Below, piece after piece: positions 1 to 64,000 of a DNA stretch of 64,000 nucleotides; positions within the stretch are counted from its first letter, which is position 1, and every line of letters begins with the position of its first letter. The notes under the pieces were generated by a model. The model did not search any database and was not told where the DNA came from. It saw nothing but the letters and a program-made list of their open reading frames with translations. Location: the NCBI RefSeq assembly GCF_016859125.1, contig NZ_CP069338.1, positions 6,883,501-6,947,500 on the forward strand, in the 5' to 3' direction. The translations under genes and the position numbers were made by a program. The DNA comes from Archangium violaceum. GTDB lineage: Bacteria; Myxococcota; Myxococcia; Myxococcales; Myxococcaceae.

Positions 1-2555
1 TGCGTCTTGTTGCCCGAGAGCACCACCGGGGGCTCCACGCGCTCCAGCGCGGTGCGGCGCATGGACTCCACCGTCAGCGGGAGCTGCGTCCACAGGTACG
101 TGCCCTTGCCGAGCCTCAGCGTCTGCTCGCAGGGCGTGGGCACCGTCACCACCGGCCAGCCCTTGGCGTCGTCCAGGCGGCACTGGAGGCTCGCGCCCGG
201 CGCGGCGGAGGACAGCGTGTAGTCATTCGCGCGGGGCACCGTGAGCCGCTGCTGGATGAGGTCTCCCGCTGCGACACGGAAGAACGCCTCGCCGTCGGCG
301 GTGACGCCCTCGGCCGTCTTCACCTCACGCCGCTCGAGCAGCACGCCGCCTCGGCCCCTGCTCTGTCCCGTGGTGCTCGCGGTGAGCAGGTAGCGGCCCG
401 GCCGCAGGTAGGTGGACACGAGGCAGTTGCGCCCGCGCCCGCCGCCGTTGGCGCTGCCCACCTGCGGCACCACAGGCGTGCGGATGCTGCACGCGGTGGA
501 CAGCAGGCCCAGCGTCGTCACGTGGTAGAGGCCCTCCTTCTTGACGTCGAAGGTGAGCGAGTGCGACTGCCCGCGCTCGAAGTCGAACCAGGCGGGCTCG
601 GAGGGTTTCAGTGCGGGAAGGGGCGGGAAGGTCGGCGAGTACGCACTCAGCGGGGGCAGCGGCGGCGCGGGCGGCGCGGGCCGATGCACCAGCAGGTTGA
701 TGGACGCGTTGCCCGCATGGCTGAGCGTGAGCGTGCCGCCCGTGGACGGCAGCTGGCAGCGCCCCTCGCGCGCCTCCACCCGATTGCCGCCCAGGGTGCA
801 GGTGAAGGGCTCGCCACCGGACGAGCGCACCTCGGCGGCGCCACCCTGGGCCAGGGGCAGCTGAAGTGGGCCCGGACCGTCGAGCACCACCGGCAGGGGC
901 TCGGAGAGGGCGAGGGGGAGCGGGCGCAGGACGAGGCCGCGCATGGAGCCGCTCGTGCTCCGGTTGGCGACGATGCGGTAGGCGGCGCCCGTTTCCAGCT
1001 CCACGTCTCGCATGAGGCACGACGTGCGGGTGGGGGTATCCACCTGGGGCTCCTTGCCCTCGGGGGCCAGCGTGAGCCGCTCGATGCCCTCGGTGCCGCC
1101 GTACAGCTTCAGCTCGTACACGCCGGGCGAGGCCGTATAGGGGAGCCGGCACGTCTGCGCCTTCGGATCCGTCTCGACGAGGCGGGTGCGCCGGGCGCCA
1201 TCCACCAGGTACAGCTCGCAGCGGCCCTTCCGGTCCCCGCTGGTGGAGAAGACGTAGCGCCCGGAGCGCGTCACCCGGAACCAGACGGTGGCGGTGGCGC
1301 CGTCGTAGTTGAACGCGCGGCGGAATGGGCGCTCGGGGCCCACCTCGGGCATGTCGGCGTACGAGGTGGGGACCCAGTTCCCGCTATTCCAGCTCGAGGC
1401 CCCGGGGACCCACGTCTCCAGCATGCACCCCAGGGGCGTGCTGTCCGGGTCCAGTGGCACTTCGTGCAGGCCCACCAGGTACTCGCCGGAGGAGGGCGCG
1501 TTGAAGCGCGGCATCACCGAGCCCGCGCCGTAGCTGCCGTCCGTGAAGGTGTCATCCGTCTCCAGAGGGGCCCACTGCAACATCAGCCTCGTCCCGGGCT
1601 CGCCGCGCAGGAGGGCCACGTGACGGCCCTCGCCGCGCACCGTCGTGCCGCACTGCGGGACGAGCGCCTTGCCCTGAATCTGGCAGCCCGCCTCGGCGGA
1701 AGAGACGTTGCTCGCGCCCTCGGGGGAGAGCGGATGCACGCTCACGCGGCTGGAGGACTGGGCGTTGCCCTCGCGCGACAGGAAGAGGGCGGAGGGCCCC
1801 GGGGGCAGCTCCACGGCGGACAGGCCCCAGGGCGGGAGGGTGACGCTCAGCGAGCGGCCCGCGGGCACCGCCGGGAAGCCGTAGGCCACGGAGAGGGTGT
1901 TGTCCTCCTGGCCCTCGGTCCACTCCTTCGGGGCCGTGCCGTAGGTGGTGAGCAGGTAGGTGCCCGGGTCGAGCATGGCCTCGAGCCACCACTCATATTG
2001 GGGTTGTCCCGCGCGCGGCTGCGTGGAGGCATCCCTCACCTCGACGGGCTCCAGCCATGCGCCGTTGCGCCACAGCCGTACGTCTCCAGCGGTGCGGCCG
2101 GAGACACGCAGGGTGACGGGCTGGCGTTCGTCGAGCTGGAGCCAGAAGGAGGCCTGGTGGCGCGGGGCGAGCACCTGGCGCACGTCACGGCCCGGCTCCA
2201 GCCGCACCGGCTGGGCGTTGTCCTCCGTATAGGCCACGGCCCTGAGGTCCACCTTGCCCTGGGTGCCCTTGCCCTTCGTGTTCGAGGCCAGGCGCAGCTT
2301 GTAGGTGCCCGCGTCCAGCAGCAGGTCCAGCTCGCAGTTGGCGCTGCCCGCGGCGCCACTGCTGGCGAAGGGGCCACGCACCTGATCGACGATCTCGCAG
2401 GACGTCCCGGCCGGGGTCCGCGCGGTGATGACCACGCGCGAGGCGCGATCGAGAGTGACGAGCGTCTCCTGGTTGCCGCGCGCCGGGACGGACGCGGGCG
2501 AGATGCTGACGGCGTGCAGCACCAGGAGGGAAACCGACAGCGGTGTGAGGAACAT
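1..2555 (-). CDS. Large secreted protein with repeated jelly-roll-like domains (3' end beyond window)
   Basis: The frame is open from an ATG at 2555 down to base 1, so the C-terminus lies outside the window. At least 851 residues are visible. The first ~23 residues form a signal peptide (MFLTPLSVSLLVLHAVSIS). The rest is a run of β-rich segments with recurring phrases such as LDAGTYKLRL, LDPGTYLLTT, SGRYVFST, SPGVYELKLY and LRPGRYLLTA. Paired cysteines recur between them. This pattern resembles pre-peptidase C-terminal (PPC) type jelly-roll repeats found in secreted proteins of myxobacteria. No catalytic domain is visible in this part, and function is not known. A GAGG about 6 bases before the ATG supports the start. 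The opposite-strand 718-codon frame over the same region is an antisense shadow. Confidence 0.8.
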   Translation of the reverse strand, partial: MFLTPLSVSLLVLHAVSISPASVPARGNQETLVTLDRASRVVITARTPAGTSCEIVDQVRGPFASSGAAGSANCELDLLLDAGTYKLRLASNTKGKGTQGKVDLRAVAYTEDNAQPVRLEPGRDVRQVLAPRHQASFWLQLDERQPVTLRVSGRTAGDVRLWRNGAWLEPVEVRDASTQPRAGQPQYEWWLEAMLDPGTYLLTTYGTAPKEWTEGQEDNTLSVAYGFPAVPAGRSLSVTLPPWGLSAVELPPGPSALFLSREGNAQSSSRVSVHPLSPEGASNVSSAEAGCQIQGKALVPQCGTTVRGEGRHVALLRGEPGTRLMLQWAPLETDDTFTDGSYGAGSVMPRFNAPSSGEYLVGLHEVPLDPDSTPLGCMLETWVPGASSWNSGNWVPTSYADMPEVGPERPFRRAFNYDGATATVWFRVTRSGRYVFSTSGDRKGRCELYLVDGARRTRLVETDPKAQTCRLPYTASPGVYELKLYGGTEGIERLTLAPEGKEPQVDTPTRTSCLMRDVELETGAAYRIVANRSTSGSMRGLVLRPLPLALSEPLPVVLDGPGPLQLPLAQGGAAEVRSSGGEPFTCTLGGNRVEAREGRCQLPSTGGTLTLSHAGNASINLLVHRPAPPAPPLPPLSAYSPTFPPLPALKPSEPAWFDFERGQSHSLTFDVKKEGLYHVTTLGLLSTACSIRTPVVPQVGSANGGGRGRNCLVSTYLRPGRYLLTASTTGQSRGRGGVLLERREVKTAEGVTADGEAFFRVAAGDLIQQRLTVPRANDYTLSSAAPGASLQCRLDDAKGWPVVTVPTPCEQTLRLGKGTYLWTQLPLTVESMRRTALERVEPPVVLSGNKT

Positions 2556-2904
2556 GAAGGCCTCGGAGAGAGGCGCCGCGCGGGGATGGGCGCGGCCAGG
2601 CGATTTTCCATAGCAGCAATCGTCAGGCCACCCCAATGCGGCCCCGGTAGGACGCGGAGTGCGCCAGTAGGACGATGAGTGCGGTCGTGGGGACGCGCCG
2701 TCGTGGCCCGTTGCCCGCGTCGTTCCGCCAGACCCTCGGTGTCCCAATCACTCCTGCCTGCTCGCCGGGGGGCGGGGAGGACGGGCGCGAGCTCCTTCAA
2801 GAGGTGGGCGGGGACCTCCGCCAGCGTTTCCCGGCCAGGGCTCGGACTTTCTGGTCCGGCGGCAGGCGTTTGGAGTGCGCAGCTTGCTTGCGGAGGATGT
2901 TGCG
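2556..2904. other. Intergenic, divergent promoter region
   Basis: This ~350-base gap separates the divergent secreted protein and the HAD-like gene, so it must hold both promoters. No convincing promoter, repeat or small gene could be picked out. The short frames here lack ribosome-binding sites and coding-type codon use. Confidence 0.4.
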
Positions 2905-3576
2905 TTGCCCAAGGCGATTGTCTTCGAGGTGGATGGAACGCTGGTGGACACCAACGTGTTGCGCGCGCGCGCGTGGCAGGAAGCGCTGGCGCGTTACGGG
3001 CGTCAGGTGCGGCTGCCTCGAGTGCTCGCGCAGATGGCCCGCAACGGAGACCAGTTCCTGTCCGTATTCCTCCCCGAGGACGAATACGAGCGTTACGCCG
3101 AGGAGCTGGCGAGTTTCCACCGCGCCCTCTTCCACGAGCAGTACCTCTCCCAGGTGCGGCCCTTCACCGGAGCCACCGAGCTGCTCCAGCACCTGCGCGA
3201 CGAGGGGTGGAAGATCGCCCTGGCCTCCACCGCGGACCCCGACGAGCTGGAGCACTACATCGAGCTGCTCGGGGCGGAGGGGCTCATCGACGCGAGCACC
3301 ACGGACGCGGAGGTGGACCACACCCGGCTCAGCGAGGAGATTCCCGCGGAGGCCATCCGCCTCCTGGGCCTCGATGGGACGGACGACACGCTGACGATCT
3401 CCGGCCTGCCCTACGACGTCGAGGGCTCCGTGCGCCTGGGGATGAGGAGCATCGGGCTGGTGTGCGGCGGCTTCTCGGACGAGGACCTGCGATCCGCGGG
3501 CGCGCTCGCCGTGTTCGGCACACCATTGGATCTGCTCACGCGGTATTCCGAATCGCCGCTCGCCCTGGACAATTGA
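2905..3576 (+). CDS. HAD-superfamily protein with degenerate catalytic motifs (predicted pseudoenzyme)
   Basis: The 223-residue protein has the length and fold signature of the phosphoglycolate-phosphatase/β-phosphoglucomutase branch: a motif-I strand, an α-helical cap, then AST (motif II) and a late PYDVEGS segment (motif IV). The key residues are altered. Motif I reads FEVDGTLVDTN, so the nucleophilic Asp of FDxDGT is Glu. The motif-III Lys (normally in KPxPD) is not recognisable. Motif IV reads ISGLPYDV where GDxxxD is expected, losing the first Asp. Without the nucleophile, phosphatase or mutase chemistry is unlikely, so a binding or regulatory role is inferred. A TTG start at 2905 is chosen because GGAGG sits 8 bases upstream at 2892-2896; a GTG at 2875 would be in frame without such a site. 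Confidence 0.8.
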   Translation: MPKAIVFEVDGTLVDTNVLRARAWQEALARYGRQVRLPRVLAQMARNGDQFLSVFLPEDEYERYAEELASFHRALFHEQYLSQVRPFTGATELLQHLRDEGWKIALASTADPDELEHYIELLGAEGLIDASTTDAEVDHTRLSEEIPAEAIRLLGLDGTDDTLTISGLPYDVEGSVRLGMRSIGLVCGGFSDEDLRSAGALAVFGTPLDLLTRYSESPLALDN

Positions 3577-3588
3577 CGGGGGAGCGAG

Positions 3589-3614
3589 CGGGGCCCTCCA
3601 GCATGAGGGCCCCG
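3589..3614. terminator. Hairpin between convergent genes
   Basis: A perfect 10-bp stem (CGGGGCCCTC / GAGGGCCCCG) with a 6-base loop lies between the HAD-like gene and the desaturase, which converge here. It lacks a clear T-run but is well placed as a bidirectional terminator. Confidence 0.6.
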
Positions 3615-3630
3615 TCGGTGCTCCACCCCG

Positions 3631-4626
3631 TCACGCCGCCTTGGAGGCCTCCTCGGCCTGCACCGTGCCGTCTCCCGAGCCGCCGCTGCGCGTCATGCGG
3701 CTGTAGAGCGACAGGGACGGGTCGAAGAGGAACTTCAGCCACAGCGCCGTCCACGAGCGGTGATAGTGCAGCGACTCATAGAACTCGGGGGCGAGCTGGC
3801 GCACCTTGGGCAGGCGCGTCCAGGGCACGCGCATCACGTCGTGGTGCTCGTTGTGGTAGCCGACGTTGAATGCCACCCAGTTGAGGGGCCCGTAGTACGA
3901 GTACGTCTCCTGGGGCGGCTTGACGAGGAAGTGCTCCTGGATCCACCGGGCGCCCAGCGGGTGCAGGCCGATGGCGAAGATGGACGACAGGAACATGTAG
4001 ATGAGCGCCCGGGGCCCGAGCAGCGCATAGCTCGCGCCGATGAAGGCGAGCTGGATCGTCATGTTGGCGATGTACCAGCGGTCGAAGAACGGTACGCGCC
4101 GCAGCCTCGGCACCCGCATGGCCTGGAAGGCCCAGAAGTTGAGCTGCCAGAAGGCCTTGCCGAAGAACGAGTTGCCAATCAGCTTCGCCTCCCACGGGGT
4201 GGCCAGGTCCGCGTCCAGCTCCACGTCGCCTTGGAAGCGGTGGTGGATGAGGTGGTACTTGCGGAACGAGGCGGCCGCCGGGAAGAGGATGGGCAGGTTG
4301 GTGAAGAGCTGCAGCGCGGCGTTGAGGCGCGGGCTGCGGAAGACGAGGTTGTGGGTGCACTCGTGGATGAGCACCCACAGGCCGTGATCGATGAAGGCGC
4401 CGACCAACCAGGCGGTGGCCAACAGCGCCCACCAGGGCGAATCTCGTAGGGCCCAGGCAATTGCCACCTGCCCCGCGACCAGCAGCAGGACGAACACGGC
4501 GGTGATGGGAGTGGGACCGCACAGATCCTTGATCTCGGGGTGCGCGCGCAGGATGGCGCGGGCTCGCTCGAGGTGCGGCTCCTTCTCCGTGCTACGGGCA
4601 AACTCCAGGGGGCGCGACTGACTCAA
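3631..4626 (-). CDS. Sphingolipid Δ4-desaturase-like membrane enzyme (DEGS family)
   Basis: This di-iron membrane desaturase has three histidine boxes: HECTH (about residue 95), HLIHH (about 135) and NEHHD (about 260). The segment between boxes 2 and 3 and the tail closely follow eukaryotic dihydroceramide Δ4-desaturases. Shared landmarks are LHP, ETYSYYGPLN, GYHNEHHD and a final YSRM. Several hydrophobic helices place it in the membrane. Family knowledge predicts a trans double bond in the sphingoid base of (dihydro)ceramide using O2. Myxobacteria are known to make sphingolipids, so the substrate is plausible but untested. TTG at 4626 is preferred as start because AAGGAAG lies just before it; ATG at 4644 is the alternative (337 aa). 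The next gene upstream is divergent. Confidence 0.87.
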   Translation of the reverse strand: MSQSRPLEFARSTEKEPHLERARAILRAHPEIKDLCGPTPITAVFVLLLVAGQVAIAWALRDSPWWALLATAWLVGAFIDHGLWVLIHECTHNLVFRSPRLNAALQLFTNLPILFPAAASFRKYHLIHHRFQGDVELDADLATPWEAKLIGNSFFGKAFWQLNFWAFQAMRVPRLRRVPFFDRWYIANMTIQLAFIGASYALLGPRALIYMFLSSIFAIGLHPLGARWIQEHFLVKPPQETYSYYGPLNWVAFNVGYHNEHHDVMRVPWTRLPKVRQLAPEFYESLHYHRSWTALWLKFLFDPSLSLYSRMTRSGGSGDGTVQAEEASKAA

Positions 4627-4795
4627 GACGCTTCCTTTCGACATACGAGGTGGGGGGCGCGCGCAGCTTCTCACAGCCCTCGTGCTCGACGCTACGCGTC
4701 ATTGCAACCCCCCGTCATTCCAGGGTGAAGGCCTGTTCCCAGGTGGAAGAATTGAACCTTGGAAAAAAGAGCGGCATCTCTATATCCCCCCGGCC

Positions 4796-5866
4796 ATGAA
4801 ATCGAGCCTCACCCTCCTGGCTGGTCCCGACGCGCTGCGGCTGATTCGCGAGCGCGGCCTGCGCGCGGACGACATCGACATCCTGCCCGGGGCCTCGGGC
4901 GGTCCGAAGTGGCTGGTGCTGGCCGGGCTGGATCGGGTGCTGTTCGGTGAGTTCCTCCAGGCTCGTACCCGCCCGCTCCACCTCATTGGCTCCTCCATCG
5001 GGAGCTGGCGGCTGGCGTGCCTCGCCCTGAAGGATCCCGTGGCGGCCCTGGATCGGTTCGCGGAGGCGTACGTCGAGCAGCGCTACCCGCCCAAGCCCTC
5101 CACGGCGTTGGTGAGCACCACCAGCCAGCGCATCCTGGACGCGGTCCTGGGCCCCGAGGGGGAGGCGCAGATCCTCGGCCACCCGTGGGCGCGGCTGCAC
5201 GTGCTCACCACCCGTTGCAGGGGCCTCACCGCCAGCGAGCAGCGCCATGCCCAGTTGTTGGGGCTCACGCTCGGCGCCCTGGGCAACCTGGTGAGCCGCC
5301 GCACCCTGGGGCTCCATATGGAGCGCGTCATCTTCCACAGCGCGGGGGACACCAGCCCGTTCACGGGACTCGCGGACCTCCCCTCCGTCCACCTGCCCCT
5401 GACTCGGGAGAACCTGCGCCCCGCGCTCCTGGCCTCTGGGTCCATCCCGCTCGTGCTGAGTGGGGTGCGCATCCCCGGCGCCGGGGTTGGCATCTACCGG
5501 GATGGCGGAGTGATTGATTACCACCTCGATCTGGAATTCGGCCCGGGGGAGGGATTGGTGCTCTACCCGCACTTCTACCCGTACGTGGTGCCCGGCTGGT
5601 TCGACAAGTCGTTGCCCTGGCGGCGCGCGGGGCCCACCAACTTCCGCCGGGCGCTGCTCATCTCTCCGTCACCCGAGCTCGTCGCGCGCCTGCCGAATGG
5701 GAAGATCCCGGACCGGGATGACTTCGTCCGCATGCCGGACACCGAGCGGCTGCGCGCCTGGCGTCAGGTGTTGGCCGAGAGCGAGCGCATGGGAGACGAG
5801 TTCCGCGAGCTGCTCGCCAGCGGGAAGCTGGCCGAACGCATCCAGCCGCTCAGTCCTCCGAAGTAG
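4796..5866 (+). CDS. Patatin-like phospholipase/acyl hydrolase
   Basis: The 356-residue protein has the patatin-fold Ser-Asp dyad. The nucleophile elbow is GSSIGSW (about residue 64) and the catalytic Asp is in DGGVIDYH (about 236). An N-terminal glycine-rich GASGGPKW (about residue 30) fits the oxyanion hole. No signal peptide is evident, so it probably acts in the cytoplasm or at the inner membrane face on phospholipid or lysophospholipid acyl chains. Specificity cannot be read from the sequence. The ATG at 4796 opens the conserved region. It is divergent from the desaturase, with ~170 bases of A-rich leader between, which could indicate a lipid-related pair, though this is only proximity. 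Confidence 0.82.
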   Translation: MKSSLTLLAGPDALRLIRERGLRADDIDILPGASGGPKWLVLAGLDRVLFGEFLQARTRPLHLIGSSIGSWRLACLALKDPVAALDRFAEAYVEQRYPPKPSTALVSTTSQRILDAVLGPEGEAQILGHPWARLHVLTTRCRGLTASEQRHAQLLGLTLGALGNLVSRRTLGLHMERVIFHSAGDTSPFTGLADLPSVHLPLTRENLRPALLASGSIPLVLSGVRIPGAGVGIYRDGGVIDYHLDLEFGPGEGLVLYPHFYPYVVPGWFDKSLPWRRAGPTNFRRALLISPSPELVARLPNGKIPDRDDFVRMPDTERLRAWRQVLAESERMGDEFRELLASGKLAERIQPLSPPK

Positions 5867-5935
5867 GTCCTGTCAGGGGTGAGCCTGACGGTTTCATCTC
5901 CGCGACCGGAGGGACTCGTGGAGCGTTCGCAAGTT

Positions 5936-5970
5936 CCCTCTCCCCTCGGGAGAGGGTCAGGGTGAGGGTA
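5936..5970. repeat. REP-like palindrome, copy 1
   Basis: This copy has the core CCCTCTCCCCTCGGGAGAGGG followed by TCAGGGTGAGGG. It belongs to a dispersed family present six times in the window. It lies between convergent genes, about 65 bases from copy 2 in the opposite orientation, forming a paired REP (BIME-like) unit. Confidence 0.8.
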
Positions 5971-6028
5971 TCCGAGCCCGTTCTTCAATCCGTGGCACAC
6001 GGTGTGGACAGGGGGGTTCAACCCGGGT

Positions 6029-7315
6029 TCACCCGATACCCTCACCCCGTCCCTCTCCCGGAGGGAGAGGGGAAATGTGCCCGAGTTCGGCGTGAGATGC
6101 GGCGAGCTGTCCGCTGAGCACCGGGAGCGCCACCTTCACCGCCACCGTCAGCACCATCAGCCCGAAGGCCCAGATGCCCGCGGTGATCTTCCACTCGGTG
6201 AGCGTGGGCACGTACTCCACCACCTCGTGCAGGGTGCTCGGGACGAAGCCGGGGATGATGAGGCCCATTCCCTTCTCGATCCACACGCCCACGAAGGCCA
6301 GCGCGCACGCCAGGTTGAGCAGCCCCACGTGACGCCGCGTGGCCGGCAGGTGCACCACCACCGCCGAGGCGATGTTCAGCGCCACCGCCGTCCAGATCCA
6401 CGGGACCAGCGCGTGGTGCCCGTGCGATCCGAAGAACAGGTAGCGCACCGCCGTGGCATGGGAGCCACCCGTATAGAACGCGGTGAACAACTCCGAGCCC
6501 AGCATGAACAGGTTGAGCAGCACCGTCACCCGCATCACCGAGGTCAGCGTGCGCAGCGGACCCTCGCCGATGGGCAGCCCGGTGAAGCGCCGGATGGCCT
6601 GGAGCAGCACGATGACGAACGCCGGGCCCGTGATGAACGCCGACGCGATGAACCGCGGCGCCAGCAGCGCCGAGTTCCAGAACGGTCTCCCCCCGAGCCC
6701 GCTGTAGAGGAACGCCGTCACGCTGTGGATGCTGATGGCCCAGAAGATGGAAAGGAAGACGAACGGCAGGTACCACTGCTTGCGCGGCTTGCGCCCCAGG
6801 AAGCGCATGTAGATGAGATAGCCGCAGATGTGCAGGTTGATGACCAGATAGCCATTGAGCACCACCACGTCCCACGTGAGCATCGACACCGGCCAGTTGA
6901 ACCGGCCAATTCCTGGCATCAGGTGCCACGCCCGCTCGGGGTGCCCCATGTCCACCACGATGAACAGGAGACACACGAAGATCGCCGCCACCGCGAGCAG
7001 CTCGCCGATCAGCGTGACGTCGTGCATCTCATGGTCGTGGTACAGGTACGCGGGGATGACCATCATCACCGCGCCCGCGGCCAGTCCCACGCCGAAGGTG
7101 AAGTTGGCGATGTACAGGCCCCACGAGACGTGGTCGCTCATCCCCGTGAGCGCCATGCCCTCGGCGAGCTGGTGCGCATAGGCGTTGGCCCCCACCAGGG
7201 CGATCGCCGTGAGCACCGTCATCCACGTGTAGAAGCGCCAGCTCCCGTCGGTACTCATCCACAGGAGCCGTCCCAGGAACCGCGGGTAATCGAGCAGGTG
7301 ACGGGAAGCAGCCAT
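6029..7315 (-). CDS. NrfD/PsrC-type quinol-interacting membrane subunit
   Basis: The 428-residue polytopic protein has about ten hydrophobic helices and the NrfD/PsrC hallmarks (YTWMT start, GLYIANFTF, GHPERAWHLM, FNWPVSMLTWDV). Family members oxidise or reduce quinones in the membrane and pass electrons to a partner ferredoxin. Its start is 3 bases after the stop of the ferredoxin gene, and that gene overlaps the cytochrome gene, so the three form one operon. Beside a nap operon that lacks napC, the likely job is to feed electrons from the quinol pool towards NapB/NapA (inference). The last ~14 residues come from a REP-like element and are probably a recent extension. Confidence 0.88.
   Translation of the reverse strand: MAASRHLLDYPRFLGRLLWMSTDGSWRFYTWMTVLTAIALVGANAYAHQLAEGMALTGMSDHVSWGLYIANFTFGVGLAAGAVMMVIPAYLYHDHEMHDVTLIGELLAVAAIFVCLLFIVVDMGHPERAWHLMPGIGRFNWPVSMLTWDVVVLNGYLVINLHICGYLIYMRFLGRKPRKQWYLPFVFLSIFWAISIHSVTAFLYSGLGGRPFWNSALLAPRFIASAFITGPAFVIVLLQAIRRFTGLPIGEGPLRTLTSVMRVTVLLNLFMLGSELFTAFYTGGSHATAVRYLFFGSHGHHALVPWIWTAVALNIASAVVVHLPATRRHVGLLNLACALAFVGVWIEKGMGLIIPGFVPSTLHEVVEYVPTLTEWKITAGIWAFGLMVLTVAVKVALPVLSGQLAASHAELGHISPLPPGEGRGEGIG
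6036..6072. repeat. REP-like palindrome, copy 2 (overlaps the nrfD-like 3' end)
   Basis: ATACCCTCACCCCGT followed by CCCTCTCCCGGAGGGAGAGGG. On the minus strand this element is translated as the last ~14 residues of the NrfD-like protein (SPLPPGEGRGEGIG), and the stop codon lies just outside it. Confidence 0.8.
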
Positions 7316-7318
7316 GGC

Positions 7319-8224
7319 TCACTTGTCGAAGAAGTAGAAGAAGCGGGGCCGCGTCCCGAGCTCTTCCTTGAGCACGAAGACGCGTTTGTTCTCGAGCACC
7401 CAGCGGATGGGGCTCTTGGGATCCAACAGGTTGCCGAACACCCGCGCCCCCGTGGGGCACGCCTCCAGGCACGCCGGCAGCCGTCCCGCCCGCGTGCGGT
7501 GCAGACAGAAGGTGCACTTCTCCACCACGCCCTGCGGACGGATGCGGTTGGAGAGGTAGCCCTGGTCCGGGTTGATCTCCTCGGCGGGTATCTCCGGCTT
7601 CGCCCAGTTGAAGCGCCGCGCGTGGTACGGGCACGCCGCCTCGCAGTACCGGCAGCCGATGCACCAGTTGTAGTCCACTACCACCACCCCGTCCGCCTCC
7701 TTCCACGTGGCCTGGACGGGGCACACCTTCACGCACGGCGCGTTGTCGCACTGGTGGCACTGCACCGGCAGGTAGTACTTCCCCTCGGCCGGCACCGGAT
7801 GATCGTAGTTCGCGTTGCCGTGCTCCAGGTCCAGGCTGCCCTGCTGCATCTCCAGCACCCGGATGTACGAGTTCCCCGTGCGCCGGTCGTGGTTGTTCTC
7901 CTGGTGGCACGCCTCGGAGCACTTGCGGCAGCCGATGCACACGCTCAGGTTGAGCGCATACCCGAAGGACACGCCCTCCTGCGGCGGGAGGTCTCGGATG
8001 TCCACGTCGCGCCCGTACTTCCGCTTCGTCTCCTCCTTCAGGTGGACGAGGATCCGCCCCATCTCGTCGCGCGTCAGCTCCTTGTAGTGCTTCTGCAGGA
8101 ACTCGCCGACGCTCAGGTCCTTGGACCACTCGGTGAGCGGTGCCATCGCGTGCGCGAAGGCCGCGGCTCCGAGCGTGGCTCCGGCGCCCTTCATCACGGT
8201 ACGGCGGGAGACGGTGTCACTCAT
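7319..8224 (-). CDS. Tat-exported ferredoxin with four [4Fe-4S] clusters (NrfC/DsrO/HybA type)
   Basis: The 301-residue protein starts with a twin-arginine leader (MSDTVSRRTVMKGAGAT). Four cysteine sets follow: CIGCRKCSEAC, CHQCDNAPCVKVC, CIGCRYCEAAC and CTFC...PACLEAC. That layout is standard for periplasmic iron-sulphur subunits of NrfD-containing redox complexes. It should dock on the periplasmic side of the NrfD subunit encoded immediately downstream and relay electrons to a cytochrome. The ATG at 8224 is chosen because it opens the Tat leader and AAGGAG lies ~9 bases upstream; it overlaps the 3' end of the cytochrome gene by 8 bases, indicating translational coupling. Confidence 0.9.
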   Translation of the reverse strand: MSDTVSRRTVMKGAGATLGAAAFAHAMAPLTEWSKDLSVGEFLQKHYKELTRDEMGRILVHLKEETKRKYGRDVDIRDLPPQEGVSFGYALNLSVCIGCRKCSEACHQENNHDRRTGNSYIRVLEMQQGSLDLEHGNANYDHPVPAEGKYYLPVQCHQCDNAPCVKVCPVQATWKEADGVVVVDYNWCIGCRYCEAACPYHARRFNWAKPEIPAEEINPDQGYLSNRIRPQGVVEKCTFCLHRTRAGRLPACLEACPTGARVFGNLLDPKSPIRWVLENKRVFVLKEELGTRPRFFYFFDK

Positions 8225-8816
8225 GGTCTCGGCTCTCCTTCGTGCCCGGCTCACCGTGGGCGGACGGGTCGCGCGGAGGCATCACCGGATGCCCACCCGC
8301 GTACTTCGGCGTGTGCGGGTCGTGGCAGCTCACGCAGTTGTTCCTCGTGCGATCCCCCCGGGAGAGATCCCAGTACCCCGTCATGCCGCCGTGCGCCCCC
8401 GCCTTGAAGTCGCGGTACTGCGGCCCGTGGCACTGCGCGCACAGCGTCACCACCTCCGTCATGGGCAGCGGCTCGCCCGTGGCCAGGTGCAGCGTGCGCG
8501 GCGCTTCCGCCTGGTGGCACGAGGTGCAGGCGAGCTCTCCGTGGCGGAACTGGAGGCCCTGGTGGAACTCCTTCAGCTCCTCGGGCCGCGAGGGCATGGG
8601 CTTCGTTTCACGCAGTGAGTGGCAGCTCTCGCACGAGACGCGGAGCGGCCGGCCCAGGGCATCCTTCCGATCGCTCTCCACGGAGGTGAGCTTCGCCGGT
8701 TGCAGGAGCGTCTCCCTTCCGGTGGGGGCTCCCGGGGGCGGTTGGAAGCGCGCGGGTTGGTCCTTCCCGCAGCCAACGACAGCCAGCAGCAGGGCGGCGA
8801 GCGCCGGGCGCATCAT
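8217..8816 (-). CDS. Tetraheme cytochrome c lipoprotein
   Basis: The 199-residue precursor has a lipoprotein signal peptide with a LAVVGC lipobox. Four CxxCH heme motifs follow: CESCH, CTSCH, CAQCH and CVSCH, with extra histidines available as distal ligands. It is the first gene of the three-gene minus-strand operon and probably carries electrons between the ferredoxin/NrfD module and periplasmic acceptors such as NapB. ATG 8816 or 8813 both fit (tandem Met). It resembles NrfB/NapM-like small multiheme cytochromes in heme number, but overall similarity is too low to assign a named family. The 250-base gap to the nap operon holds both divergent promoters. Confidence 0.85.
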   Translation of the reverse strand: MMRPALAALLLAVVGCGKDQPARFQPPPGAPTGRETLLQPAKLTSVESDRKDALGRPLRVSCESCHSLRETKPMPSRPEELKEFHQGLQFRHGELACTSCHQAEAPRTLHLATGEPLPMTEVVTLCAQCHGPQYRDFKAGAHGGMTGYWDLSRGDRTRNNCVSCHDPHTPKYAGGHPVMPPRDPSAHGEPGTKESRDHE

Positions 8817-9074
8817 TCTGTAGAGGTGGTTCTCCACGGCGGCCAGCCCAAAGCAGCGCCCGTGCCAGCACGTCTCGTCCCGGGGCTTCCTTCGAGGAGG
8901 CGGGGCGGGACGCTCGCTCGCCCATGAAAAACCTGCATCACGCATACTGGTTTGCGCGCAGGCTTTGCGCCGGGCCCGCGCCCGGGTCTCCGCGTCATGC
9001 AGGGAGGGAAGGGGAGTGCCGGGGTGGTCCGCCTCTTGCTCCAGGGGGCCGTGCCCCGAATGGACGGAGCCTGC
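8817..9074. promoter_or_regulatory. Divergent promoter region of the two nap-linked operons
   Basis: This ~260-base intergenic stretch must carry the promoters of both the cytochrome/ferredoxin/nrfD operon and the nap operon. I looked for FNR-like TTGAT-N4-ATCAA palindromes and for −24/−12 elements and found no convincing match. Confidence 0.45.
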
Positions 9075-9320
9075 ATGCCTATCAGTAGCCTGGTGCTCAC
9101 CCTCGACGCGTCTCCCCAACTGAGGGCGCTCGCGCTTTCCGAAGTCGCCCGAGACCCGCGCATCACCGTGGGTCCTCCTTTGGAGGAGCGCTGGCTGCCC
9201 GTGGTGACCGAGACCGCCAGTCTCTCCGAGGGCGAGTCGCTCGCCGCGTCCCTGAGGGAGCTTCCAGGAGTGAGCTTCGTGGATGTGGTGAGGGTGGACT
9301 TCTCAGAGGAGGAGCGCTGA
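9075..9320 (+). CDS. napD: NapD-like chaperone for periplasmic nitrate reductase
   Basis: The 81-residue protein has the NapD layout: an N-terminal β-strand (MPISSLVLTLD), a central arginine-containing turn, a strand LPVVTETAS, and a C-terminal ELPGVSFVDVVRVDF. It ends 3 bases before napA. In the family it binds the Tat signal peptide of NapA and holds back export until the cofactor is inserted. The start at 9075 is chosen because the conserved strand begins there, with GGAG 7 bases upstream; ATG 9060 is in frame and would add five residues. Assignment rests on size, strand pattern and the position directly before napA. Confidence 0.78.
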   Translation: MPISSLVLTLDASPQLRALALSEVARDPRITVGPPLEERWLPVVTETASLSEGESLAASLRELPGVSFVDVVRVDFSEEER

Positions 9321-9323
9321 GCC

Positions 9324-11732
9324 ATGGATCGCCGGGACTTCCTCAAGGGTACGGCCATGACGGCGGCGACGCTGGCCGCGAGCCGCCTCGCGTATGGTCA
9401 GGAAAGGGCCGCCGCGGAGCCGGCGAGCGGTGATGGCGTGCAGTGGAACAAGGCGCCCTGCCGCTTCTGCGGCACCGGCTGCCACGTCCAGGTGGGCGTG
9501 CGCGGCGGCAAGGTGGTGGTCATCGCTGGCGACCAGAAGGCCCCGGTGAACAAGGGCCTGCTGTGTGTGAAGGGCTATCACGTGGGGCTCGCGCTCTATG
9601 GGGGTGACCGGCTCACCACGCCGCTGCTTCGCAAGGGCGACAATCAGGTCCCCATCAGCTGGGACGAGGCGCTCGACATCATCGCCCGCCGCGTGCTGAA
9701 GGACCCCAAGGGCTTCGGTGTCTACGGCAGCGGTCAGTGGACCATCCCCGAGGGCTATACCGCTTCGAAGTTCGTCAAGGGCGGCCTGGGCACGCACCAA
9801 CTCGATGCCAACGCGCGTCTGTGCATGGCCTCGGCGGTGACGGGCTTCCTCGCCACCTATGGCGTGGACGAGCCCGCCGGCTGCTACGACGACCTCGACG
9901 CCTGTGACGTGCTCATCATGTGGGGCAACAACCCCGCGGAGATGCACCCCGTCCTCTTCTCGCGCGTCATCGACCGGCGCTCGCGCGGGGAGAAGGTCAC
10001 CCTCATCGACATCGGCACGCGCAAGACGCGCACCAGCGGGTTCTGCGATCACTCCCTGCGCTTCAAGCCGAACACGGACCTGGCCATCGCGTGCGGCATC
10101 GCCCACCTGCTGGTGGAGAACGGCACCTATGACAAGGCGTTCATCGAGGCGAACTGCGCCTTCCGCGCCCCCAGCACGCCGCCCACGCTCGAGGGCAAGG
10201 CCATCACCTTCGAGGAGTACCGCGAGCTGCTGAAGCCCTACACCCCGGAGAAGGTGGAGGAGATCTCCGGCGTCTCCGCGAAGGACCTGCGGATGCTGGC
10301 CGGGCTGTTCGGCCGCCGCGACGTGCGCATCACCAGCCTGTGGTGCATGGGGATGAACCAGCACACGCGGGGCACGGCCATCAACAACCTGGTCCACGGG
10401 CTCCACCTGCTCAGCGGGCACTTCGGCAAGCCGGGCGATGCGCCCACCAGCCTCACCGGTCAGCCCTCCGCGTGCGGCACCGTTCGCGAGGTGGGCACGC
10501 TCGCCCATGCGCTCCCCGGTGGCCGCGTGGTGGCCAAGGCCGAGCACCGCGCCCAGATGGAGGAGATCTGGAACCTCCCCAAGGGCCGCGTCTCCGACAA
10601 GATCGGCTACCACACGGTGGAGATGTGGAAGCGCTTCTCCACGCCCACCGAGCAGGGCGGCGACATCCACACCCTCTGGGTCCAGGTCACCAACCCCGCG
10701 CAGACGCTGCCCAACACGCACAAGCTGGTGGACCCCAGCCGCAAGCTCGCGGACAAGTTCCTCATCGTCTCGGATGTCTACCCGTCCGCCACCACGCGCA
10801 TCGCCGATCTGGTCCTCCCCTCGGCCATGTGGGTGGAGAAGAACGGCATGGTGGGCAACTCCGAGCGCCGCACCCAGCAGTGGTTCAAGATGGTGAACCC
10901 GCCCGGTCAGGCCCGTGATGATGCCTGGCAGCTCATCGCCGTCGCTCACCGGCTCTTCGAGCTCGGCTTCGAGGGCATGAAGGACAAGGACGGCCGCTTC
11001 CTCTTCGAGGTGAAGGGCAGGGATGGCAAGCCCGTCCCCATCTGGGACTTCGCCCACTACTACGACGTCAACGTCGACGAGCACCTCTTCGAGGAGTACC
11101 GGAAGACGACCCGCATCAAGCACAAGGACCTGGCGCCCTATCAGGAGTACGTGAAGGCCCGCGGCCTGCGCTGGCCCGTGGTGCAGCAACCCGACGGCAG
11201 CTGGCGCGAGACCCGCTTCCGCTTCGCTGGCTTCGACGACCCGTACGTGAAGAAGGGCCGCGACATCCAGTTCTACCACTCGACCACGCACGACGACCGG
11301 GCGCAGATCTGGTTCAGCCCCTACGAGCCCCCTCCCGAGTCACCCGACACGGAGTTCCCGTTCTGGTTGTGCACCGGTCGCGTCATCGAGCACTGGCACT
11401 CGGGCACGATGACGACGCGGATTCCGCAGCTCCGGCGCGCCATGCCCCAGGCCTACGTGGAGATGAACAGCGCCGATGCCCGGCGGCTCGGTGTGAGCAA
11501 CGGGGAGCAGGTGACGGTGGAGACGCGGCGAGGGAAGCTCGACCTGCCGGTGTGGATCGGCGGCCGGGGCGAGCCCGTCGAGGGCTCCCTCTTCGTCCCC
11601 TTCTTCGATGAGCGGCTGCTCATCAACGGGCTCACGCTCGACGAGCATGACCCGTTCTCCAAGCAGCCGGATTACAAGAAGTGCGCGGCGCGGGTGCGGC
11701 GGCGTGAGCGCGTCGCGGAGAAACAGGGATGA
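9324..11732 (+). CDS. napA: Periplasmic nitrate reductase catalytic subunit NapA
   Basis: This 802-residue Mo-bisMGD oxidoreductase has a Tat leader (MDRRDFLKGTAMTAATLA), an N-terminal [4Fe-4S] site (CRFCGTGC, then LLCVKGYH) and the NapA active-site stretch NARLCMASAVTGF carrying the Mo-coordinating Cys. The C-terminal MopB fold (WLCTGRVIEHWHSGTMT) is intact. It reduces nitrate to nitrite in the periplasm with electrons from NapB. Length and motifs fit NapA rather than membrane NarG (which has an Asp ligand) or assimilatory NasA (no Tat leader). It is flanked by napD (3-base gap) and napB (4-base overlap). The long antisense frame over this gene is a codon-bias shadow. Confidence 0.95.
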   Translation: MDRRDFLKGTAMTAATLAASRLAYGQERAAAEPASGDGVQWNKAPCRFCGTGCHVQVGVRGGKVVVIAGDQKAPVNKGLLCVKGYHVGLALYGGDRLTTPLLRKGDNQVPISWDEALDIIARRVLKDPKGFGVYGSGQWTIPEGYTASKFVKGGLGTHQLDANARLCMASAVTGFLATYGVDEPAGCYDDLDACDVLIMWGNNPAEMHPVLFSRVIDRRSRGEKVTLIDIGTRKTRTSGFCDHSLRFKPNTDLAIACGIAHLLVENGTYDKAFIEANCAFRAPSTPPTLEGKAITFEEYRELLKPYTPEKVEEISGVSAKDLRMLAGLFGRRDVRITSLWCMGMNQHTRGTAINNLVHGLHLLSGHFGKPGDAPTSLTGQPSACGTVREVGTLAHALPGGRVVAKAEHRAQMEEIWNLPKGRVSDKIGYHTVEMWKRFSTPTEQGGDIHTLWVQVTNPAQTLPNTHKLVDPSRKLADKFLIVSDVYPSATTRIADLVLPSAMWVEKNGMVGNSERRTQQWFKMVNPPGQARDDAWQLIAVAHRLFELGFEGMKDKDGRFLFEVKGRDGKPVPIWDFAHYYDVNVDEHLFEEYRKTTRIKHKDLAPYQEYVKARGLRWPVVQQPDGSWRETRFRFAGFDDPYVKKGRDIQFYHSTTHDDRAQIWFSPYEPPPESPDTEFPFWLCTGRVIEHWHSGTMTTRIPQLRRAMPQAYVEMNSADARRLGVSNGEQVTVETRRGKLDLPVWIGGRGEPVEGSLFVPFFDERLLINGLTLDEHDPFSKQPDYKKCAARVRRRERVAEKQG

Positions 11733-12529
11733 GCACCGGCGGCGAACAGGGGAGTGGCCTCCCGGCGCGCTGGCTCCACGTGGGCGCCGCCGTGGCGGTG
11801 ACGCTCGCGGCCACCGGGTACTTCGCGGGCATTCGCGCACCCGAGATGCCCGAGCGTCCGGCCGCGTCGGACCCGCACGCGCAACGGGCGGAGCGGGTCT
11901 CGAGCTACAGCGAGCTGCGCGAGGCGCGACGCGGGGCCAACGCGCACATGTACGAGGGCGCCATCGCCTCGTTGTCGGAGGAGGCGTTCCCCGTGAAGCC
12001 GCTGCCGGTGGCCACCTCCGAGCAGCGCGCGGAGGCCGTGGCTCGGCGCAAGACCCACCGCGCCTACGACGGGGCCCCGCCCACCATTCCGCATGAGATC
12101 GATCAGCGCGAGGTCCCCGGCTGTCTGGCCTGCCATGGGGACGGGATGAAGCTGGGCAACCGGGTGGCGCCGAGGATCAGCCATCCACCGTACCAGAGCT
12201 GCACACAGTGCCACGTGGTGGGGGAGTCGCCCCGCCCGCTGGCTCCGTACAAGGACGTTCCGGCGAATGGCTTCGTCGGGTTGGACCCGACCGGGAAGGG
12301 GGCTCGGGCCTGGCCGGGGGCTCCGCCCACGATGCCGCATCCGACGCACATGCGGAACGAGTGCTCGAGCTGCCACGGTCCCCAGGGGCTCGCCGGGCTG
12401 CGGACCTCTCACCCGGAGCGCCAGAACTGCCAGCAGTGCCATGGCTCCTCGGCGCAGCTCGACCAACGCGTCGACGCGAGCAGTGCTCCCGGCGGTTTCG
12501 CGCGGGTGGCCCGGGAGGCTCGACCGTGA
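11729..12529 (+). CDS. napB: NapB-like cytochrome with duplicated diheme unit (four hemes)
   Basis: The 266-residue precursor has an N-terminal membrane/signal segment (AAVAVTLAATGYFAG) and a linker, followed by RAYDGAPPTIPHEI with CLACH and CTQCH, which is a complete NapB unit. A second unit follows: GAPPTMPHPTHMRNECSSCH and SHPERQNCQQCH. Both units share GAPPT-x-PH, a first CxxCH, a second histidine motif and a second CxxCH. Classical NapB has only one such unit (two hemes, ~150 residues). The start overlaps the napA stop by 4 bases. It should deliver electrons to NapA; the extra hemes could lengthen the wire or replace a missing NapC-type partner. Confidence 0.86.
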   Translation: MSTGGEQGSGLPARWLHVGAAVAVTLAATGYFAGIRAPEMPERPAASDPHAQRAERVSSYSELREARRGANAHMYEGAIASLSEEAFPVKPLPVATSEQRAEAVARRKTHRAYDGAPPTIPHEIDQREVPGCLACHGDGMKLGNRVAPRISHPPYQSCTQCHVVGESPRPLAPYKDVPANGFVGLDPTGKGARAWPGAPPTMPHPTHMRNECSSCHGPQGLAGLRTSHPERQNCQQCHGSSAQLDQRVDASSAPGGFARVAREARP

Positions 12530-12915
12530 GCTCACAGGTGACTCTCAGCCGCCGGGCGTTCCTCGGTTTCCTCCGGAAGAAGGAGGAGCCCGTGCGTCCG
12601 CCGGAGCCTGCTCCCGCGGAGGGCTTCTCGCTCGAGGCGTTCCATGCCGCTCGGGCGCGGCCGGGTGCGGTGACGGCGCCGGCCAGCCGGATGACCGTGC
12701 GGGTGCGTCCCCATCTCTGCCTCGCGTGGCAGGGCTCGTTCTGCAGCACCTGCTCCGAGCGTTGCCCCGTCGAGGGGGCCATCGCCCTCGAGCTGGGCCG
12801 CCCGCGCGTGGTGGAGCCGCGCTGCACCGGGTGTGGTCTCTGTATCCAGGTGTGCCCGGCTCCGCTCAACGCCTTCGAGCTCCTTCCCTCCAGCCAGCAG
12901 GTCTCCGCTCCATGA
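12526..12915 (+). CDS. NapF/NapG-like ferredoxin
   Basis: The 129-residue protein starts at a GTG overlapping the napB stop. It has an RRAFLGFLRKK N-terminus, then two iron-sulphur motifs: CSTCSERCP and CTGCGLCIQVCP. The arrangement fits the small cytoplasmic NapF family, in which an RR-x-FL N-terminus is common, rather than the larger exported NapG. NapF is thought to help mature the NapA iron-sulphur cluster. It sits between napB and an unknown small gene, with stop/start overlap on both sides. Confidence 0.75.
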   Translation: MSSQVTLSRRAFLGFLRKKEEPVRPPEPAPAEGFSLEAFHAARARPGAVTAPASRMTVRVRPHLCLAWQGSFCSTCSERCPVEGAIALELGRPRVVEPRCTGCGLCIQVCPAPLNAFELLPSSQQVSAP

Positions 12916-13247
12916 CAGCAGGTCTCCGTCTCGGGAGAGCCACCCTCGAGGACACTCCGCTCCCCCAACTCCAGGACGCGCTCCTGGACCCGGAGACCCT
13001 GGAGCAACTGCTCCAGGACATCCAACGCTGTGCCGTGGTGCAGGAGGTCCTGCTCAAGGGCGGAGCCGTGGAGATGGCCTCCGGGAAGCCCGTTCCGCTC
13101 GCCGAGGCCATGGAGGCACTTCGGCGGGAGCAGGTGCTCGGGGTGCAGATCCGCTACTGGTATGACGGGTCGAACTGGTGGGACACGTTGATGCGCACAC
13201 CGAAGGGCATCCGGTTGATTCGCATCGAGCACCGGCTGGCGGGGTAG
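12912..13247 (+). CDS. Uncharacterised last gene of the nap operon
   Basis: The 111-residue protein starts at an ATG that overlaps the preceding stop (ATGA), so it is translationally coupled to the nap operon. It has no signal peptide, no cysteines and no membrane segment. The C-terminal half carries VQIRYWYDGSNWWDTLMRT and a final basic strand. I do not recognise the family. The operon position suggests a cytoplasmic accessory role in nitrate reductase assembly or regulation. Confidence 0.72.
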   Translation: MTAGLRLGRATLEDTPLPQLQDALLDPETLEQLLQDIQRCAVVQEVLLKGGAVEMASGKPVPLAEAMEALRREQVLGVQIRYWYDGSNWWDTLMRTPKGIRLIRIEHRLAG

Positions 13248-13266
13248 AGGCCCGTACCCGGAGTGT

Positions 13267-13293
13267 GGCGGGTTTGAGCCTGCCCCGGTTTTG
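13267..13293 (+). terminator. Likely Rho-independent terminator of the nap operon
   Basis: A 6-bp stem (GGCGGG / CCTGCC, one G·T pair) with a TTTGAG loop is followed by CCGGTTTTG, 20 bases after the last nap gene stop and just before an IS3 end. Confidence 0.45.
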
Positions 13294-13990
13294 TGGACAC
13301 ACCTCATAAGTCGGCTACACGGGAGGTAGTGTTCATGGAGCGAAGGAAGGGGCGGAGTTTCACCCCGGAGTTCAGGGCCGAGGCGGTCCGGCTGGTGCGC
13401 GAGGGCAGCAAGAGCTTGCCCCAGGTGGCCAAGGACCTGGACTTGACCGAGTCGGCGCTGCGCAACTGGGTGAATCAGGCGGATGTCGACGAGGGCAAGG
13501 GCCCGGCGGGCGCGCTCACCTCGGCCGAGCGGGAGGAACTGGTGCGGCTGCGTAAGGAGAACCGCCAGCTGCAGATGGAGCGTGACTTCCTAAAAAAAGC
13601 GGCGGCCTTCTTCGCGAAGGAGGGCTCGACGTGAAGTTCGAGTGCTCCGAGGCGCAGAAGGCCCATTTCCCCATCGACTTCATGTGCGAGCAACTGGGCG
13701 TGTCGCGCTCGGGTTACTACGCCTGGAAGGAGCGCCCGGAGTCCGAGCGGGACCAGTCGGACCGGGCCCTGGCCGAGGTGGTGACACAAGTGCATCAGGA
13801 GAGCCGAGGCACGTACGGCAGTCCTCGCGTCCACGCGGAGCTGCGTGCCCGCGGGCAACGCGTCAGTCGCAAGCGCGTGGCCCGCCTCATGCGCCAGCAC
13901 GACATCGCCGCTCGCAAGAGACGTCGCTTCGTGCGCACGACGGACTCACGTCACAACCAGCCCGTTGCCCCCAACCTCCTCGAGCGCAAC
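13292..13990 (+). mobile_element. Truncated IS3-family insertion sequence
   Basis: The left end begins at about 13292 with a TGTGGACAC-type IS3 terminus. OrfA follows, then the first part of orfB, which breaks off at ~13990. The right end and DDE catalytic domain are absent, so the element cannot move on its own. Confidence 0.75.
13335..13634 (+). CDS. IS3-family transposase OrfA (helix-turn-helix)
   Basis: This 99-residue OrfA has the typical IS3/IS911 start RKGRSFTPEFRAEAVRLV, a helix-turn-helix (LPQVAKDLDLTESALRNWV) and a leucine-zipper-like tail ending LKKAAAFFA. At the zipper end it contains CTAAAAAAAGC, an A-rich slippery run of the type IS3 elements use for −1 frameshifting into orfB. 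OrfB starts 4 bases before the orfA stop. The gene is intact, although its element is truncated. Confidence 0.9.
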   Translation: MERRKGRSFTPEFRAEAVRLVREGSKSLPQVAKDLDLTESALRNWVNQADVDEGKGPAGALTSAEREELVRLRKENRQLQMERDFLKKAAAFFAKEGST

Positions 13991-14179
13991 TTCTTTTTGG
14001 CGCCCTCATCCCGGCTCTCCGCGCTACCTCCTCCTACCTCTGCCCGCCAGTTTCAGGCCGCGACGCTCGGCTCGTCCAAATTCCCGCGCTTCTCGGTGAG
14101 CATCGACAGGGTCCTCGCCTTGAGAGGGCACCCCCCCCTCCTCAGAGGCTCAATCCTGACTTTTTCAGCAGCCTGCTAG
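13631..14179 (+). pseudogene. Truncated IS3-family OrfB transposase
   Basis: The first ~120 residues match IS3 OrfB: CEQLGVSRSGYYAWKER, then GTYGSPRVHAELRARG, and RHNQPVAPNLLERNF. After that point (~13990) the reading frame continues into unrelated sequence to a stop at 14179. The DDE catalytic core (about 150-170 residues) is missing, so the product is not an active transposase. Confidence 0.85.
14158..14179. mobile_element. Solo IS terminal repeat remnant
   Basis: The sequence GACTTTTTCAGCAGCCTGCTAG reads as the outer end of an insertion sequence (inverted form CTAGCAGGCTGCTGAAAAAG). No matching transposase or second end was found nearby, so it is a scar. Confidence 0.5.
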
Positions 14180-14353
14180 TGTGACGTGCGCCCGAGCGAT
14201 AGGGCTACTGGCATGGAGCCTAGAAAAGATGGAGAAAGCCGGCGGACGCGCACTATGAAGTCGGGTTGCCGATTCCGACTTTCAAAGTAGATATTTTCAG
14301 GCTTATCCTGGTTGTCCTGAATTTTCGCCATCTCCTGCTAGAATGGAGCCCTC

Positions 14354-14445
14354 AAGAGCTATCGATAAATCACCCGGCGGAGCCGCCAAGTGCCCGGATT
14401 TATTGGTTTGGCAGGTGGGCTCCAGCCAATTTATCGATAGCTCTT
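14354..14445. repeat. Perfect 17-bp inverted repeat before the toxin cassette
   Basis: AAGAGCTATCGATAAAT (14354-14370) is followed after 58 bases by its exact reverse complement (14429-14445). The right arm ends 5 bases before the GGAGG ribosome site of the first cassette gene at 14461. The spacer contains a small GGCGG-AGCCGCC hairpin. It is AT-richer than its surroundings. Confidence 0.85.
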
Positions 14446-14460
14446 CAGTTGGAGGCCCTG

Positions 14461-15787
14461 ATGACGTCCACACTGCTGGCGCTGCTGCTGCTGTCCCAGG
14501 TGGAAGGGCCTACCACCTCCCCCGCTGGAGCCGAGCCTGCGCCGCTCGCGGATTCCAGGGTTGGAGGGTGGCGCTACCTGACGCGCCTGGAGGCCACGGG
14601 GCTGGCGCTGCTGTCGAACGGTGGAAGGGGCGGAGTGGAGGGTTACGCCCAACTGACGCCCATGCTGGTGGTGGACGGTGGTGAAGCGCTCGGCCTCAAC
14701 CTGGGCCCCGGTGCGGCTGCGTCTGGCAGGCGGCGAGGTGGGCGCCGGGCTGGTGCGCCAGGCGGACTGGGACAGCCTCTCGGACTGGGGCCAGTTGGTG
14801 CACGCCCTCAAGCTCGGCTCGGACACCTCCCCGGTAGGGCTGTGGGTGGGGGCCTTGGAGGGCTACAGCCTCCTCTCCGGGCATCTGGTGCGGCGCTACT
14901 CCAACCGCGCCAACCCGGACTACCACCCGGCGGGCGCCTCCTTCACGGGCTCCGTCGGCCCCCTCTTCGTGGAGGCCTTCGCCTCGGACGTGCTGGGGGC
15001 GCGCCTCATGGGAGCCCAGGCCGAGGTGGATTTGGAGCACCTCTTCACCGGCCCACCACGGCAGCGGGGCCGCTACACCCTGGGGTTGTCGGCGGTGCAT
15101 GACTGGGGTAGGGCTGGAGGTGCTTCTCCTCCGGTGACGCTGGCCCACCTCGACGGGACGGCGGTGGTGGTGGTGCGCCCAGGCTTCGAGCTGCACGTGC
15201 TGGGCGGCTGGGGAGGCCGCCCGGGTGTGGGGGGCGCCTGGGGGGCGGTGGCCGGCGTGGGGGCGGATGCCCTCTCTGCCACCCTGGACATGAAGCTGCG
15301 GCTGGAGGTGCGGCGGCAGCAGGGGGGCTTTCGCCAGGGGTACTTCGGCCCGGACTACGAGCTGGGGCGCCTGAGCGCGGTGGGCACGCCCGGGTTGCCG
15401 CTGGCGCAGGCGCTCTTCCCCGAGGGGTTTTCCACCTACGCCGAGGCGGTGGTGGCCTGGGACGGGGTGCGGCTAGGTGGGCTGCTGCAACGCCACCTGT
15501 CCCTCTCCGTGGGCGCGGAGGTGTTCGGCTGGGGACGGGTGGACGTGGACGGGCGCCTCGCGGCACAGTTGGCCAACCGCAACCTGGAAGTCGCCCTGAG
15601 CGGGCTGGCGCTGGGGCTGGGCCAGCCAGGGGCACGCCACCTGTACTCGGGCCAGGTGCGCTGGCGCTTCGGCCACAAGCTGTACGCGCTGGCTGAGGGC
15701 GGCACCCTGCTGTTCCCGAAGCCGGACGGGGCATTACGCCCGGGTGCTTTCGCCTCGCTGGGCCTGGGAGTGGACAATGCGCGCTGA
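14461..15787 (+). pseudogene. SitB-like secreted β-rich protein, single frameshift
   Basis: An ATG with GGAGG 5 bases upstream opens a signal peptide (MTSTLLALLLLSQVEG). The frame continues as GWRYLTRLEATGLALLSNG and VVDGGEALGLNL to ~14700, where homology jumps one base into the next frame (VRLRLAGGEVGAGLVRQADW) and runs to 15787. The predicted ~440-residue product is rich in alternating β-strands (LGLSAVHDWGR, GRVDVDGRLAAQL) and looks like an outer-membrane barrel. The C-terminal ~110 residues are clearly paralogous to the remnant at 25635-25973. It sits directly upstream of a lipoprotein toxin gene, as sitB does in Myxococcus sitBAI loci. The one-base shift in a GGGCCCCGG context could be mutation or a sequencing error. 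Confidence 0.7.
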
Positions 15788-18119
15788 GGCCCCGGCGCGC
15801 ATATGGGCGGCGCTGCTGCTGGGGGCCGTGCTGCTCTCCACCGGCTGCGTCACGCTGGCGCCGCGACAGGGCGGCAGCACTGCCGAGGGCCCCCGTGCTC
15901 TGTCCACGTTGAGAGAGGCGGGGGGCAGTACACCCGCGCTTGAGGCGCCTTCCCCCCTTGCTTCCACGGAGGCGGGCGAGCGCGCCCTCTCCGCCGAGCC
16001 GGGCGAGCAGGAGCGGCTGCACCGCCGCCGCAGCGCACGCGGGCTGGGCCCGGACGCGGTCCTGGAGAGCTCGGGCGAGGCTCCCGCGTACGAGGTGGCC
16101 AGCACGGGGGCTGCCCCCCAGGAGCCGCGCTCGTGCGGAGGGCAGGCCTTGCCCCCAGGCTGGCCCGACTTCTCCGCCGACGACAGCGAAGCACTCCTCG
16201 CCCCCTTCCTCACGTGCACCTCGCCCGCGGAATACGTCGCGTTCCAGGAGCGCGTGGACATGCCACGGCTAGTGGAGTCGCTGACGGACTGGGATGCCGT
16301 GCGACTCGGCTCGCTGGGACCCGTGCGAGAGGACGCGGCCGGCATTCTCAACCGCAAGCGTCTCGCGTTCATCCTTCATGCCACGGACAAGTATGGAGTC
16401 GCCCATGCCGAGGTGTTCGTCCGCTTCCTCCTCGACTCGGCCTATGACGATGAGCTGCGGGAGATCTTCTTCTGGCTGGCCCAGGACAAGCGGCTGGACA
16501 CCACGCTGGGGCTGATGCCCAGGGCCCGTGCGGAGTTGGACGCGCGGAGCCTGAAGCTCTCGGCCCGTCCGGACAGGGACTTCCAACCCGGAGACCTGAT
16601 GCGGGGGGCAGGCCGCGCCGTCACCGATCTGCTCACCCATGAGCAGGAGAAGAATGCCTGGTACACCCACTACACCCGGCAACGAGGCCAGCTCCCACCG
16701 TCCTACCAGGAGGACCTCGACGAGGTGGAACGAGAGGCGGCGAAGCAGCACTTCTCGGCGGGCAACGTGGTGCTGGGCAGCGTGGACCACCTCACCTTTG
16801 GCGTGCCGCTCGGCTTCTACTACCTCGGGGCGGGTACGGGCCACGGGCTGTACTCGCTCTCGCAGGGCGAGTACGAGCAGGCCATTCGCGAGCTGACTCC
16901 CGTCGCGCTGCTGGCAACCCTGTATGTGGGGGGCAAGGGCGTGCGCACTCTCTACGAGGCCCGGGGAGGAGGAGCCGGACTCCAGCGGGGACTCGAGACG
17001 GTGCGGGTGCGAGTGAGTCTCCTCGCGGAGAGGACGCGGGAACTGCAAGCACGGCTGGGCGCGGGCGTGGAGGGCCTGCGAGAGCTGGCCCGCTACATAC
17101 AAGCCAGCCGCGAGGCGGGGCGCTTCGTGGCCGTGGGAGGGGCAGACGCCGCGCTGGCGCTGTACGAAGCCCGGGGAAATGTGGCCAGTGCACGGCCCCT
17201 CATGTCCAAGGCCAAGCCCGGATCCACGGGCTCCCCGCCCACGAAGAGCGGGGCAGGCGCCGGGGAAGTCGCTGGTGCGGCGGACGAAGCCGTACGTTCC
17301 GTCCCAAAAAAGGCCCGTGCTGCGGAGGGCCAGGGCACCCTGGCCTCGCTGGTGGATGAGGGGGTTGGCCACACGCGGGAGGTGGTGGAGGCGAAGCTCG
17401 CGGCGGTGGAGCTCGAGGCCACGGGCCCGCGCCTGCCCAAGGACGTGGGCGTGCTGAATCAGCACCGCCCCGCCCTTGACGCCCCGCCGCCCGAGGCCCG
17501 GGGCAACCCGCGCTGGCTCGAGTATGTGGACTACTACGAGAAGCGCCTCCGCGAGGTGGAGCAGGGCACGGCCGCCAAGGGCCCCCTGAAATGGGAGGGC
17601 TACGAGCGGCTGCGCGGGTGGTTTGCCCGGGGCATGGCCTTCGAGCGCGACATGGTGAAGCTGCTGCGAGAGGACGCATTGAAGCCTCGGGCCGAGCGCC
17701 GCTTCCTCGGGGACTTCGACAGGCCCCGCATTGAAACGCAGGTGGGCGTGAGGAAGCCGGGCCCCGGCTTGCGCTACGCGGACGTGCTCGTCATCGAAGA
17801 GGGTGCGCTCGGCGGGCGGCCACGTCGCGTGGAGACGTTCAGCTTCAAGAGCCGAGATCTCTCGGGGCTAGGGAGAGACGCTTTGACGGCGCGGATGATT
17901 GAGGACACGAGTGAAGCTTTGCGGAAATACGGCGAGATCCTGGACATCCGCCGGGACTCCCTCCAGTCCCTTCTCCGCGAGGGCGGTAAGGTGCCCGTCC
18001 AGCGGGTCCGCCTCGTCTACGAGGGGAGCGATCTCAAGCCCACGAATCCAGACTTCTTGAAGAGTGCCGTGAACGAAACCAAGAAAGCCGTTCCGGGAGT
18101 GGAGGTGTTGTTCCAATGA
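15777..18119 (+). CDS. SitA-like lipoprotein toxin with predicted C-terminal nuclease domain
   Basis: The 780-residue protein has a lipoprotein leader (ALLLGAVLLSTGC) and a cysteine-containing N-terminal region. A long helical middle follows (about residues 160-560) with a small hydrophobic stretch near 340-360. The C-terminal domain (about 600-780) contains RYADVLVIEEG (Asp ~669) and RRVETFSFKSRDL (Glu ~685, Lys ~690), a PD-(D/E)XK-like arrangement. That resembles restriction-endonuclease-fold toxin domains. Its start overlaps the upstream barrel gene by 11 bases and its stop overlaps the immunity gene by 4. The order barrel-lipoprotein-immunity matches sitBAI cassettes, whose toxins are known to pass between myxobacterial cells by outer-membrane exchange. 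Nuclease activity is predicted only. Confidence 0.78.
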   Translation: MRAEAPARIWAALLLGAVLLSTGCVTLAPRQGGSTAEGPRALSTLREAGGSTPALEAPSPLASTEAGERALSAEPGEQERLHRRRSARGLGPDAVLESSGEAPAYEVASTGAAPQEPRSCGGQALPPGWPDFSADDSEALLAPFLTCTSPAEYVAFQERVDMPRLVESLTDWDAVRLGSLGPVREDAAGILNRKRLAFILHATDKYGVAHAEVFVRFLLDSAYDDELREIFFWLAQDKRLDTTLGLMPRARAELDARSLKLSARPDRDFQPGDLMRGAGRAVTDLLTHEQEKNAWYTHYTRQRGQLPPSYQEDLDEVEREAAKQHFSAGNVVLGSVDHLTFGVPLGFYYLGAGTGHGLYSLSQGEYEQAIRELTPVALLATLYVGGKGVRTLYEARGGGAGLQRGLETVRVRVSLLAERTRELQARLGAGVEGLRELARYIQASREAGRFVAVGGADAALALYEARGNVASARPLMSKAKPGSTGSPPTKSGAGAGEVAGAADEAVRSVPKKARAAEGQGTLASLVDEGVGHTREVVEAKLAAVELEATGPRLPKDVGVLNQHRPALDAPPPEARGNPRWLEYVDYYEKRLREVEQGTAAKGPLKWEGYERLRGWFARGMAFERDMVKLLREDALKPRAERRFLGDFDRPRIETQVGVRKPGPGLRYADVLVIEEGALGGRPRRVETFSFKSRDLSGLGRDALTARMIEDTSEALRKYGEILDIRRDSLQSLLREGGKVPVQRVRLVYEGSDLKPTNPDFLKSAVNETKKAVPGVEVLFQ

Positions 18120-19456
18120 AGGTGCTGGAGTTTTACGGCGTGAAGCCGGAGGACAGCCTCCTGCTAACCTTCGACGGTGCCTTCAGTCCACAAGCGGCAC
18201 TGGAGCGCGAGCTGGCGCCCTTTCTTCAGGCGCTCGAGGAGTACGCCGATGGGTGGATGCCGGACGTCGTCAAAGGCAAGCGGCAACGCAAGTACGCCCG
18301 CGCCGCCGTTTGGAAGGCCTTGGAAGAGCGGGGCAGCGAAAGATACACGCATTGTGGGCTCTATCGGACGCAGTGGCCCGCGCTGGACATGTCTCTTGGT
18401 CTCAGCCTACGGTCACTTCCGCATGGGCTGGACATCATGGTTGGGGTGAAGCCTCTCTCCTTCTTCGCGGAAGCTGAGCGCTGTCACCACTTAGTGGAAC
18501 TGGTGCGCGCATGGGCCTCTCGGTACCCGGTTACCTATGCCATGACCCACAGTACCGATGACAGGGCATTGGCGGGCGCTCCCAATTTCGGCCGTGATGA
18601 TGAAGCCTTGTACAGAGATGGGTTCGACAGGATCTACGAGGTGTGCTGGCTCAACGTCTTCGGCCCCAAGCTTGTGGAAACGGTCGGTCGCGAGCGCATG
18701 CTGTCCACGCCAGCTCACCGGGTGGAGGAACTCCCCAACGGCTCCATCCTCCTGGTGACGTGGCCCACCGTGGCGGACTTCGCCAGCAAGGAGGCACGGC
18801 GCGCACAGGCCCGCGCTCACGCCCACCTTCGGCCCGACCTCGACTTCGACACCATTCTACGCACCTTGTATGAGCGCAGTGCCATGCTCGCCCCTGTGGA
18901 GCCCCGCTTCCATCCGGACCTGGCCCCGCTCCTCTCGCGTGTGGTGGACCGCGCCGCCAGTCACGAGCGCCAGCGGAGGATTGCCGAACTCAACGCGTGG
19001 CAACCCCCCGAGCCCGAGGAGTGGCGCCCCGCCGACTCCGCCCAGCCCCCGGACGTGGACAACCTGGAGCGCGCTCTCGAGTATTACAGCGACCTCGCTG
19101 AGCACCTCGTGGCGCTGCTGCACTCGGAGGTGCCCTCCGTCTTCGATGCAACGCCCGAGTCGCTCACGGAGGCCGACTTCTACTTCTGGCGCGAGGAATT
19201 CCCGAAGAGCCGCCTGCGGGAAGCCATCGACGAGCACGCGGTGCCCGCCATTGGCGCGTACCTAGGCGAGGTGCTGGTGCGCAATCTGGGCGGCAGATGG
19301 ATTCCGCGCCAGAAGCTCGAGGAGGCACAGGTGCTTGTGGGCAACCGCGTGTGGTTGCCCTTCGCCAGGGCCCGCCACTACATGCACTCGCGACAGGCGC
19401 TGCTCGACTACTCTCTCACCCAGTTCTACCGCGTGGCCGAGCGGCACCGGAACTGA
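18116..19456 (+). CDS. Predicted immunity protein (Imm52-like) with second C-terminal domain
   Basis: The 446-residue cytoplasmic protein starts 4 bases inside the toxin gene (ATGA), the usual arrangement for a cognate immunity protein. The first ~240 residues (SLGLSLRSLPHGLDIMVG, AMTHSTDDRALAGAPNFG, LPNGSILLVTW) resemble Imm52-type proteins, which usually pair with restriction-fold toxins. Residues ~310-446 form a second domain (IGAYLGEVLVRNLGGRWIPR, YLxEV-type) more typical of a stand-alone uncharacterised family. No signal peptide or membrane segment is present. The Imm52 label is from memory of motif style and should be confirmed by profile search; the immunity role is inferred mainly from position. 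Confidence 0.7.
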   Translation: MKVLEFYGVKPEDSLLLTFDGAFSPQAALERELAPFLQALEEYADGWMPDVVKGKRQRKYARAAVWKALEERGSERYTHCGLYRTQWPALDMSLGLSLRSLPHGLDIMVGVKPLSFFAEAERCHHLVELVRAWASRYPVTYAMTHSTDDRALAGAPNFGRDDEALYRDGFDRIYEVCWLNVFGPKLVETVGRERMLSTPAHRVEELPNGSILLVTWPTVADFASKEARRAQARAHAHLRPDLDFDTILRTLYERSAMLAPVEPRFHPDLAPLLSRVVDRAASHERQRRIAELNAWQPPEPEEWRPADSAQPPDVDNLERALEYYSDLAEHLVALLHSEVPSVFDATPESLTEADFYFWREEFPKSRLREAIDEHAVPAIGAYLGEVLVRNLGGRWIPRQKLEEAQVLVGNRVWLPFARARHYMHSRQALLDYSLTQFYRVAERHRN

Positions 19457-19630
19457 GAACCGGCTGGGGCATCGAGACATGTCCCTGAGAGGTTAGCGCC
19501 CTGTACAGGAGAGGCGCGGCCACCGGGAGGCCAGTAGTTCGCGGTGGTCGGCCAGCCGGATGCCCGACTCGCGGGCACTGAAAGACACCTCTGGTCCGAG
19601 GCTATTGTGAAGGTCAGTGGAAGATGCGAC

Positions 19631-20398
19631 TCAGAGGCCGCTCCTGCGAACTTCGAGGCGCTCCTGCACTTCTCGGACGATCCGTATGCAGAGGAAAGCA
19701 GCCACGATGGTGCAGATCATCGAAACGAGTTGAACCATGTACACCTTGAGCGCGAGCGATGGATGTAGCATCCGCATCGACATGCGAGCAGCCTGCATCG
19801 CCAGCATTCGCGAGAGGATGAAGGCAATCCACCATGTGCCCAGACGCAGCGAAGCGCCGAGTGGCTTGCCCCCCAGTTCCTCCACTATGCTCCGTACCAC
19901 ACGGTACGGCTTGACGAGATTCACCAACGGTACGAACCAGCAACCCACGGCCCAAGTTGGCGTCGCCCCCACATCCCTACCCCATGCGTTCACTTGCCGG
20001 ACAACCGAGTGCAGCCACAGGAGGTACGTGACCGTCGTCACACCCCACACCACGAAGCTTACGTAATTCAAAAAGGTTCCGGTGGCCCCGAGGATCTCCA
20101 AGGTCTTCGTGGACTCACGTGCACCGGGCACAAGAATGCCCCAGAGATAGAGGAGTACGTGGCCGGTCGCCAAAACTCCCAAAATGCGGAGGAACAGAGC
20201 AACCCACCGGGCGCGAGCTGCCGAGGAGGGGACCAGGGCTGCGTACTTGCGAACGCACTCCCAGCAGTTCCCACTCGCGCGAACGCAGCGGGCGCAGACG
20301 TACAGCCCGCAGCGTTCGCATGTCCGCACTGCTTCCACCTCTGAGTGAGCAGGGCATAGCGGCTGAAGAGTAGGTGAAGTCTCGGAAGTATCTGCCAT
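19631..20398 (-). CDS. DUF4328-type membrane protein with N-terminal zinc finger
   Basis: The 255-residue protein starts at ATG 20398 (MADTSETSPTLQPLC). The first ~45 residues contain CPAHSEVEAVRTCERCGLYVCARCV, a B-box-like zinc-binding arrangement. Four to five hydrophobic helices follow with the DUF4328 signatures WAVGCWFVPLVNLVKPYRVV and GTWWIAFILSRML. Members are membrane proteins of unknown function. It lies tail-to-tail with the immunity gene and has no clear link to the toxin cassette. Confidence 0.75.
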   Translation of the reverse strand: MADTSETSPTLQPLCPAHSEVEAVRTCERCGLYVCARCVRASGNCWECVRKYAALVPSSAARARWVALFLRILGVLATGHVLLYLWGILVPGARESTKTLEILGATGTFLNYVSFVVWGVTTVTYLLWLHSVVRQVNAWGRDVGATPTWAVGCWFVPLVNLVKPYRVVRSIVEELGGKPLGASLRLGTWWIAFILSRMLAMQAARMSMRMLHPSLALKVYMVQLVSMICTIVAAFLCIRIVREVQERLEVRRSGL

Positions 20399-20607
20399 GG
20401 CAACGGAGTAGAAGAGTTGGTCTTGGCCGGTTACGTGGCCAGTGGGGTCAGGATGCCGACTTCTGCGGTAAGGTTGCAAGGTCGAAATCCGCTCATCCTG
20501 ACTGATGCCCATCAACCAGCCGGTCCAAATCTCCATCAACAAGCGTGTGCGGTAACACCCGAGTAGGTGCTGCCACCGCAGTGGCCCGGCTCGACCAAGG
20601 CTTGGGG

Positions 20608-20796
20608 CTAAACTGTTTCGTCGGGCAGGAGCGTGAGCAGCAACTCGTCGTCGGGGCCAAGCGGGCGCCAGACGGGCGGCGGTGGCGCGGCGCGGAGCGC
20701 TACCCTGGGCTGCTTGACACGCTCCTCATGCGTTTCTGGCGTATAGGTCGTCCAACGGGTGTTGGCGTTCACGAGGAAGCGCGGGAATTTGGACCG
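20608..20796 (-). pseudogene. 3' remnant of an immunity gene related to the one at 23652-24122
   Basis: Read on the minus strand, ~60 codons end in RPLGPDDELLLTLLPDETV and a stop at 20608. The intact gene at 23652-24122 ends LPLGPDDELLRTLLPDEEV. The match extends upstream through TPETHEERVKQ versus TPETHKDRADK, and the DNA is visibly homologous. The 5' part of the gene is missing. This shows that another cassette of the second type once stood here and was cut away, probably by the neighbouring insertion events. Confidence 0.8.
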
Positions 20797-20842
20797 GGAA
20801 GCCGGAGGTTGTCACCACCGCCCAGCAAGGGGACCACTTCCA

Positions 20843-21070
20843 CCGAAATCACCGGTCCCCGGGAACCACCCCGCACGGCCGTTCGATGTGGCCAGGCCGG
20901 GCAGCGAGAAGCTCGGAGAGCGGAGCGCCTGTTCCGCTTCCTCTTCCGCACGAGCAGCCGCTACAAGCTCCAGAGCGGACCGCGCAGCATCACGCGCGGG
21001 CCGTTCGGGAGCCACTGGGGGCTCGGGGGCTGTAGGCCCCCGCCCCGGACCCGGGTACCGGTGATTTCGG
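20843..21070. repeat. 21-bp inverted repeat pair (IS21 right-end motifs)
   Basis: CCGAAATCACCGGTCCCCGGG (20843-20863) is inverted at 21050-21070 with one mismatch in 21. Motifs of the CCGAAATCACCGGT type recur near IS21-family ends. The 186-base spacer has no gene. The pair lies where istB and the right end of the element would be expected. Confidence 0.65.
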
Positions 21071-21146
21071 CGCAAAGGGGAGCCCCAGCTCGTCGGCGGC
21101 GACAGGAGGTGTGCCGGGGGTCTGGCCTCCCGAGTCGAGGTGAGGC

Positions 21147-22262
21147 TCAGCGCTTGGACTTCGCCTTCCTGGTCGTCGCGGCCTCCTCGGCCTCGCGGCG
21201 GCGGTAGCTTTCGCCTTCGATAGCGAGGACGTCCGCGTGGTGGATGACGCGGTGGGTGAGGGGCTTCTTCACCAGGGTGTGTGGAATGGAGTAGTCGTTG
21301 GAGTCGAAGCGCACGTAGGGCGTCTTGCCGGAGGCGACGGGGCGCACCACGTCCGTGGGAAACGGGTGGGCGGGCATGGGCAGCAGCCGCGGGCGCTCCT
21401 CCTCGAGGGCCGTGGCGACGGTGCGCCCGGTGACGTCGCCGGGCAATTGGCGCGCGTGGGCCACCTCGGCCGTCCACCGCGCCGCTTGAGCGTTGAGGTC
21501 ATCCACGCCGCTGAAGGTGCGCGCGGCGAAGAAGGAGTCGCGCAGGTAGCGGATGGTGCGCTCCACCTTGCCCTTCTCGTTGCCGCGGTAGGGGGCACAG
21601 GGCTTGGGGGCGAAGTGGTAGTGGCCGGCCAATTCCAGCAGGCGCGGGTGGAAGCGGATGGCGTCGCCGGCGCGCTCGAGCACCACGGACTTCAAGTTGT
21701 CGTACAGCAGCGCGCGCGGCACGCCCCCCAGCGCCTGGAAGGCCAGCACGTGGCCCTTGAGGAAGCTCTCCAGCGTCATGTCGAGGAAGAAGCGCGCGTA
21801 GAGGGCGCGGCTGTGGCCCAGCACCATGACGAAGCAGCACAGGGGGCGGCGCGTGTTACCCACGGGCAGCGTGCCGAAGTGCCCCCAATCCACCTGGGCC
21901 TCCTCGCCCGGAAGCGTGCCGCGGCGCAGGAAGGCCTCGGCGCGAGAGGTGGGGCGCACCGTGCGCACGTAGCGGCGCACCTGGAGCGGGCCACCCACGT
22001 AGCCGCGCGCCTTCACCATGTGGAAGAGGCGCATGGCGGTGAGGCGTGGGTGGGCCTCCAGGGTGGCTTGGATGAAGTCCTTGTAGGCATCCAGCAGCGT
22101 GGGCCTGACGGACTTCACCCCCGTGCCGCTGACGCGCTCGAGCGTCAGGGCGCGCCGGACGGTGTCGTGGTGCACGCCCAGCTCGGAGCAGATGGTGCCC
22201 ACCTTCCAGTGCTCGGCGAAGTGCAGCCGGCGGATGCGGGCGGCGAGCTCGGGGGAAATCAT
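21147..22262 (-). CDS. istA: IS21-family transposase IstA
   Basis: The 371-residue transposase has an N-terminal helix-turn-helix (KVGTICSELGVHHDTVRRAL) and an RNase-H-fold catalytic core with AQVDWGHFG (first Asp), LLYDNLKSVV (second Asp) and NEKGKVERTIRYLR (Glu). The C-terminal β-domain ends in a basic tail. Length is at the short end for IstA but motifs are intact. Without IstB it should not transpose alone. Confidence 0.92.
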   Translation of the reverse strand: MISPELAARIRRLHFAEHWKVGTICSELGVHHDTVRRALTLERVSGTGVKSVRPTLLDAYKDFIQATLEAHPRLTAMRLFHMVKARGYVGGPLQVRRYVRTVRPTSRAEAFLRRGTLPGEEAQVDWGHFGTLPVGNTRRPLCCFVMVLGHSRALYARFFLDMTLESFLKGHVLAFQALGGVPRALLYDNLKSVVLERAGDAIRFHPRLLELAGHYHFAPKPCAPYRGNEKGKVERTIRYLRDSFFAARTFSGVDDLNAQAARWTAEVAHARQLPGDVTGRTVATALEEERPRLLPMPAHPFPTDVVRPVASGKTPYVRFDSNDYSIPHTLVKKPLTHRVIHHADVLAIEGESYRRREAEEAATTRKAKSKR

Positions 22263-22271
22263 GGGCCCACC

Positions 22272-22731
22272 TCACGGCGGACGGGCAGCCCTGAGGCGCC
22301 GGCCCACGTGGGTGCGCGCAAGGGGGGTGTGGCGCAGGAAGGGACTCTGACGCCCGCACGAGGTGCAGGCGGGGATGGAGGGCGGCGGTGCATGCGGAAG
22401 TGGCCTCGCTGCGCTCGGCTCCTCGACCACCTGCGTGGCGGCCGGGGCTGGCGCGACGGGCACACTCGCCGTCTGTGCCTCGGCGGCGGAAGAACGGCAG
22501 CGTCACTTTCTCTCGCTGGCGCTCCCGCCAGGCCGCCTGCCGCGCGGCATGCGCGTGCCGTCCGTCCCGGGTGCGCTGGTAGCGCGCACCCGCCGCGCGC
22601 ATCGACTCCGCTCGCGCCCTTCGACTGCACGGCGGCCCGCAGTAGCGCTGGCCACGGTCACACGCGGAGCAGAGGAAGAACACCTGCCGGCACTCGGGCC
22701 GGCCGCACACCACGAAGCGCAGCGCCTCCAA
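22272..22731 (-). pseudogene. Frameshifted zinc-binding protein gene upstream of istA
   Basis: The first ~80 residues carry two zinc-binding cysteine pairs (CGRPECRQVFFLCSACDRGQ, then YCGPPC) and a basic RYQRTRDGRHAHAARQ segment. This is the small protein often found just upstream of IS21 transposases. The C-terminal end (ACTSCGRQSPFLRH) is in another frame, reached by a one-base shift near 22490. Total length 460 bases is not a multiple of three. It ends 9 bases before the istA start. Confidence 0.6.
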
Positions 22732-22982
22732 CAGGGGCTCCTCGCACGCGCCCGCTTGTGGCGCCGCGCCCCGGAGTGCGCTACCTCTTGCTCATCGGCC
22801 CGCCCGACTCGCACACCAGGGCGCGCCTCCAGGACGGCCCTCCAGTTGCATCTGGTGGGCCTTCCGTCTTTCTGGGCGCGCGCGGTCGTGGACTCCACCG
22901 GCGCATTCCCCCCCTCTCCACTTCTCGGCCGAACCCACCGCAGGGAGTGGTCTTGAAGTCAGGCAACTCCCGGCGACCCATG

Positions 22983-23020
22983 ACCAGGAATCCGCGCTTC
23001 CTGGTGACCATCAACAGGGG
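22983..23020 (+). repeat. Short dispersed repeat (three copies in the island)
   Basis: ACCAGGAATCCGCGCTTCCT and what follows resemble 14074-14110 and, inverted, 20760-20796. The latter two share an exact 19-mer, GTCCAAATTCCCGCGCTTC. All three can be read as (S)K/R-x-PRF-coding fragments. All lie at junctions in the accessory island. Confidence 0.5.
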
Positions 23021-23296
23021 CGGGGCGTGCGCGCATACATGGTGGGATTGGCCCTTACGGGGCCTCGGGCGCGCCGTGTCCCTCGCGGAGCTGGGAGTGG
23101 CCATCGGACCGCCGGGTAAGCATTGGCAGCGGGGTCCTGCCGCACCCCCGAACGGGAGGCCGGTTCGAACCGTGAAGGGTGCTGCTACACAGCTACACCG
23201 CTGTTTGACGGGACGCGACGTATTGCGCCTACCGTCCGCACAAGTGCTTGATTTTCCTGGCGACGATTCACCACGTGGCACCGGGCATGATGTGAT

Positions 23297-23326
23297 TTGC
23301 CGGCTTCGAATCCCGCCCTGGGCACG
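23297..23326 (+). other. tRNA-3'-end-like sequence beside an integrase remnant
   Basis: TTGCCGGCTTCGAATCCCGC has a T-arm-like form (TTCGAAT loop, 4 of 5 stem pairs) but no upstream D- or anticodon arm. It lies ~45 bases from the 3' end of a tyrosine-recombinase remnant. Such placement is typical of an attachment-site scar in a tRNA gene. Confidence 0.35.
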
Positions 23327-23371
23327 CTGAATGAGCCTCCAAATCCTTGAGACTTGGGGGCTCTTTCATTT

Positions 23372-23490
23372 CTACGCGGCGCCCTCCTGGTCATGTGCCC
23401 CCAATGGGCTCATCGGGCGCACAACGTCCAGGGCCCGCATAGCATCCTTCTTCACGTTCGGGCTGAGATGGGCGTAGCGCATCGTCATGT
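23372..23490 (-). pseudogene. C-terminal remnant of a tyrosine recombinase (integrase)
   Basis: Minus-strand codons read DMTMRYAHLSPNVKKDAMRA and continue LDVVRPMSPLG to a stop at 23372. The phrase TMRYAHLSP with its Tyr is the catalytic C-terminus of phage/ICE integrases. A stop codon lies upstream in frame, and no catalytic Arg or other domain is found, so only ~35-40 residues survive. Confidence 0.7.
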
Positions 23491-23651
23491 CGGCGGAAGA
23501 CGCTGCGCTTCACGATGAGGCGGCCGGCCGTCATGTCCACGCAGTCCGCAACGTAACGTTTCCTCAGTAGCGGTCGCCTGCCGTGTACGCTGGGCTCGCC
23601 AGAGCCCATGTCTCGTCGGAGGCTGCTCTCTCCTGGAGGAGTAGGGGAGGT

Positions 23652-24122
23652 TCAAACTTCCTCGTCCGGCAGAAGCGTACGCAGCAACTCGTCGTCGGGC
23701 CCGAGCGGGAGCCATCCGGGCGGCGGCGGCATGGCGAGGAGTGCATCGCCGACCTTGTCGGCTCGGTCCTTATGGGTTTCTGGGGTGAAGGCAACCCACG
23801 CGCCGAGTGCATGGGCGACGTCGAAACGGTTGGCGTCGTCGAGCACGGCCGGCCAGCCGTTTGGGAGACACGCCCACAGTTCGCGCACGAGTTGTCCGCG
23901 CACAAGGCGTGTGACCTGATTGCTCCGCTCCGCTTCGGCTACCAGTCCTTTGAACACCTGCACTCCTGCGACGTCGTCCGGACCAAGCTCCTTGGCCAGA
24001 GCCACCAGCGAGGCAGTGGGGCGCGCTTCGGCGAAGGCCGTGAGTGAATCGTAACCCTGCTCACGGACGCGCTCGTACAGGCGCACTACCCAGTTGCCCT
24101 GCCAAGGATGTCCATCTGTCAT
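23652..24122 (-). CDS. Predicted immunity protein of cassette 2 (SitI-like)
   Basis: The 156-residue soluble protein starts at an ATG overlapping the toxin stop by 4 bases (ATGA). Its composition is helical and acidic at the C-terminus (LPLGPDDELLRTLLPDEEV), with no signal peptide. It is unrelated in sequence to the immunity protein of cassette 1, as expected when the toxin domains differ. A homologous 3' fragment survives at 20608-20796. The role is inferred from position and from the known toxin-immunity order; I do not recognise a named family. Confidence 0.72.
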   Translation of the reverse strand: MTDGHPWQGNWVVRLYERVREQGYDSLTAFAEARPTASLVALAKELGPDDVAGVQVFKGLVAEAERSNQVTRLVRGQLVRELWACLPNGWPAVLDDANRFDVAHALGAWVAFTPETHKDRADKVGDALLAMPPPPGWLPLGPDDELLRTLLPDEEV

Positions 24123-25615
24123 GGCCCTCTCCACGGGATGAAACTCATCGGGATGTAGTACGCCTCCATACGCCCCGCGACGATCTTCAGGATTTCGTTC
24201 CGCGTCAACATCCGGCCCGCTCTGGACTCGGCTCTTCCCAACACCTCCATGATCATCTGGTTCCATTCACCGGGCCATGTGCGGCCCAGTTTCCAATCGC
24301 CACCGCCGTGGATGGCCTCGTGGTGCGCCCGCTCCATCCCGACGCAGAACTCGTCAATGTCCATCTCGCCCGTGAAGCCGCGCTTCTCGAACCACTCGCG
24401 GAACTCCTTCGGCAGGACGTGGTGCCGCGGTGGCTCGGCCATGCCAGCCCCCGCCTTGCCCGTCTCGTGCATGGCTCCCACCTCGGGCCCATCTCCCAGC
24501 GCGTCGCGCACGCCTCGCGGCAGCTCGCCGTGCGCCTGCGCGAGCATCACCTGGCCCGCCTGAATCCGCACGGCGGCGCTGACGACGGGCAGCGAGAGGA
24601 CACCCGCGCGCACCAACTGGCGCACCATCTCCACCCACTCGGCGGACACGACAATCCGCGTGCCCATCATCACCCCGTCGCTACCCACTGAGAGTCCAAT
24701 GCCCACCAGGGCGGGAGCGGACGGAGGCAGCAAGGGCAGCGAGAACCTCATCGTCGAGAGCATCGTGACAGTCTCGATGGCGTCCTTGAGCACCAGCATC
24801 TTCTGGAGGTGCTCCGCCGCCACGCGCATTCTCTCCACGGTGGCGGCGAATTCGCTGGTGAGGTGGCCCACCAACGGCGGCACGCCTCGCGCCGCGGCCT
24901 CCACCTGCCCGTGCTCCCGGGAGGAGAGCGCCGTCATCGCGGGCTCGAGCATCTCCTGCCTGCGCCACATGTCCGCGAAGAGCGTCTCCACGGGGTAGAG
25001 GTGCTGTTCGAGCGCGACGTCGGCGAGGTTGAGGAAGTCGAGCCAGACGGCGAGCAGGAGCGAGCCCACCATGGCGGCTTCCAGCCGTGGGCCGGCCACG
25101 CGCAACAGGGCGAGCTGCATGTCCGGGTCCTCCACCTCCGAAGCGGCGTTGGCCAGCCGGGTGGCGGCGGCGAGCTGGGCCTCCAACCATCGCAGTTGCG
25201 TGGCGCCGTAGTCGGCGTAGCGGAGGAAGACCCCGTTTCCGCTGGCGAGGCCCCGGCCACCGGCGTTGAGCCGGGCGAGCTCGCCGGAGATGCGGCGGGT
25301 GGAGCCTGACACTTCGCGAATGACACCACGAAACGCCAACTGGGCCGCGAGGGCCCTCTGCCGCGCCTCCCTTTCCGCGCTGTCCGGGCCTGCCGCCGTC
25401 ACCTCCTCACGGGCGGCCCGGCTCCGGTGCAACCGCTGCGGTGTCTCGGACTCAGGCGTTGATACGAGGATGCGCGGAGACTCGACACCCGGCCCCTGGG
25501 CCGATGCTGGCCCAGGGGCTTCGCGCGGCGTGTAGCGCAGGCTCGTCCCCCTGCCGGGCGGTGGCGTTGACGCGCAGCCGGTGGACAGCAGGGCCAGGGC
25601 GAGCACAAGGCCCAC
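24119..25615 (-). CDS. SitA-like lipoprotein toxin (TIGR02269/DUF2380-type C-terminus)
   Basis: The 498-residue protein has a hydrophobic leader with an LSTGCAS lipobox, a helical middle region, and a conserved C-terminal ~100 residues: HHVLPKEFREWFEKRG, DEFCVGMERAHHEAIHGGG and WPGEWNQMIMEVL. This His-rich tail matches the paralogous myxobacterial lipoprotein family TIGR02269 (DUF2380) and looks like a His-Cys/HNH-type nuclease fold. The GTG at 25615 is the only usable start after an in-frame TAG. Ten codons earlier, at 25645, the position equivalent to the ATG of cassette 1 reads ATA. The arginine-rich n-region is lost if GTG is used, so export may be impaired. Confidence 0.72.
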   Translation of the reverse strand: MGLVLALALLSTGCASTPPPGRGTSLRYTPREAPGPASAQGPGVESPRILVSTPESETPQRLHRSRAAREEVTAAGPDSAEREARQRALAAQLAFRGVIREVSGSTRRISGELARLNAGGRGLASGNGVFLRYADYGATQLRWLEAQLAAATRLANAASEVEDPDMQLALLRVAGPRLEAAMVGSLLLAVWLDFLNLADVALEQHLYPVETLFADMWRRQEMLEPAMTALSSREHGQVEAAARGVPPLVGHLTSEFAATVERMRVAAEHLQKMLVLKDAIETVTMLSTMRFSLPLLPPSAPALVGIGLSVGSDGVMMGTRIVVSAEWVEMVRQLVRAGVLSLPVVSAAVRIQAGQVMLAQAHGELPRGVRDALGDGPEVGAMHETGKAGAGMAEPPRHHVLPKEFREWFEKRGFTGEMDIDEFCVGMERAHHEAIHGGGDWKLGRTWPGEWNQMIMEVLGRAESRAGRMLTRNEILKIVAGRMEAYYIPMSFIPWRGP

Positions 25616-25634
25616 CCACCGGGCCCGTGACGAG

Positions 25635-25975
25635 TCAGCGCGTATTGTCTACCCCCAGGCCCACGGAAACGAAGGCCCCCGGGCGCAGCGCGCCTTCCGG
25701 AAGCAGCAGCGTGCCGCCCGTACCCAGCGCGTACAGGCGCCCCCCGAAGAGGCGCCAGCGCACCTCGGCCCCGTCCATGTAGCGCGCTCCGGGCAGCCCC
25801 ATGCCCACCGCCAAGCCCTCCACCGCCACCTCGAGGTTGCGGTTGAAGAGCTGCACCGCCACGCGCCCGTCCACGTCGAAGCGGCCCCAGGTGAATGCCT
25901 CGGCGCCCAGTGAAAGCTGCAAGTGCCGTTGCAGCCCGCCGTAGCGCACGGCATCCCAGCCCACCACCGCCTCGC
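25635..25975 (-). pseudogene. 5'-truncated SitB-like gene
   Basis: About 112 codons match the C-terminus of the barrel-like gene at 14461-15787: EAVVGWDAVRYGGLQRHLQL versus EAVVAWDGVRLGGLLQRHLS, and both end GLGVDN(T/A)R. The match stops abruptly at ~25973; upstream codons are unrelated. The 5' two-thirds with signal peptide are gone. Its stop overlaps the lost ATA start of the adjoining toxin gene, just as in cassette 1. Confidence 0.82.
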
Positions 25976-26037
25976 CGTTGCCCTTCCGACTGTCGTTGGG
26001 TTGGGCTTCTTGGCCGTCTCTTCCTGCCTGCGCGCTG

Positions 26038-26169
26038 ATGAGCACGCAGGCGTTGAACTCCGAGGCCGTCCGGAATGGCATCAAGGACATCCTGCTCAAC
26101 CACGCGCAGCTGTGGGATGCCCTTCGGTCCAAGATGGGCGCGGGATCCACAACGGGGGCGGAGCCGTAG
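26038..26169 (+). pseudogene. Possible C-terminal fragment of a type I restriction R subunit
   Basis: The 43 codons from MSTQALNSEAVRNGIKDILL to a stop at 26169 resemble the extreme C-terminus of HsdR-type proteins (helical, LNHAQLWDALRSK). No upstream part exists: the frame abuts the truncated barrel gene at ~25975. Identification is weak because the fragment is short. Confidence 0.3.
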
Positions 26170-26189
26170 GCTGCGATCGCAGGCTTCAC

Positions 26190-26591
26190 CTGAAAGTCAC
26201 CGCCGTCCGTTGGCGCCAGGTTTGGGGCGGACGGACGGACTCACATCTGGATGGAGCCGGTCCGGTGGATTGGGCTCCAGCGGGGGATTTTTCACCGGGT
26301 GTACCGCTCCCGGCAGGGGGTTTTGCTACGGGGTATCTCGGGGCTGGAGCTTGTCGCCTCTATGTGCCCCCGGCGGTGGCGGGTAAGGGTGCGTCCTGCT
26401 TGAGGTTTTTCCACCGCCATGGCTGGGTTCTCCCCCTGTCCGGTGGACGGGCGGGCATGGGAGATTGACGCGATGCGGCTCGCCGCCCGCTCCAACGCAT
26501 CTTTCTCATCCGATGATATTTTGGTGCGGATACTGGATTCCCGGTGTCCACTCGCGGCTCCCGCCGCGGCCCGTTCTCCTCAGGGTCCCTC
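26190..26591. other. Leader region before the pilin gene
   Basis: A 400-base gap with G-rich tracts and T-runs (GGGGGATTTTT, GGGGGTTTTGC) that could form stems. I looked for c-di-GMP (GEMM) riboswitch core motifs, often found before pilin genes in deltaproteobacteria, and did not find them. No gene is supported. Confidence 0.5.
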
Positions 26592-27233
26592 ATGCGCCGT
26601 CCGTTTACCCAGCAGCGTCGTGGCTTCTCCCTCATCGAGCTGATGATCGTCGTGGGCATCATCGGCATCCTCGCCGCGGTGGCCGTCCCGAACTACATGC
26701 GGTTCCAGGCCCGCTCCAAGCAGGCGGAGGCCAAGTCCAACCTGCGGACCTGGTTCACCGCCCAGCGCGCCTACCTGCTGGAGAAGGGCGTGTACCTGGA
26801 GGCCCACAGGGAAGTCGGCTTCCTGCCGGAGCGCGGCAACCGCTACGCCTACTATTTCTCTCCCGACCGGAGGTGCGAGGAGCGCAAGGCCGGCGGCGCC
26901 GTCACCCCACCCGAGTCCGCCAACTGCATCACGGCGGACGAGGGGAAGCACACGCTCCGCACCGCCATTCCGGACCCCATGCCGGTCAGCTTCTCCTGGA
27001 CGACGGGCGGAGGTGGGAACCCGAAGTCCCCGGGCCTCTCGGGGAATTGCCCCGGCTGCAACATCGATGCGTTCGCGGTGGGTGACATCGACAACGAAGG
27101 CGGCGGGCTCGACACCTGGCACATCGCCACCAAGGACTCCCAGTTGAGCACGCCCCCCTGTGGTAATAACGAGGTCATGAACGTCGCGGGCGTGCCGTTC
27201 AACACCTTCAACGACGTCGATTGCGACCGGTGA
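26592..27233 (+). CDS. Type IV pilin-like protein
   Basis: The 213-residue prepilin has a basic leader and a class-III N-terminal motif [17 protein letters not shown], with prepilin peptidase cleavage after Gly and Glu at +5. The hydrophobic helix runs into [20 protein letters not shown] as in PilA. The globular part holds several cysteines (CEERK, NCITA, CPGCN, CGNNE, DCDR) that can form disulphides, including a C-terminal D-loop pair. It could be a PilA paralogue or a minor pilin; no other pilus genes are nearby. The next gene starts inside its stop codon. Confidence 0.9.
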
Positions 27234-28081
27234 GCTCCGGAGAGCGTCCCACTGCACGAGATCTGGAGCTGCATGCCGCGGGGGCTCCGCCCGTGCCGAG
27301 GATGCTCCTGCCTCCCGGCGGCGAGGCCCTGGCCATGCTGGTGCGCCGGGGCTTCCAGCCCACCGTGGCCCCGTTGGATCTGCCATTTCCGCCGGACCTC
27401 GAGGGCGAGGCGGCCGAACGGCTGGCGGAGCATCTCGGCCACTACGCCTTCCGGCTCTTCCTCCGGGGCGCCATCCTGCGGCGCGGGAGCTTCTCGCCCA
27501 CCGAGGCCACGCGTTACCTCGGAGCCGCGCAGGCCGCGAAGGTGGCCGAGGACCTGGTGTCGCTCGGGCTCGCGGAGCGCGAGGACGGTGGGCGCTACCG
27601 CCTGCGCTATCCGGCCCACAACTTCGGCCCCACGCTCGAGTGGTACGTGGCTCGCGAGCTGCGCGGGCGGCTGGGCTTCGACGTGGCCGTGGGCGTGAAG
27701 TTCCACGCGCCCGAGGTGGGCGGAGACCTGGACGTGGTGGCCGCGGCGGAAGGCCGGCTGCTCTACCTGGAGATGAAGTCCTCGCCGCCCAAGCACCTGG
27801 CTCCGGACGAGGTGGGCGCCTTCTTCCGGCGCGTGCGCGCGCTGCGCCCCCACCTGGCCCTCTTCGTCATGGACACCGCGCTGCGGCTGTCCGACAAGGT
27901 GCTGCCGCTGCTCCAGGCCGAGCTGAGCACCCAGCCGCCCCCGCCGCCCCGGCGCGTGGTGCGTGAGGTGTGGGCGCTGACGCCGCACCTCTACGTCGTC
28001 AACGCGCGGCAGGACCTGATGGGCAACATCGCCCTGGCCATCGCCGAGGGATTGCGCGCGCTCTCACCGCCCCCACCGTGA
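27230..28081 (+). CDS. Predicted PD-(D/E)XK nuclease-fold protein
   Basis: The 283-residue protein starts at a GTG overlapping the pilin stop (GTGA). Residues ~70-130 look like a winged helix ([31 protein letters not shown]). The following domain has [10 protein letters not shown] (Asp) and [13 protein letters not shown] (ExK), the core of the restriction-endonuclease fold. No methylase or helicase partner is adjacent. Coupling to a pilin gene is unusual. It may be a DNA-processing enzyme or an inactive relative; the ExK motif is intact. ATG at 27302 is an alternative start. Confidence 0.68.
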
Positions 28082-28092
28082 TTGCGCATGCT

Positions 28093-28114
28093 CCCTCTCC
28101 CTCCGGGAGAGGGG
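28093..28114. repeat. REP-like palindrome, copy 3
   Basis: CCCTCTCCCTCCGGGAGAGG lies between the convergent PD-(D/E)XK gene and the EF-G-like gene and may serve as a transcription terminator. Confidence 0.75.
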
Positions 28115-28122
28115 ATATCTCT

Positions 28123-30126
28123 CTAATGCTCGGCCGCGGGTTGTTGTTGATGGCTCACCACGCGCTCGGCCTGCTTGCCCACCAACTCCGCGTAGTGGTC
28201 ATGCCTCATCACGAAGCTGCCCAGGCCCGAGGAGGCCGAGCGCAGCTCCACGATGAAGCCCTGCATCTCCGCCTGGGGCATGTAGGCGGTGAGCACTTCC
28301 CAGCCGGGTATCTCCGGGTGCGTGTCGAAGCCGAGGATCTGTCCCCGGTGCCCGGTGACGAGCCGCTGGGCGCGCGGGGTGGCCTCGTGTGGCACGTGGA
28401 TGTCCACCTGGAGGATGGGCTCGAGCAGCACCGGCTCCAGCTTGGGCAGTATCTCCACCATGGCCAGGCGTCCGGTGGTGCGGAAGGCCTGATCCGAGCT
28501 GTCCACGGAGTGGTAGGTGCCTCCGGTGAGGGTGACGTCCACATCCACCACGGGGAAGCCGAGCGGCCCGCGCCTCAGGCCGTCCTTCACGCCTTCCTCC
28601 ACCGCGGGGATGTACTGCTTGGGGACGGCTCCGCCCACGACGGCCGAGGTGAAGCGGAAGCCCTGGCCCCGGGGCAGCGGCTTCACGTCCACCACCACGT
28701 CGCCGAACTGCCCGTGTCCGCCGGACTGCCGCTTGAAGCGCGCGTGGTGCGAGCCACTCCGGCGGAGCGTCTCCCGGTAGGGAATGGGCAGCGGACGCGT
28801 CATCACCGGGACGCGCATGCGCGTGCGCAGGTGCTCGACGGCCTCGCGCAGGTGCATCTCCCCCTGTCCACCGAGCAGGAGCATCTGCGTGTCCGCATCC
28901 TGGTCCACCGACAGGGAGGGATCCTCCTCCACCAGCCGGGCCAGGGCCGTCGTCAGCTTCACGTCATCCGTGCGCTTCTCCGCGACGATGGCGAGCTGGT
29001 ACACCGGGGGCGGAGCCAGGGGCCACTCCCTGGGCGTTTGCACGTCGCTGGTCTCGGCCAGGTTGCCCGTGCGCATCGCCTCCACGCGCCCGATGGACAC
29101 CACCTCACCGGGGCGGGCCACGCCGACGGGCGTCTGTTTCGTCCCGTGCAGCCGCTGCACGCCGCCGACCCGGCTGTCGGCCAGCGTGCCTCCGTCATGC
29201 ACCTCGCCGCGCCAGACGCGCACCATCGATAGCTTGCCCACGTGTGGCAGGTGCTGCGTCTTGAAGGACTGCACCAGCGGCGTGACGCCTCCGGGAAGGC
29301 CCAGGCGCTCGCGCGTCTCGTCCACCGTGGGCACCTCGTGACGCAGGCCCTTGAGCAGCCGCTCCAGCCCCAGGCCCCGCTCCGCCGAGCCGAGGAAGAC
29401 GGGCACCAGCCGATCCTCGCGCAACGCGCGCTCCAGCTGCCCGTAGAGGGCCTCCGGCGCGGGCACCACGTCCTCGAGGAGTTGCTCGAGCAGGGTGTCG
29501 TCCAGATCCGCCAGCCGCTCGAGGAGCTCGCGCCGGGCCATCTCCTCACGTGGCCGGTCCGCGTCCGGCAGGGAGATGAGCGCGGGTCGGCCTTCCTTCT
29601 CCTGGACCCAGGCGCGCTCACTCACCAGGTCCACCACGCCCACCAGGTGTCCGCCCTGGCGCAGGGGAATCTCCCGCAGCGCCAGAGGCCGCGAGGAGAC
29701 TGCCTGGAGCGACTCGAGCACCTCCCGCACCGACGCGCCTCCCTCCTCGAGCACGTTGAGGAAGAGCAGGTGGGGGATGCGGCGCGCATCCAGGAAGGTG
29801 AAGAGGGGCGCCAGGGCCGCGGCGCGCTCGGGCGAGGCGTCGCACACCACCAGGGCCGCGTCGCTCACCATGAGGGCGTGGCGCGCCTCCTGGGTGAACT
29901 CCGGGGCTCCCGGGCTGTCGATGAAGGTCCACTCCTCTCCCAGGAACGTCGCGTGGGCCACGGACAGCTCGAGCGTCATGCTCCGTCCGGTGGCCGCACT
30001 CCCCGTTCCCCCCATGCGGATTTCCTCCGCCCCCATGGACCGCAACAGCGACTCGAACAGGGTCGTCTTTCCCACGCCCTGGGGTCCAACGAGGGTGACG
30101 ACTCTCGGCGACGCGGGATGTTTCAT
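28123..30126 (-). CDS. EF-G-like translation GTPase paralogue with degenerate G4 motif
   Basis: The 667-residue protein has EF-G domains I-V in order. G1 is GPQGVGKTTL and G3 is DSPGAPEF. The G4 position reads LLFLNVLEEGG instead of NKxD, so guanine specificity is doubtful. Domain II (GKLSMVRVWRGEVHDGGTL), domain III (LLLGGQGEMHLREAVEHL), domain IV (HGQFGDVVVDVKPLPRGQGF) and domain V (GWEVLTAYMPQAEMQGF) are all present. It is a paralogue rather than the housekeeping factor, which is normally encoded with rpsL/rpsG/tuf. The start at 30126 has AGGAGGG about 7 bases upstream. Confidence 0.85.
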   Translation of the reverse strand: MKHPASPRVVTLVGPQGVGKTTLFESLLRSMGAEEIRMGGTGSAATGRSMTLELSVAHATFLGEEWTFIDSPGAPEFTQEARHALMVSDAALVVCDASPERAAALAPLFTFLDARRIPHLLFLNVLEEGGASVREVLESLQAVSSRPLALREIPLRQGGHLVGVVDLVSERAWVQEKEGRPALISLPDADRPREEMARRELLERLADLDDTLLEQLLEDVVPAPEALYGQLERALREDRLVPVFLGSAERGLGLERLLKGLRHEVPTVDETRERLGLPGGVTPLVQSFKTQHLPHVGKLSMVRVWRGEVHDGGTLADSRVGGVQRLHGTKQTPVGVARPGEVVSIGRVEAMRTGNLAETSDVQTPREWPLAPPPVYQLAIVAEKRTDDVKLTTALARLVEEDPSLSVDQDADTQMLLLGGQGEMHLREAVEHLRTRMRVPVMTRPLPIPYRETLRRSGSHHARFKRQSGGHGQFGDVVVDVKPLPRGQGFRFTSAVVGGAVPKQYIPAVEEGVKDGLRRGPLGFPVVDVDVTLTGGTYHSVDSSDQAFRTTGRLAMVEILPKLEPVLLEPILQVDIHVPHEATPRAQRLVTGHRGQILGFDTHPEIPGWEVLTAYMPQAEMQGFIVELRSASSGLGSFVMRHDHYAELVGKQAERVVSHQQQPAAEH

Positions 30127-30305
30127 CACCTCGCCCTCCTGCAGGCTGGCCTTCTTCCTGGGAAGGTGGGGCTCCGGGCCATGTCCGGGAAGCACCGGTT
30201 CCAGCGAGGGCGAGGGCCTCTTCCCATGCTCGCCCGAGCCGTTCGCGTGCGACGCGGCCCTCGTCCACGGGGGAGTGACGGGCGAGCGGGGTGCCCGTTC
30301 CCGCG

Positions 30306-30547
30306 TCAGCGTGTGAGGCGCGCGTCCACGCCGCGACCCTCATCCGTGCGCATCGGAATCCACCAGCGCTTGCTCCCGGAGAGCCCCTCGCGCGGGCTGT
30401 AGAGCACCGCCATCACGCGGCCCAGCAGGTTCTCCCGGGGTCCGCGAAGCTGGCACGGCCCACGAAGAGCACGCCCAACGCGGCGAGCTCCAGGAGGTAC
30501 GTCTTCCACCTGGGACGGTTCTGTTTCATGTCGTTGTGGGTGCCCAT
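30306..30547 (-). pseudogene. Small possible membrane-protein gene with frameshift
   Basis: An ATG at 30547 with AGGAAAT just upstream opens MGTHNDMKQNRPRWKTYLLE and a hydrophobic helix, ending at 30413 after 44 codons. In the next frame, coding-type sequence (ENLLGRVMAVLYSPREGLSG) continues to 30306. A single-base change in CCCCGGGAGAAC near 30440 would join them into ~80 residues. Either a 44-residue peptide or a broken gene; no function recognised. Confidence 0.4.
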
Positions 30548-30624
30548 GGGATTTCCTCGGTCCGGTGATTGCAGTTGCCCCCGGTGCTGCGTGGATCCAG
30601 GGCCTGTGGCATACAGGGTGGAAC

Positions 30625-31701
30625 ATGTCCGACCCACTCCTCCCGCGCCTCGAACGGCTCCAGGCACTCGGCCGCACCCCCGAGGCGCTCGCCACCGCCG
30701 AGGCACTGGCCACGGACCTGGCCCGGCAGGGCCAGCCGCTGCGCGCCATCGCGGTGTGCAAGGTGCTCCTGCAGCTCGAGCCTGCCCATACGCGCACCCC
30801 CCAGCTGCTGGCGGAGCTCTATGCCCGGCCCGATGCCCCGGGAGCGACCACGGGAGCCGGAGCGCTGCCGCGCGTGCCTCTCTTCTCGCTGCTCCCGCGC
30901 GAGCCCTTCATGGCGCTGGTGGGCGTCCTGGAGCCGCGCGTCTTCCATCCCGGGCAGAACCTCATCGTCGAGGGTGAGCCGGGCCGCTCCTCCTTCATCC
31001 TCGTCGAGGGGCGCGTGGACGTGGTGCGCCAGGTGGAGGGCGGCGAGCGGCGCACGCTGTCCTCGTTGGGAGAGGGGGAGTTCTTCGGGGAGATCGCCCT
31101 CGTGTCCGAGAGCCCCCGGCTGGCCACCGTGGTGGCGACCGAGCCCGTGCTGGCGCTCGAGCTCCACCGGACGAAGGTGGAGCGGATCGCCTTCAAGCAC
31201 CACTCGGTGGGCGACACGGTGCAGCACTTCTACCGGGAGCGGCTGCTGGCCAACGTGTTGCGCAGCCACCCCATCTTCTCCGCGCTGGCGCCCGCGCAGC
31301 GCGAGGCGCTGTCCCACATCTTCGAGCTACGGACCGTGGAGGCCGGGCGCGTCATCATCGAGCAGGGGCAGAAGGGTGATGGCCTGTACCTGCTGCTCCA
31401 GGGCCAGTGCACGCCGCTGTTCCGCCGCCCCGACGGGCGGGAGACCGCCTTCCCCAACCTGCGGGAGGGGGATGTGTTCGGGGAGATCTCCCTGTTGCTC
31501 GGCCAGCCGGCGAGCGCCACGGTGCGCGCGGAGACGTCGTGCCACATGCTCCGGCTGGGGCGCGAGGCCTTCGAGCAGTACCTGGCCAGTCAGCCCGGAG
31601 TCCGCGCGGCGCTCATGCGGGTGGGCACGGAGCGGCTCCTGCAACTCTCCAAGGTGCTGGCGTCCGGCCGGGCCGTGCACGACGGCGATCAGCGCGTCTG
31701 A
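30625..31701 (+). CDS. Protein with two cyclic-nucleotide-binding domains
   Basis: The 358-residue protein has an N-terminal helical repeat (RLEALQ-type, residues 5-60, with a TPR-like LRAIAVCKVLLQLEPAHTRT) and two cNMP-binding β-rolls. The first contains GEGEFFGEIALVSESPRLATV, the second REGDVFGEISLLLGQPASAT. Both keep the FGE motif that contacts ribose; the conserved Arg is present in the first (ESPR) but not clearly in the second (GQPAS), so only one site may bind nucleotide. No DNA-binding domain follows. Its 3' end overlaps that of the convergent epimerase gene by 13 bases. Confidence 0.85.
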   Translation: MSDPLLPRLERLQALGRTPEALATAEALATDLARQGQPLRAIAVCKVLLQLEPAHTRTPQLLAELYARPDAPGATTGAGALPRVPLFSLLPREPFMALVGVLEPRVFHPGQNLIVEGEPGRSSFILVEGRVDVVRQVEGGERRTLSSLGEGEFFGEIALVSESPRLATVVATEPVLALELHRTKVERIAFKHHSVGDTVQHFYRERLLANVLRSHPIFSALAPAQREALSHIFELRTVEAGRVIIEQGQKGDGLYLLLQGQCTPLFRRPDGRETAFPNLREGDVFGEISLLLGQPASATVRAETSCHMLRLGREAFEQYLASQPGVRAALMRVGTERLLQLSKVLASGRAVHDGDQRV

Positions 31702-32639
31702 TTTCGGCTCTCCAGCCACTGACGGACCAGGGCGGGCACGCCCTCGCGGATGGTGGGATAGCGGAACTGGAAGCCCGTGGCGTGCAGGCGCGCGTTGGAC
31801 AGCCTCGCCTCCGCCGTCAGTGAGTCGGTGATCACCGGGCCCAGGGCCAGCGTGCACAGCCAGCGGGGAAGGAGCAGCCTGCGGTGGGTGACGCCCAGGG
31901 TCTCCGCGGCCACCCGGCTGAGGTCCGCGAAGGTCACCGGCTCGTCATCCACCACGAAGTAACGCCTGCCCACCTCTCCGTGCTCCAGCAGGTGCAGCAG
32001 GGCTCGGGCGCAGTCCTCCACGTGGATGGGGGACATCTTGCGCACGAGCGTCTCCTTCAGCCCGAAGAGGCGCCGGCCCTCCTTCAGCGGCACCAGCGCG
32101 TACTCCTCGAACCAGGAGCCCAGCCCGTACACCGAGCCGGGATAGGCCTCCACCAGGGGCAGCCCGCGTGCCAGGTACCCCGGCAGGGCCTCGATGGCGG
32201 GCGCGATGTACGGACCCCACCCCGAGGGCCTGGGCGTGCTGTCCTCCGTGACGAGCTCGTGACCCTGGTCGCCGTAGTAGCTGGTCCCGCCGACATAGAG
32301 CACGCGCTTCACGGTGCCCGGCTTCAGCGACTCCAGCAGCAGCGAGTCCATGCGCAGCCGCTGGTCCCGGTAGGCCTCGGCCCGCTTGTGCGTCACGCGG
32401 CCTCCGAAGGTGAGCGGCTGCGCCAGGTGCACCACGTGCTCACTCGCCGCCGCCTCCTCCTGCCAGGGCCCGGGGGTGAGGAGATCTCCGTGCACCACGG
32501 TGACTCCGGCGTGCTTCCACCGCTCGGCGGCCCGGGCGTTCCGGGTGAGCACCCGCACCTGGTAACCCGCCTCCAGCGCCAGGGGAATGAACCTCGCGCC
32601 GATGAACCCCGTGCCTCCCGTGACGAATAGACGCTTCAC
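31689..32639 (-). CDS. NAD(P)-dependent epimerase/dehydratase-like (atypical SDR)
   Basis: The 316-residue protein starts at a GTG with AAGGAAT about 7 bases upstream. It has a Rossmann motif (TGGTGFIG) and an NAD-proximal HGDL. The catalytic region has GTSYYGDQG, where the usual YxxxK is weak, then LVEAYPGSVYGLGSW, typical of extended SDRs acting on sugars or steroids. The substrate is unknown. The upstream gap of ~85 bases separates it from the lipoprotein gene of the metal-type cluster; the two run in the same direction but have different upstream signals. Confidence 0.82.
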   Translation of the reverse strand: MKRLFVTGGTGFIGARFIPLALEAGYQVRVLTRNARAAERWKHAGVTVVHGDLLTPGPWQEEAAASEHVVHLAQPLTFGGRVTHKRAEAYRDQRLRMDSLLLESLKPGTVKRVLYVGGTSYYGDQGHELVTEDSTPRPSGWGPYIAPAIEALPGYLARGLPLVEAYPGSVYGLGSWFEEYALVPLKEGRRLFGLKETLVRKMSPIHVEDCARALLHLLEHGEVGRRYFVVDDEPVTFADLSRVAAETLGVTHRRLLLPRWLCTLALGPVITDSLTAEARLSNARLHATGFQFRYPTIREGVPALVRQWLESRNQTR

Positions 32640-32724
32640 CGTGATTCCTTCCGCTCCCGGCTCCTCGGAGGGGGCACGGCATAGCCCACCCGCGCACAGG
32701 GCGGAAGGGTCGCACGGTGTCTCC

Positions 32725-33603
32725 TCAGTGGGCGACGGTGCAGACGCCTCCTCCATTGAGGTGCGCCTGGTCCACGACGCTCTGGGTCACGAACTCCTGC
32801 AGCGTCCGCACCGTGTAGGCGCCCGGCTCGTAGACGACCGGATTCCCCTGGTCGTCCTTCAGCTCGCCCCCGTTCCGGTCGCGCAGATCCAGGAGGTCCT
32901 GCGTGGCGAGTCCCTCGGGAGTGATGACCCCCTTCTCATCCGCCGTGGCGGCGATGGCATCGAAGCGCAGCTGCACCCCCCGGTGGGTGCCCAGCCGGTC
33001 GTAGAACATGTGCTCGGCGTGGATGGTGACCTCGGCCTGCGCCACGGAGTTCTCCGGCACGACGATGCCCATCGTCCCGTCCACGCCGTTGATGCAGTCC
33101 ACCATGTGCGCGTCCACGGGGAAGCCCATGCGGAAGGTGTAGACGCCCACGTCCTTCTTCACCGCCACCCCCTCCACCCAGTAGCTGTAGCCGCGCTCGC
33201 GCATCATCGCGAGATCCTCGGCGGAGACGTTCCCGTCCGGCAGCCTCGTGTCCTCCCGCGGCGGGCTCACCCGGAAGCCCACCCCCCAACGCCCGGCCGG
33301 CAGCCCCTTCAGCCCCGTGAGCGGCACGTCCCCCTTCTGCACGTCCACCAGCACGTGCTCGGGCGCCGTGCGCTTCTCCCCGGAAGCCGAGGTGAGGGTG
33401 AAGTCCCCCAGTGAGACCAGGTACTTCGTGAACTGTACGGACCAGCCATCCTGGAAGAGGTGGCTCGCGTAGCCTCGCTGGGTCCCGTCCCCGCCACTCA
33501 TCGTCACCCGTACTTCTCCCTCGGCCACGGGCTCGCACGCCGCTACGGCGAGCGTCATCCCCACCAGCGCCACGTACCACGTCATCCGCCATGCGCTTTT
33601 CAT
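32725..33603 (-). CDS. Secreted lipoprotein of the TonB-receptor cluster
   Basis: The 292-residue precursor has an N-terminal leader with lipobox LAVAAC. The mature part carries DGWSVQFTKYLVSLGDFTL, then several possible metal ligands (DAHMVDC, IHAEHMFYDRLGTH, CTVAH at the C-terminus). The opening strand pattern resembles secreted MbnP-type metal-binding proteins and is echoed in the 36235 gene (TGWRVELTSARMVLGPIYLF). It is divergent from the TonB-receptor gene, and the palindromic operator candidate at 33621-33633 lies 18 bases before its ATG. A role in binding the receptor's substrate is inferred. Confidence 0.7.
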   Translation of the reverse strand: MKSAWRMTWYVALVGMTLAVAACEPVAEGEVRVTMSGGDGTQRGYASHLFQDGWSVQFTKYLVSLGDFTLTSASGEKRTAPEHVLVDVQKGDVPLTGLKGLPAGRWGVGFRVSPPREDTRLPDGNVSAEDLAMMRERGYSYWVEGVAVKKDVGVYTFRMGFPVDAHMVDCINGVDGTMGIVVPENSVAQAEVTIHAEHMFYDRLGTHRGVQLRFDAIAATADEKGVITPEGLATQDLLDLRDRNGGELKDDQGNPVVYEPGAYTVRTLQEFVTQSVVDQAHLNGGGVCTVAH

Positions 33604-33620
33604 GTACCTGGGAAGTAGAT

Positions 33621-33633
33621 GCAACAGAGTTGC
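33621..33633. promoter_or_regulatory. Operator candidate A (GCAAC-AGA-GTTGC)
   Basis: A perfect 5-3-5 palindrome in the 67-base gap between the divergent lipoprotein and TonB-receptor genes. The same motif occurs in three other gaps of this cluster and nowhere else that I noticed in the window. Confidence 0.7.
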
Positions 33634-33670
33634 GAGTCAAGAGCGGGGTGGTGTATCTCCGCGGTCACCC

Positions 33671-36238
33671 ATGTGGATTTCCTGTCTGGTGCTCTGCCTC
33701 CTGGGCGCCTCGGCCGATGTGCCTGTGTCCCCTCCGGTCCCCCTGGAGGCCGCTCCCCCCGTGATGCCGACGGACGCACCCCCGCTCACCGCCCCCGCCA
33801 CGGTGCTGCTGCGCCTCACCATCGATGAGGCCGGCGAGGTGTCTCGCGTCGACGTGCGTGAGTCCGCCGGCCCCTCGTTCGACCGTGCCGCCATGGCCGC
33901 CGCCCTCCGCTGGCGCTTCCAGCCCGCCCGCCGCGGCGAGGTGCCCCTGGAGGTCCAGGTCGATGTTCCCGTGTCCTTCGTTCCTCCGGCTCCCGCGGAG
34001 GGATTGGCGTCCTCGGAGCCCTCGGCGTCACCGGAGGTAGGCCCTCACCCCGGCCCTCTCCCGGAGGGAGAGGGGGCGGATACGGGCATGAACACGGGGG
34101 CGGATACCCTCACCCCGACCCTCTCCCAGGGGGAGAGGGAGGGGCCTTCGTTTTCTACGACCGTTCGGGGTCGGGGTTATGCGCCTCCTCCCTCCGCCGT
34201 GGGCGATTTCCAGATCTCCGTGGGGCAACTCGCCGATGTGCCTCGCAACTCCGCCTCGGACCTGATGCTGCTCGCCCCCGGGGTCATGCTCGCCAACCAC
34301 GGCGGCGAGGGTCATGCCGATACCATCTTCATCCGCGGCTTCGACGCGGGCGAGGGCAAGGACGTCGAGTTCCGCCTCAATGGCGTCCCCCTCAATGAAG
34401 TGTCGCATGCCCACGGCCACGGCTACGCGGACACCTACTTCATCATCCCGGAATTGGTGCACTCGCTGCGCATCACCGAGGGGCCCTATGATCCCTCCCA
34501 GGGGGACTTCGGCGTGGCCGGCACGGTGGAGTATCAGCTCGGCCTCGAGCGCCGGGGCCTCACCGCGTCCGCCAGCTACGGCAGCTTCGCCTCACGCCGG
34601 TTGTCATTGGTGTGGGGGCCTCCAGAGTCGAGCGAGGCCACCTTCGTGGGTCTGCTGCTGCGCCAGGGGCACGGCTTCGGTCCCAACCGCGCCTACGCCA
34701 ACGCGGGCGTCATGGCCCAGGTGGAATTCCACCTGGGCGAGGAGACGCGGCTGCGCCTCTTCGGCACCAGCTACGCGTCTCGTTTCTCCTCGGCGGGCGT
34801 CGTCCGGGAGACGGACGTGGTGGACGGGCGCATGCCCTGCGCCGCCGACGCGGACTCCCAGTTCTTCTGTCTCTACGACTCCAACCAGGGCGGGGCCGGA
34901 CAGCGGCACATCCTCTCCGCCGAGTTGCAGTCGCGGCTGCGCAAGGGCGGGCGCTTCGTGCAGCAGGGCTTCGTCGTGATGCGGCAGATGCGCATCCGCG
35001 ACAACTTCACGGGTTTCCTCAATGACGTACCGCCCATCGGCGAGGACCAGCGCGGCGACAACACCGAGCAGTACTACCGCGGCACCACCGTGGGCCTGCG
35101 CGGGCGCTACACCCCGGGCTACACCCTCCTGGGTCAGCCGCAGCCGCTGGAACTGGGCTACGTGGCCCGCTTCGATGACGTGCTCACCCGCGCTCGCCGC
35201 CTGAGGGCCAACGGAGGCGCACCCTACGGCACCCTCTTCGACAACCAGGTGCGCACCACCAACCTGGGCGCCTATGCCTCGCTGCGGCTCGCTCCTCTCT
35301 CCTGGCTCACCCTGCGCGGCGGCCTGCGGCTGGACACCTTCCTCTTCGGCGTGGAGGACCAGAACCGGCCCACCTCCGACAGGCAGGGCGAGCGCATCCC
35401 CGAGGAGTCCATCGAGGCCTATGGCTTCTTCGCCAGCCCCCGTGTCACCGCCGAGGTGCGGCTGTCGCCCCAGCTCACCTGGCTCACCAGCGCGGGCCTG
35501 GGGGCGCGCTCCAGTGACGCGGCGGCGCTGTCCGATGCGGAGCTCGCTCCCTATGCCCGCGTGACGGCGGCGGAGACGGGCCTGGGGTGGCGGCTCGGCG
35601 GGGAAGGGCGGGCCCATGAGCTGGAAGTCCGGGGCGCCTTCTTCGGCACCCGCGTCTCGCAGGATCTCGTTTTCGACGAGACGGCGGGCCGCAATCAGCC
35701 CGTGGGGCCCTCGCAGCGGCTGGGGGCCTTCGCCACCGCGCGTTACACCCTCCTGCGACGGTTGGACGTGCAGGGCAGCGTCGCCTGGGCCCGCGCCACG
35801 CAGCCCACTCCGGGCGCCTCTCCCTGGAAGGTGTGGGAGGGCACCGTCATCCCCTACATCCCCCAGCTCCTTGGCCGGCTCGACGCCTCCGTGCGCGGTG
35901 ACGTCACCGTGGCCGGGCTCCCCCTGGGGTGGAACCTCGCGCTGGGGCACAGCGCCATCGGGCCCAAGCCGCTGCCGCTCGATCGCTACAGTGAACCCAT
36001 CTTCCTCTTCGACGTGGCGGCCCGGGCCCGGTGGAAGTGGATGGAGCTCGGCCTGACGGTGGAGAACCTGCTCGACGCGCGCTGGCGCGAGGCGGAGTTC
36101 AACTACGTGTCCAACTTCCGCGGTCCGGACGCGCCGGCCTCCCTGCTGGCCACGCGCCACTTCTCCGCGGGCGCCCCTCGCACCTTCCGCGGAACCCTCA
36201 CCGTCTACCTGGACTTCCAGGAGGAGCAGCAGCCATGA
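33671..36238 (+). CDS. TonB-dependent outer-membrane receptor with N-terminal TonB-like domain
   Basis: The 855-residue precursor has a signal peptide (MWISCLVLCLLGASA). A TonB C-terminal-like domain follows (about residues 42-103: RLTIDEAGEVSRVDVRESAG, ALRWRFQPARRGEVPL). Next comes a repeat-derived linker (about 124-158), a plug domain starting QLADVPRNSASDLMLLAPGV, and a 22-strand barrel. The plug is His-rich (HGGEGHADTIFIRGF, VSHAHGHGYADTYF), suggesting a metal or metal-chelate ligand. Uptake needs a TonB/ExbBD system not present here. The two REP-like copies in the linker are in frame. The next gene overlaps its stop by 4 bases. Confidence 0.88.
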   Translation: MWISCLVLCLLGASADVPVSPPVPLEAAPPVMPTDAPPLTAPATVLLRLTIDEAGEVSRVDVRESAGPSFDRAAMAAALRWRFQPARRGEVPLEVQVDVPVSFVPPAPAEGLASSEPSASPEVGPHPGPLPEGEGADTGMNTGADTLTPTLSQGEREGPSFSTTVRGRGYAPPPSAVGDFQISVGQLADVPRNSASDLMLLAPGVMLANHGGEGHADTIFIRGFDAGEGKDVEFRLNGVPLNEVSHAHGHGYADTYFIIPELVHSLRITEGPYDPSQGDFGVAGTVEYQLGLERRGLTASASYGSFASRRLSLVWGPPESSEATFVGLLLRQGHGFGPNRAYANAGVMAQVEFHLGEETRLRLFGTSYASRFSSAGVVRETDVVDGRMPCAADADSQFFCLYDSNQGGAGQRHILSAELQSRLRKGGRFVQQGFVVMRQMRIRDNFTGFLNDVPPIGEDQRGDNTEQYYRGTTVGLRGRYTPGYTLLGQPQPLELGYVARFDDVLTRARRLRANGGAPYGTLFDNQVRTTNLGAYASLRLAPLSWLTLRGGLRLDTFLFGVEDQNRPTSDRQGERIPEESIEAYGFFASPRVTAEVRLSPQLTWLTSAGLGARSSDAAALSDAELAPYARVTAAETGLGWRLGGEGRAHELEVRGAFFGTRVSQDLVFDETAGRNQPVGPSQRLGAFATARYTLLRRLDVQGSVAWARATQPTPGASPWKVWEGTVIPYIPQLLGRLDASVRGDVTVAGLPLGWNLALGHSAIGPKPLPLDRYSEPIFLFDVAARARWKWMELGLTVENLLDARWREAEFNYVSNFRGPDAPASLLATRHFSAGAPRTFRGTLTVYLDFQEEQQP
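34042..34142. repeat. Two REP-like copies (4 and 5) inside the receptor gene
   Basis: CCCTCACCCCGGCCCTCTCC (34042 on) and, ~60 bases later, CCCTCACCCCGACCCTCTCC (from 34106) are direct repeats. They are translated as PGPLPEGEGADTG and TLTPTLSQGEREG, adding a flexible linker without breaking the frame. Confidence 0.85.
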
Positions 36239-37077
36239 CGACCCCTCTTCGCCCCACGCGCCGGGCCTTCACCACGATGCTCGGCGCCGCGCTGCTCGGC
36301 GGTGGCGCCGCCTGTGGGCTGTCCGGCACCGGTGGCCGAGCCATCGTCTTCCGAATGGGCCTGCGCACCGGGCTCGCCCCCGGTGAGTCGCAACCGGGCC
36401 ACTTCACCACCGACACCGGCTGGCGCGTGGAGCTCACGTCCGCGCGCATGGTGCTCGGCCCCATCTACCTCTTCGAGAACCCCTCGCCCCTCCAGTCGCG
36501 CCCCACGGGACGGTGGTGGCGCCGCGTGGGCGAGGTGCTCGTCCCCACCGCGTACGCGCACGAGTCCTTCTTCTCCGGTGGGCAGGTGCTGGGGGAGTGG
36601 GACCGCGAGGTGGTGTTCGATCTGCTGGCGGAGGGCGGCGCGACGCGGGAGCTCGGGCGCTCGCCGGGAATCGCCGGCAGGGTCCGCTCCTTCTCGCTGT
36701 TGCTCCAGCCGCCCTCACAGGCGCTGGGCGCGGAGGCGGCGCCGCTCGAGGGCCACTCGGTGCTGCTGGAAGGGATGGCCTCGCGCGAGGGACACGGCCT
36801 CGCCTTCCGGGTCGCCCTGGACTTCCCTCCACCCGTGGAGACGCAGCGGGTGGAGTTCGTTCCCACGGAGGTGGAGCTGGAGGACGACGGTCTCTTCGTC
36901 GTGGAGCTCCAGCCCCACCGCTGGTTCGAGGGGACGCTCTTCGAGCGGCTGGAGGTGCCGACCAGCGGCGCGGCGGTGGCGGTGCCCTCGGAGAGCCAGG
37001 TGCACCGCGCGCTGCTCCTCAACGTGCGGCGGCACACCGCGTTCTCCGCCGCGTGGGAGCCGGGCACCGCTCCCTGA
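36235..37077 (+). CDS. Exported lipoprotein co-transcribed with the TonB receptor
   Basis: The 280-residue precursor starts at an ATG overlapping the receptor stop (ATGA). Its leader has both a twin-arginine-like TRRAFTTMLGAALLGG and a lipobox GGAAC, so it may be a Tat-exported lipoprotein. The mature region begins IVFRMGLRTGLAPGESQPG and includes TGWRVELTSARMVLGPIYLF and YAHESFFSGGQVLGEWDREV. The WRVELTSA..GPIYLF strand pair resembles that in the divergent lipoprotein at 32725. Function is unknown; coupling to the receptor suggests substrate capture or release in the periplasm. Confidence 0.72.
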   Translation: MTTPLRPTRRAFTTMLGAALLGGGAACGLSGTGGRAIVFRMGLRTGLAPGESQPGHFTTDTGWRVELTSARMVLGPIYLFENPSPLQSRPTGRWWRRVGEVLVPTAYAHESFFSGGQVLGEWDREVVFDLLAEGGATRELGRSPGIAGRVRSFSLLLQPPSQALGAEAAPLEGHSVLLEGMASREGHGLAFRVALDFPPPVETQRVEFVPTEVELEDDGLFVVELQPHRWFEGTLFERLEVPTSGAAVAVPSESQVHRALLLNVRRHTAFSAAWEPGTAP

Positions 37078-37088
37078 CGGCGGGCCCG

Positions 37089-38027
37089 CTACCTATCCTG
37101 GCGCTCGAGGATGAACTCGAACGTCGCGAACGAGGCCGGCCCGTAGTGGAGCGAGTAGATGATGTCTCCCGCCATGGCGCTGAAGCGGGCCTGGTGGGTG
37201 ATGCCGGCGCACGCCGGAGCGGTGGTGTGGATTTCCACCGGGACCTCCACATTGCCGATCTCGTCATGGACGCTCAGCGGTACCTCCCGATCGAAGTACA
37301 GCGTGACGTTCTCGTCGACGTCCGGCGCCGAGATGAACTCCGAGTACCCCTCATGGGTGCCGTCGCTGCCCGGGAGCGTCAGCCGGTAGCGCGTGTGGCC
37401 GATGTCCGTCGCGGGCGGGAAGGCGAACTTCGTGGCGGCGGCAGTGCGCTCCTCCGGTGTGTTGACGAGCGTATGGGTGCAGGCGTGCTCGAGGTCGCCG
37501 TCTCTTTCCGCGGTGGTGAAGTCCAGCTTGCCATCGCCCACGACGGGGGCTCCATCGATCGGCCTTCCCGCCGCGTCCAGGAGCTGGGTGAGGTCCAACG
37601 CGTAGGGCGCCTTCTCCTCCAGCGGAGGCCCGCCCTCCTCCGGCGCCGGGATGGTGACGGTCAGCGTGCGATGGTCGGAGGACCACTGGCCCGACAGGGT
37701 GCGCGGCGCGATGCTGGAATCGCTCCGGTGGGTCAGCATCACCTGTGAGTGCGAGGGATCCATGGGACCGCTGAACGTCACGGTGAGCACCTTGCGGTGG
37801 TACACGCCCGGGCGGCTCGCCGCGCCGTCGTAATACAGCTCCACGGGGTACAGGTCCGACGAGCCCTCCGCGGGCTGTGCGCTGGAGACGGACGCGCGGG
37901 GCTCTCCGGCGTCCGTGCCGGCATCCGTTCCAGCGTCCGCTCCGGGGGGCGTGGGGTCCTCGTTATCGCAAGCCATCGGAGCCAGGGCGCAGGCGGCGAA
38001 CAGGGCAATGACAGGGGAGAGGCGCAT
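37089..38027 (-). CDS. HACxH lipoprotein 1
   Basis: The 312-residue precursor has a lipobox (LAPMAC) and an Asp/Gly-rich linker (GADAGTDAGTDAGEP). An N-terminal Ig-like domain (VLTVTFSGPMDPSHSQVML) is followed by the C-terminal HACxH domain: LEHACTHTLVNTPEE (about residue 181), GYSEFISAPDVDENVTLYFD, VPVEIHTTAPACAG and ISLHYG-type final strands. The His/Cys motif and later His and Cys residues suggest metal binding. It lies 129 bases downstream of a second HACxH gene in the same direction, probably in one operon driven from operator C. Confidence 0.72.
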   Translation of the reverse strand: MRLSPVIALFAACALAPMACDNEDPTPPGADAGTDAGTDAGEPRASVSSAQPAEGSSDLYPVELYYDGAASRPGVYHRKVLTVTFSGPMDPSHSQVMLTHRSDSSIAPRTLSGQWSSDHRTLTVTIPAPEEGGPPLEEKAPYALDLTQLLDAAGRPIDGAPVVGDGKLDFTTAERDGDLEHACTHTLVNTPEERTAAATKFAFPPATDIGHTRYRLTLPGSDGTHEGYSEFISAPDVDENVTLYFDREVPLSVHDEIGNVEVPVEIHTTAPACAGITHQARFSAMAGDIIYSLHYGPASFATFEFILERQDR

Positions 38028-38156
38028 CGTTCAGGGTTCCTCGAGGGTGGCTGTTCGGCCCGGAGACGGGCCTGGGGTGGAAATGGCACCGGGGCGACCC
38101 CGGTCGGAGGCCGCCCCGGCTCGCGGGCGGGGCCCGCTGTTACGGAGAGGAGGGCA

Positions 38157-38891
38157 CTAGTTGGTCAGCGAGCCGTTGCAGTTCTCATCCACGCTGTTGC
38201 CGGTGAGCTCGGTGGCGCTCGGGTTGATGCTGGCGTTGGCGTCGTTGCAGTCGAACCGCTGGAGGATGTACCCGGCCGGCGGCACGCACGCGGTGTAGAC
38301 GGAGACGCTGCTGTTGCCGTAGGCGTCACCGTCCGCGTCCTGGTAGTAGCGGACGCGGTTGTCCTCCAGACGCTCGGGGACCACGCCCAGCAGGTTGCCC
38401 GACGCGGCCCCGAAGGTCACCTGGTAGTCGGTGGTGGTTCTGGTGAGATCGTACAGGGTCGCCGTCACCAGCGAGCAGCTGCTGGACACGGCGTGGCTGA
38501 GCGCGGGGTTGATCGTGGTCCCGGCGGAGTCCTTCACGGTGATGCTGACGTTCTGCGACCGATAGAAGGCCCAGGAGCCCGCGGCGGACGGCCTGAACTT
38601 CACCGTGCCAGCGGCGCCGGAGGGCATCGTCACGTCATAGTACTTGTGGGTGGTGCTGATGGAGGGCGTGGCGCTGGTGAGACCGCTCGTCGCCGTCACG
38701 GAGACGTGGTCCCCGCTGATGTCGTCGTGCGTGCAGGCGTGGTTGGTGATGTTGGAGCCGAGCTGCGTGCAGCCGGCCTCCAGCGTCTGCTCCTGCTCCT
38801 GCACGCCTTCCTCTCCCTCCATGGCGGGGCCGCAGGCCGCCAGCGTCAGGCCGAGGAGCGCGCTTCCGAGGGTCCTCATCGTCATCTTCAT
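38157..38891 (-). CDS. HACxH lipoprotein 2 with C-terminal putative metal-binding motif
   Basis: The 244-residue precursor has a lipobox (LTLAAC). The HACxH domain begins at about residue 50 (NHACTHDDISGDHVSVTA), followed by YYDVTMPSGAAG, GSWAFYRSQNVSITV and YQVTFG strands. The last ~60 residues (YYQDADGDAYG, FDCNDANASINPSATE, DENCNGS) match the Asp/Cys-rich putative metal-binding motif seen in MopE-type proteins. Two different metal-binding modules in one lipoprotein is notable. Operator candidate C lies ~90 bases upstream of the ATG. Confidence 0.75.
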   Translation of the reverse strand: MKMTMRTLGSALLGLTLAACGPAMEGEEGVQEQEQTLEAGCTQLGSNITNHACTHDDISGDHVSVTATSGLTSATPSISTTHKYYDVTMPSGAAGTVKFRPSAAGSWAFYRSQNVSITVKDSAGTTINPALSHAVSSSCSLVTATLYDLTRTTTDYQVTFGAASGNLLGVVPERLEDNRVRYYQDADGDAYGNSSVSVYTACVPPAGYILQRFDCNDANASINPSATELTGNSVDENCNGSLTN

Positions 38892-38980
38892 GGTGTCGAT
38901 CCCTTTCAGTGCACCGGGAGCGGCGCGGCGCCTTGCGCCTGCACCACGTGCTCCGCGGTGCTCGCAGTGATGACTCATGC

Positions 38981-38993
38981 GCAACTGAGTTGC
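38981..38993. promoter_or_regulatory. Operator candidate C (GCAAC-TGA-GTTGC)
   Basis: A perfect 5-3-5 palindrome in the 141-base gap upstream of the second HACxH lipoprotein gene, flanked by T/A-containing sequence (TCATGC before, AATAGC after). Confidence 0.7.
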
Positions 38994-39032
38994 AATAGCG
39001 TCCTCGTCACTTCGAGTGACGTGCTGGGCGCT

Positions 39033-39683
39033 TCACAGATGCTCGATGACGAGGCCGAGCTCGGGGAGCGGGGTGGGGCCCAGGGTGACGGTGTATTGCA
39101 CCTGATCCGTGAGCTGGTAGCCCACCATGTGCACCAGGCCGGTGCAGATGTCCTCGGGCACGGGGGCGGTGGCGACCGGCTCCACCAGGAGCTCCCCCTC
39201 ATGGATGGTGATGGGAACGCTGGCATCGCTCAGGTAGGCGACGAAGTTCCCGGTGGCGTAGCCCTTGAAGTTGAAGGTGCCCACGTACTGCCCGTCCTCC
39301 GGACGGAGCTTCACCGTGTAGTAGGTGTGGAAGGCATCCACGCGCGGTTTGCGCTCCACCGACGCGGTCACCGTGGCGAAGGGGCCGTTGGTGACGTGCC
39401 AGCAGGCGTGCTCGCCGTTGTCGCCGAAGCTGAATTCCTCGTCCGGGTCGTAGTTGGGGTCCGGAATGCACGACAGGCCTTCCACGGACGCCATGTAGCC
39501 GCGATCACAGTGGCACCAGTCTCCCGTGGGCTCGCGGTGGATGTGGCCGTTGGGCGCGCAGGGATCCGTCTGCTCCTGCGGCGGCTCGCCGGGAGGTCCG
39601 GGCTCCGGCTCTGGATCGGTTCCGCAGGCGGCGAGCGCCGCCGAACAGGCGGCCAGGACGAGGACTCGGAGGGATGGACGCAT
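39033..39683 (-). CDS. HACxH lipoprotein 3
   Basis: The 216-residue precursor has a lipobox (AALAAC) and a Pro/Glu-rich linker. A small Cys/His-rich module follows (CAPNGHIHREPTGDWCHCD, EGF-like), then the HACxH domain from about residue 88 (EHACWHVTNGPFATVTAS, TYYTVKLRPEDG, NFVAYLSDASVPITIHEG, DICTGLVHMVGYQL, YTVTLG). The domain layout is the same as in the other three family members. Operator candidate B lies ~35 bases upstream of the ATG. Confidence 0.75.
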   Translation of the reverse strand: MRPSLRVLVLAACSAALAACGTDPEPEPGPPGEPPQEQTDPCAPNGHIHREPTGDWCHCDRGYMASVEGLSCIPDPNYDPDEEFSFGDNGEHACWHVTNGPFATVTASVERKPRVDAFHTYYTVKLRPEDGQYVGTFNFKGYATGNFVAYLSDASVPITIHEGELLVEPVATAPVPEDICTGLVHMVGYQLTDQVQYTVTLGPTPLPELGLVIEHL

Positions 39684-39716
39684 GCGCGGCTTCCTACTCG
39701 TTATGTGGTGGTTGAT

Positions 39717-39729
39717 GCAACAGAGATGC
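39717..39729. promoter_or_regulatory. Operator candidate B (GCAAC-AGA-GATGC)
   Basis: The motif is one mismatch from a perfect palindrome, within TTGATGCAACAGAGATGCAA, in the gap between two HACxH lipoprotein genes. Confidence 0.6.
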
Positions 39730-39801
39730 AAATGAACGGACGGGGCCCACGGGCGGCATGGCCCGTGGACCCCGCGTCAGGCTGGAAGGCCCGGGGATGG
39801 A

Positions 39802-40380
39802 CTACTCGTGGTGGTGGCCCGCCTCCTCGACGAGGAGGGTGAACTGGGCGTTCGCCGCCGTGATGGACTCGAACTCGAGGCGGTAGTCCTGGCCCGCCTC
39901 GAGGTCCGCGATGATGGCGGTGCGCAGGTCGCTGCAGATCTCCGAGGGGATGCTGTAGCGGCACTCACGCGTGATCTCGACGTCGCCCTGGAAGATGCGC
40001 AGGCCACGCACGCGGGACAGCAGGAAGGCGTACTCGCCCGACTCCTCCGCGGTGAACATCACCGCGCCACCATAGCCACAGCCGTTGGTCTTGGCCGGCA
40101 GGGTGACGACGTAGGCGGTGTGCGGAAGGCTGACGTCCACGAAGGACACGGTGCCCAGCGGGCTGGCCGTCACGCTCTGGAAGGGGCCGTACACCGCGTG
40201 GCTGCAGGCGTGCTCGGCCACCTCCTCCAGCTCCGTGGTGTCGGTGCAGGCGGCGAGCAGCTCCTGCTGCTGGGTCTCCAGCGCGGCCTCCTGGGACTCG
40301 GCCTCCGTGGTGCCGCAGCCGGTGAGCATCATCGCCACGCCAGCGGCGAGCAGGCTCTTCTTGAACAGATCCTTCATCAT
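39802..40380 (-). CDS. HACxH lipoprotein 4 (His-tailed)
   Basis: The 192-residue precursor has a lipobox (MMLTGC), a Glu/Gln-rich linker, then the HACxH domain from about residue 55 (EHACSHAVYGPFQSVTAS, TAYVVTLPAKTNG, YAFLLSRVRGLRIFQG, EICSDLRTAIIADLEAG, YRLEFESI). It ends in GHHHE, a possible extra metal site. Start ATG 40380 has AGGAG 7 bases upstream. The 49-base gap to the upstream gene suggests an operon beginning at 41119 under operator D. Confidence 0.78.
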   Translation of the reverse strand: MMKDLFKKSLLAAGVAMMLTGCGTTEAESQEAALETQQQELLAACTDTTELEEVAEHACSHAVYGPFQSVTASPLGTVSFVDVSLPHTAYVVTLPAKTNGCGYGGAVMFTAEESGEYAFLLSRVRGLRIFQGDVEITRECRYSIPSEICSDLRTAIIADLEAGQDYRLEFESITAANAQFTLLVEEAGHHHE

Positions 40381-40429
40381 GATGTGACTCCTGTTTGTTG
40401 GGGGGGACTGCTTGGGTGAAGGGGGGGCC

Positions 40430-41119
40430 TCAGGGCCGCTCCGGAGACAGCACGGCCCAGGGCACGACGACCTCGCCCGAGGGCAGGTGCTCGGGGGGCA
40501 GCTGCATGTGGGGACCGACGTCGCCGAGCTTCAGGCCGGGGACGCGTCGCCGGGCCTCTTCGTAGGAGGCCGCGTCGGGAAACGTGACGTGCGTCACACA
40601 GCCAGCGGCGTAGCAATCCGTCGGCCCGGCGCGCACGGGGAGGACCTCCGCCTCGAGGGTGGTCCGCCACGTCTCCAGCGCCGTGCGCGCCTGGTGCGTC
40701 CACGCCTCCTGGCTCACCCCGGAGGCCTGGAACTGGGCTAGCACCGCGTCACGGCGCTCGAGAGGGGTGGCGTAATCGCCGCGCAGCGCACGGACGATCT
40801 CGAGGCGTTGCTCCGGCAGCTTCCGGCGCGCCCGGGGAGACAGGGGCCAGGGAGCTGCCGCCGTGCCCGGCATGGGGAGGGGCTCGCCAGCGGGGGGCGG
40901 GGAGACCACCGCGAGCGGCTCACGGGGGAGGGGAGCGGTGGGCGGAGGGGCGCGGGGCGCGGCGGGCGCGGGCGGATCAGCCCTCGGAGCGGACTCGGCC
41001 AGCTCGGCCAGCGGGGGCCCGGCGTCGGGCGACTCCAGCGGGCGGTCCAGCCACAGCGCCAACAGGAGCGCCAGCACCAGACCTCCGACACCCATGCTCC
41101 ATACGATCCGCGCCACCAC
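40430..41119 (-). CDS. Membrane-anchored protein with Pro-rich linker, first gene of the operon
   Basis: The 229-residue protein has one N-terminal helix (VGGLVLALLLALWLD), a long Ala/Pro-rich linker (residues ~30-90) and a C-terminal domain with a CYAAGC pair (THVTFPDAASYEEARRRV follows). It looks like an inner-membrane protein with a periplasmic domain and spacer, reminiscent of TonB-type layout, but the C-terminal domain is not recognisably TonB. Start GTG 41119 (or GTG 41116) follows GGAGG closely. Operator candidate D lies ~55 bases upstream. Confidence 0.65.
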   Translation of the reverse strand: MVARIVWSMGVGGLVLALLLALWLDRPLESPDAGPPLAELAESAPRADPPAPAAPRAPPPTAPLPREPLAVVSPPPAGEPLPMPGTAAAPWPLSPRARRKLPEQRLEIVRALRGDYATPLERRDAVLAQFQASGVSQEAWTHQARTALETWRTTLEAEVLPVRAGPTDCYAAGCVTHVTFPDAASYEEARRRVPGLKLGDVGPHMQLPPEHLPSGEVVVPWAVLSPERP

Positions 41120-41506
41120 GTGCCTCCAGCGTTCCGTTCAACGCGGAGGTACTGTGCCACTGAGGTTCAAACGCAATCAAGTTGCATTTGAATAGACGTG
41201 GCGATTTGCCCTGTGCGGCGCTACTGGTCCTGAGTGCCGGGTCCAGTCCGCCGGTGGCACCTTCAGCATCCCGCGCACGTCCGCGAGCGGGTCTCTCCGC
41301 TGGCGGAAGCCGTCGAGGATCTCATCCGTCCGTTTGTTGACGCTCATGGGGGCGGCACTCCAGTCGGGCTGTCCGATTCGCGAGGTTCCGCCTCCACCAG
41401 CCGAGCAGCCGAGCGATGGGTGTTCTTCACGCGGGAGGCACTGCCACTCCGTCCAGAGGAGCCCCAGCTTTGTTGGAGGCTTTCATCCCGAGGGGGGAGG
41501 TTCATC
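41120..41506. other. Divergent intergenic region
   Basis: The gap of 387 bases contains operator D near its left end. The remaining ~310 bases before the PerM-type gene have an open frame in phase with that gene but no ribosome site before the chosen GTG and no clear family resemblance, so it is left as leader. Confidence 0.5.
41166..41192. promoter_or_regulatory. Operator candidate D (extended palindrome)
   Basis: TTCAAA-C-GCAAT-CAA-GTTGC-A-TTTGAA: the 13-base core (41173-41185) has one mismatch to GCAAC-N3-GTTGC, and TTCAAA/TTTGAA arms extend the symmetry to 27 bases. It lies between the operon starting at 41119 and the PerM-type gene. Confidence 0.65.
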
Positions 41507-42691
41507 GTGGATCCCGAGAGGCCCGTTCGTTCGCCCATCGAGCCCGTGAATGAGCGCGAGCCGGTGCCGGTGCCTCGCTCACAGGTGACGGTGAAGACCG
41601 TGCTCACCATCTGCTGCACCGTGGTGGGGGTGGTGGCCGCCATCTATCTGCTGATTCACGGCATCGTCACCATCACCCTCAGCGTGACGGCCGTCCTCCT
41701 GGCGGTGGCGTTCAACCATGGTGTGGAGCGGCTGGAGCGGTGGGGGTTGAGGCGGCCCCTGGCCATCGGTGTGGTCATGTCCGTGGTGTTGGGGGCCATC
41801 GTCGGCGCGAGCTTCCTCATCATTCCGCCCACGGTGGCGCAGGTGAGGGACCTGGTCGACCGCCTGCCCGAGCTCAACGAGCGCATGCACCAGACCCAGC
41901 TCTTCCAGTGGCTCGACGCGCGGTTCCGCATCGACCAGCGGCTGGGCTCGCTCGGGACGGGCAATACCGGGCTCCTGCAGTGGGCCGTGAACCCGGCCAT
42001 GCGCCTGCTGGGGGGATTGGTGACGGGGGCGGGCGCCTTCCTCACCGTGCTCTTCCTCGTCGTCTTCATGCTGGCCTACGGCGGCCGGGTGGTGCGGGGG
42101 GTGCTCGCCGAATCCCTTCCGGCCCATCGCCAGCGCTACGAGCGGGTGTTGGGCAAGGTGTACCACTCGGTGGGAGGCTACCTGAGCGGGCTGGCCATCA
42201 TCGGCGTGGTGAATGCCGTCTTCGCCAGCCTCTTCCTGGCCATCATCGGCGTCCCCTTCTTCCTGCCGCTCGGAATCCTCTCCGGTCTGGGAAGCCTCAT
42301 CCCGCTGCTGGGCGCCACCCTGGCCGGCTTCGTGCTCTGTCTGGTTGCGCTGGCCTCGGGCGGGCCGCTCGAGGCCGTGGTGGTGTTCGTCTACGTCTGC
42401 TGCTACCAGCAGTTCGAGAACCACGTGCTGGCGCCCGTCATCTACAAGCGCACCGTGGAGCTCAACCCGTTGGTGACGCTGCTCGGCATCCTCCTCTTCG
42501 CGGAGCTGGCCGGGGTGCTCGGCGCCTTCCTCGCGGTGCCCGTCGTGGGCGCCTGTCAGATCGTCATCCGCGAGCTGCTCCTGCTGCGGCGCGAGCGCCT
42601 CAACCTGCCGCTGAAGGGAGATGTGGCGGAGCAGCTCGAGAAGCGGGGGCTGCGGCGCCCACCCTTCTGGCGCAGGCCACGGCACGCGTGA
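41507..42691 (+). CDS. AI-2E/PerM-family transporter
   Basis: The 394-residue polytopic protein has about eight hydrophobic helices. Family signatures are VLLAVAFNHGVERLERWGLRRP near the N-terminus, LFLVVFMLAYGGRVVRG in the centre, and the conserved FENHVLAPVIYKRTVELNPL with LGILLFAELAGVLGAFLAVP. Members export autoinducer-2-like or other small molecules, and some act as Na+/H+ antiporters; the substrate here is unknown. GTG at 41507 is selected because GGAGG lies 7 bases upstream. A 45-codon gene overlaps its stop. Confidence 0.85.
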   Translation: MDPERPVRSPIEPVNEREPVPVPRSQVTVKTVLTICCTVVGVVAAIYLLIHGIVTITLSVTAVLLAVAFNHGVERLERWGLRRPLAIGVVMSVVLGAIVGASFLIIPPTVAQVRDLVDRLPELNERMHQTQLFQWLDARFRIDQRLGSLGTGNTGLLQWAVNPAMRLLGGLVTGAGAFLTVLFLVVFMLAYGGRVVRGVLAESLPAHRQRYERVLGKVYHSVGGYLSGLAIIGVVNAVFASLFLAIIGVPFFLPLGILSGLGSLIPLLGATLAGFVLCLVALASGGPLEAVVVFVYVCCYQQFENHVLAPVIYKRTVELNPLVTLLGILLFAELAGVLGAFLAVPVVGACQIVIRELLLLRRERLNLPLKGDVAEQLEKRGLRRPPFWRRPRHA

Positions 42692-42825
42692 GGACCGGAG
42701 CTTCATTCACCGACGGCGGTGGGGCGAAGTCGGTACGGGTCGAGCTGCCCGGCAACTGGGAGAAGGGCCTCTCCGACGAGGCCCTCCTCCGCGCAATCCA
42801 GGAGCAGCTGACGCGGGAGCCGTGA
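42688..42825 (+). CDS. Small protein coupled to the PerM-type transporter
   Basis: The 45-residue frame starts at a GTG overlapping the transporter stop (GTGA): FTDGGGAKSVRVELPGNWEK, then LSDEALLRAIQEQLTREP. The translational coupling and an amphipathic end make it likely real. No function is recognised. Confidence 0.5.
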   Translation: MRTGASFTDGGGAKSVRVELPGNWEKGLSDEALLRAIQEQLTREP

Positions 42826-42827
42826 GC

Positions 42828-43634
42828 TCAGCGCTCGGGCCGGTACATGGCGGCCGTGCGCTGCGCCAGGAAGCCGCGCGGGAGCAGCCTCGCGGCCAGC
42901 GCCAACGTCTGGTTGAGCAGTCCGGGGACGTAGAGCTCCTTGCGGTGGACGAAGGCGCGCAGCGCGTGCGTGGCGCAGTCCGTGGCACTCATCATTCCCA
43001 CGTCTCCCGCCTTGAAGCGGTTGGAGAGCCCCGCCTTGTCCAGCAGCTCGGTGGTGATGCCACCCGGCGCGAAGACGGTGACGGACACCCCGTGGGGCCG
43101 CATCTCCTGTCCCAGCGCCTGGCCATAGCTGAGGATGAAGGCCTTGGTGCCGCTGTAGGCCGCCTGGTACGGCACCGGGATGAAGGCCGACACGCTGGAG
43201 ACGAACATCATCCCGCCCTCCGTCCGCCGCTCGACGAAGTGCTTCGCGAAGAGGGTGGACAGCCGCACCATGCTGGTGACGTTGGTGTCCAGCATGGCCT
43301 GGAACTCGCTCCAGTCCAGCTTCAGCGCCTCGCCCCAGTACGTCACGCCCGCGTTGAGCACGACACCGTGGATGTCCCGCTCGCGCGTGGCCTCGGTGAA
43401 GACGCGCTCCACGTCATCGGGGTTCGACAGGTCCGCCGTGATGAAGGCCGTCTGCACGCCATACTGCGAGCGCAGCTCCTCGCACAGCGTCTCCAGCCGC
43501 TCGCGCCGCCGCGCCACCACCAGCACGTTGCCGCCATGGTCCCTCGCGATGGAACGGGCGATCTCCTGCCCCAATCCGGAAGAAGCGCCGGTGACGAGGG
43601 TCCACCGCGCTCGAAGCTCCAGCGTTCGATTCAT
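42828..43634 (-). CDS. Short-chain dehydrogenase/reductase
   Basis: The 268-residue classical SDR has TGASSGLG (cofactor motif, residue ~15), NAG (LNAGVTYWG), catalytic Ser (SSVSAFIPVPYQAAYSGTKA, with YxxxK) and PGG. Arg residues after the second β-strand (VVARRRERL) suggest NADP(H). The C-terminal hydrophobic stretch (LLNQTLALAARLLPRGFLA) resembles DltE/fatty-acid-like reductases. It is 26 bases downstream of the GT87-type gene and probably co-transcribed. The substrate is unknown. Confidence 0.88.
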   Translation of the reverse strand: MNRTLELRARWTLVTGASSGLGQEIARSIARDHGGNVLVVARRRERLETLCEELRSQYGVQTAFITADLSNPDDVERVFTEATRERDIHGVVLNAGVTYWGEALKLDWSEFQAMLDTNVTSMVRLSTLFAKHFVERRTEGGMMFVSSVSAFIPVPYQAAYSGTKAFILSYGQALGQEMRPHGVSVTVFAPGGITTELLDKAGLSNRFKAGDVGMMSATDCATHALRAFVHRKELYVPGLLNQTLALAARLLPRGFLAQRTAAMYRPER

Positions 43635-43660
43635 GGCGCGCACCCTACCGGTTTCCCGGC

Positions 43661-45109
43661 TCACGCCGCCAGCGGAGGTGGAGCGGCGGCACCAGCCTCC
43701 TCCCGGTTGCCGGGCGAGCCGGCCCTGGAGCCCTCCACCGGGATGCGCCCCAACCCCAGGACGGCCGCGGCGAGCACCGTGGCGCCGACCTGGTAGTAGT
43801 AGTTGCAGAACGCCTGGCGGCCCAGGAAGAAGAAGACCCCGAAGACGAGCACGCTGCCCAGCAGCACCGTCTCCGGACCGCGGCGCCGCGCGAGCGTCAG
43901 CGCCCACGTGGCCAGCGCACCGGCGAACCCGAGCCAACCCGGCGGGGACATGCCCCGGTGGAAGAACCACGCCGTCAGCGAGAGCGAGTCCGAACGGAAG
44001 GGGTTGGTGAGGTGGTGCACCACCAGGTCCTTCCACAACCCCTCGGGCGACCACGCGAGGAAGGGGAGGAAGGTGGCCGCGGCCGTCCCCACCGTGAGGG
44101 AGACCCCGCGCCAGCGCGGCCCGGGCAGCAGCAGGGCCAGTGGCAGGTACAGCACGAAGTGCTGCTTCGTCGCGCACAGCAGGCCGAGCGCCACCGCGGC
44201 GGCCGTCCTCCGGCCTTCGCCCAGGAAGTACACGAAGGCGCCGAGGAAGGGCAGCGCGAGCGGCTCGCCCCAGGCCTGCTCCAGCGTGAAGAGGCCTCGT
44301 GGGTGGAAGACGAGGCAGGCCACGAGCAGCTCGGGGAGCGGATCCCCCGGCTCCACCCGGCGCCGCGCCGCGCGCCACAAGAAGAAGGCTCCCACCAGGA
44401 TGCACGCGAGCTGGGCATGCCGCGTCTCCCCCGTGAGGGCATACGCGGCCGTGGTGAGGAGCAGGTTGAGCGGCGGGTACGCGTAGGAGTCGATCATCCT
44501 CGCGAAGGTGTACGAATCGATGGCCTGGAGGCTCCCTCCGTACACGGGCTGCCCGCTCAGCAGGGCACGGGCGCCCTGTTGATGGATTTCCCAGACGTCG
44601 ATGTGGGGCGTGGGAGACGCGGCGATGAGCTGGAGCCCGAGCGCGAGTGGGAGGACGAAGAACCCCACCGTCCGCGCCGAGCCCAGGAGGCGGGCGAAGC
44701 GTGAGGGCGCGCGCACGGGCATGGCGCAGCTGCCCACCAGCAGCACCGCGAGGCCGCCCAGGAGCGCGAAGGGCCGCGGGTCGGCCTTCGGGTCCATGTT
44801 GGTGCCCGGGGGGAGGAGGAGGTTGTAGACGGTGAAGAAGGCGGCCACGCCCCATGCCCAGGCGCGCGTCCTGTCTCGCACCACCCCGGCCTGGACGGGC
44901 CGTGACGCCCTCACCAGTGCGGCGAACCAGAGCAGCAGGATGCCGGCGACCACGAAGATGAAGCCGCCGTTGTAGTGCCCCCGGGTCCGTGCCAGCACGA
45001 AGCCCAGCAGCGCATGTCCGGCCAGCGCCAGCGGGGCGAGCCAGCCTTCCGGGTGGAGGGGCTCGGAGGAGGGGGACGGGGGCGAGGCCAGGGGAGGGGA
45101 CGGGGTCAT
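43661..45109 (-). CDS. GT87-like membrane glycosyltransferase
   Basis: The 482-residue polytopic protein has about eleven hydrophobic helices. Between the first helices it carries SPTPHIDVWEIHQQGARALL, GQPVYGG and YAYPPLNLLL, the loop that in GT87 (DUF2029) and mannosyltransferase-like families contains the catalytic Asp. A later CATKQHFVLYLPLALLL is also family-typical. It would use polyprenyl-phosphate sugars on the periplasmic face. ATG 45109 is the start; 45130 would add seven residues. It lies upstream of the SDR gene in the same operon. Confidence 0.75.
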   Translation of the reverse strand: MTPSPPLASPPSPSSEPLHPEGWLAPLALAGHALLGFVLARTRGHYNGGFIFVVAGILLLWFAALVRASRPVQAGVVRDRTRAWAWGVAAFFTVYNLLLPPGTNMDPKADPRPFALLGGLAVLLVGSCAMPVRAPSRFARLLGSARTVGFFVLPLALGLQLIAASPTPHIDVWEIHQQGARALLSGQPVYGGSLQAIDSYTFARMIDSYAYPPLNLLLTTAAYALTGETRHAQLACILVGAFFLWRAARRRVEPGDPLPELLVACLVFHPRGLFTLEQAWGEPLALPFLGAFVYFLGEGRRTAAAVALGLLCATKQHFVLYLPLALLLPGPRWRGVSLTVGTAAATFLPFLAWSPEGLWKDLVVHHLTNPFRSDSLSLTAWFFHRGMSPPGWLGFAGALATWALTLARRRGPETVLLGSVLVFGVFFFLGRQAFCNYYYQVGATVLAAAVLGLGRIPVEGSRAGSPGNREEAGAAAPPPLAA

Positions 45110-45155
45110 CGAAGGGGCGGCTCCTGCCACGACGGCCGCGCACCCTATCAGACGA

Positions 45156-45192
45156 CCCTCACCCCGACCCTCTCCCAGGAGAAGAGGGAGGA
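45156..45192. repeat. REP-like palindrome, copy 6
   Basis: CCCTCACCCCGACCCTCTCC followed by AGGAGAAGAGGGAGG, with an imperfect hairpin. It sits between the SGNH hydrolase gene end and the GT87-type gene start. Confidence 0.75.
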
Positions 45193-45238
45193 GGTCTCCA
45201 GGCGGGGAGACGGGTCCCCGCCCGGGTGCTTCCCTCGA

Positions 45239-46318
45239 TTACGGCGTGGCCGGATCCAGCGTGGAGAGGATCCAACCCGTGCGCTCGTGGCCCCACTTGT
45301 TCCACTGCGCGTTCTGGCCGTTCACGATGGCCGAGTCACTGAAGTCCGGCGCGCCCGAGCCCGAGCCCGTCCCGATCGTCGAGCCGTAGTAGGTCGGGTG
45401 CGTGTTGTCGGACTGGATGTAGTCGTAGCTGGCGCTCGAGCTGACGAAGTGCGTGTTGGCATCGCGCAGGGTGCCGGCGAACGTGCTGGTGATGCGGGTC
45501 ACGTAGGCCGCCTCGGACTCGCCCGAGCGGTAGCGGATGGCATCACGGTCGATCTGCCCGTCACCGTTGGAGTCGTAGTCGGCCGCCATCATCTCCGCGA
45601 ACGCGTCCGCGCACTTGAAGCCGTACTTCTCCGCCAGGTTGCAGGTGCGCCAGTTGCTCTTGGCCAGGTAGGGCAGGAACCTGGCGCGCTTGTTGATCTT
45701 CGCGCCCGTGCTGGGATCCGTGCAGCTGGTGAGCACGTTGTCCGCGTCGAAGCCCGGGTAGTAGATGTTCATGACGATCTTGGCCTTGGCCGCCGTCGCG
45801 TACGTGTTGATGGCCTGCATGGCCTTCTCCGTGTACGTGGTGCAGTTGGCCAGCGCCTTGTCCAGGCCGGAGTAGCTGCAGGTGCCCGTCTGGCTCGAGA
45901 AGGCAGAGCGCGCCTGCAGGTAGTCGTTGCCGCACATCTCGAACGTCACCACGCGGGTGTTGCTCGTCTGCATGTACGAGCGCTCGGCGACGATCTTGTT
46001 GTTGTAGATGTCGTCGGCCTTCGCGCCCGACTTGGTGCGGCGGACGACCTCGATGTTGGCATTGAAGTCCTTGGCCAGGTACTCGCCCTCGACCAGCGGC
46101 GCCGCGCGCTTCGCCACGCTGAAGAACGAGCCATTGTAGCCCGCGAAGATCGAATCGCCGTAGGCCACCACGCGGTACGTGCTGGTCGCGCCCGAGCGTT
46201 TGATGGTCCACGAGGTGTTCTGGTTGATGGTGCTCGCGAACGCATCGCCGCCCACCACGAGGGTAGCCGCCAGCGTCACGGCAAGGGATACACCTTGCCC
46301 GTTGGGACGAGAGAACAT
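45239..46318 (-). CDS. Secreted SGNH/GDSL-type hydrolase
   Basis: The 359-residue precursor has a signal peptide (AVTLAATLVVGGDAFA). Block I is AYGDSIFAGYNG (Ser nucleophile), block III is EMCGNDYL (Asn) and block V is SDNTHPTYYG (Asp/His). A calcium-loop-like DYDSNGDGQIDRDAI sits at about residue 255. Several cysteines can pair. Members are extracellular esterases, lipases or acetyl hydrolases. The ATG 46318 has GGAGA about 6 bases upstream. The gene is divergent from the histidine kinase. Confidence 0.85.
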   Translation of the reverse strand: MFSRPNGQGVSLAVTLAATLVVGGDAFASTINQNTSWTIKRSGATSTYRVVAYGDSIFAGYNGSFFSVAKRAAPLVEGEYLAKDFNANIEVVRRTKSGAKADDIYNNKIVAERSYMQTSNTRVVTFEMCGNDYLQARSAFSSQTGTCSYSGLDKALANCTTYTEKAMQAINTYATAAKAKIVMNIYYPGFDADNVLTSCTDPSTGAKINKRARFLPYLAKSNWRTCNLAEKYGFKCADAFAEMMAADYDSNGDGQIDRDAIRYRSGESEAAYVTRITSTFAGTLRDANTHFVSSSASYDYIQSDNTHPTYYGSTIGTGSGSGAPDFSDSAIVNGQNAQWNKWGHERTGWILSTLDPATP

Positions 46319-46667
46319 GGCTGTCTCCAGATTGTCGGGATTGAATGTGAGAGGGGGAGTCGGCTGATTCGCCGACTTCGCCGATATAACAGAAAGCCCG
46401 TTCAATAAGAAATCTTTAAAGTGACACAACTGGCTTGAAGGCTTTCCTGACGCATCCCGTCATGAAGACTTTCGTACTCCCCGCGCAGAAGGCCGCGGGG
46501 GGAGGACGGGCGGTGTCTGGTCTGCATGCGCCGAGTGTCATCCAGTCGGCAATCGCGCCCATCCGGAGTCCCATGGTGGGTTGCGACGCTTTGCGTTACA
46601 TGAAGACGGGCACCGTCCACGCGATGTCGTCCGGGTGGGGGGTTGGGGGGCCTCGCTCGGCCGGAAC
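46319..46667. other. Divergent intergenic region
   Basis: The gap of 349 bases begins with an unusually AT-rich stretch (46390-46425, TTCAATAAGAAATCTTTAAA), the likely promoter of the SGNH hydrolase. A perfect 7-bp hairpin CCCCGCG/CGCGGGG lies at 46479-46500. No gene is supported. Confidence 0.5.
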
Positions 46668-48965
46668 ATGCACCGATTCCTTTCCACCGCTACCGCGATG
46701 GTCTTCCTTCCCGCGTTGATCGCGCTGGGGGCGCTCCTGGGGGTCTTCCAGGTGATACGGGTGGAGCGGGATTCGGTGCGGCGCTACGCCGCCGCCGCCG
46801 AGCGCTCCATGGCCACCGAGCGCCAGCGCGCGGATGGCGAGCGCCTGGGCCGGCTCGTCCGCGGCTACCTCCTCTCTCCGGATGCGCGAACGCTGAGGGA
46901 GCTCGAGCTCTCGCGTGAGCGATTGGAGAGCGCCCTGGGGCGGATGTTCGCGGGGAGCCAGGCTTCGCAGGAGAGGGAGTTGTTGTCGGAGAGCGCACGT
47001 GTCCAGGCTCGCCTGTTCTCCATCGCATGGGAGTTGCTGGAGCAGCGCCAGCGAGGCGTGCCTCTCGAGCGGCTCCTGGTGCGTGTTGCCCGGGAGCTCC
47101 AGCCCGCGCGGGAGGAGTTGAGCGAGAAGCTCTCGCTGCTGGTTCGCCACCAGCGCGACGAGATGGATGAGGCCCGGAACGAGGCCCGCCGTGTGGTGTC
47201 CCGCTCGGTACGCATGTACCTGCTCGGGATCGCGGTGGCCATGGCCGTCCTGGTGGCGCAGTCGGTGCTCGTGGTGCGCGAGCTCCGCCGCAGACATGCG
47301 GCGCAGGAGGAGGCGGAGCGGAACGCGGCCGAGCGCGCGGCCTCGGAGGCCCGGTTCGCGGGCATCGTCTCCATCGCCGCGGATGCCATCATCTCCGTCG
47401 ACGAGCCGGGGGCCATCACCCTCTTCAACACCGGGGCGGAGGTCATCTTCGGCTACAGCGCGCCGGAGGTGCTCGGGCAGCCGCTGGAGGTGCTCCTTCC
47501 GGAGCGCTTTCGAGCCAGCCACCGCGGGTTCATGCGTTCCTTCGCCCAGGGCCCGGGGGCGGCCCGGCGGATGGGCGAGCGCCAGCTCATCTTTGGCCTG
47601 CGGAAGACGGGCGAGGAGTTCCCCGCCGAGGCGGCCATTTCCAGGCTCGAGGTGGACGGGAAGCGCATCCTGACCGTCATCCTGCGGGACGTCTCCGCCC
47701 AGAAGCGCGTGGAGGAGGAACAGCGCTTCCTGGCGAGGGCCGGAGAAATCCTCTCCTCCTCACTCGACCCGGAGCGGACGCCCTCCAGCATCGCCCAGCT
47801 CGCGGTGCGGTCGCTCGCGGACTGGTGCATCGTCTATTTGTGGGAGGGTGGACAGGTGCGCCGTGCGGAAGTGGCCCACCGGGTGCCAGGGAAGCAGGAG
47901 CTGGCGGCCGCGCTCCGGGACGTTCCCCTCGGTGAGCACCTTCCCTTCTTCCTGCGCGAGATGTGGATGCGCCGCGAGCCCGTGCTCCTTCCTCGTTTCA
48001 CGCCGGAGCTTCTCGCGTCTTCGGCGCGCGACGCCGCGCACCTCGAGCTGCTCCAACGGTTGGCGCCGCGCTCGCTCCTGGGGGTTCCCCTCGTGGCGAA
48101 CGAGCGGTTCTTCGGAGCGCTCGTGTTCATCTCCTCCGAGTCCGGGCGCATCTACACCGAGGGCGACCTGGAGTTCGCGCGGGGGTTGGGGCGGCTCGCC
48201 AGCCTGGCGGTCGAGAACGCGCGGTTGTACCAGGCCGCCCGTGGTGCCACCCGGGCCCGCGACGATGTGCTGGGCATCGTCGCCCACGACTTGCGCAGCC
48301 CCTTGAATTCAATCGTCCTCGGCATCCAGGCGCTGCGGCGGCGGGGGCGGGGCCCCCTGGAGGCACCCGGCGTGGAGGCGCTGGACTCGCTCCTCTCCTC
48401 CGCCCAGCGCATGGGCCGGTTGATTGAAGACCTGTTGGACGTGGCCCGGCTGGACGCCGGTCAGTTGTCCATCAGCCCGAGCCCGCAGTCCACCGAGGGG
48501 CTCCTACGGGAGGCTGTCGATGTCGCTCGTCCACAGGCGGGGCGGGTCCACCTGCTGCTCGATGAGCCCGGAGCACTGCCGCCCGTCCTCGCCGATCGGG
48601 ACCGGCTCCTGCAGGTGTTCTCCAACCTGTTGGGCAATGCGCTGAAGTTCACCCCACCGGGAGGCGAGGTGAGGGCGGGCGCCTGGTTGGAGGGGGAGGC
48701 CGTCTGCTTCTACGTGCGGGACACCGGGCCGGGAATCGCCCCGGAGGCGCTCGAGCACATCTTCGATCGCTTCTGGCAGGCCGACCGGCGGGACCGTCGC
48801 GGAGCGGGGCTCGGGCTGTCCATCGCCCAGGGGCTCGTCGAGGCACATGGCGGAAGGCTCCGGGTGGAGAGCGAGCCCGGTCGCGGCAGCACCTTCTTCT
48901 TCACCGTGCCTGTCGCATCCTCCTCGTCCATCGGGCGGGACTCCGGCGCGCCTCCTCCTGCGTGA
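46668..48965 (+). CDS. Sensor histidine kinase (HAMP-less, PAS-GAF-HisKA-HATPase)
   Basis: The 765-residue protein has a helix at ~8-30 and a second at ~182-203, enclosing a ~150-residue periplasmic helical sensor. A PAS domain (~225-345: FAGIVSIAADAIISVDEPG) and a GAF domain (~355-510) follow. HisKA has DDVLGIVAHDLRSPLNSI with the phospho-accepting His at ~540. HATPase_c has N (NLLGNALKF), DTGPGIAPE and GAGLGLSIAQGLVEAHGG. It lacks a receiver domain and no response regulator is adjacent, so the partner is elsewhere. Confidence 0.9.
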   Translation: MHRFLSTATAMVFLPALIALGALLGVFQVIRVERDSVRRYAAAAERSMATERQRADGERLGRLVRGYLLSPDARTLRELELSRERLESALGRMFAGSQASQERELLSESARVQARLFSIAWELLEQRQRGVPLERLLVRVARELQPAREELSEKLSLLVRHQRDEMDEARNEARRVVSRSVRMYLLGIAVAMAVLVAQSVLVVRELRRRHAAQEEAERNAAERAASEARFAGIVSIAADAIISVDEPGAITLFNTGAEVIFGYSAPEVLGQPLEVLLPERFRASHRGFMRSFAQGPGAARRMGERQLIFGLRKTGEEFPAEAAISRLEVDGKRILTVILRDVSAQKRVEEEQRFLARAGEILSSSLDPERTPSSIAQLAVRSLADWCIVYLWEGGQVRRAEVAHRVPGKQELAAALRDVPLGEHLPFFLREMWMRREPVLLPRFTPELLASSARDAAHLELLQRLAPRSLLGVPLVANERFFGALVFISSESGRIYTEGDLEFARGLGRLASLAVENARLYQAARGATRARDDVLGIVAHDLRSPLNSIVLGIQALRRRGRGPLEAPGVEALDSLLSSAQRMGRLIEDLLDVARLDAGQLSISPSPQSTEGLLREAVDVARPQAGRVHLLLDEPGALPPVLADRDRLLQVFSNLLGNALKFTPPGGEVRAGAWLEGEAVCFYVRDTGPGIAPEALEHIFDRFWQADRRDRRGAGLGLSIAQGLVEAHGGRLRVESEPGRGSTFFFTVPVASSSSIGRDSGAPPPA

Positions 48966-49009
48966 GGGCGCTCCTCCCTGGAGACGTCATGGACCACGCG
49001 GCCCTTGGC

Positions 49010-49444
49010 TTAGCGCACGAGGCGCAGCGTGCGGTAGCCCGGCACCTCGGCCGCGCGTGCCCGCACCTCGAACCAGTTGTCGCGGTAGGGATGGCGCCCG
49101 CGCGAGAGCTCCCAGAGCGAGGCGAGGCCATAGAGGGGCGGGAACAGTGGCCCGAGCACGAGCGTCTGCATGACGTGGGCGCGCTCATGGCGGACCAGGC
49201 GGATCTGCCTCGGGCCGTCATCCCGGGAGTAGGTCACCACCGCGCCAATGGCGAAGGCGGCGATGTTGAAGCGGCGCACATACCAGGCGAGTGGTCCTTC
49301 GGGCAGGACGACGAAGTGGAGGATGCCTTCCTCGTCCACGGACTCCAGGCGAGCGAAGAGCATGGCGAGCATCAACCCCAGCACCGTCACCGGGAGCGCC
49401 CAGACATAACCAGACAGCCAGAGCACCTTCCTCATGGTGTTCAT
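49010..49444 (-). CDS. Small membrane protein with HExxH motif
   Basis: The 144-residue protein has an N-terminal hydrophobic helix (WALPVTVLGLMLAMLFARL), a second hydrophobic stretch and RLVRHERAHVMQTLVLGPLF. HERAH fits HExxH of zinc metalloproteases, followed by a downstream Glu/Arg segment (WELSRGRHPYRDNWFE). Similar proteins occur as uncharacterised members of myxobacterial genomes. It could be a minimal protease-like fold, but a third ligand is not certain. Confidence 0.65.
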   Translation of the reverse strand: MNTMRKVLWLSGYVWALPVTVLGLMLAMLFARLESVDEEGILHFVVLPEGPLAWYVRRFNIAAFAIGAVVTYSRDDGPRQIRLVRHERAHVMQTLVLGPLFPPLYGLASLWELSRGRHPYRDNWFEVRARAAEVPGYRTLRLVR

Positions 49445-49569
49445 GATGCCATCTCGCCGCGGGAATCCATCGGTGCGCCTCCACCCACACGGGTGCAGCT
49501 GGCGGCTTCCTGACAGCTGGCGCCGAAGACGTGTCCGATGGGATGCGGACCGTGAGAAGACGGCGCGCC

Positions 49570-50934
49570 ATGGCCGTCGACGAAGCCACCTCCTCCCCGC
49601 AACCGACCCTGGTCCGGACCCTGGGCCTGGGCTCCCTGACGGTCTATGGCGTGGGGGACATGCTCGGGGCGGGTGTCTACGGGCTGATGGGCAGGGCCGC
49701 GGGCCTCATGGGCAATGCCGTCTGGCTGGCCTTCGTCATGGCCATGCTCGTCGCCCTGCTGACGGGCCTGAGCTACGCGAACATCGGCTCGCGCTACCCA
49801 CGCGCGGCGGGTGCGCCCTATGTCGTCCACCGCGCTTTCCGAGCCCCCTTCATCTCGTTCCTCATTGGCCTGGGCGTGGCGGCCTCCGGGCTGACGTCCA
49901 TGGCCACCGGCTCGCGTGTCATCGCCGGCTATGTGCAGTCCCTGGGGGTGGGGTTGCCGACCGGGGTGCTGGCCGTCGGGTTCCTGATGTTGCTGTCGCT
50001 CGTCGTCTTCCGGGGCATGCGTGAGAGCACGTGGATGAACATGCTGTGCACGGGCGTCGAGCTCTCCGGGTTGTTGATCGTCATCGGCGTGGGTGTGGGC
50101 TCGTGGGGCTCCGTCGACTACTTCGAGGTTCCTCCGCCGGAGGCGGGCGGCATGGAGGCGGGCCTCACCCTGGGCCTGTTGCTCCAGGGCGCGGTGCTGA
50201 CGTTCTTCTCGTTCATCGGCTTCGAGGACATCCTCAACGTCGCCGAGGAGGTGAAGCGGCCGCGCGTCGTCCTTCCGTTGGGGTTGATGCTGGCCCTGCT
50301 GATCGCCACGCTCCTCTACGTGCTGGTGGCGATCTCCGCCGTGTCGGTGCTGTCCTACCGCGAGCTGGGGCAGTCGAAGGCCGCGCTGGTGGACGTGGTG
50401 CGCAAGGCCGCTCCCGCTTTTCCTCCCATCCTCTTCACGGCCATCAGCATCTTCGCGGTCGCCAACACGGCCCTGCTCAACTACGTCATGGGCTCCCGGT
50501 TGCTGTACGGCATGTCCCGTCAGGGGTTGCTCCCGGTGTTCCTGGGCCGGATCCACTCCGGCCGTCGTACGCCGCACGTCGCCATCCTCGTCCTGCTGGG
50601 CGTCGTGCTGACCCTGGTACTGTTGGGGGACATCCGCCAGCTCGCCGACGCCACGTCACTGTTGCTCCTGATGGCCTTCGTGGTGGTGAACGGGGCGCTG
50701 GTCGTCCTGAAGTTCCGCCCGAACGAGCCCCGGGGTTCCTTCGAGGTTCCGGTGGTCGTCCCCATGGCGGGGGTGCTGGTCTGTCTGGTGATGATCATCG
50801 GCCGCGTGTTCGGGCCCGGGGCGGATGCACGCGCGCCCCTCATCGCGGGCGGCATCATCACGGGCATCGGTCTGCTGTATGTCCTCCGGCGGCCGAGGCA
50901 CGTGGTGGTGGAAGAGGGGCCGGAGCACCCCTAG
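49570..50934 (+). CDS. APC-family amino-acid permease
   Basis: The 454-residue protein has about twelve hydrophobic helices with APC-fold hallmarks: GVGDMLGAGVYGLMG in helix 1, SYANIGSRYPRAAGAPYVV near helix 3 and FFSFIGFEDILNVAEEVKRP in helix 6. It imports or exchanges amino acids or related compounds using an ion gradient; the substrate cannot be read off. ATG 49570 is chosen; ATG 49543 and GTG 49531 are in frame, and none has a strong ribosome site. Confidence 0.87.
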   Translation: MAVDEATSSPQPTLVRTLGLGSLTVYGVGDMLGAGVYGLMGRAAGLMGNAVWLAFVMAMLVALLTGLSYANIGSRYPRAAGAPYVVHRAFRAPFISFLIGLGVAASGLTSMATGSRVIAGYVQSLGVGLPTGVLAVGFLMLLSLVVFRGMRESTWMNMLCTGVELSGLLIVIGVGVGSWGSVDYFEVPPPEAGGMEAGLTLGLLLQGAVLTFFSFIGFEDILNVAEEVKRPRVVLPLGLMLALLIATLLYVLVAISAVSVLSYRELGQSKAALVDVVRKAAPAFPPILFTAISIFAVANTALLNYVMGSRLLYGMSRQGLLPVFLGRIHSGRRTPHVAILVLLGVVLTLVLLGDIRQLADATSLLLLMAFVVVNGALVVLKFRPNEPRGSFEVPVVVPMAGVLVCLVMIIGRVFGPGADARAPLIAGGIITGIGLLYVLRRPRHVVVEEGPEHP

Positions 50935-51006
50935 GTGGCCCGGACGCCCGGTCTCCTGGCCGGGGACCGGCGGACACGCGGGGGGCACGTTATAGATTCT
51001 CCCCGA

Positions 51007-51870
51007 ATGACCGCACTCCTGGAACGACCGTCCGTTTTCGACGCGACCGAGGGCGTGGAGGCCCTGGCCTCGCTGCTTCGGGGCCGCCGCATCGTGGTGC
51101 TCACGGGCGCCGGGTGCAGCACCGAGTCGGGCATCCCGGACTACCGCGGGCCCGGTACGCTCGCTCGCGCTCGCAATCCCATCCAGCATCGCGAGTTCCT
51201 CACCCGTCCCGAGGTCCGGGCGCGCTACTGGGCCCGGAGCCTGCTCGGTTGGCCGCGGTTCTCGTCGGCCCGTCCCAACGCGGCGCATCAATCGCTGGCG
51301 GCCCTGGAGCGCGACGGCCACGTGCTCGGCCTCATCACCCAGAACGTGGACCGTCTGCACCACGCCGCCGGCAGCCAGCGGGTCATCGAGCTGCATGGGG
51401 CGCTCGCCCGGGTGCGGTGTCTGGATTGTGAGGCCATCGAGCTCCGGACGGAGTTGCAGGAGCGGCTGCTGGCGCTCAACCCCGGCTTCACGGAGCACAC
51501 CGCCGAGCCGCGGCCGGATGGAGATGCCGAGCTGCCGGTGGAGACCGTGCTGGCGTTCCGGGTGGCCGGCTGTACCCGCTGCGGTGGGACGCTGAAGCCA
51601 GACGTGGTGTTCTTCGGCGACAACGTTCCCCCGCCCACCGTGGAGGCCGCGTTCGCGCTGCTCGAGGAGGGGGATGCGCTGCTGGTGGTGGGCTCGTCCC
51701 TGGCCGTCTACTCGGGCTTCCGCTTCCTCCAGCGCGCCGCCGATCGTCACATGCCCATCGGTCTGCTCAACATCGGCGAGTGCCGTGGCGGTGAGTTGGT
51801 GGATGTGCGCGTGGAGGCGCGTGCCGGCGAGATATTGCCCCGGCTCGTGGAGGCGCTCACCACCGGCTGA
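51007..51870 (+). CDS. Sirtuin NAD-dependent deacylase (SIRT4-like class II)
   Basis: The 287-residue protein has GAGCSTESGIPDYRG (NAD site), TQNVDRLHHAAG, the catalytic His in ELHGALARVRC and a four-Cys zinc site (CLDC, CTRC). GSSLAVYSG ends the Rossmann core. The spacing between the two Cys pairs and the insertion between them suggest a class II (SIRT4-like) sirtuin. It removes acyl groups from lysine using NAD. The ATG at 51007 is preceded by a weak ribosome site. A GNAT acetyltransferase follows 71 bases downstream, a possible opposing partner. Confidence 0.92.
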   Translation: MTALLERPSVFDATEGVEALASLLRGRRIVVLTGAGCSTESGIPDYRGPGTLARARNPIQHREFLTRPEVRARYWARSLLGWPRFSSARPNAAHQSLAALERDGHVLGLITQNVDRLHHAAGSQRVIELHGALARVRCLDCEAIELRTELQERLLALNPGFTEHTAEPRPDGDAELPVETVLAFRVAGCTRCGGTLKPDVVFFGDNVPPPTVEAAFALLEEGDALLVVGSSLAVYSGFRFLQRAADRHMPIGLLNIGECRGGELVDVRVEARAGEILPRLVEALTTG

Positions 51871-51941
51871 GCGCGAGTCCTGTTGTCTGGTACGGCGCTC
51901 CGGTCCAATCTCCCGGCGTCTCACGCAACCGAGAGGACCCG

Positions 51942-52412
51942 ATGCCCGCAGTCATCCGCCCCGCGACCCCGGAGGACCTTCCGGCGTTGGCCGCCGCGCT
52001 GGCGCCACTCCCGCTCTTCAAGGCCTACGGCCTGGATGCCACCGCCCTGGCGGCCCGCTTCCGTGGCGCGCTCGAGCGGGGCGAGGGGTTGCTCATGGCC
52101 TCCGACGAGAGTGGTCCGGTGGGCGTGTGTTGGTTCCTCACCCGGGGCACCTTCGGTACCGGCGCCTACCTGCGCACGCTCGCGATCCGTGAGGATCGCC
52201 ATGGCTCGGGCCTCGGCGCGCAACTGCTCGCGGCCTACGAGGCCGGTTGTGGAGAGCCCTCCGGGGGCTACTTCCTGCTCACCTCCGACTTCAACGAGGG
52301 GGCACAGCGCTTCTACCAACGCCACGGGTACCGTCAGGTCGGCGCGCTCCCGGACTTCGCCGTCCCGGGAGTCTCCGAGCTCGTCTTCTGGAAGCCCCGC
52401 GTCAGGGGATGA
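51942..52412 (+). CDS. GNAT-family N-acetyltransferase
   Basis: The 156-residue protein has the GNAT core: TPEDLPALAAAL at the N-terminus, YLRTLAIREDRHGSGLGAQL (acetyl-CoA pyrophosphate loop R-x-x-G-x-G/A) and FNEGAQRFYQRHGYRQVG. Substrate unknown. It overlaps the convergent deacetylase gene by 11 bases at the 3' end. Confidence 0.88.
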   Translation: MPAVIRPATPEDLPALAAALAPLPLFKAYGLDATALAARFRGALERGEGLLMASDESGPVGVCWFLTRGTFGTGAYLRTLAIREDRHGSGLGAQLLAAYEAGCGEPSGGYFLLTSDFNEGAQRFYQRHGYRQVGALPDFAVPGVSELVFWKPRVRG

Positions 52413-53232
52413 AGTTCGCCACCACGGGACGCTCGGGCTCCTCGGACGGCATGCACGTGGGCCAGGTGTCGTCCTCGAGCAGCGTGCCCACGGTGACGAG
52501 CTCGAAGCCGCGCTTGCGCAGACCCTTGATGACGTCCGGCAGGGCCTGGGCGGTGGGGAAGCGCTTGTGATTCATGTGCATCACCACGATGCCGCCGGGG
52601 CTCGCCTGGCGCAGCACCCAGTCCACCAGCCGTTTCGGGGTGATGCTCCTATCCGGATCTCCCGAGGGCAGATCGTAGTTGATGGTGGTGAGTGCCGCCT
52701 GGGACGCGATCCACGCGACCCGCAGGTCCACCTCGCCGAACGGCGGGCGGAAGTACTTGGGGATGCGTCCGCTCAAGTCATAGACGACCCGCTGCGTGCG
52801 CTGCAGCTCCTCCAGGACCTTCCGGTCATCCTTCACCCTGGGCATGTGGGGATGGGAGAAGGTGTGGTTGCCGAACTCGAAGCCCGGGTACTGCGCGAGC
52901 TCCTGGACGCGGCCCGGATTGGCCAGGGCCCAACCGCCGCCGATGAAGAGGGTGGCGGGCGTCCCCGTCTCCACCAGGGTGCGGATGACGCGCTCGTCGT
53001 ACTCGTTCTTGTGCGTGGAGCAGGCGTCGAAGGTGAGGGCGATTCGCATCCGGTTCCGGCTGCCGTTCGTCACGATGGGCGCCGTCACGCTGGCCGTGGG
53101 CTCCTGCACGACGGGCGCCTGTTGCTCCCGCGGGAGGGGGGCCTCGGGTTCCGTGGAGGGAACCCATGCGCAGGCGCTCGTCACGAGCGCCGCCAGCGCC
53201 AGGAAGGAATGCACGGGAGACCGACGAGCCAT
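52402..53232 (-). CDS. Polysaccharide deacetylase (NodB domain) lipoprotein
   Basis: The 276-residue precursor has a lipobox (LVTSAC) and a Pro/Glu-rich spacer, then a NodB domain: RIALTFDACSTHKNEYD (motif 1), EFGNHTFSHPHM (motif 2, two His), YFRPPFGEVD (motif 3), SGDP (motif 4) and GGIVVMHMNH (motif 5). Motif 1 reads TFDA rather than TFDD, as seen in part of the family. It should remove acetyl groups from cell-surface or environmental glycan. Confidence 0.87.
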   Translation of the reverse strand: MARRSPVHSFLALAALVTSACAWVPSTEPEAPLPREQQAPVVQEPTASVTAPIVTNGSRNRMRIALTFDACSTHKNEYDERVIRTLVETGTPATLFIGGGWALANPGRVQELAQYPGFEFGNHTFSHPHMPRVKDDRKVLEELQRTQRVVYDLSGRIPKYFRPPFGEVDLRVAWIASQAALTTINYDLPSGDPDRSITPKRLVDWVLRQASPGGIVVMHMNHKRFPTAQALPDVIKGLRKRGFELVTVGTLLEDDTWPTCMPSEEPERPVVANFIP

Positions 53233-53452
53233 GATTGTGCGACGCGCTCCTGTCGTCCGCCTGGAAGCGGGGGGAACGACCCAGGTATAGCGCGAATGGC
53301 TCTTCGCCTGTTGGGTATGCAACGAACAGTGCGCCCCTGTGACGGGCCGTGCGGCAGCCGTGGCGGAGGTTTACGCGGTCCTCGAATTCGGCCGCTTCCA
53401 CCGCATGAGGAAGGGGGCTTGACGTGCGGTGGAAGGGGAGGGGGCGCCCGCG

Positions 53453-54652
53453 TCAGGGGTTGGCGAAGAGCGTCAGGCTGAGCGACAGGTCCTGGTGCAC
53501 GTTGCCCAGACCGGGGATGTGGCCCTGCTCACCGAAGGTGCACAGGCCCAGCAGGGGCACACCCGGCAGCAGCCGCGCGAACGTTCGCAGGCCCTCGTCG
53601 ATGCGAGGCCCCAGCGCACCCGCGCACCCGGCGCAGAAGATGAGCGACGCGCCCTTCACGTCCCGCGTCGTCATGCCTCCGTGCGCCAGCGCCGTGTCGA
53701 TGAGATGGGCCACCTCGTTCACCAGACCCTCGGCGGTGCCGGTCATCAGGCACACCTCGTCGTGGGGCTCGATGCGGGCGAAGACATCCACCGCCCCCCG
53801 GTCCGCGTGGATGTGGGCGGGGTGCACCGTCACGTAATGGTCCCGGTTGCCCATGTCGCGGCGCACGGCGAGGGGCCGCAGCGCCGTCTGCGCCAGGATG
53901 TTGCCTCCCGAGCGCAGCTGGTCATCGATGGCTCCCTCCATCCAACGCCCCAGCACCTGCGCGGCCGGCTGGCCATCCAACGAGAGCAGGCTTCGGCCCT
54001 CGGCGCCCGTGGCCCGGGCCCGCACTCCCGTGGGGCTGTAGGGGGTGGACAGCGCCGTTCCCAGCCGCACCTCTCCGAAGAGGCCCAGCAGCGACACGCC
54101 CATCGGCACCGGGCCCTCGTGGGTGAAGACGCTCCACTGCCCGGCGATGGCATGGTCCGCGGCGCTGCCACCCTGGCACGGCACGTCCGGACACACGCTC
54201 GCGATGCCCGCCAGCATCTCCTCCTCGTCGCCGGGCGAGGCGTTGAAGAGGATCATCCGCGGCATCTTCCCGCCCGCCTTGCGCACCAGCTCCCGCGCCG
54301 CCTTCTCTCCGGCCTGGCGTCCGTCGGTTTCCCTGGAGGAGGCCACGAAGGCCGTTCCGGGCGCACCGCCCACGAGCAGCACCGCCACGGCGCCGTGGCC
54401 CTCGTTGCGCACGCCGACCGGGGTGAGCACGCCCAGGGACGTGGTCACCCCGTGCAGGGACACCCCGGACAGTTCTTCCTGGAAGGCGGCGTGGACGCGC
54501 GCGGCCTCGTAGTCCACCGTCGCGGTGATGTAGGCGGCCTGGGCGGGCACGCCTCCGAGCTGTGCCCGGGCCTGCTCCACCGCGGTGTGGACGGCCTTCT
54601 CCACGTCCGTGTCATCTCCGACTCCGACTCCGATCGCGACCGTCATCTTCAT
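53453..54652 (-). CDS. FIST-domain protein
   Basis: The 399-residue protein has an N-terminal FIST-N region (TVAIGVGVGDDTD, GVTTSLGVLTPVGVRNEG, ILFNASPGDEEEMLAGI, CQGGSAAD) and a FIST-C region with SLIFCAGCAGALGPRIDEGL and a final LGLCTFGEQGHIPG. FIST domains are proposed ligand-sensing modules found alone or with signalling domains. No output domain is attached. A 72-residue gene ends inside its start codon, so the two are co-translated. Confidence 0.85.
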   Translation of the reverse strand: MKMTVAIGVGVGDDTDVEKAVHTAVEQARAQLGGVPAQAAYITATVDYEAARVHAAFQEELSGVSLHGVTTSLGVLTPVGVRNEGHGAVAVLLVGGAPGTAFVASSRETDGRQAGEKAARELVRKAGGKMPRMILFNASPGDEEEMLAGIASVCPDVPCQGGSAADHAIAGQWSVFTHEGPVPMGVSLLGLFGEVRLGTALSTPYSPTGVRARATGAEGRSLLSLDGQPAAQVLGRWMEGAIDDQLRSGGNILAQTALRPLAVRRDMGNRDHYVTVHPAHIHADRGAVDVFARIEPHDEVCLMTGTAEGLVNEVAHLIDTALAHGGMTTRDVKGASLIFCAGCAGALGPRIDEGLRTFARLLPGVPLLGLCTFGEQGHIPGLGNVHQDLSLSLTLFANP

Positions 54653-54867
54653 GGCTCCGAGAGAATCCCCTGGAGTTCCATCAACTCCTGGGCCGTCAGC
54701 AGTTGGGGCAACGCCCGCTCCAGTCGCCTCAGTGCGTCTGGTGGATCCGGATCATTCGGGCCGAAGCCGCGGACATTCACACCGGTCATCATGATGAGGC
54801 GCGCGACACCGAAACCGAGCTTGCGTTTTTCGACGAAGGAGGTGATGCGACTGATCCTGTTGGCCAT
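54649..54867 (-). CDS. Small protein co-translated with the FIST gene
   Basis: The 72-residue protein (MANRISRITSFVEKRKLGFG, then VARLIMMTGVNVRGFGPNDP and a helical tail LPQLLTAQELMELQGIL) overlaps the FIST start by 4 bases. It has no cysteines or membrane segment. It may help signal from the FIST protein; function unknown. Confidence 0.65.
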   Translation of the reverse strand: MANRISRITSFVEKRKLGFGVARLIMMTGVNVRGFGPNDPDPPDALRRLERALPQLLTAQELMELQGILSEP

Positions 54868-54912
54868 GAGAACCTCTCGTCAGCGTCCACCGGGAGCGCA
54901 CCGCGTGGACGT

Positions 54913-56079
54913 TCACCGTGAGCGGAGGGCGATGTCCGTGAGCTCCTCGTCCGTGAGGGGGAGGGGATTGGCTTTCATGCTGCTGGCCGCCTTCGCCCGG
55001 GCCACGAGCCGCGGAACATCGGCCTCCGTCAATCCATAGCGCCCGAGGCCCGGCACGCCCAGGGCCTGGCACAGCTCCCGGACCCAGGTGATGCCGTCCT
55101 CGGCCCGAGCGTCCGCGCGCCCGGTGAGCAGCACCGCCACCTCCTGGAAGCGAGGCAGTGACGGGTGCGACGGTGCGCGGGCCCTCAGCGCGCGCAGGTT
55201 CACCTCCAGCGTGGCGGGGAGCAGCGCCGCGCAGACCGCGCCGTGCGGCGCATCGAACATGCCTCCCACCGGGGCCGCGAAGCCGTGCACCGCGCCCAAC
55301 CCCGCGTTGGCCAGACACAGGCCGCCGAAGAGGCTCGCGAGCGCCAGGTCCTCCCTTGCCGCCGCGTCGGGTCCTTCCAACACCGCGCGGCGCAGCGAGC
55401 GTGCCGAGCGGACAATGCCCTCGCGGGCCAGCGCGTCGGTGAGCGGGTTGGCCCGGGCCGACAGGAAGGGCTCGATGAGTTGGGAGAGCGCGTCCAGTCC
55501 GCTGGAGGTGAGGACACCGCGGGGCGCGCCCGCCAGCAGGTCCGGGTCCACGATGGCGAGCCGGGGCAGCATGAGGGGACTGCGCAGGCTCGCCTTCACC
55601 TGGGCGTCCTTCACTCCCAGCACCGCGTTGCGCGTCACCTCTGAGCCGGTCCCCGCGGTGGTGGGAATGGCCACCAGGGGCAGCGAGGGTTTCGTCAGGG
55701 CCTGTCCCTTGCCCACCACTTCCAGGTAGTCGAGCGGCTCGCCTCCATTGGTGGCCAGCGCGGCGAGGGCCTTGCCCGCGTCCAGCGCGCTGCCTCCTCC
55801 GAAGGCCACCACCGCGTCACATCCCTCGGCGCGCGCGGTGGCGGTCCCCTCGCGCACGAGCTCCACGGTGGGCTCTCCGTCCACCGCGAAGTTCACGGAG
55901 GAGAGACCGAGCCGGCCGAGCCCCTCGCGCAGCACGTCGGCGCGGGAGGGATCTCTGCCCGTGACGAGCAGCACCTTGTTGCCACCCAGGGCCCTCATCG
56001 CCTCGGGGGCCTCGGCCAGCCGGCCGGCCCCGAAGAGGATGCGTGTGGCGGTGGCGAACTCGAAGCCCATCATTCCCAT
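54913..56079 (-). CDS. Iron-type alcohol dehydrogenase family protein
   Basis: The 388-residue protein has the family NAD motif FGGGSALDAGKALAAL and ATTAGTGSEVT-like IPTTAGTGSEVTRNAVLG. Metal-site landmarks are SGLDALSQLIEP, AVHGFAAPVGGMFDAPHG. In the canonical site Asp-His-His-His, the His after DAL(T/S) is Gln and one His of HGxxH is Ala, while two His remain. This variant occurs in a recognised branch of the family, so the enzyme may still act, perhaps with altered metal or substrate. The ABM-domain gene ends 1 base upstream of its start region, suggesting an operon. Confidence 0.85.
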   Translation of the reverse strand: MGMMGFEFATATRILFGAGRLAEAPEAMRALGGNKVLLVTGRDPSRADVLREGLGRLGLSSVNFAVDGEPTVELVREGTATARAEGCDAVVAFGGGSALDAGKALAALATNGGEPLDYLEVVGKGQALTKPSLPLVAIPTTAGTGSEVTRNAVLGVKDAQVKASLRSPLMLPRLAIVDPDLLAGAPRGVLTSSGLDALSQLIEPFLSARANPLTDALAREGIVRSARSLRRAVLEGPDAAAREDLALASLFGGLCLANAGLGAVHGFAAPVGGMFDAPHGAVCAALLPATLEVNLRALRARAPSHPSLPRFQEVAVLLTGRADARAEDGITWVRELCQALGVPGLGRYGLTEADVPRLVARAKAASSMKANPLPLTDEELTDIALRSR

Positions 56080-56080
56080 C

Positions 56081-56398
56081 TCACCAACCCGCGTCCTCGG
56101 GGAAGCAGTTGACGTACTTCCGGGACGTGCGTGGCTCGGCCATCATCTCCGTCACGGTGTCCCGCCACTTCAGGTAGTGGGCCGTCTCCTTGTGGGCGGC
56201 GGGTGCTTGGGGATTCTTGTAGGCCTCCACGAGGACGAACCGCGTCGGGTCCTCGGTGTCCTGGATGACGTCGAAGCGGGCGATGCCCGGCTCCTTCACG
56301 CTCTCCCTCGCATTGGCCAGGGTGGCGTCGCGGAAGGCATCGACCCACTCGGGCTTGACGTGGACGTGGACATGAACGACCAGCAGGCTGTTGGGCAT
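56081..56398 (-). CDS. Antibiotic biosynthesis monooxygenase-domain protein (YgiN/LsrG type)
   Basis: The 105-residue dimeric α+β-barrel protein has [40 protein letters not shown] and [19 protein letters not shown]. It fits quinol monooxygenase or LsrG-like isomerase families. It is 1 base upstream of the alcohol dehydrogenase gene and likely co-transcribed. Confidence 0.88.
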
Positions 56399-56424
56399 GG
56401 GTCCAGGATACTAGAGCGTCCTGA

Positions 56425-56988
56425 TTACGAGCGCGTTTCTCCCAGCAACGTGTCGAGTCGGATGCGTTCGCCCCGCCGGGCCCCTCGCGCGTCCGCGTAG
56501 GCCGCGTCCAGGGCACCCAGCACCGTGGACAGGGTCGTCTGATCGAGCACGCAGTCGGGGGACACGTCTGGCAGCCCGGCTCCGCCCTCGAAGTTCTTCT
56601 CACATGCTGAGACGGAGGCCGCGCCATCCGGCTCCCGCTGACGGATGGGCACTCCGTGCGAGCGGCAGACGAGGGGGCGCCAGGCGTAGAGGGCACAGCG
56701 CCCATCCGCTTCGAGTGCCGGGCAGCTCCCCGGAGCGCCCTGCTTCGCCCGGTGCGCCAGGCGTGCGCGCTCCTCTTCCGGCAGCCGGGAGAGCCCCTCG
56801 CGGATGACACTGGCCTCGAGCGCGGTGACGGACAGCCGGACGTGACAGCAGGCCGTGCAACCCGCCTTGCATTGCATGGCGCCGCCGTGGCGGGACTGCA
56901 CGCGGGTGAAGAAGGTGTCCACCTTGGCGACCAGCTCCTGGTAGCGCTCGCGCACGGCCCGGGCCTTGTCCTCATCCTGCTCGGTCAT
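56425..56988 (-). CDS. YkgJ-family cysteine-cluster protein
   Basis: The 187-residue protein has the pattern CKAGCTACCHVRLSVTALEA, SCPALEADGRCALYAWRPLV, CRSHGVP and SACEKNFEGG, i.e. CxxxCxxCC plus later Cys, typical of YkgJ/FliB-like zinc- or iron-binding proteins. Function is not known. It is upstream of and in the same direction as the ABM gene with a 26-base gap. Confidence 0.85.
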   Translation of the reverse strand: MTEQDEDKARAVRERYQELVAKVDTFFTRVQSRHGGAMQCKAGCTACCHVRLSVTALEASVIREGLSRLPEEERARLAHRAKQGAPGSCPALEADGRCALYAWRPLVCRSHGVPIRQREPDGAASVSACEKNFEGGAGLPDVSPDCVLDQTTLSTVLGALDAAYADARGARRGERIRLDTLLGETRS

Positions 56989-57130
56989 GGTGTCTCAACG
57001 TCGCACATGGGGGCACCTCGTCCAAGGAACCTCGTCATCCGCGGGCATCTCTTCGTGCGGAGGCTCATCTGGGGGGCAGGCTGGCGTTCGCCCGGCGTCC
57101 GGATGAACGCTCTGTTATGCACTGCCGCCC

Positions 57131-58366
57131 ATGGGGAGACTCTTCTTCATCGTCCTCGTCAACATTGGCTCGTACCTCGTTCTTCGCCGGTTGTGGCCTG
57201 GCCTTCGCGAGGGATGGCGCCGGTGGACGTTCCTCGGGTTGTCGGTGCTCTCGGTGCTGGCCTTCGCCCTTCCGCTGGCGCTCGGTTTCGGAGAGCACGG
57301 CGTGTTGCCGGTGGTGGGCCTGCCCCTGAAGCTCTTCAGCTCGGGGTGGATCGTCGCGGTGGGGCTGGTGATGCTCCTGGGGTGGCCCCTGGCACTCTTC
57401 CTCGGTCGCGGTGCCCGCACCCGCGAGAGCCTGGTTCCCACGTTACAGGTGGGTGACGAGGGCCCGTCCCTGGTCGCGACGGCTCCGCCGGTCCAGGTCG
57501 ACATGGAGCGGCGCAATCTGCTCACGGGAGTGGGTCGTGCGTTGCCGTTGCTGGCGGCGGGGACGAGCTCGGTGGGCATGGTGGCCGGCTCCTCGGGCTT
57601 CGAGGTGCGGGAGCTCGAGGTGCGGCTGCGTGGCCTGCCCCGGGCGCTGGATGGCTTCCGGATCGGGCAGATCACCGACATCCACGTCGGGACGTTCATC
57701 GACGCCGAGTACGTGCGCGCCACCGTGGAGGTGATGAACAAGGCCCAGGTGGACCTGCAGGTGATGACGGGAGACCTGATCGACGATCTGGCGCAGCTCG
57801 ATGGGACGATGGCCGCGCTGGAGGCCTGCCGCGCGCCGCACGGGATGCTCGCCATTCTTGGAAACCACGAGCACTGGCGCGGCCTGCGCGCCATCCGTGA
57901 GGCGTACGCGGCGAGCGCGCGCCGCGGGAGTCCGGTCCGTCTGCTCGTGGACGAGTCGCATGTACTCGAACACGCGGGGCAGCGGGTGCGCGTGGTGGGC
58001 GTGGACTACCCCATGGGGCGCACGCGGGGCATGCGCGTGAAGGCGGAGCGCATGCGTCAATCGGCGGAAGTGGCCTTCCGGGGCGCGTCCGCGGATGAGG
58101 TGGTGATCTGCCTGTCACACCACCCGGACTTCTTCCCGTTCGCGTTGGAGCGGGGCGCTCGTCTCACGCTCGCCGGCCACACGCATGGAGGACAGGTGGC
58201 GATCCTCGGCATGCCGCTGTTCCGGTTCGCCTTCGACTACATGCTGGGCCGCTACCGGCGCGGGGACGGGCAGCTGTACGTGTCGGGCGGTACGGGCCAC
58301 TGGCTGCCCTTCCGGATCGGCGTGCCGCCCGAGGTGTCCATCCTGACGCTCCGCGCGGACACCTGA
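57131..58366 (+). CDS. Membrane-anchored calcineurin-like phosphoesterase
   Basis: The 411-residue protein has an N-terminal membrane region of about three helices (residues 3-100), then the metallophosphoesterase core: GQITDIHVG (D, H), MTGDLIDD, LAILGNHEHW (GNHE), LSHHPDFF and LAGHTHGGQ. These supply all metal ligands. It resembles YaeI/UDP-diacylglucosamine-hydrolase-like phosphoesterases with N-terminal membrane helices. The substrate is not known. Confidence 0.88.
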   Translation: MGRLFFIVLVNIGSYLVLRRLWPGLREGWRRWTFLGLSVLSVLAFALPLALGFGEHGVLPVVGLPLKLFSSGWIVAVGLVMLLGWPLALFLGRGARTRESLVPTLQVGDEGPSLVATAPPVQVDMERRNLLTGVGRALPLLAAGTSSVGMVAGSSGFEVRELEVRLRGLPRALDGFRIGQITDIHVGTFIDAEYVRATVEVMNKAQVDLQVMTGDLIDDLAQLDGTMAALEACRAPHGMLAILGNHEHWRGLRAIREAYAASARRGSPVRLLVDESHVLEHAGQRVRVVGVDYPMGRTRGMRVKAERMRQSAEVAFRGASADEVVICLSHHPDFFPFALERGARLTLAGHTHGGQVAILGMPLFRFAFDYMLGRYRRGDGQLYVSGGTGHWLPFRIGVPPEVSILTLRADT

Positions 58367-58368
58367 GC

Positions 58369-60282
58369 TCACGGGATGGCGCGCAGCCGCGTCTCCTCCT
58401 CGGAGGAGGTCCGCGCGCCGTGGTGGCCGGCGAAGGTGAGTGGGGTGGAGAGTGCGTGCTGGTACTCCACCTGGGTGATGTCTCCTCCCGAGTACAGCAC
58501 CGTCAGCAGCTCATCCACGTTCTTCTTCCAGGTGTCGGAGAGCGCCCCCCGGCTGCAGTACACGTGGTAGCGCACCGGGTTGGGGATGATGGTGGCCAGG
58601 AAGGCGGACTCGAGGATGCTCAGCTCGCGCGCATCCTTGCCGAAGTAGTGCCGTGCCGCCTCGCCGATGCCATGGAGGTTGGGGCCCCACTCGATGATGT
58701 TGAAGTACACCTCGAGCAGCCGCTCCTTCGGCACCGAGGCCTCCAATCCCAGCGTGAGGAAGGCCTCCTTCACCTTGCGCGCGTAGGTCTTCTCCCGGGA
58801 CAGGAAGAGGTTCTTGGCGAGCTGCTGGGTGATGGTGGAGCCGCCGCGCACCTTGTCGTCCGCGGGTGCGAACAGGATGTTGCGGAGCGAGTTGAAGTCG
58901 AAGCCCCGATGAATCCAGAAGGCGGCGTCCTCACTGCGGAGCACCGCGCGCACCAGGGGATGAGGGAGCTCGGACACCGGCACGTAGGCGTCGTTGCTCG
59001 GGCCGATGTGCAGCTCCCGCCCCCGGCCCTCGGGCGTCAGGGGCCGGTAGTCGAAGGGCGCCCGGAGCCAGGCCAGCGGCCCGGCCCTGGCCGACTGCTT
59101 CAGCTCCGACAGATCGAGCTTCGCCTTCACCTCCCATTTCCGGCGGTGGCGTATCGGACCGGAGAGCGAGAAGGCGCCCTGGAAGTGACCTTCCAGCCGG
59201 GCCAGCTCGGTGCCGGGCACCAGGGCCGCGGGCAGCGCCGCCATGGCCTGCTCGAAGGAGAGGGGTTGCAGCTCCGCCTGGAGCGAGAAGCGCGGCTCCT
59301 TGCTCCAGGTGACCTCGCCATGCACCTCGACGCGTGCCTCGCGGCGCTCTCCCACCGTCAACTGCAGGGACTCGAGCTCCACGCGCCGGCGCCTCATGTC
59401 CCAACGCGCGCGGCCCTCGGCCGAGAAGGCGAACGGACCCACCGGCTCGGGGGCGAACTGGGCGCTGTTCACGGAGAGGCCCGTCATGGCCAGGGAGAAG
59501 GTGGCCCCCGAGGCGTCCACCCGCGCCTTTCCCTCGAGCGTGCCCCCTTCCAGGCGCAACGGAGGCTCCGCGAGTGACAGCAGGGAGGCCGCCTGGATAC
59601 CCTTCCCCTCGAGAGTCCCCGAGAAGCCCGACTCCGCGCGCTGGACGGACAGGGCCGCGCTCCCGCCACCTGGAAGCCCGGCCGTCGCCTCGAGCCGGGG
59701 CTCCTCCGCCGTCCCCTCCAGCCGCACCCGGGCCGAGAGCGGACCCCATTCCACACGGCCTTGTCGCTCGAAGGCCAGGTGCACGTCCTTCAGGACCAGC
59801 TCGGGCAGCTCGCGGGTGGAGCCCTCGTTCGGGGAAGGTGACGGAGCCGAGGGCCGCTTCTCGCGCGCCTCGCGCACCCGCTCGACGAGGGCCCGCACCT
59901 CCTCTCCCCGGGGCCCGGCCTCGACCTGGACGCTCGAGAGCACCACCCGGCTCGCCTCGACACGTCCCGAGAGCAGCGCCATCCGACGGAGGTGGACGGT
60001 GACGCGCGAGATGCGCACCACGGGAGGGCCCTCGGGCCGGGTGCCCGGAAGCTCCACGGGCCCCAGCGACACCGTCCCGGTCCACCCCACGTGGAAGTCA
60101 TCGCCGATGTGCACCGGGCCCAGCCGCGACTCCAGGGCGGGCTTCACGCGGGCGAGAACCCGTGCGTGCATCGCCTCTCCCTGGAGCCAGGTACGTCCGG
60201 CGACCCCACTGACGGCGAGCAGGAGGGCGAACGACAGGAGGATGAAGAGCCCTCTCTTGGAGGGACGGCGTGGGGGGGACAT
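58369..60282 (-). CDS. AsmA-like protein fused to GT51 peptidoglycan transglycosylase
   Basis: The 637-residue protein has an N-terminal helix (LFILLSFALLLAVSGVAG). Residues ~40-400 form a β-rich AsmA/YhdP-like region (SLGPVELPGT, LKDVHLAFERQGRVEWG, LDLSELKQS). The C-terminal ~200 residues are a GT51 transglycosylase: SEDAAFWIHRGFD (~449, catalytic Glu), RGGSTITQQLAKNLFLS (~479), KERLLEVYFNIIEWG, GIGEAARHYFGK. The transpeptidase domain of class A PBPs is absent, so it is monofunctional. It should polymerise lipid II. Confidence 0.85.
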   Translation of the reverse strand: MSPPRRPSKRGLFILLSFALLLAVSGVAGRTWLQGEAMHARVLARVKPALESRLGPVHIGDDFHVGWTGTVSLGPVELPGTRPEGPPVVRISRVTVHLRRMALLSGRVEASRVVLSSVQVEAGPRGEEVRALVERVREAREKRPSAPSPSPNEGSTRELPELVLKDVHLAFERQGRVEWGPLSARVRLEGTAEEPRLEATAGLPGGGSAALSVQRAESGFSGTLEGKGIQAASLLSLAEPPLRLEGGTLEGKARVDASGATFSLAMTGLSVNSAQFAPEPVGPFAFSAEGRARWDMRRRRVELESLQLTVGERREARVEVHGEVTWSKEPRFSLQAELQPLSFEQAMAALPAALVPGTELARLEGHFQGAFSLSGPIRHRRKWEVKAKLDLSELKQSARAGPLAWLRAPFDYRPLTPEGRGRELHIGPSNDAYVPVSELPHPLVRAVLRSEDAAFWIHRGFDFNSLRNILFAPADDKVRGGSTITQQLAKNLFLSREKTYARKVKEAFLTLGLEASVPKERLLEVYFNIIEWGPNLHGIGEAARHYFGKDARELSILESAFLATIIPNPVRYHVYCSRGALSDTWKKNVDELLTVLYSGGDITQVEYQHALSTPLTFAGHHGARTSSEEETRLRAIP

Positions 60283-60342
60283 GGGGCGCTCGCCTCCCTA
60301 TCGACAGGGGAGGCGAGGTTCAAGCGGGGCCGTGGGCCCGGG

Positions 60343-62688
60343 TTACCGTTTCGCGCAGTACCCGAAGCTGGTGCTGCTGCCGGGTGACAGCTCGTCGTTC
60401 CAGTCCAGGCCCGTGAAGGTGCTCTGGTTTCCGGAGTGGCTGGCGATGGCGCTCCAGGCGTGGGTGAAGGTGCCCTCGATGGTGAGGGTCACACGCCAGA
60501 CGAGCGGGGCCGTCCCGGCGTTGGTCACCTTGACGTTGTGGCAGTAGCCGCTTCCCCAGTCGTCCTGGACGGACACGGAGATCTGCGCGTTGCCGGAGGC
60601 CGGGGGCGTGGGGGTTCCCGTTCCACCGCCGGTGCCACCCCCCGTCCCGCCACCGGTGCCACCCCCCGTCCCGCCTCCGGTGCCATCACCCGTTCCCGGA
60701 GTCGGATCGACCACGCCACTCTCGTCGCCCAGGCGCATGGTGAAGCGGGGCAGCTGGGTCAGCGAGATGATCAGCTCCGGGATGCTCAGCCCCTGCTGAC
60801 GGAAGCGCTCCGTCAACTGGCCGCTCACGCACGACTCGTCATCCCCGGAGACGCCGTAGCCGAAGCGCAGCCACTGCATCGAGAAGCAGGCGTGCACGTC
60901 CGGGCTCTGCGCCAGCTTCTGCTGGAGCCCGTCCACTCCCGTGAAGGCGCCGTTGGTGGAGGGCGAGGACAGCACCTCGCCGCTCGCGTCCACCGGCTGC
61001 CCGTTCACCTCGGGCAGGAAGCGGCCGACACTGTCGAACTGCTCGAAGCCGAAGCCGATGGGATCCATCATCTGGTGGCAGGACGAGCAGGCCGGGTTGT
61101 TCGAGTGCTCCTGGAAGCGCCCCCGGTTGGGCAGTTGCTCATCCACGGGGGACAGCTGCACGTTGAGGCCCGGGGGCGGCGGCGGGAGGGGCTGGCACAG
61201 CAGCCGCTCGCGGACGAGCTTGCCGCGGCGCACGGGCGAGGAGGTCTGCGGCGTGGCCTGGGCCGCCAGGACGCTACCCTGTGTGAGGATTCCGCCGCGT
61301 CCCGTGCCCTTCAGCTCCCACATCCGCATGCCATTGCCGAGCTTCGTCGTGGAGCTCACCGGCCCCGACTCCAGGCGGTAGAACGCCGCCAGCCCGTCCG
61401 AGGCGATCGTGTAGTCGGCGGAGAAGAGCTCCGGCAGCTGGCCGCTGCTGTTGCGGACGACGTAGTCGAAGAACTCCGTCGTCTCGGCCTTCATCGCCGA
61501 GCGGATGGTGGGGCTGAAGTCCTCGAAGTAGGTGCTGTCCTTCTGCGCCTGGGCGAGCTTCTCCATGTCCAGCCACTGGCTCACGAAGTGATCCAACATG
61601 GGGCGGCTCCGGGGGGACGCCAGCATGCGGCGCGCCTCGGTGGCGATCTGCTCGGGCGTGTGCAGGGTTCCCTCGCGCGCCTTGGCGAAGAGCGCCTCAT
61701 CCGGCATCGAGCCCCAGAAGAGGTAGGACAGCTCCGAGGCCACCTCGTAGTCCGTGAGCGCGTAGCGCCCGTCTCCCAGGTGCTGACCCAGCTCCGTGCG
61801 GTAGAGGAAGTTCGGGGACTGGAGCATGGCGGCGATGATGGCCTTGATGCCCTCGGTGTACCCGTCCGTCGGGGCCACGCTCGCGTAGAGCGACTCATAG
61901 CGGGTCCGCTCCGCGTCCGTCAGCGGGCGGCGGAAGGCGCGCAGGCCGAAGCTCTGGATGAACTGCTTCGCGCACGCCTCCCCCGCCGAGCAGGAGACGT
62001 GCTTGGACAGGTTCGTCACGGCCGCTTCGGCGGCCTGCTCGGCGGCGGTGAGGAGCTTGTCGGTGAGCAACTGGCCCACGGCGCGTGCGTCCGCGTTGTT
62101 GTCGAAGCCGTTCACCACCTCCTCCGAGGGCAGTGACTGCCCCCAGGTGGAGTCCTGGTAGAGGAGGTCGCGCAGGGTGTTGTCGTACTCGAAGCGCGTC
62201 AGCATGCGGATCCGCCGCCGGGCGCTGGGGTCGACCTTGTCCGGCTCGCAGGCCACCTGGGTGAAGCCCTCACAGGCTCCCGCGACGCCGTTGATGCGGT
62301 CCGCGAAGCGCTGGAAGTCCTCGTAGCGCGTGCCGCCCTGGGCGACGATCGTGCCACCCCCGTGTCCCTGGGGGTGCAGGCCCGCGGGCTTGAGCACGAG
62401 CAGGGACTCGTCGTCGAGCAGCTCGCGCGCGAGTCCCCGCACCGTCATGAAGTTGGACTCCACCGCGCCCGGCTCTCCCGGAGGCAGCAGCACCAGGCGT
62501 GTCCCGGCCGCGAGCCCATCGGCCTTGTGGCAGGCGATGCACTGCGTGGACATCACCGGCTCCCACAGCCGGGCGCGGAAGAACTCCAGGTCATCGGGGC
62601 AGCCGCCCGTGTCGGATTTGCAGGCGGAGAGAAGGGTCGCGGAGAAAAAGAGGGCGCCAAGGGCAGCGAGGTGCCGGGTGGTGAGCAC
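60343..62688 (-). CDS. DUF1592-family secreted protein with C-terminal CBM2-like domain
   Basis: The 781-residue precursor has a lipobox (TLLSAC). It contains a CIACH heme-binding motif (~50), DUF1587/1595 and DUF1592 regions (ADARAVGQLLTDKLLTAAEQ, LQSPNFLYRTELGQ, ELSYLFWGSMPDEALFAKAR), DUF1588 (QGSVLAAQATPQTSSPVRRG, CSSCHQMMDPIGFGFEQFD, a second heme motif) and DUF1585. A (GGGT)n linker (~664-692) leads to a ~85-residue β-domain (AQISVSVQDDWGSGYCHNVK, WSAIASHSGNQSTFTG) like carbohydrate-binding module family 2. It is paired with the DUF1552 gene, as in planctomycetes and myxobacteria. The pair is proposed to act on extracellular polymers; the biochemical role is unproven. Confidence 0.85.
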   Translation of the reverse strand: MLTTRHLAALGALFFSATLLSACKSDTGGCPDDLEFFRARLWEPVMSTQCIACHKADGLAAGTRLVLLPPGEPGAVESNFMTVRGLARELLDDESLLVLKPAGLHPQGHGGGTIVAQGGTRYEDFQRFADRINGVAGACEGFTQVACEPDKVDPSARRRIRMLTRFEYDNTLRDLLYQDSTWGQSLPSEEVVNGFDNNADARAVGQLLTDKLLTAAEQAAEAAVTNLSKHVSCSAGEACAKQFIQSFGLRAFRRPLTDAERTRYESLYASVAPTDGYTEGIKAIIAAMLQSPNFLYRTELGQHLGDGRYALTDYEVASELSYLFWGSMPDEALFAKAREGTLHTPEQIATEARRMLASPRSRPMLDHFVSQWLDMEKLAQAQKDSTYFEDFSPTIRSAMKAETTEFFDYVVRNSSGQLPELFSADYTIASDGLAAFYRLESGPVSSTTKLGNGMRMWELKGTGRGGILTQGSVLAAQATPQTSSPVRRGKLVRERLLCQPLPPPPPGLNVQLSPVDEQLPNRGRFQEHSNNPACSSCHQMMDPIGFGFEQFDSVGRFLPEVNGQPVDASGEVLSSPSTNGAFTGVDGLQQKLAQSPDVHACFSMQWLRFGYGVSGDDESCVSGQLTERFRQQGLSIPELIISLTQLPRFTMRLGDESGVVDPTPGTGDGTGGGTGGGTGGGTGGGTGGGTGTPTPPASGNAQISVSVQDDWGSGYCHNVKVTNAGTAPLVWRVTLTIEGTFTHAWSAIASHSGNQSTFTGLDWNDELSPGSSTSFGYCAKR
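60603..60690. repeat. GGGT-type tandem codon repeat in the DUF1592 linker
   Basis: On the minus strand, repeats of GGCACCGG(C/T)GG(C/G) units encode five GGGT-type runs between the DUF1585 region and the CBM2-like domain. It is a low-complexity protein linker rather than a DNA element. Confidence 0.7.
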
Positions 62689-62736
62689 GGGTCTGCCTCC
62701 TAATCGCGAAGGGGGACTGTCAGGGGATGAAGGGGG

Positions 62737-64000
62737 TCAGACGAGCTCGCTGAGCGGACCGCTGGCCTTGGTGGAATCGCCAAAGGTGTCGATGGAGACG
62801 CCCATGGCGTGGCAGACAGAGGTGAGCAGCTTCTGGTGCGGAACGCCGTTGAAGCGGAGGTAGCGTCCGAAGCGCAGGTAGCTGTTCGCGCCCCCGGCGA
62901 GCACGAAGGGAACGGAGCGGCAGGTGTGCAGGCGGCTGTCGCCAAGCTCCTTGGCCCAGACCACCAGGGTGGAGTCGAGCATCGTGCCGCTCCCTTCCAG
63001 GTCGGGGCGGGCCGCGAGGGAGTCGAGCAGGTAGGCGAACTGCTCGGCGAACCATCGCTCGCACTTGATGAACTCCCCGAGCCCGAAGGTGTTGGAGTCG
63101 TCCTTGTGGGAGAGCTCGTGGTGGGCCTCGTTGACGCCCGACCAGGTGAAGACCTGGGGCGCGACGGTGTGGGACCACTGGAGCGAGGCCACGCGCGTCA
63201 TGCCACAGGTGAGCGCGCTCACCAGCAGATCCATCTGGGCGCGGCCCACGGTGGGGAAGTTGGCGTTCGCCATGGCGTCCATGGCGATGGGGGCCGTGGC
63301 GGAGGGGCACCCGGGGATCGCCACGGGCTCGGTCAGCCCCTTCTCCGTCTGCCGGAGCGCCTCGAGGTGCTGCTCGAGCTTGCGCTTCTCCTCCGCGCCC
63401 ACCCGCTGGGACAAGTCATTCATCTCGCCACGCACCAGGTCCAGCATGCTCTTGCGCCGCCGCAATTGTTTGTCGGCGGCGGTGGTGTCACCCCCGAGCG
63501 CTCCGAAGAGCCGCTGGAAGGCGTTGCGCGGGTTGTCCTCGGGCGAGACGAAGACACCCGGGGCCGAATACGACATACGCGTCGAACGCGCGGCGCCCCA
63601 GAGGCTCGTCTGCACTCCGAATTCCAGCGATTGGAAGCGCGAGCTCTGGCCCACCTTGCTCGCGATGTATTGATCGACGGACAGGCCCCCCGAGGCATTC
63701 CGCGCGGTGCCTCCGCCGGTGAGCATGTTGGCCATGCCCGCTTCGTGGTTGTCCACCTCCGCGAAGTCGATGCCCTCGCAGACGAGCAGTTTGGACACGT
63801 GGCGGTTGAGCGCCTCCAGCATGCTGCCGGCGGGGAACGAGAAGGCCGTCTCCGTTCCGCTCGGGCGCCAGTGGCGGTGCACCGTGCCATTGGGGGTGAA
63901 GAAGATGATCAGCCGCTTCGCCACCGGCGTCGCCGCCTGGGCTTCTCCGCTGAGGAATCGCAGCAGGGGCGCGGCCAGCAGCGAGGCGCCCAACCCTGCC
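62737..64000 (-). CDS. DUF1552-family protein (5' end beyond window)
   Basis: The frame is open to the right edge, so the N-terminus is missing. At least 421 residues are visible. The segment AGLGASLLAAPLLRFLSGEA looks like the end of a Tat or Sec leader. Family landmarks are LIIFFTPNGTVHRHWRPSGT, DNHEAGMANMLTGGG, SVDQYIA, FVSPEDNPRNAFQRLFG and LGEFIKCERWFAEQFAYLL. DUF1552 genes nearly always adjoin DUF1592 genes; here the DUF1592 gene follows after 48 bases. The protein resembles the alkaline-phosphatase/sulphatase fold in parts, and its activity is unknown. Confidence 0.88.
   Translation of the reverse strand, partial: AGLGASLLAAPLLRFLSGEAQAATPVAKRLIIFFTPNGTVHRHWRPSGTETAFSFPAGSMLEALNRHVSKLLVCEGIDFAEVDNHEAGMANMLTGGGTARNASGGLSVDQYIASKVGQSSRFQSLEFGVQTSLWGAARSTRMSYSAPGVFVSPEDNPRNAFQRLFGALGGDTTAADKQLRRRKSMLDLVRGEMNDLSQRVGAEEKRKLEQHLEALRQTEKGLTEPVAIPGCPSATAPIAMDAMANANFPTVGRAQMDLLVSALTCGMTRVASLQWSHTVAPQVFTWSGVNEAHHELSHKDDSNTFGLGEFIKCERWFAEQFAYLLDSLAARPDLEGSGTMLDSTLVVWAKELGDSRLHTCRSVPFVLAGGANSYLRFGRYLRFNGVPHQKLLTSVCHAMGVSIDTFGDSTKASGPLSELV

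Follow-up and report, generated by a model that had tools for sequence, protein, structure and literature searches.

What controls the genes of an envelope cluster in Archangium violaceum, and which metal these genes serve, are the questions raised by a palindrome that recurs in the gaps of the cluster. The window analysed here is a stretch of 64 kb of this genome. In a pattern search of the window, the 13-base palindrome GCAAC-N3-GTTGC was perfect at 33621-33633 and 38981-38993 and had one mismatch each at 39717-39729 and 41173-41185, the last being enclosed by the 27-base TTCAAACGCAATCAAGTTGCATTTGAA (Table 1). These four sites and the 27-base extension are borne out as the first-pass annotation had described them. 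Its statement that other gaps lack the palindrome also stands, because the two further one-mismatch matches of the window, at 12156 and 27058, each lie within a long open reading frame according to the ORF coordinates. Sequence comparison makes it very probable that the palindrome is the DNA switch through which the zinc sensor Zur acts, and that the cluster is a zinc-scavenging system common to many myxobacteria.

Table 1 Genes, candidate operators and putative promoter of the cluster (window positions)
Feature	Position	Strand	Remarks
MbnP-fold lipoprotein P0008	32725..33603	-	invariant H195, H198, H281, C170, C288 (alignment A4, 22 sequences)
Putative MbnP-like gene promoter	33612..33640	-	TTGACT -35, 17-base spacer containing operator A, weak -10 TACTTC; by eye
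Candidate Zur operator A TGCAACAGAGTTGCG	33620..33634	.	between divergent MbnP-like lipoprotein and TonB-receptor genes
TonB-dependent receptor P0001	33671..36238	+	N-terminal TonB C-terminal domain, His-rich plug
Putative secreted lipoprotein P0002	36235..37077	+	4-base overlap with receptor gene
HACTH lipoprotein P0003 (LP312), 312 aa	37089..38027	-	
HACTH lipoprotein P0004	38157..38891	-	C-terminal MopE-type motif, Pfam name Cu-binding_MopE
Candidate Zur operator B CGCAACTGAGTTGCA	38980..38994	.	upstream of MopE-motif lipoprotein / LP312 pair
HACWH lipoprotein P0005, 216 aa	39033..39683	-	
Candidate Zur operator C TGCAACAGAGATGCA	39716..39730	.	upstream of 216-aa lipoprotein
HACSH lipoprotein P0006	39802..40380	-	His-rich tail; model like collagen-binding/PPC-type beta sandwiches
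Putative membrane protein P0007, 229 aa	40430..41119	-	presumed first in operon with P0006
Candidate Zur operator D TTCAAACGCAATCAAGTTGCATTTGAA	41166..41192	.	upstream of membrane-protein/HACSH lipoprotein pair; AT-rich arms

The palindromes might be chance matches or a repeat element devoid of regulatory meaning. With up to one mismatch allowed, the 13-mer occurs six times in the window; in 100 shuffles the mean was 2.04, and one shuffle reached six. Genome-wide, the bare 13-mer was found at 14 places and the reversed pattern at 6, an enrichment of just about twofold that favours a chance origin; four of the 14 places are repeated copies of one stretch (L003/L004, L005/L006), and a scan with the bare 13-mer alone is too unspecific. 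The 15-mer TGCAACNNNGTTGCA with up to one mismatch was found at 17 places against 4 for its control. The comparison with random genome frequency, which the first-pass annotation had proposed, separates the 15-mer from its control and the bare 13-mer only by that twofold margin. Three of the 17 places lie in the cluster, and for three in 7.6 kb the genome control rate gives a P of about 2e-9, a rough value for a region picked after the fact.

Conservation in relatives was counted in 60 stretches, in which tblastn matches were extended to estimate gene starts. Genes were left out if they were missing, if their match began only late in the query, or if they lay too close to the end of a stretch. 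Operator A was kept with at most one mismatch in 51 of 53 orthologous receptor gaps, 27 of them perfect, and all 51 of these sites have TTGA at the -35 place (TTGAC in 44). Of 53 orthologous regions, 33 kept operator B to the same limit, 13 of them without a mismatch; this count includes a few misassigned rows, such as L127, which shows a class-D site again. For operator D the figure was 28 of 42, with the HACSH lipoprotein used as a stand-in where the membrane protein was missing, and many relatives show AAATGCAACTTGATTGCATTT. Operator C is weakly conserved (at most one mismatch in 4 of 50 regions, at most two in 19 of 50), and many of its best matches lie in coding sequence. The expectation that the sites recur at orthologous clusters holds for A, B and D and only weakly for C. 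Among distant receptor loci, 14 of 19 were without a site within one mismatch. Eleven scrambled palindromes reached at most 5 of 53. Conservation of position across genera, against near-zero scrambled controls, and the local density led us to reject a chance origin, to which we give next to no credence.

The kind of genes that carry the box elsewhere points to the regulator. In the same genome an L33-ZigA gene pair (L167) and an L28 gene (L014) each have the box upstream; the L33 and L28 proteins behind it are without cysteine pairs, and the full-length ZigA protein exceeds the cut-off of the zinc metallochaperone GTPase model NF038288 (637 vs 600 bits), so that this fellow target, outside the window cluster, qualifies as ZigA. 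The loci counted next are in each case the best 30, out of 88 zur, 41 COG0523 and 36 L28 matches. The 15-mer within two mismatches was found upstream of ZigA-like (COG0523) genes in 18 of 30 loci and of zur genes in 16 of 30, with 0-1 of 30 for the controls in both cases; the remaining 14 zur loci were without an upstream site within this limit. One genome (G006) has a perfect box upstream of zur, and the upstream region of zur in A. violaceum holds only a two-mismatch site. Of 30 L28 loci, only 3 had a site immediately before the gene. By their coordinates, 11 of the 36 genomes that gave an L28 match have this gene no more than 2 kb from zur or a COG0523 gene. For the sole ZnuA-like gene, no site with three or fewer mismatches was present in the surrounding 3.8 kb; its operon may start further upstream.

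In several genomes zur, ZigA-like and L33/L28 genes stand beside the cluster itself. The zur gene stands beside it in G031, G032 and G033 and at L272 and L273. In G031 (L082), L28, L33 and perfect boxes occur together with zur beside the cluster, and the Polyangiaceae metagenome contig L272 unites genes for the receptor, the Tat-type lipoprotein, the MbnP-like protein, zur, ZigA-like and L33, with sites.

Profile search found only two FUR-domain proteins in the genome, L015 and L016. The Zur candidate, L016, exceeds the cut-off of the FUR superfamily model PF01475 (51.4 vs 23.1 bits) and falls below that of the NCBIfam Zur equivalog NF008646 (28.3 vs 167 bits), and its best solved-structure matches bear the name Fur; it is therefore named Zur from context and not from that model. 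With two such proteins present, the Fur/PerR-like L015 might instead bind the palindrome, in which case the cluster would respond not to zinc but to iron or peroxide. L015 fits Fur models better (125 bits, under the cut-off of 200), and the best NCBIfam match of the receptor is the siderophore receptor MxcH (NF038079). That match fails by a wide margin, at 74 bits against a cut-off of 925, the other box-bearing genes are of the zinc-deficiency kind, and the box lies upstream of orthologues of the other FUR protein, whereas no 15-mer with fewer than four mismatches occurs within the 500 bases that precede L015 in the A. violaceum genome. Control by L015 is very improbable and was rejected on the box at zur orthologues and the lack of a site in that stretch before L015. 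The other box genes and the synteny with zur lend strong support to the earlier proposal of a single Fur/Zur-superfamily regulator and narrow it to Zur. If the regulator is Zur, the metal is therefore zinc. It is highly probable that TGCAAC-N3-GTTGCA with AT-rich flanks is a Zur operator governing a zinc-scarcity cluster.

The palindrome itself is not new, contrary to the first-pass view of an undescribed motif, because the same 13-base core was predicted in 2004 for Zur of Desulfovibrio: ATGCAACNNNGTTGCAT is the proposed Zur box that precedes znuABC-zur in D. vulgaris and D. desulfuricans (Rodionov et al. 2004, PMC545781). The likeness lies in the letters of the box; here it precedes a TonB-fused receptor, envelope lipoproteins, ZigA, L33/L28 and zur in place of znuABC-zur. 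A new, unnamed class of regulator was rejected on the Desulfovibrio box and the kind of target genes. TonB receptors under Zur are described in Caulobacter crescentus, where ZnuK, ZnuL and ZnuM are Zur-repressed and serve zinc scavenging (PMC4176598). The likeness to our cluster is in these receptors as described, and the Zur sites reported for Caulobacter, e.g. GATGTTATATCATAACAAT, differ in type. No Zur regulon in myxobacteria was found described among the titles and abstract beginnings listed from one open-access library, a scope that does not prove absence.

The receptor P0001 exceeds the cut-offs of Pfam Plug, TonB_dep_Rec_b-barrel and TonB_C, and a search with its profile at E 1e-5 brought up no solved structure. 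The neighbouring P0002 has a putative twin-arginine-like signal, as read from its sequence, and a homologue of P0002 adjoins the receptor in distant loci too. All four lipoproteins P0003-P0006 contain HACxH. P0003 is presumably cotranscribed with P0004, and P0007 and P0006 are presumed to form one operon. At E up to 0.01, P0007 had no Pfam or NCBIfam match and P0006 no Pfam match. Residues ~60-187 of the P0006 model have the fold of collagen-binding domains (PDB 5iku, 1nqd; Z 10.4 to 9.2, the best with rmsd 2.7 over 107 aligned residues) and resemble the PPC domain 5sv5 (Z 7.6). Identity to these domains is at most 13%, and P0006 has an extra helix that bears H-x-C-x-H; the likeness of the modelled fold does not by itself indicate a function.

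The operators may belong to Zur while the envelope proteins, induced on zinc shortage only within a wider metal response, handle another metal, e.g. copper, or a metallophore complex. MbnP binds copper. The predicted P0008 model (pLDDT 92.8) is nearest in fold to MbnP of Methylosinus trichosporium (PDB 7l6g; Z 9.9, rmsd 3.8, 191 residues aligned, 13% identity), with the next entry at Z 7.6, and its top six Foldseek matches are all MbnP chains, but with low TM-scores of 0.29-0.33. MbnP is found near methanobactin genes, and a 2013 paper states that no data then tied MbnP to copper (PMC3621798). The motif of P0004, named for copper binding in Pfam, also favours another metal. The synteny of the cluster with zur, with ZigA-like genes and with genes for cysteine-poor ribosomal proteins argues against it, as does the lack of a match between P0008 and Pfam MbnP (PF20243) at E up to 1; one of the 22 members of the P0008 alignment matches this profile (E 3e-4). 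Among nine window proteins scanned against Pfam/NCBIfam, no di-haem peroxidase of the MbnH kind was matched. We regard the handling of another metal or of a metallophore complex in this way as unlikely.

For control by Zur, we infer the following course from the arrangement of sites and genes. When zinc suffices, a Zur dimer would occupy the operator, which in the receptor gap lies within the -35/-10 spacer, and transcription would be blocked. When zinc is scarce, Zur would leave the operator, and the TonB-fused receptor, the MbnP-fold and Tat-type lipoproteins and the four H-x-C-x-H lipoproteins would be made, as would ZigA and the cysteine-poor L33/L28 ribosomal proteins encoded elsewhere. 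P0001 is likely a receptor for zinc or a zinc complex, which it would carry across the outer membrane, and the lipoproteins would hold zinc in the envelope. More tentatively, and with doubt, the cluster may be a surface zinc scavenger of new build, in which zinc, possibly set free from prey, would be caught by lipoproteins and passed to a receptor with its own TonB domain. Four of these lipoproteins would be paralogues whose beta sandwich bears an H-x-C-x-H ... H ... C site; a further one, of MbnP fold, would be employed for zinc.

As far as searched, it is new to extend the Desulfovibrio-type Zur box to myxobacteria and to assign zinc, as a prediction, to the TonB-fused receptor, the MbnP-fold lipoprotein and the four H-x-C-x-H lipoproteins. 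An unannotated envelope cluster is thereby given a putative metal and regulator, and its receptor has matches with at least 72% identity in 54 of the 96 family genomes searched (own genome counted), a Myxococcus xanthus strain being among the named carriers. The lipoprotein family with its conserved His/Cys pattern supplies candidate zinc binders. The solo HACxH paralogue of the same genome has only a three-mismatch match, before its neighbouring gene (L137). Among the loci fetched for this paralogue, the 13-mer with at most one mismatch was found in 11 of 20; three of these sites lie elsewhere, and eight, five of them checked gene by gene, precede a neighbouring gene for a His-rich membrane protein.

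The four palindromes of the form GCAAC-N3-GTTGC lie where the first-pass annotation placed them; two are perfect and the other two carry one mismatch each. They mark a real, conserved Zur-type regulon. In the most likely reading, in which we have high confidence, Zur together with zinc would repress the cluster and lack of zinc would switch it on, every step from binding through zinc uptake being predicted from sequence. Coordinates are collected in the table.

Locations of the palindromes, further boxes and neighbouring features
Feature	Sequence	Coordinates
Palindrome, site A	window	33621-33633
Palindrome, site B	window	38981-38993
Palindrome, site C	window	39717-39729
Palindrome, site D	window	41173-41185
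Epimerase-family gene	window	31689-32756
Linker repeats of TonB-dependent receptor P0001	window	34040-34150
Box, DUF418/YeiB-like gene	L157 (own genome 1118962)	~1478-1515
Box, DUF418/YeiB-like counterpart	L185 (G006)	~1471-1515
CGCAACATAGTTGCA upstream of apparent FAD/NAD-binding protein	L012/L168 (own genome 10009820)	1501-1515
L28 box and divergent CxxCH protein gene	L014 (own genome)	~1500-3013
Box, GTP cyclohydrolase II (RibA) gene	L184 (G006)	640-1515
Solo HACxH paralogue	L137 (own genome 11468676)	

Two more one-mismatch matches to the 13-mer were found in the window, both within long ORFs. Across the 12.68-Mb genome, enrichment of the bare 13-mer is modest, with 14 places against 6 for its reversed pattern, and the 15-mer TGCAACNNNGTTGCA occurs with at most one mismatch at 17 places against 4 for the control. 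Three of the 17 fall in this cluster (P ~2e-9 at the control rate, a rough value for a region picked post hoc).

The receptor P0001 has matches of at least 72% identity in 54 of 96 family genomes, own included, and the HACSH lipoprotein P0006 has matches of at least 44% identity in 56 of 96. Conservation of the sites was assessed in 60 stretches around these matches, in the 260 bases that precede every gene identified there. The palindrome with at most one mismatch was present in the receptor gap in 51/53 (27 perfect), upstream of the MopE-motif lipoprotein in 33/53 (13 perfect) and upstream of the membrane-protein/HACSH pair in 28/42 (4 perfect), compared with at most 5/53 for any of 11 control palindromes. 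Site C, upstream of the 216-aa lipoprotein, is weak in relatives (4/50, or 19/50 with at most two mismatches), which counts against the model. In the receptor gap, a TTGA box accompanies all 51 sites (TTGAC in 44). The operator occupies the 17-base spacer that follows this box, an arrangement that fits a repressor site, and the -10 element is weak.

Other genes behind the box point to the regulator. In the own genome, TGCAATGAAGTTGCA precedes an L33-ZigA gene pair, whose GTPase scores above the ZigA cut-off, and CGCAACACAGTTGCG precedes an L28 gene; the L33 is free of cysteine and the L28 contains a single one. Cysteine-poor forms of L33 and L28 can substitute for zinc-binding forms. In other genomes, a perfect box lies in front of COG0523 genes (L172-L175), of zur itself (L177) and of a RibA gene. 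The zur orthologue was matched in 87 of the 96 family genomes (E 1e-25 or better). A site within two mismatches was found at 18 of the best 30 of 41 COG0523 matches (500 bases upstream) and at 16 of the best 30 of 88 zur matches (350 bases upstream), both strand-aware, with 0-1/30 for each control. The Zur targets tabulated in a review (PMC6103462) include COG0523 proteins, TonB receptors and ribosomal proteins.

By match coordinates, zur adjoins the receptor cluster in three genomes (G031, G032 and G033), and L28, L33 and perfect boxes are present at the G031 locus as well. In G079, a COG0523 gene comes immediately after the receptor operon, and a one-mismatch site lies between them. One Polyangiaceae stretch carries the receptor, the lipoprotein with a twin-arginine-like signal, an MbnP-like gene, zur, COG0523 and L33, with sites present, one perfect; a Labilithrix stretch has the same set without L33 and sites only with two mismatches. 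Six sites with at most one mismatch surround HACxH-like lipoproteins and the receptor in L275. The single shared Fur/Zur-type regulator first proposed has strong support, and the other box genes and zur synteny narrow it to Zur. Against Zur, the candidate protein falls short of the NCBIfam Zur cut-off. Also against it, the own-genome zur has only a two-mismatch site upstream, no box within three mismatches was found in 3.8 kb around the own-genome ZnuA-like gene, whose operon might start farther upstream, and the box directly precedes L28 in only 3 of the best 30 of 36 matches. Among 19 distant receptor loci (at most 53% identity), the receptor, the twin-arginine-type lipoprotein and the MbnP-like gene stay together in 13, and a site with at most one mismatch occurs in 5 and not in the other 14. 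The L28 test and these loci, plainly against the Zur model, slightly lowered our confidence in it.

The regulon had been called undescribed. Rodionov et al. 2004 (PMC545781) give ATGCAACNNNGTTGCAT as a predicted Zur box before znuABC-zur in two Desulfovibrio species, which makes this a known kind of motif. No myxobacterial Zur regulon was found in one open-access library, judged by titles and abstract openings. The envelope proteins form an interesting set of predicted targets, new to the known Zur kind. A gene for a DUF418/YeiB-like membrane protein is a likely further target: its box lies ~22-29 bases upstream with one mismatch in the own genome and is perfect in the counterpart, and the protein scores 113 bits, under the YeiB cut-off of 325. 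The gene for an apparent FAD/NAD-binding protein is a possible one. On its other side, the L28 box has a divergent gene that encodes a cytochrome-like CxxCH protein, which presumably resembles di-haem oxidoreductases.

The four HACxH lipoproteins are paralogues by sequence. The alignment covers 17 sequences: the four kinds, drawn from four genomes, plus a solo paralogue. In it, C59, H61, H87 and C149 (P0006 numbering) are invariant and H57 nearly so, suggesting a putative C59-C149 disulphide and a putative three-histidine zinc site. The P0006 model (pLDDT 80.4) places H-x-C-x-H in a helix (49-64) ahead of a predicted beta sandwich that is similar to collagen-binding domains (Z 10.4). The solo paralogue stands behind a His-rich membrane-protein gene (L137, L138, L140 and L141); its locus has a perfect 13-mer in three relatives and only a three-mismatch match in the own genome.

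In P0001, a TonB C-terminal domain stands at the N-terminus, joined to a plug and a barrel, and E243, H248 and H250 of the plug are invariant in nine sequences. By eye, a CCCTCTCCC...GGGAGAGGG-type repeat occurs twice, in frame, in the linker from TonB domain to plug. The divergent P0008 is, on its structural model (pLDDT 92.8), an MbnP-fold lipoprotein (Z 9.9 to MbnP, 7.6 to the next entry); the Foldseek TM to MbnP is only 0.29-0.33, and the Pfam MbnP profile gave no match. H195, H198, H281 and two cysteines of P0008 are invariant in 22 aligned sequences. The epimerase-family gene lies on the same strand as the MbnP-like gene and shares 32 bases with the 3' end of the latter; the two may be cotranscribed.
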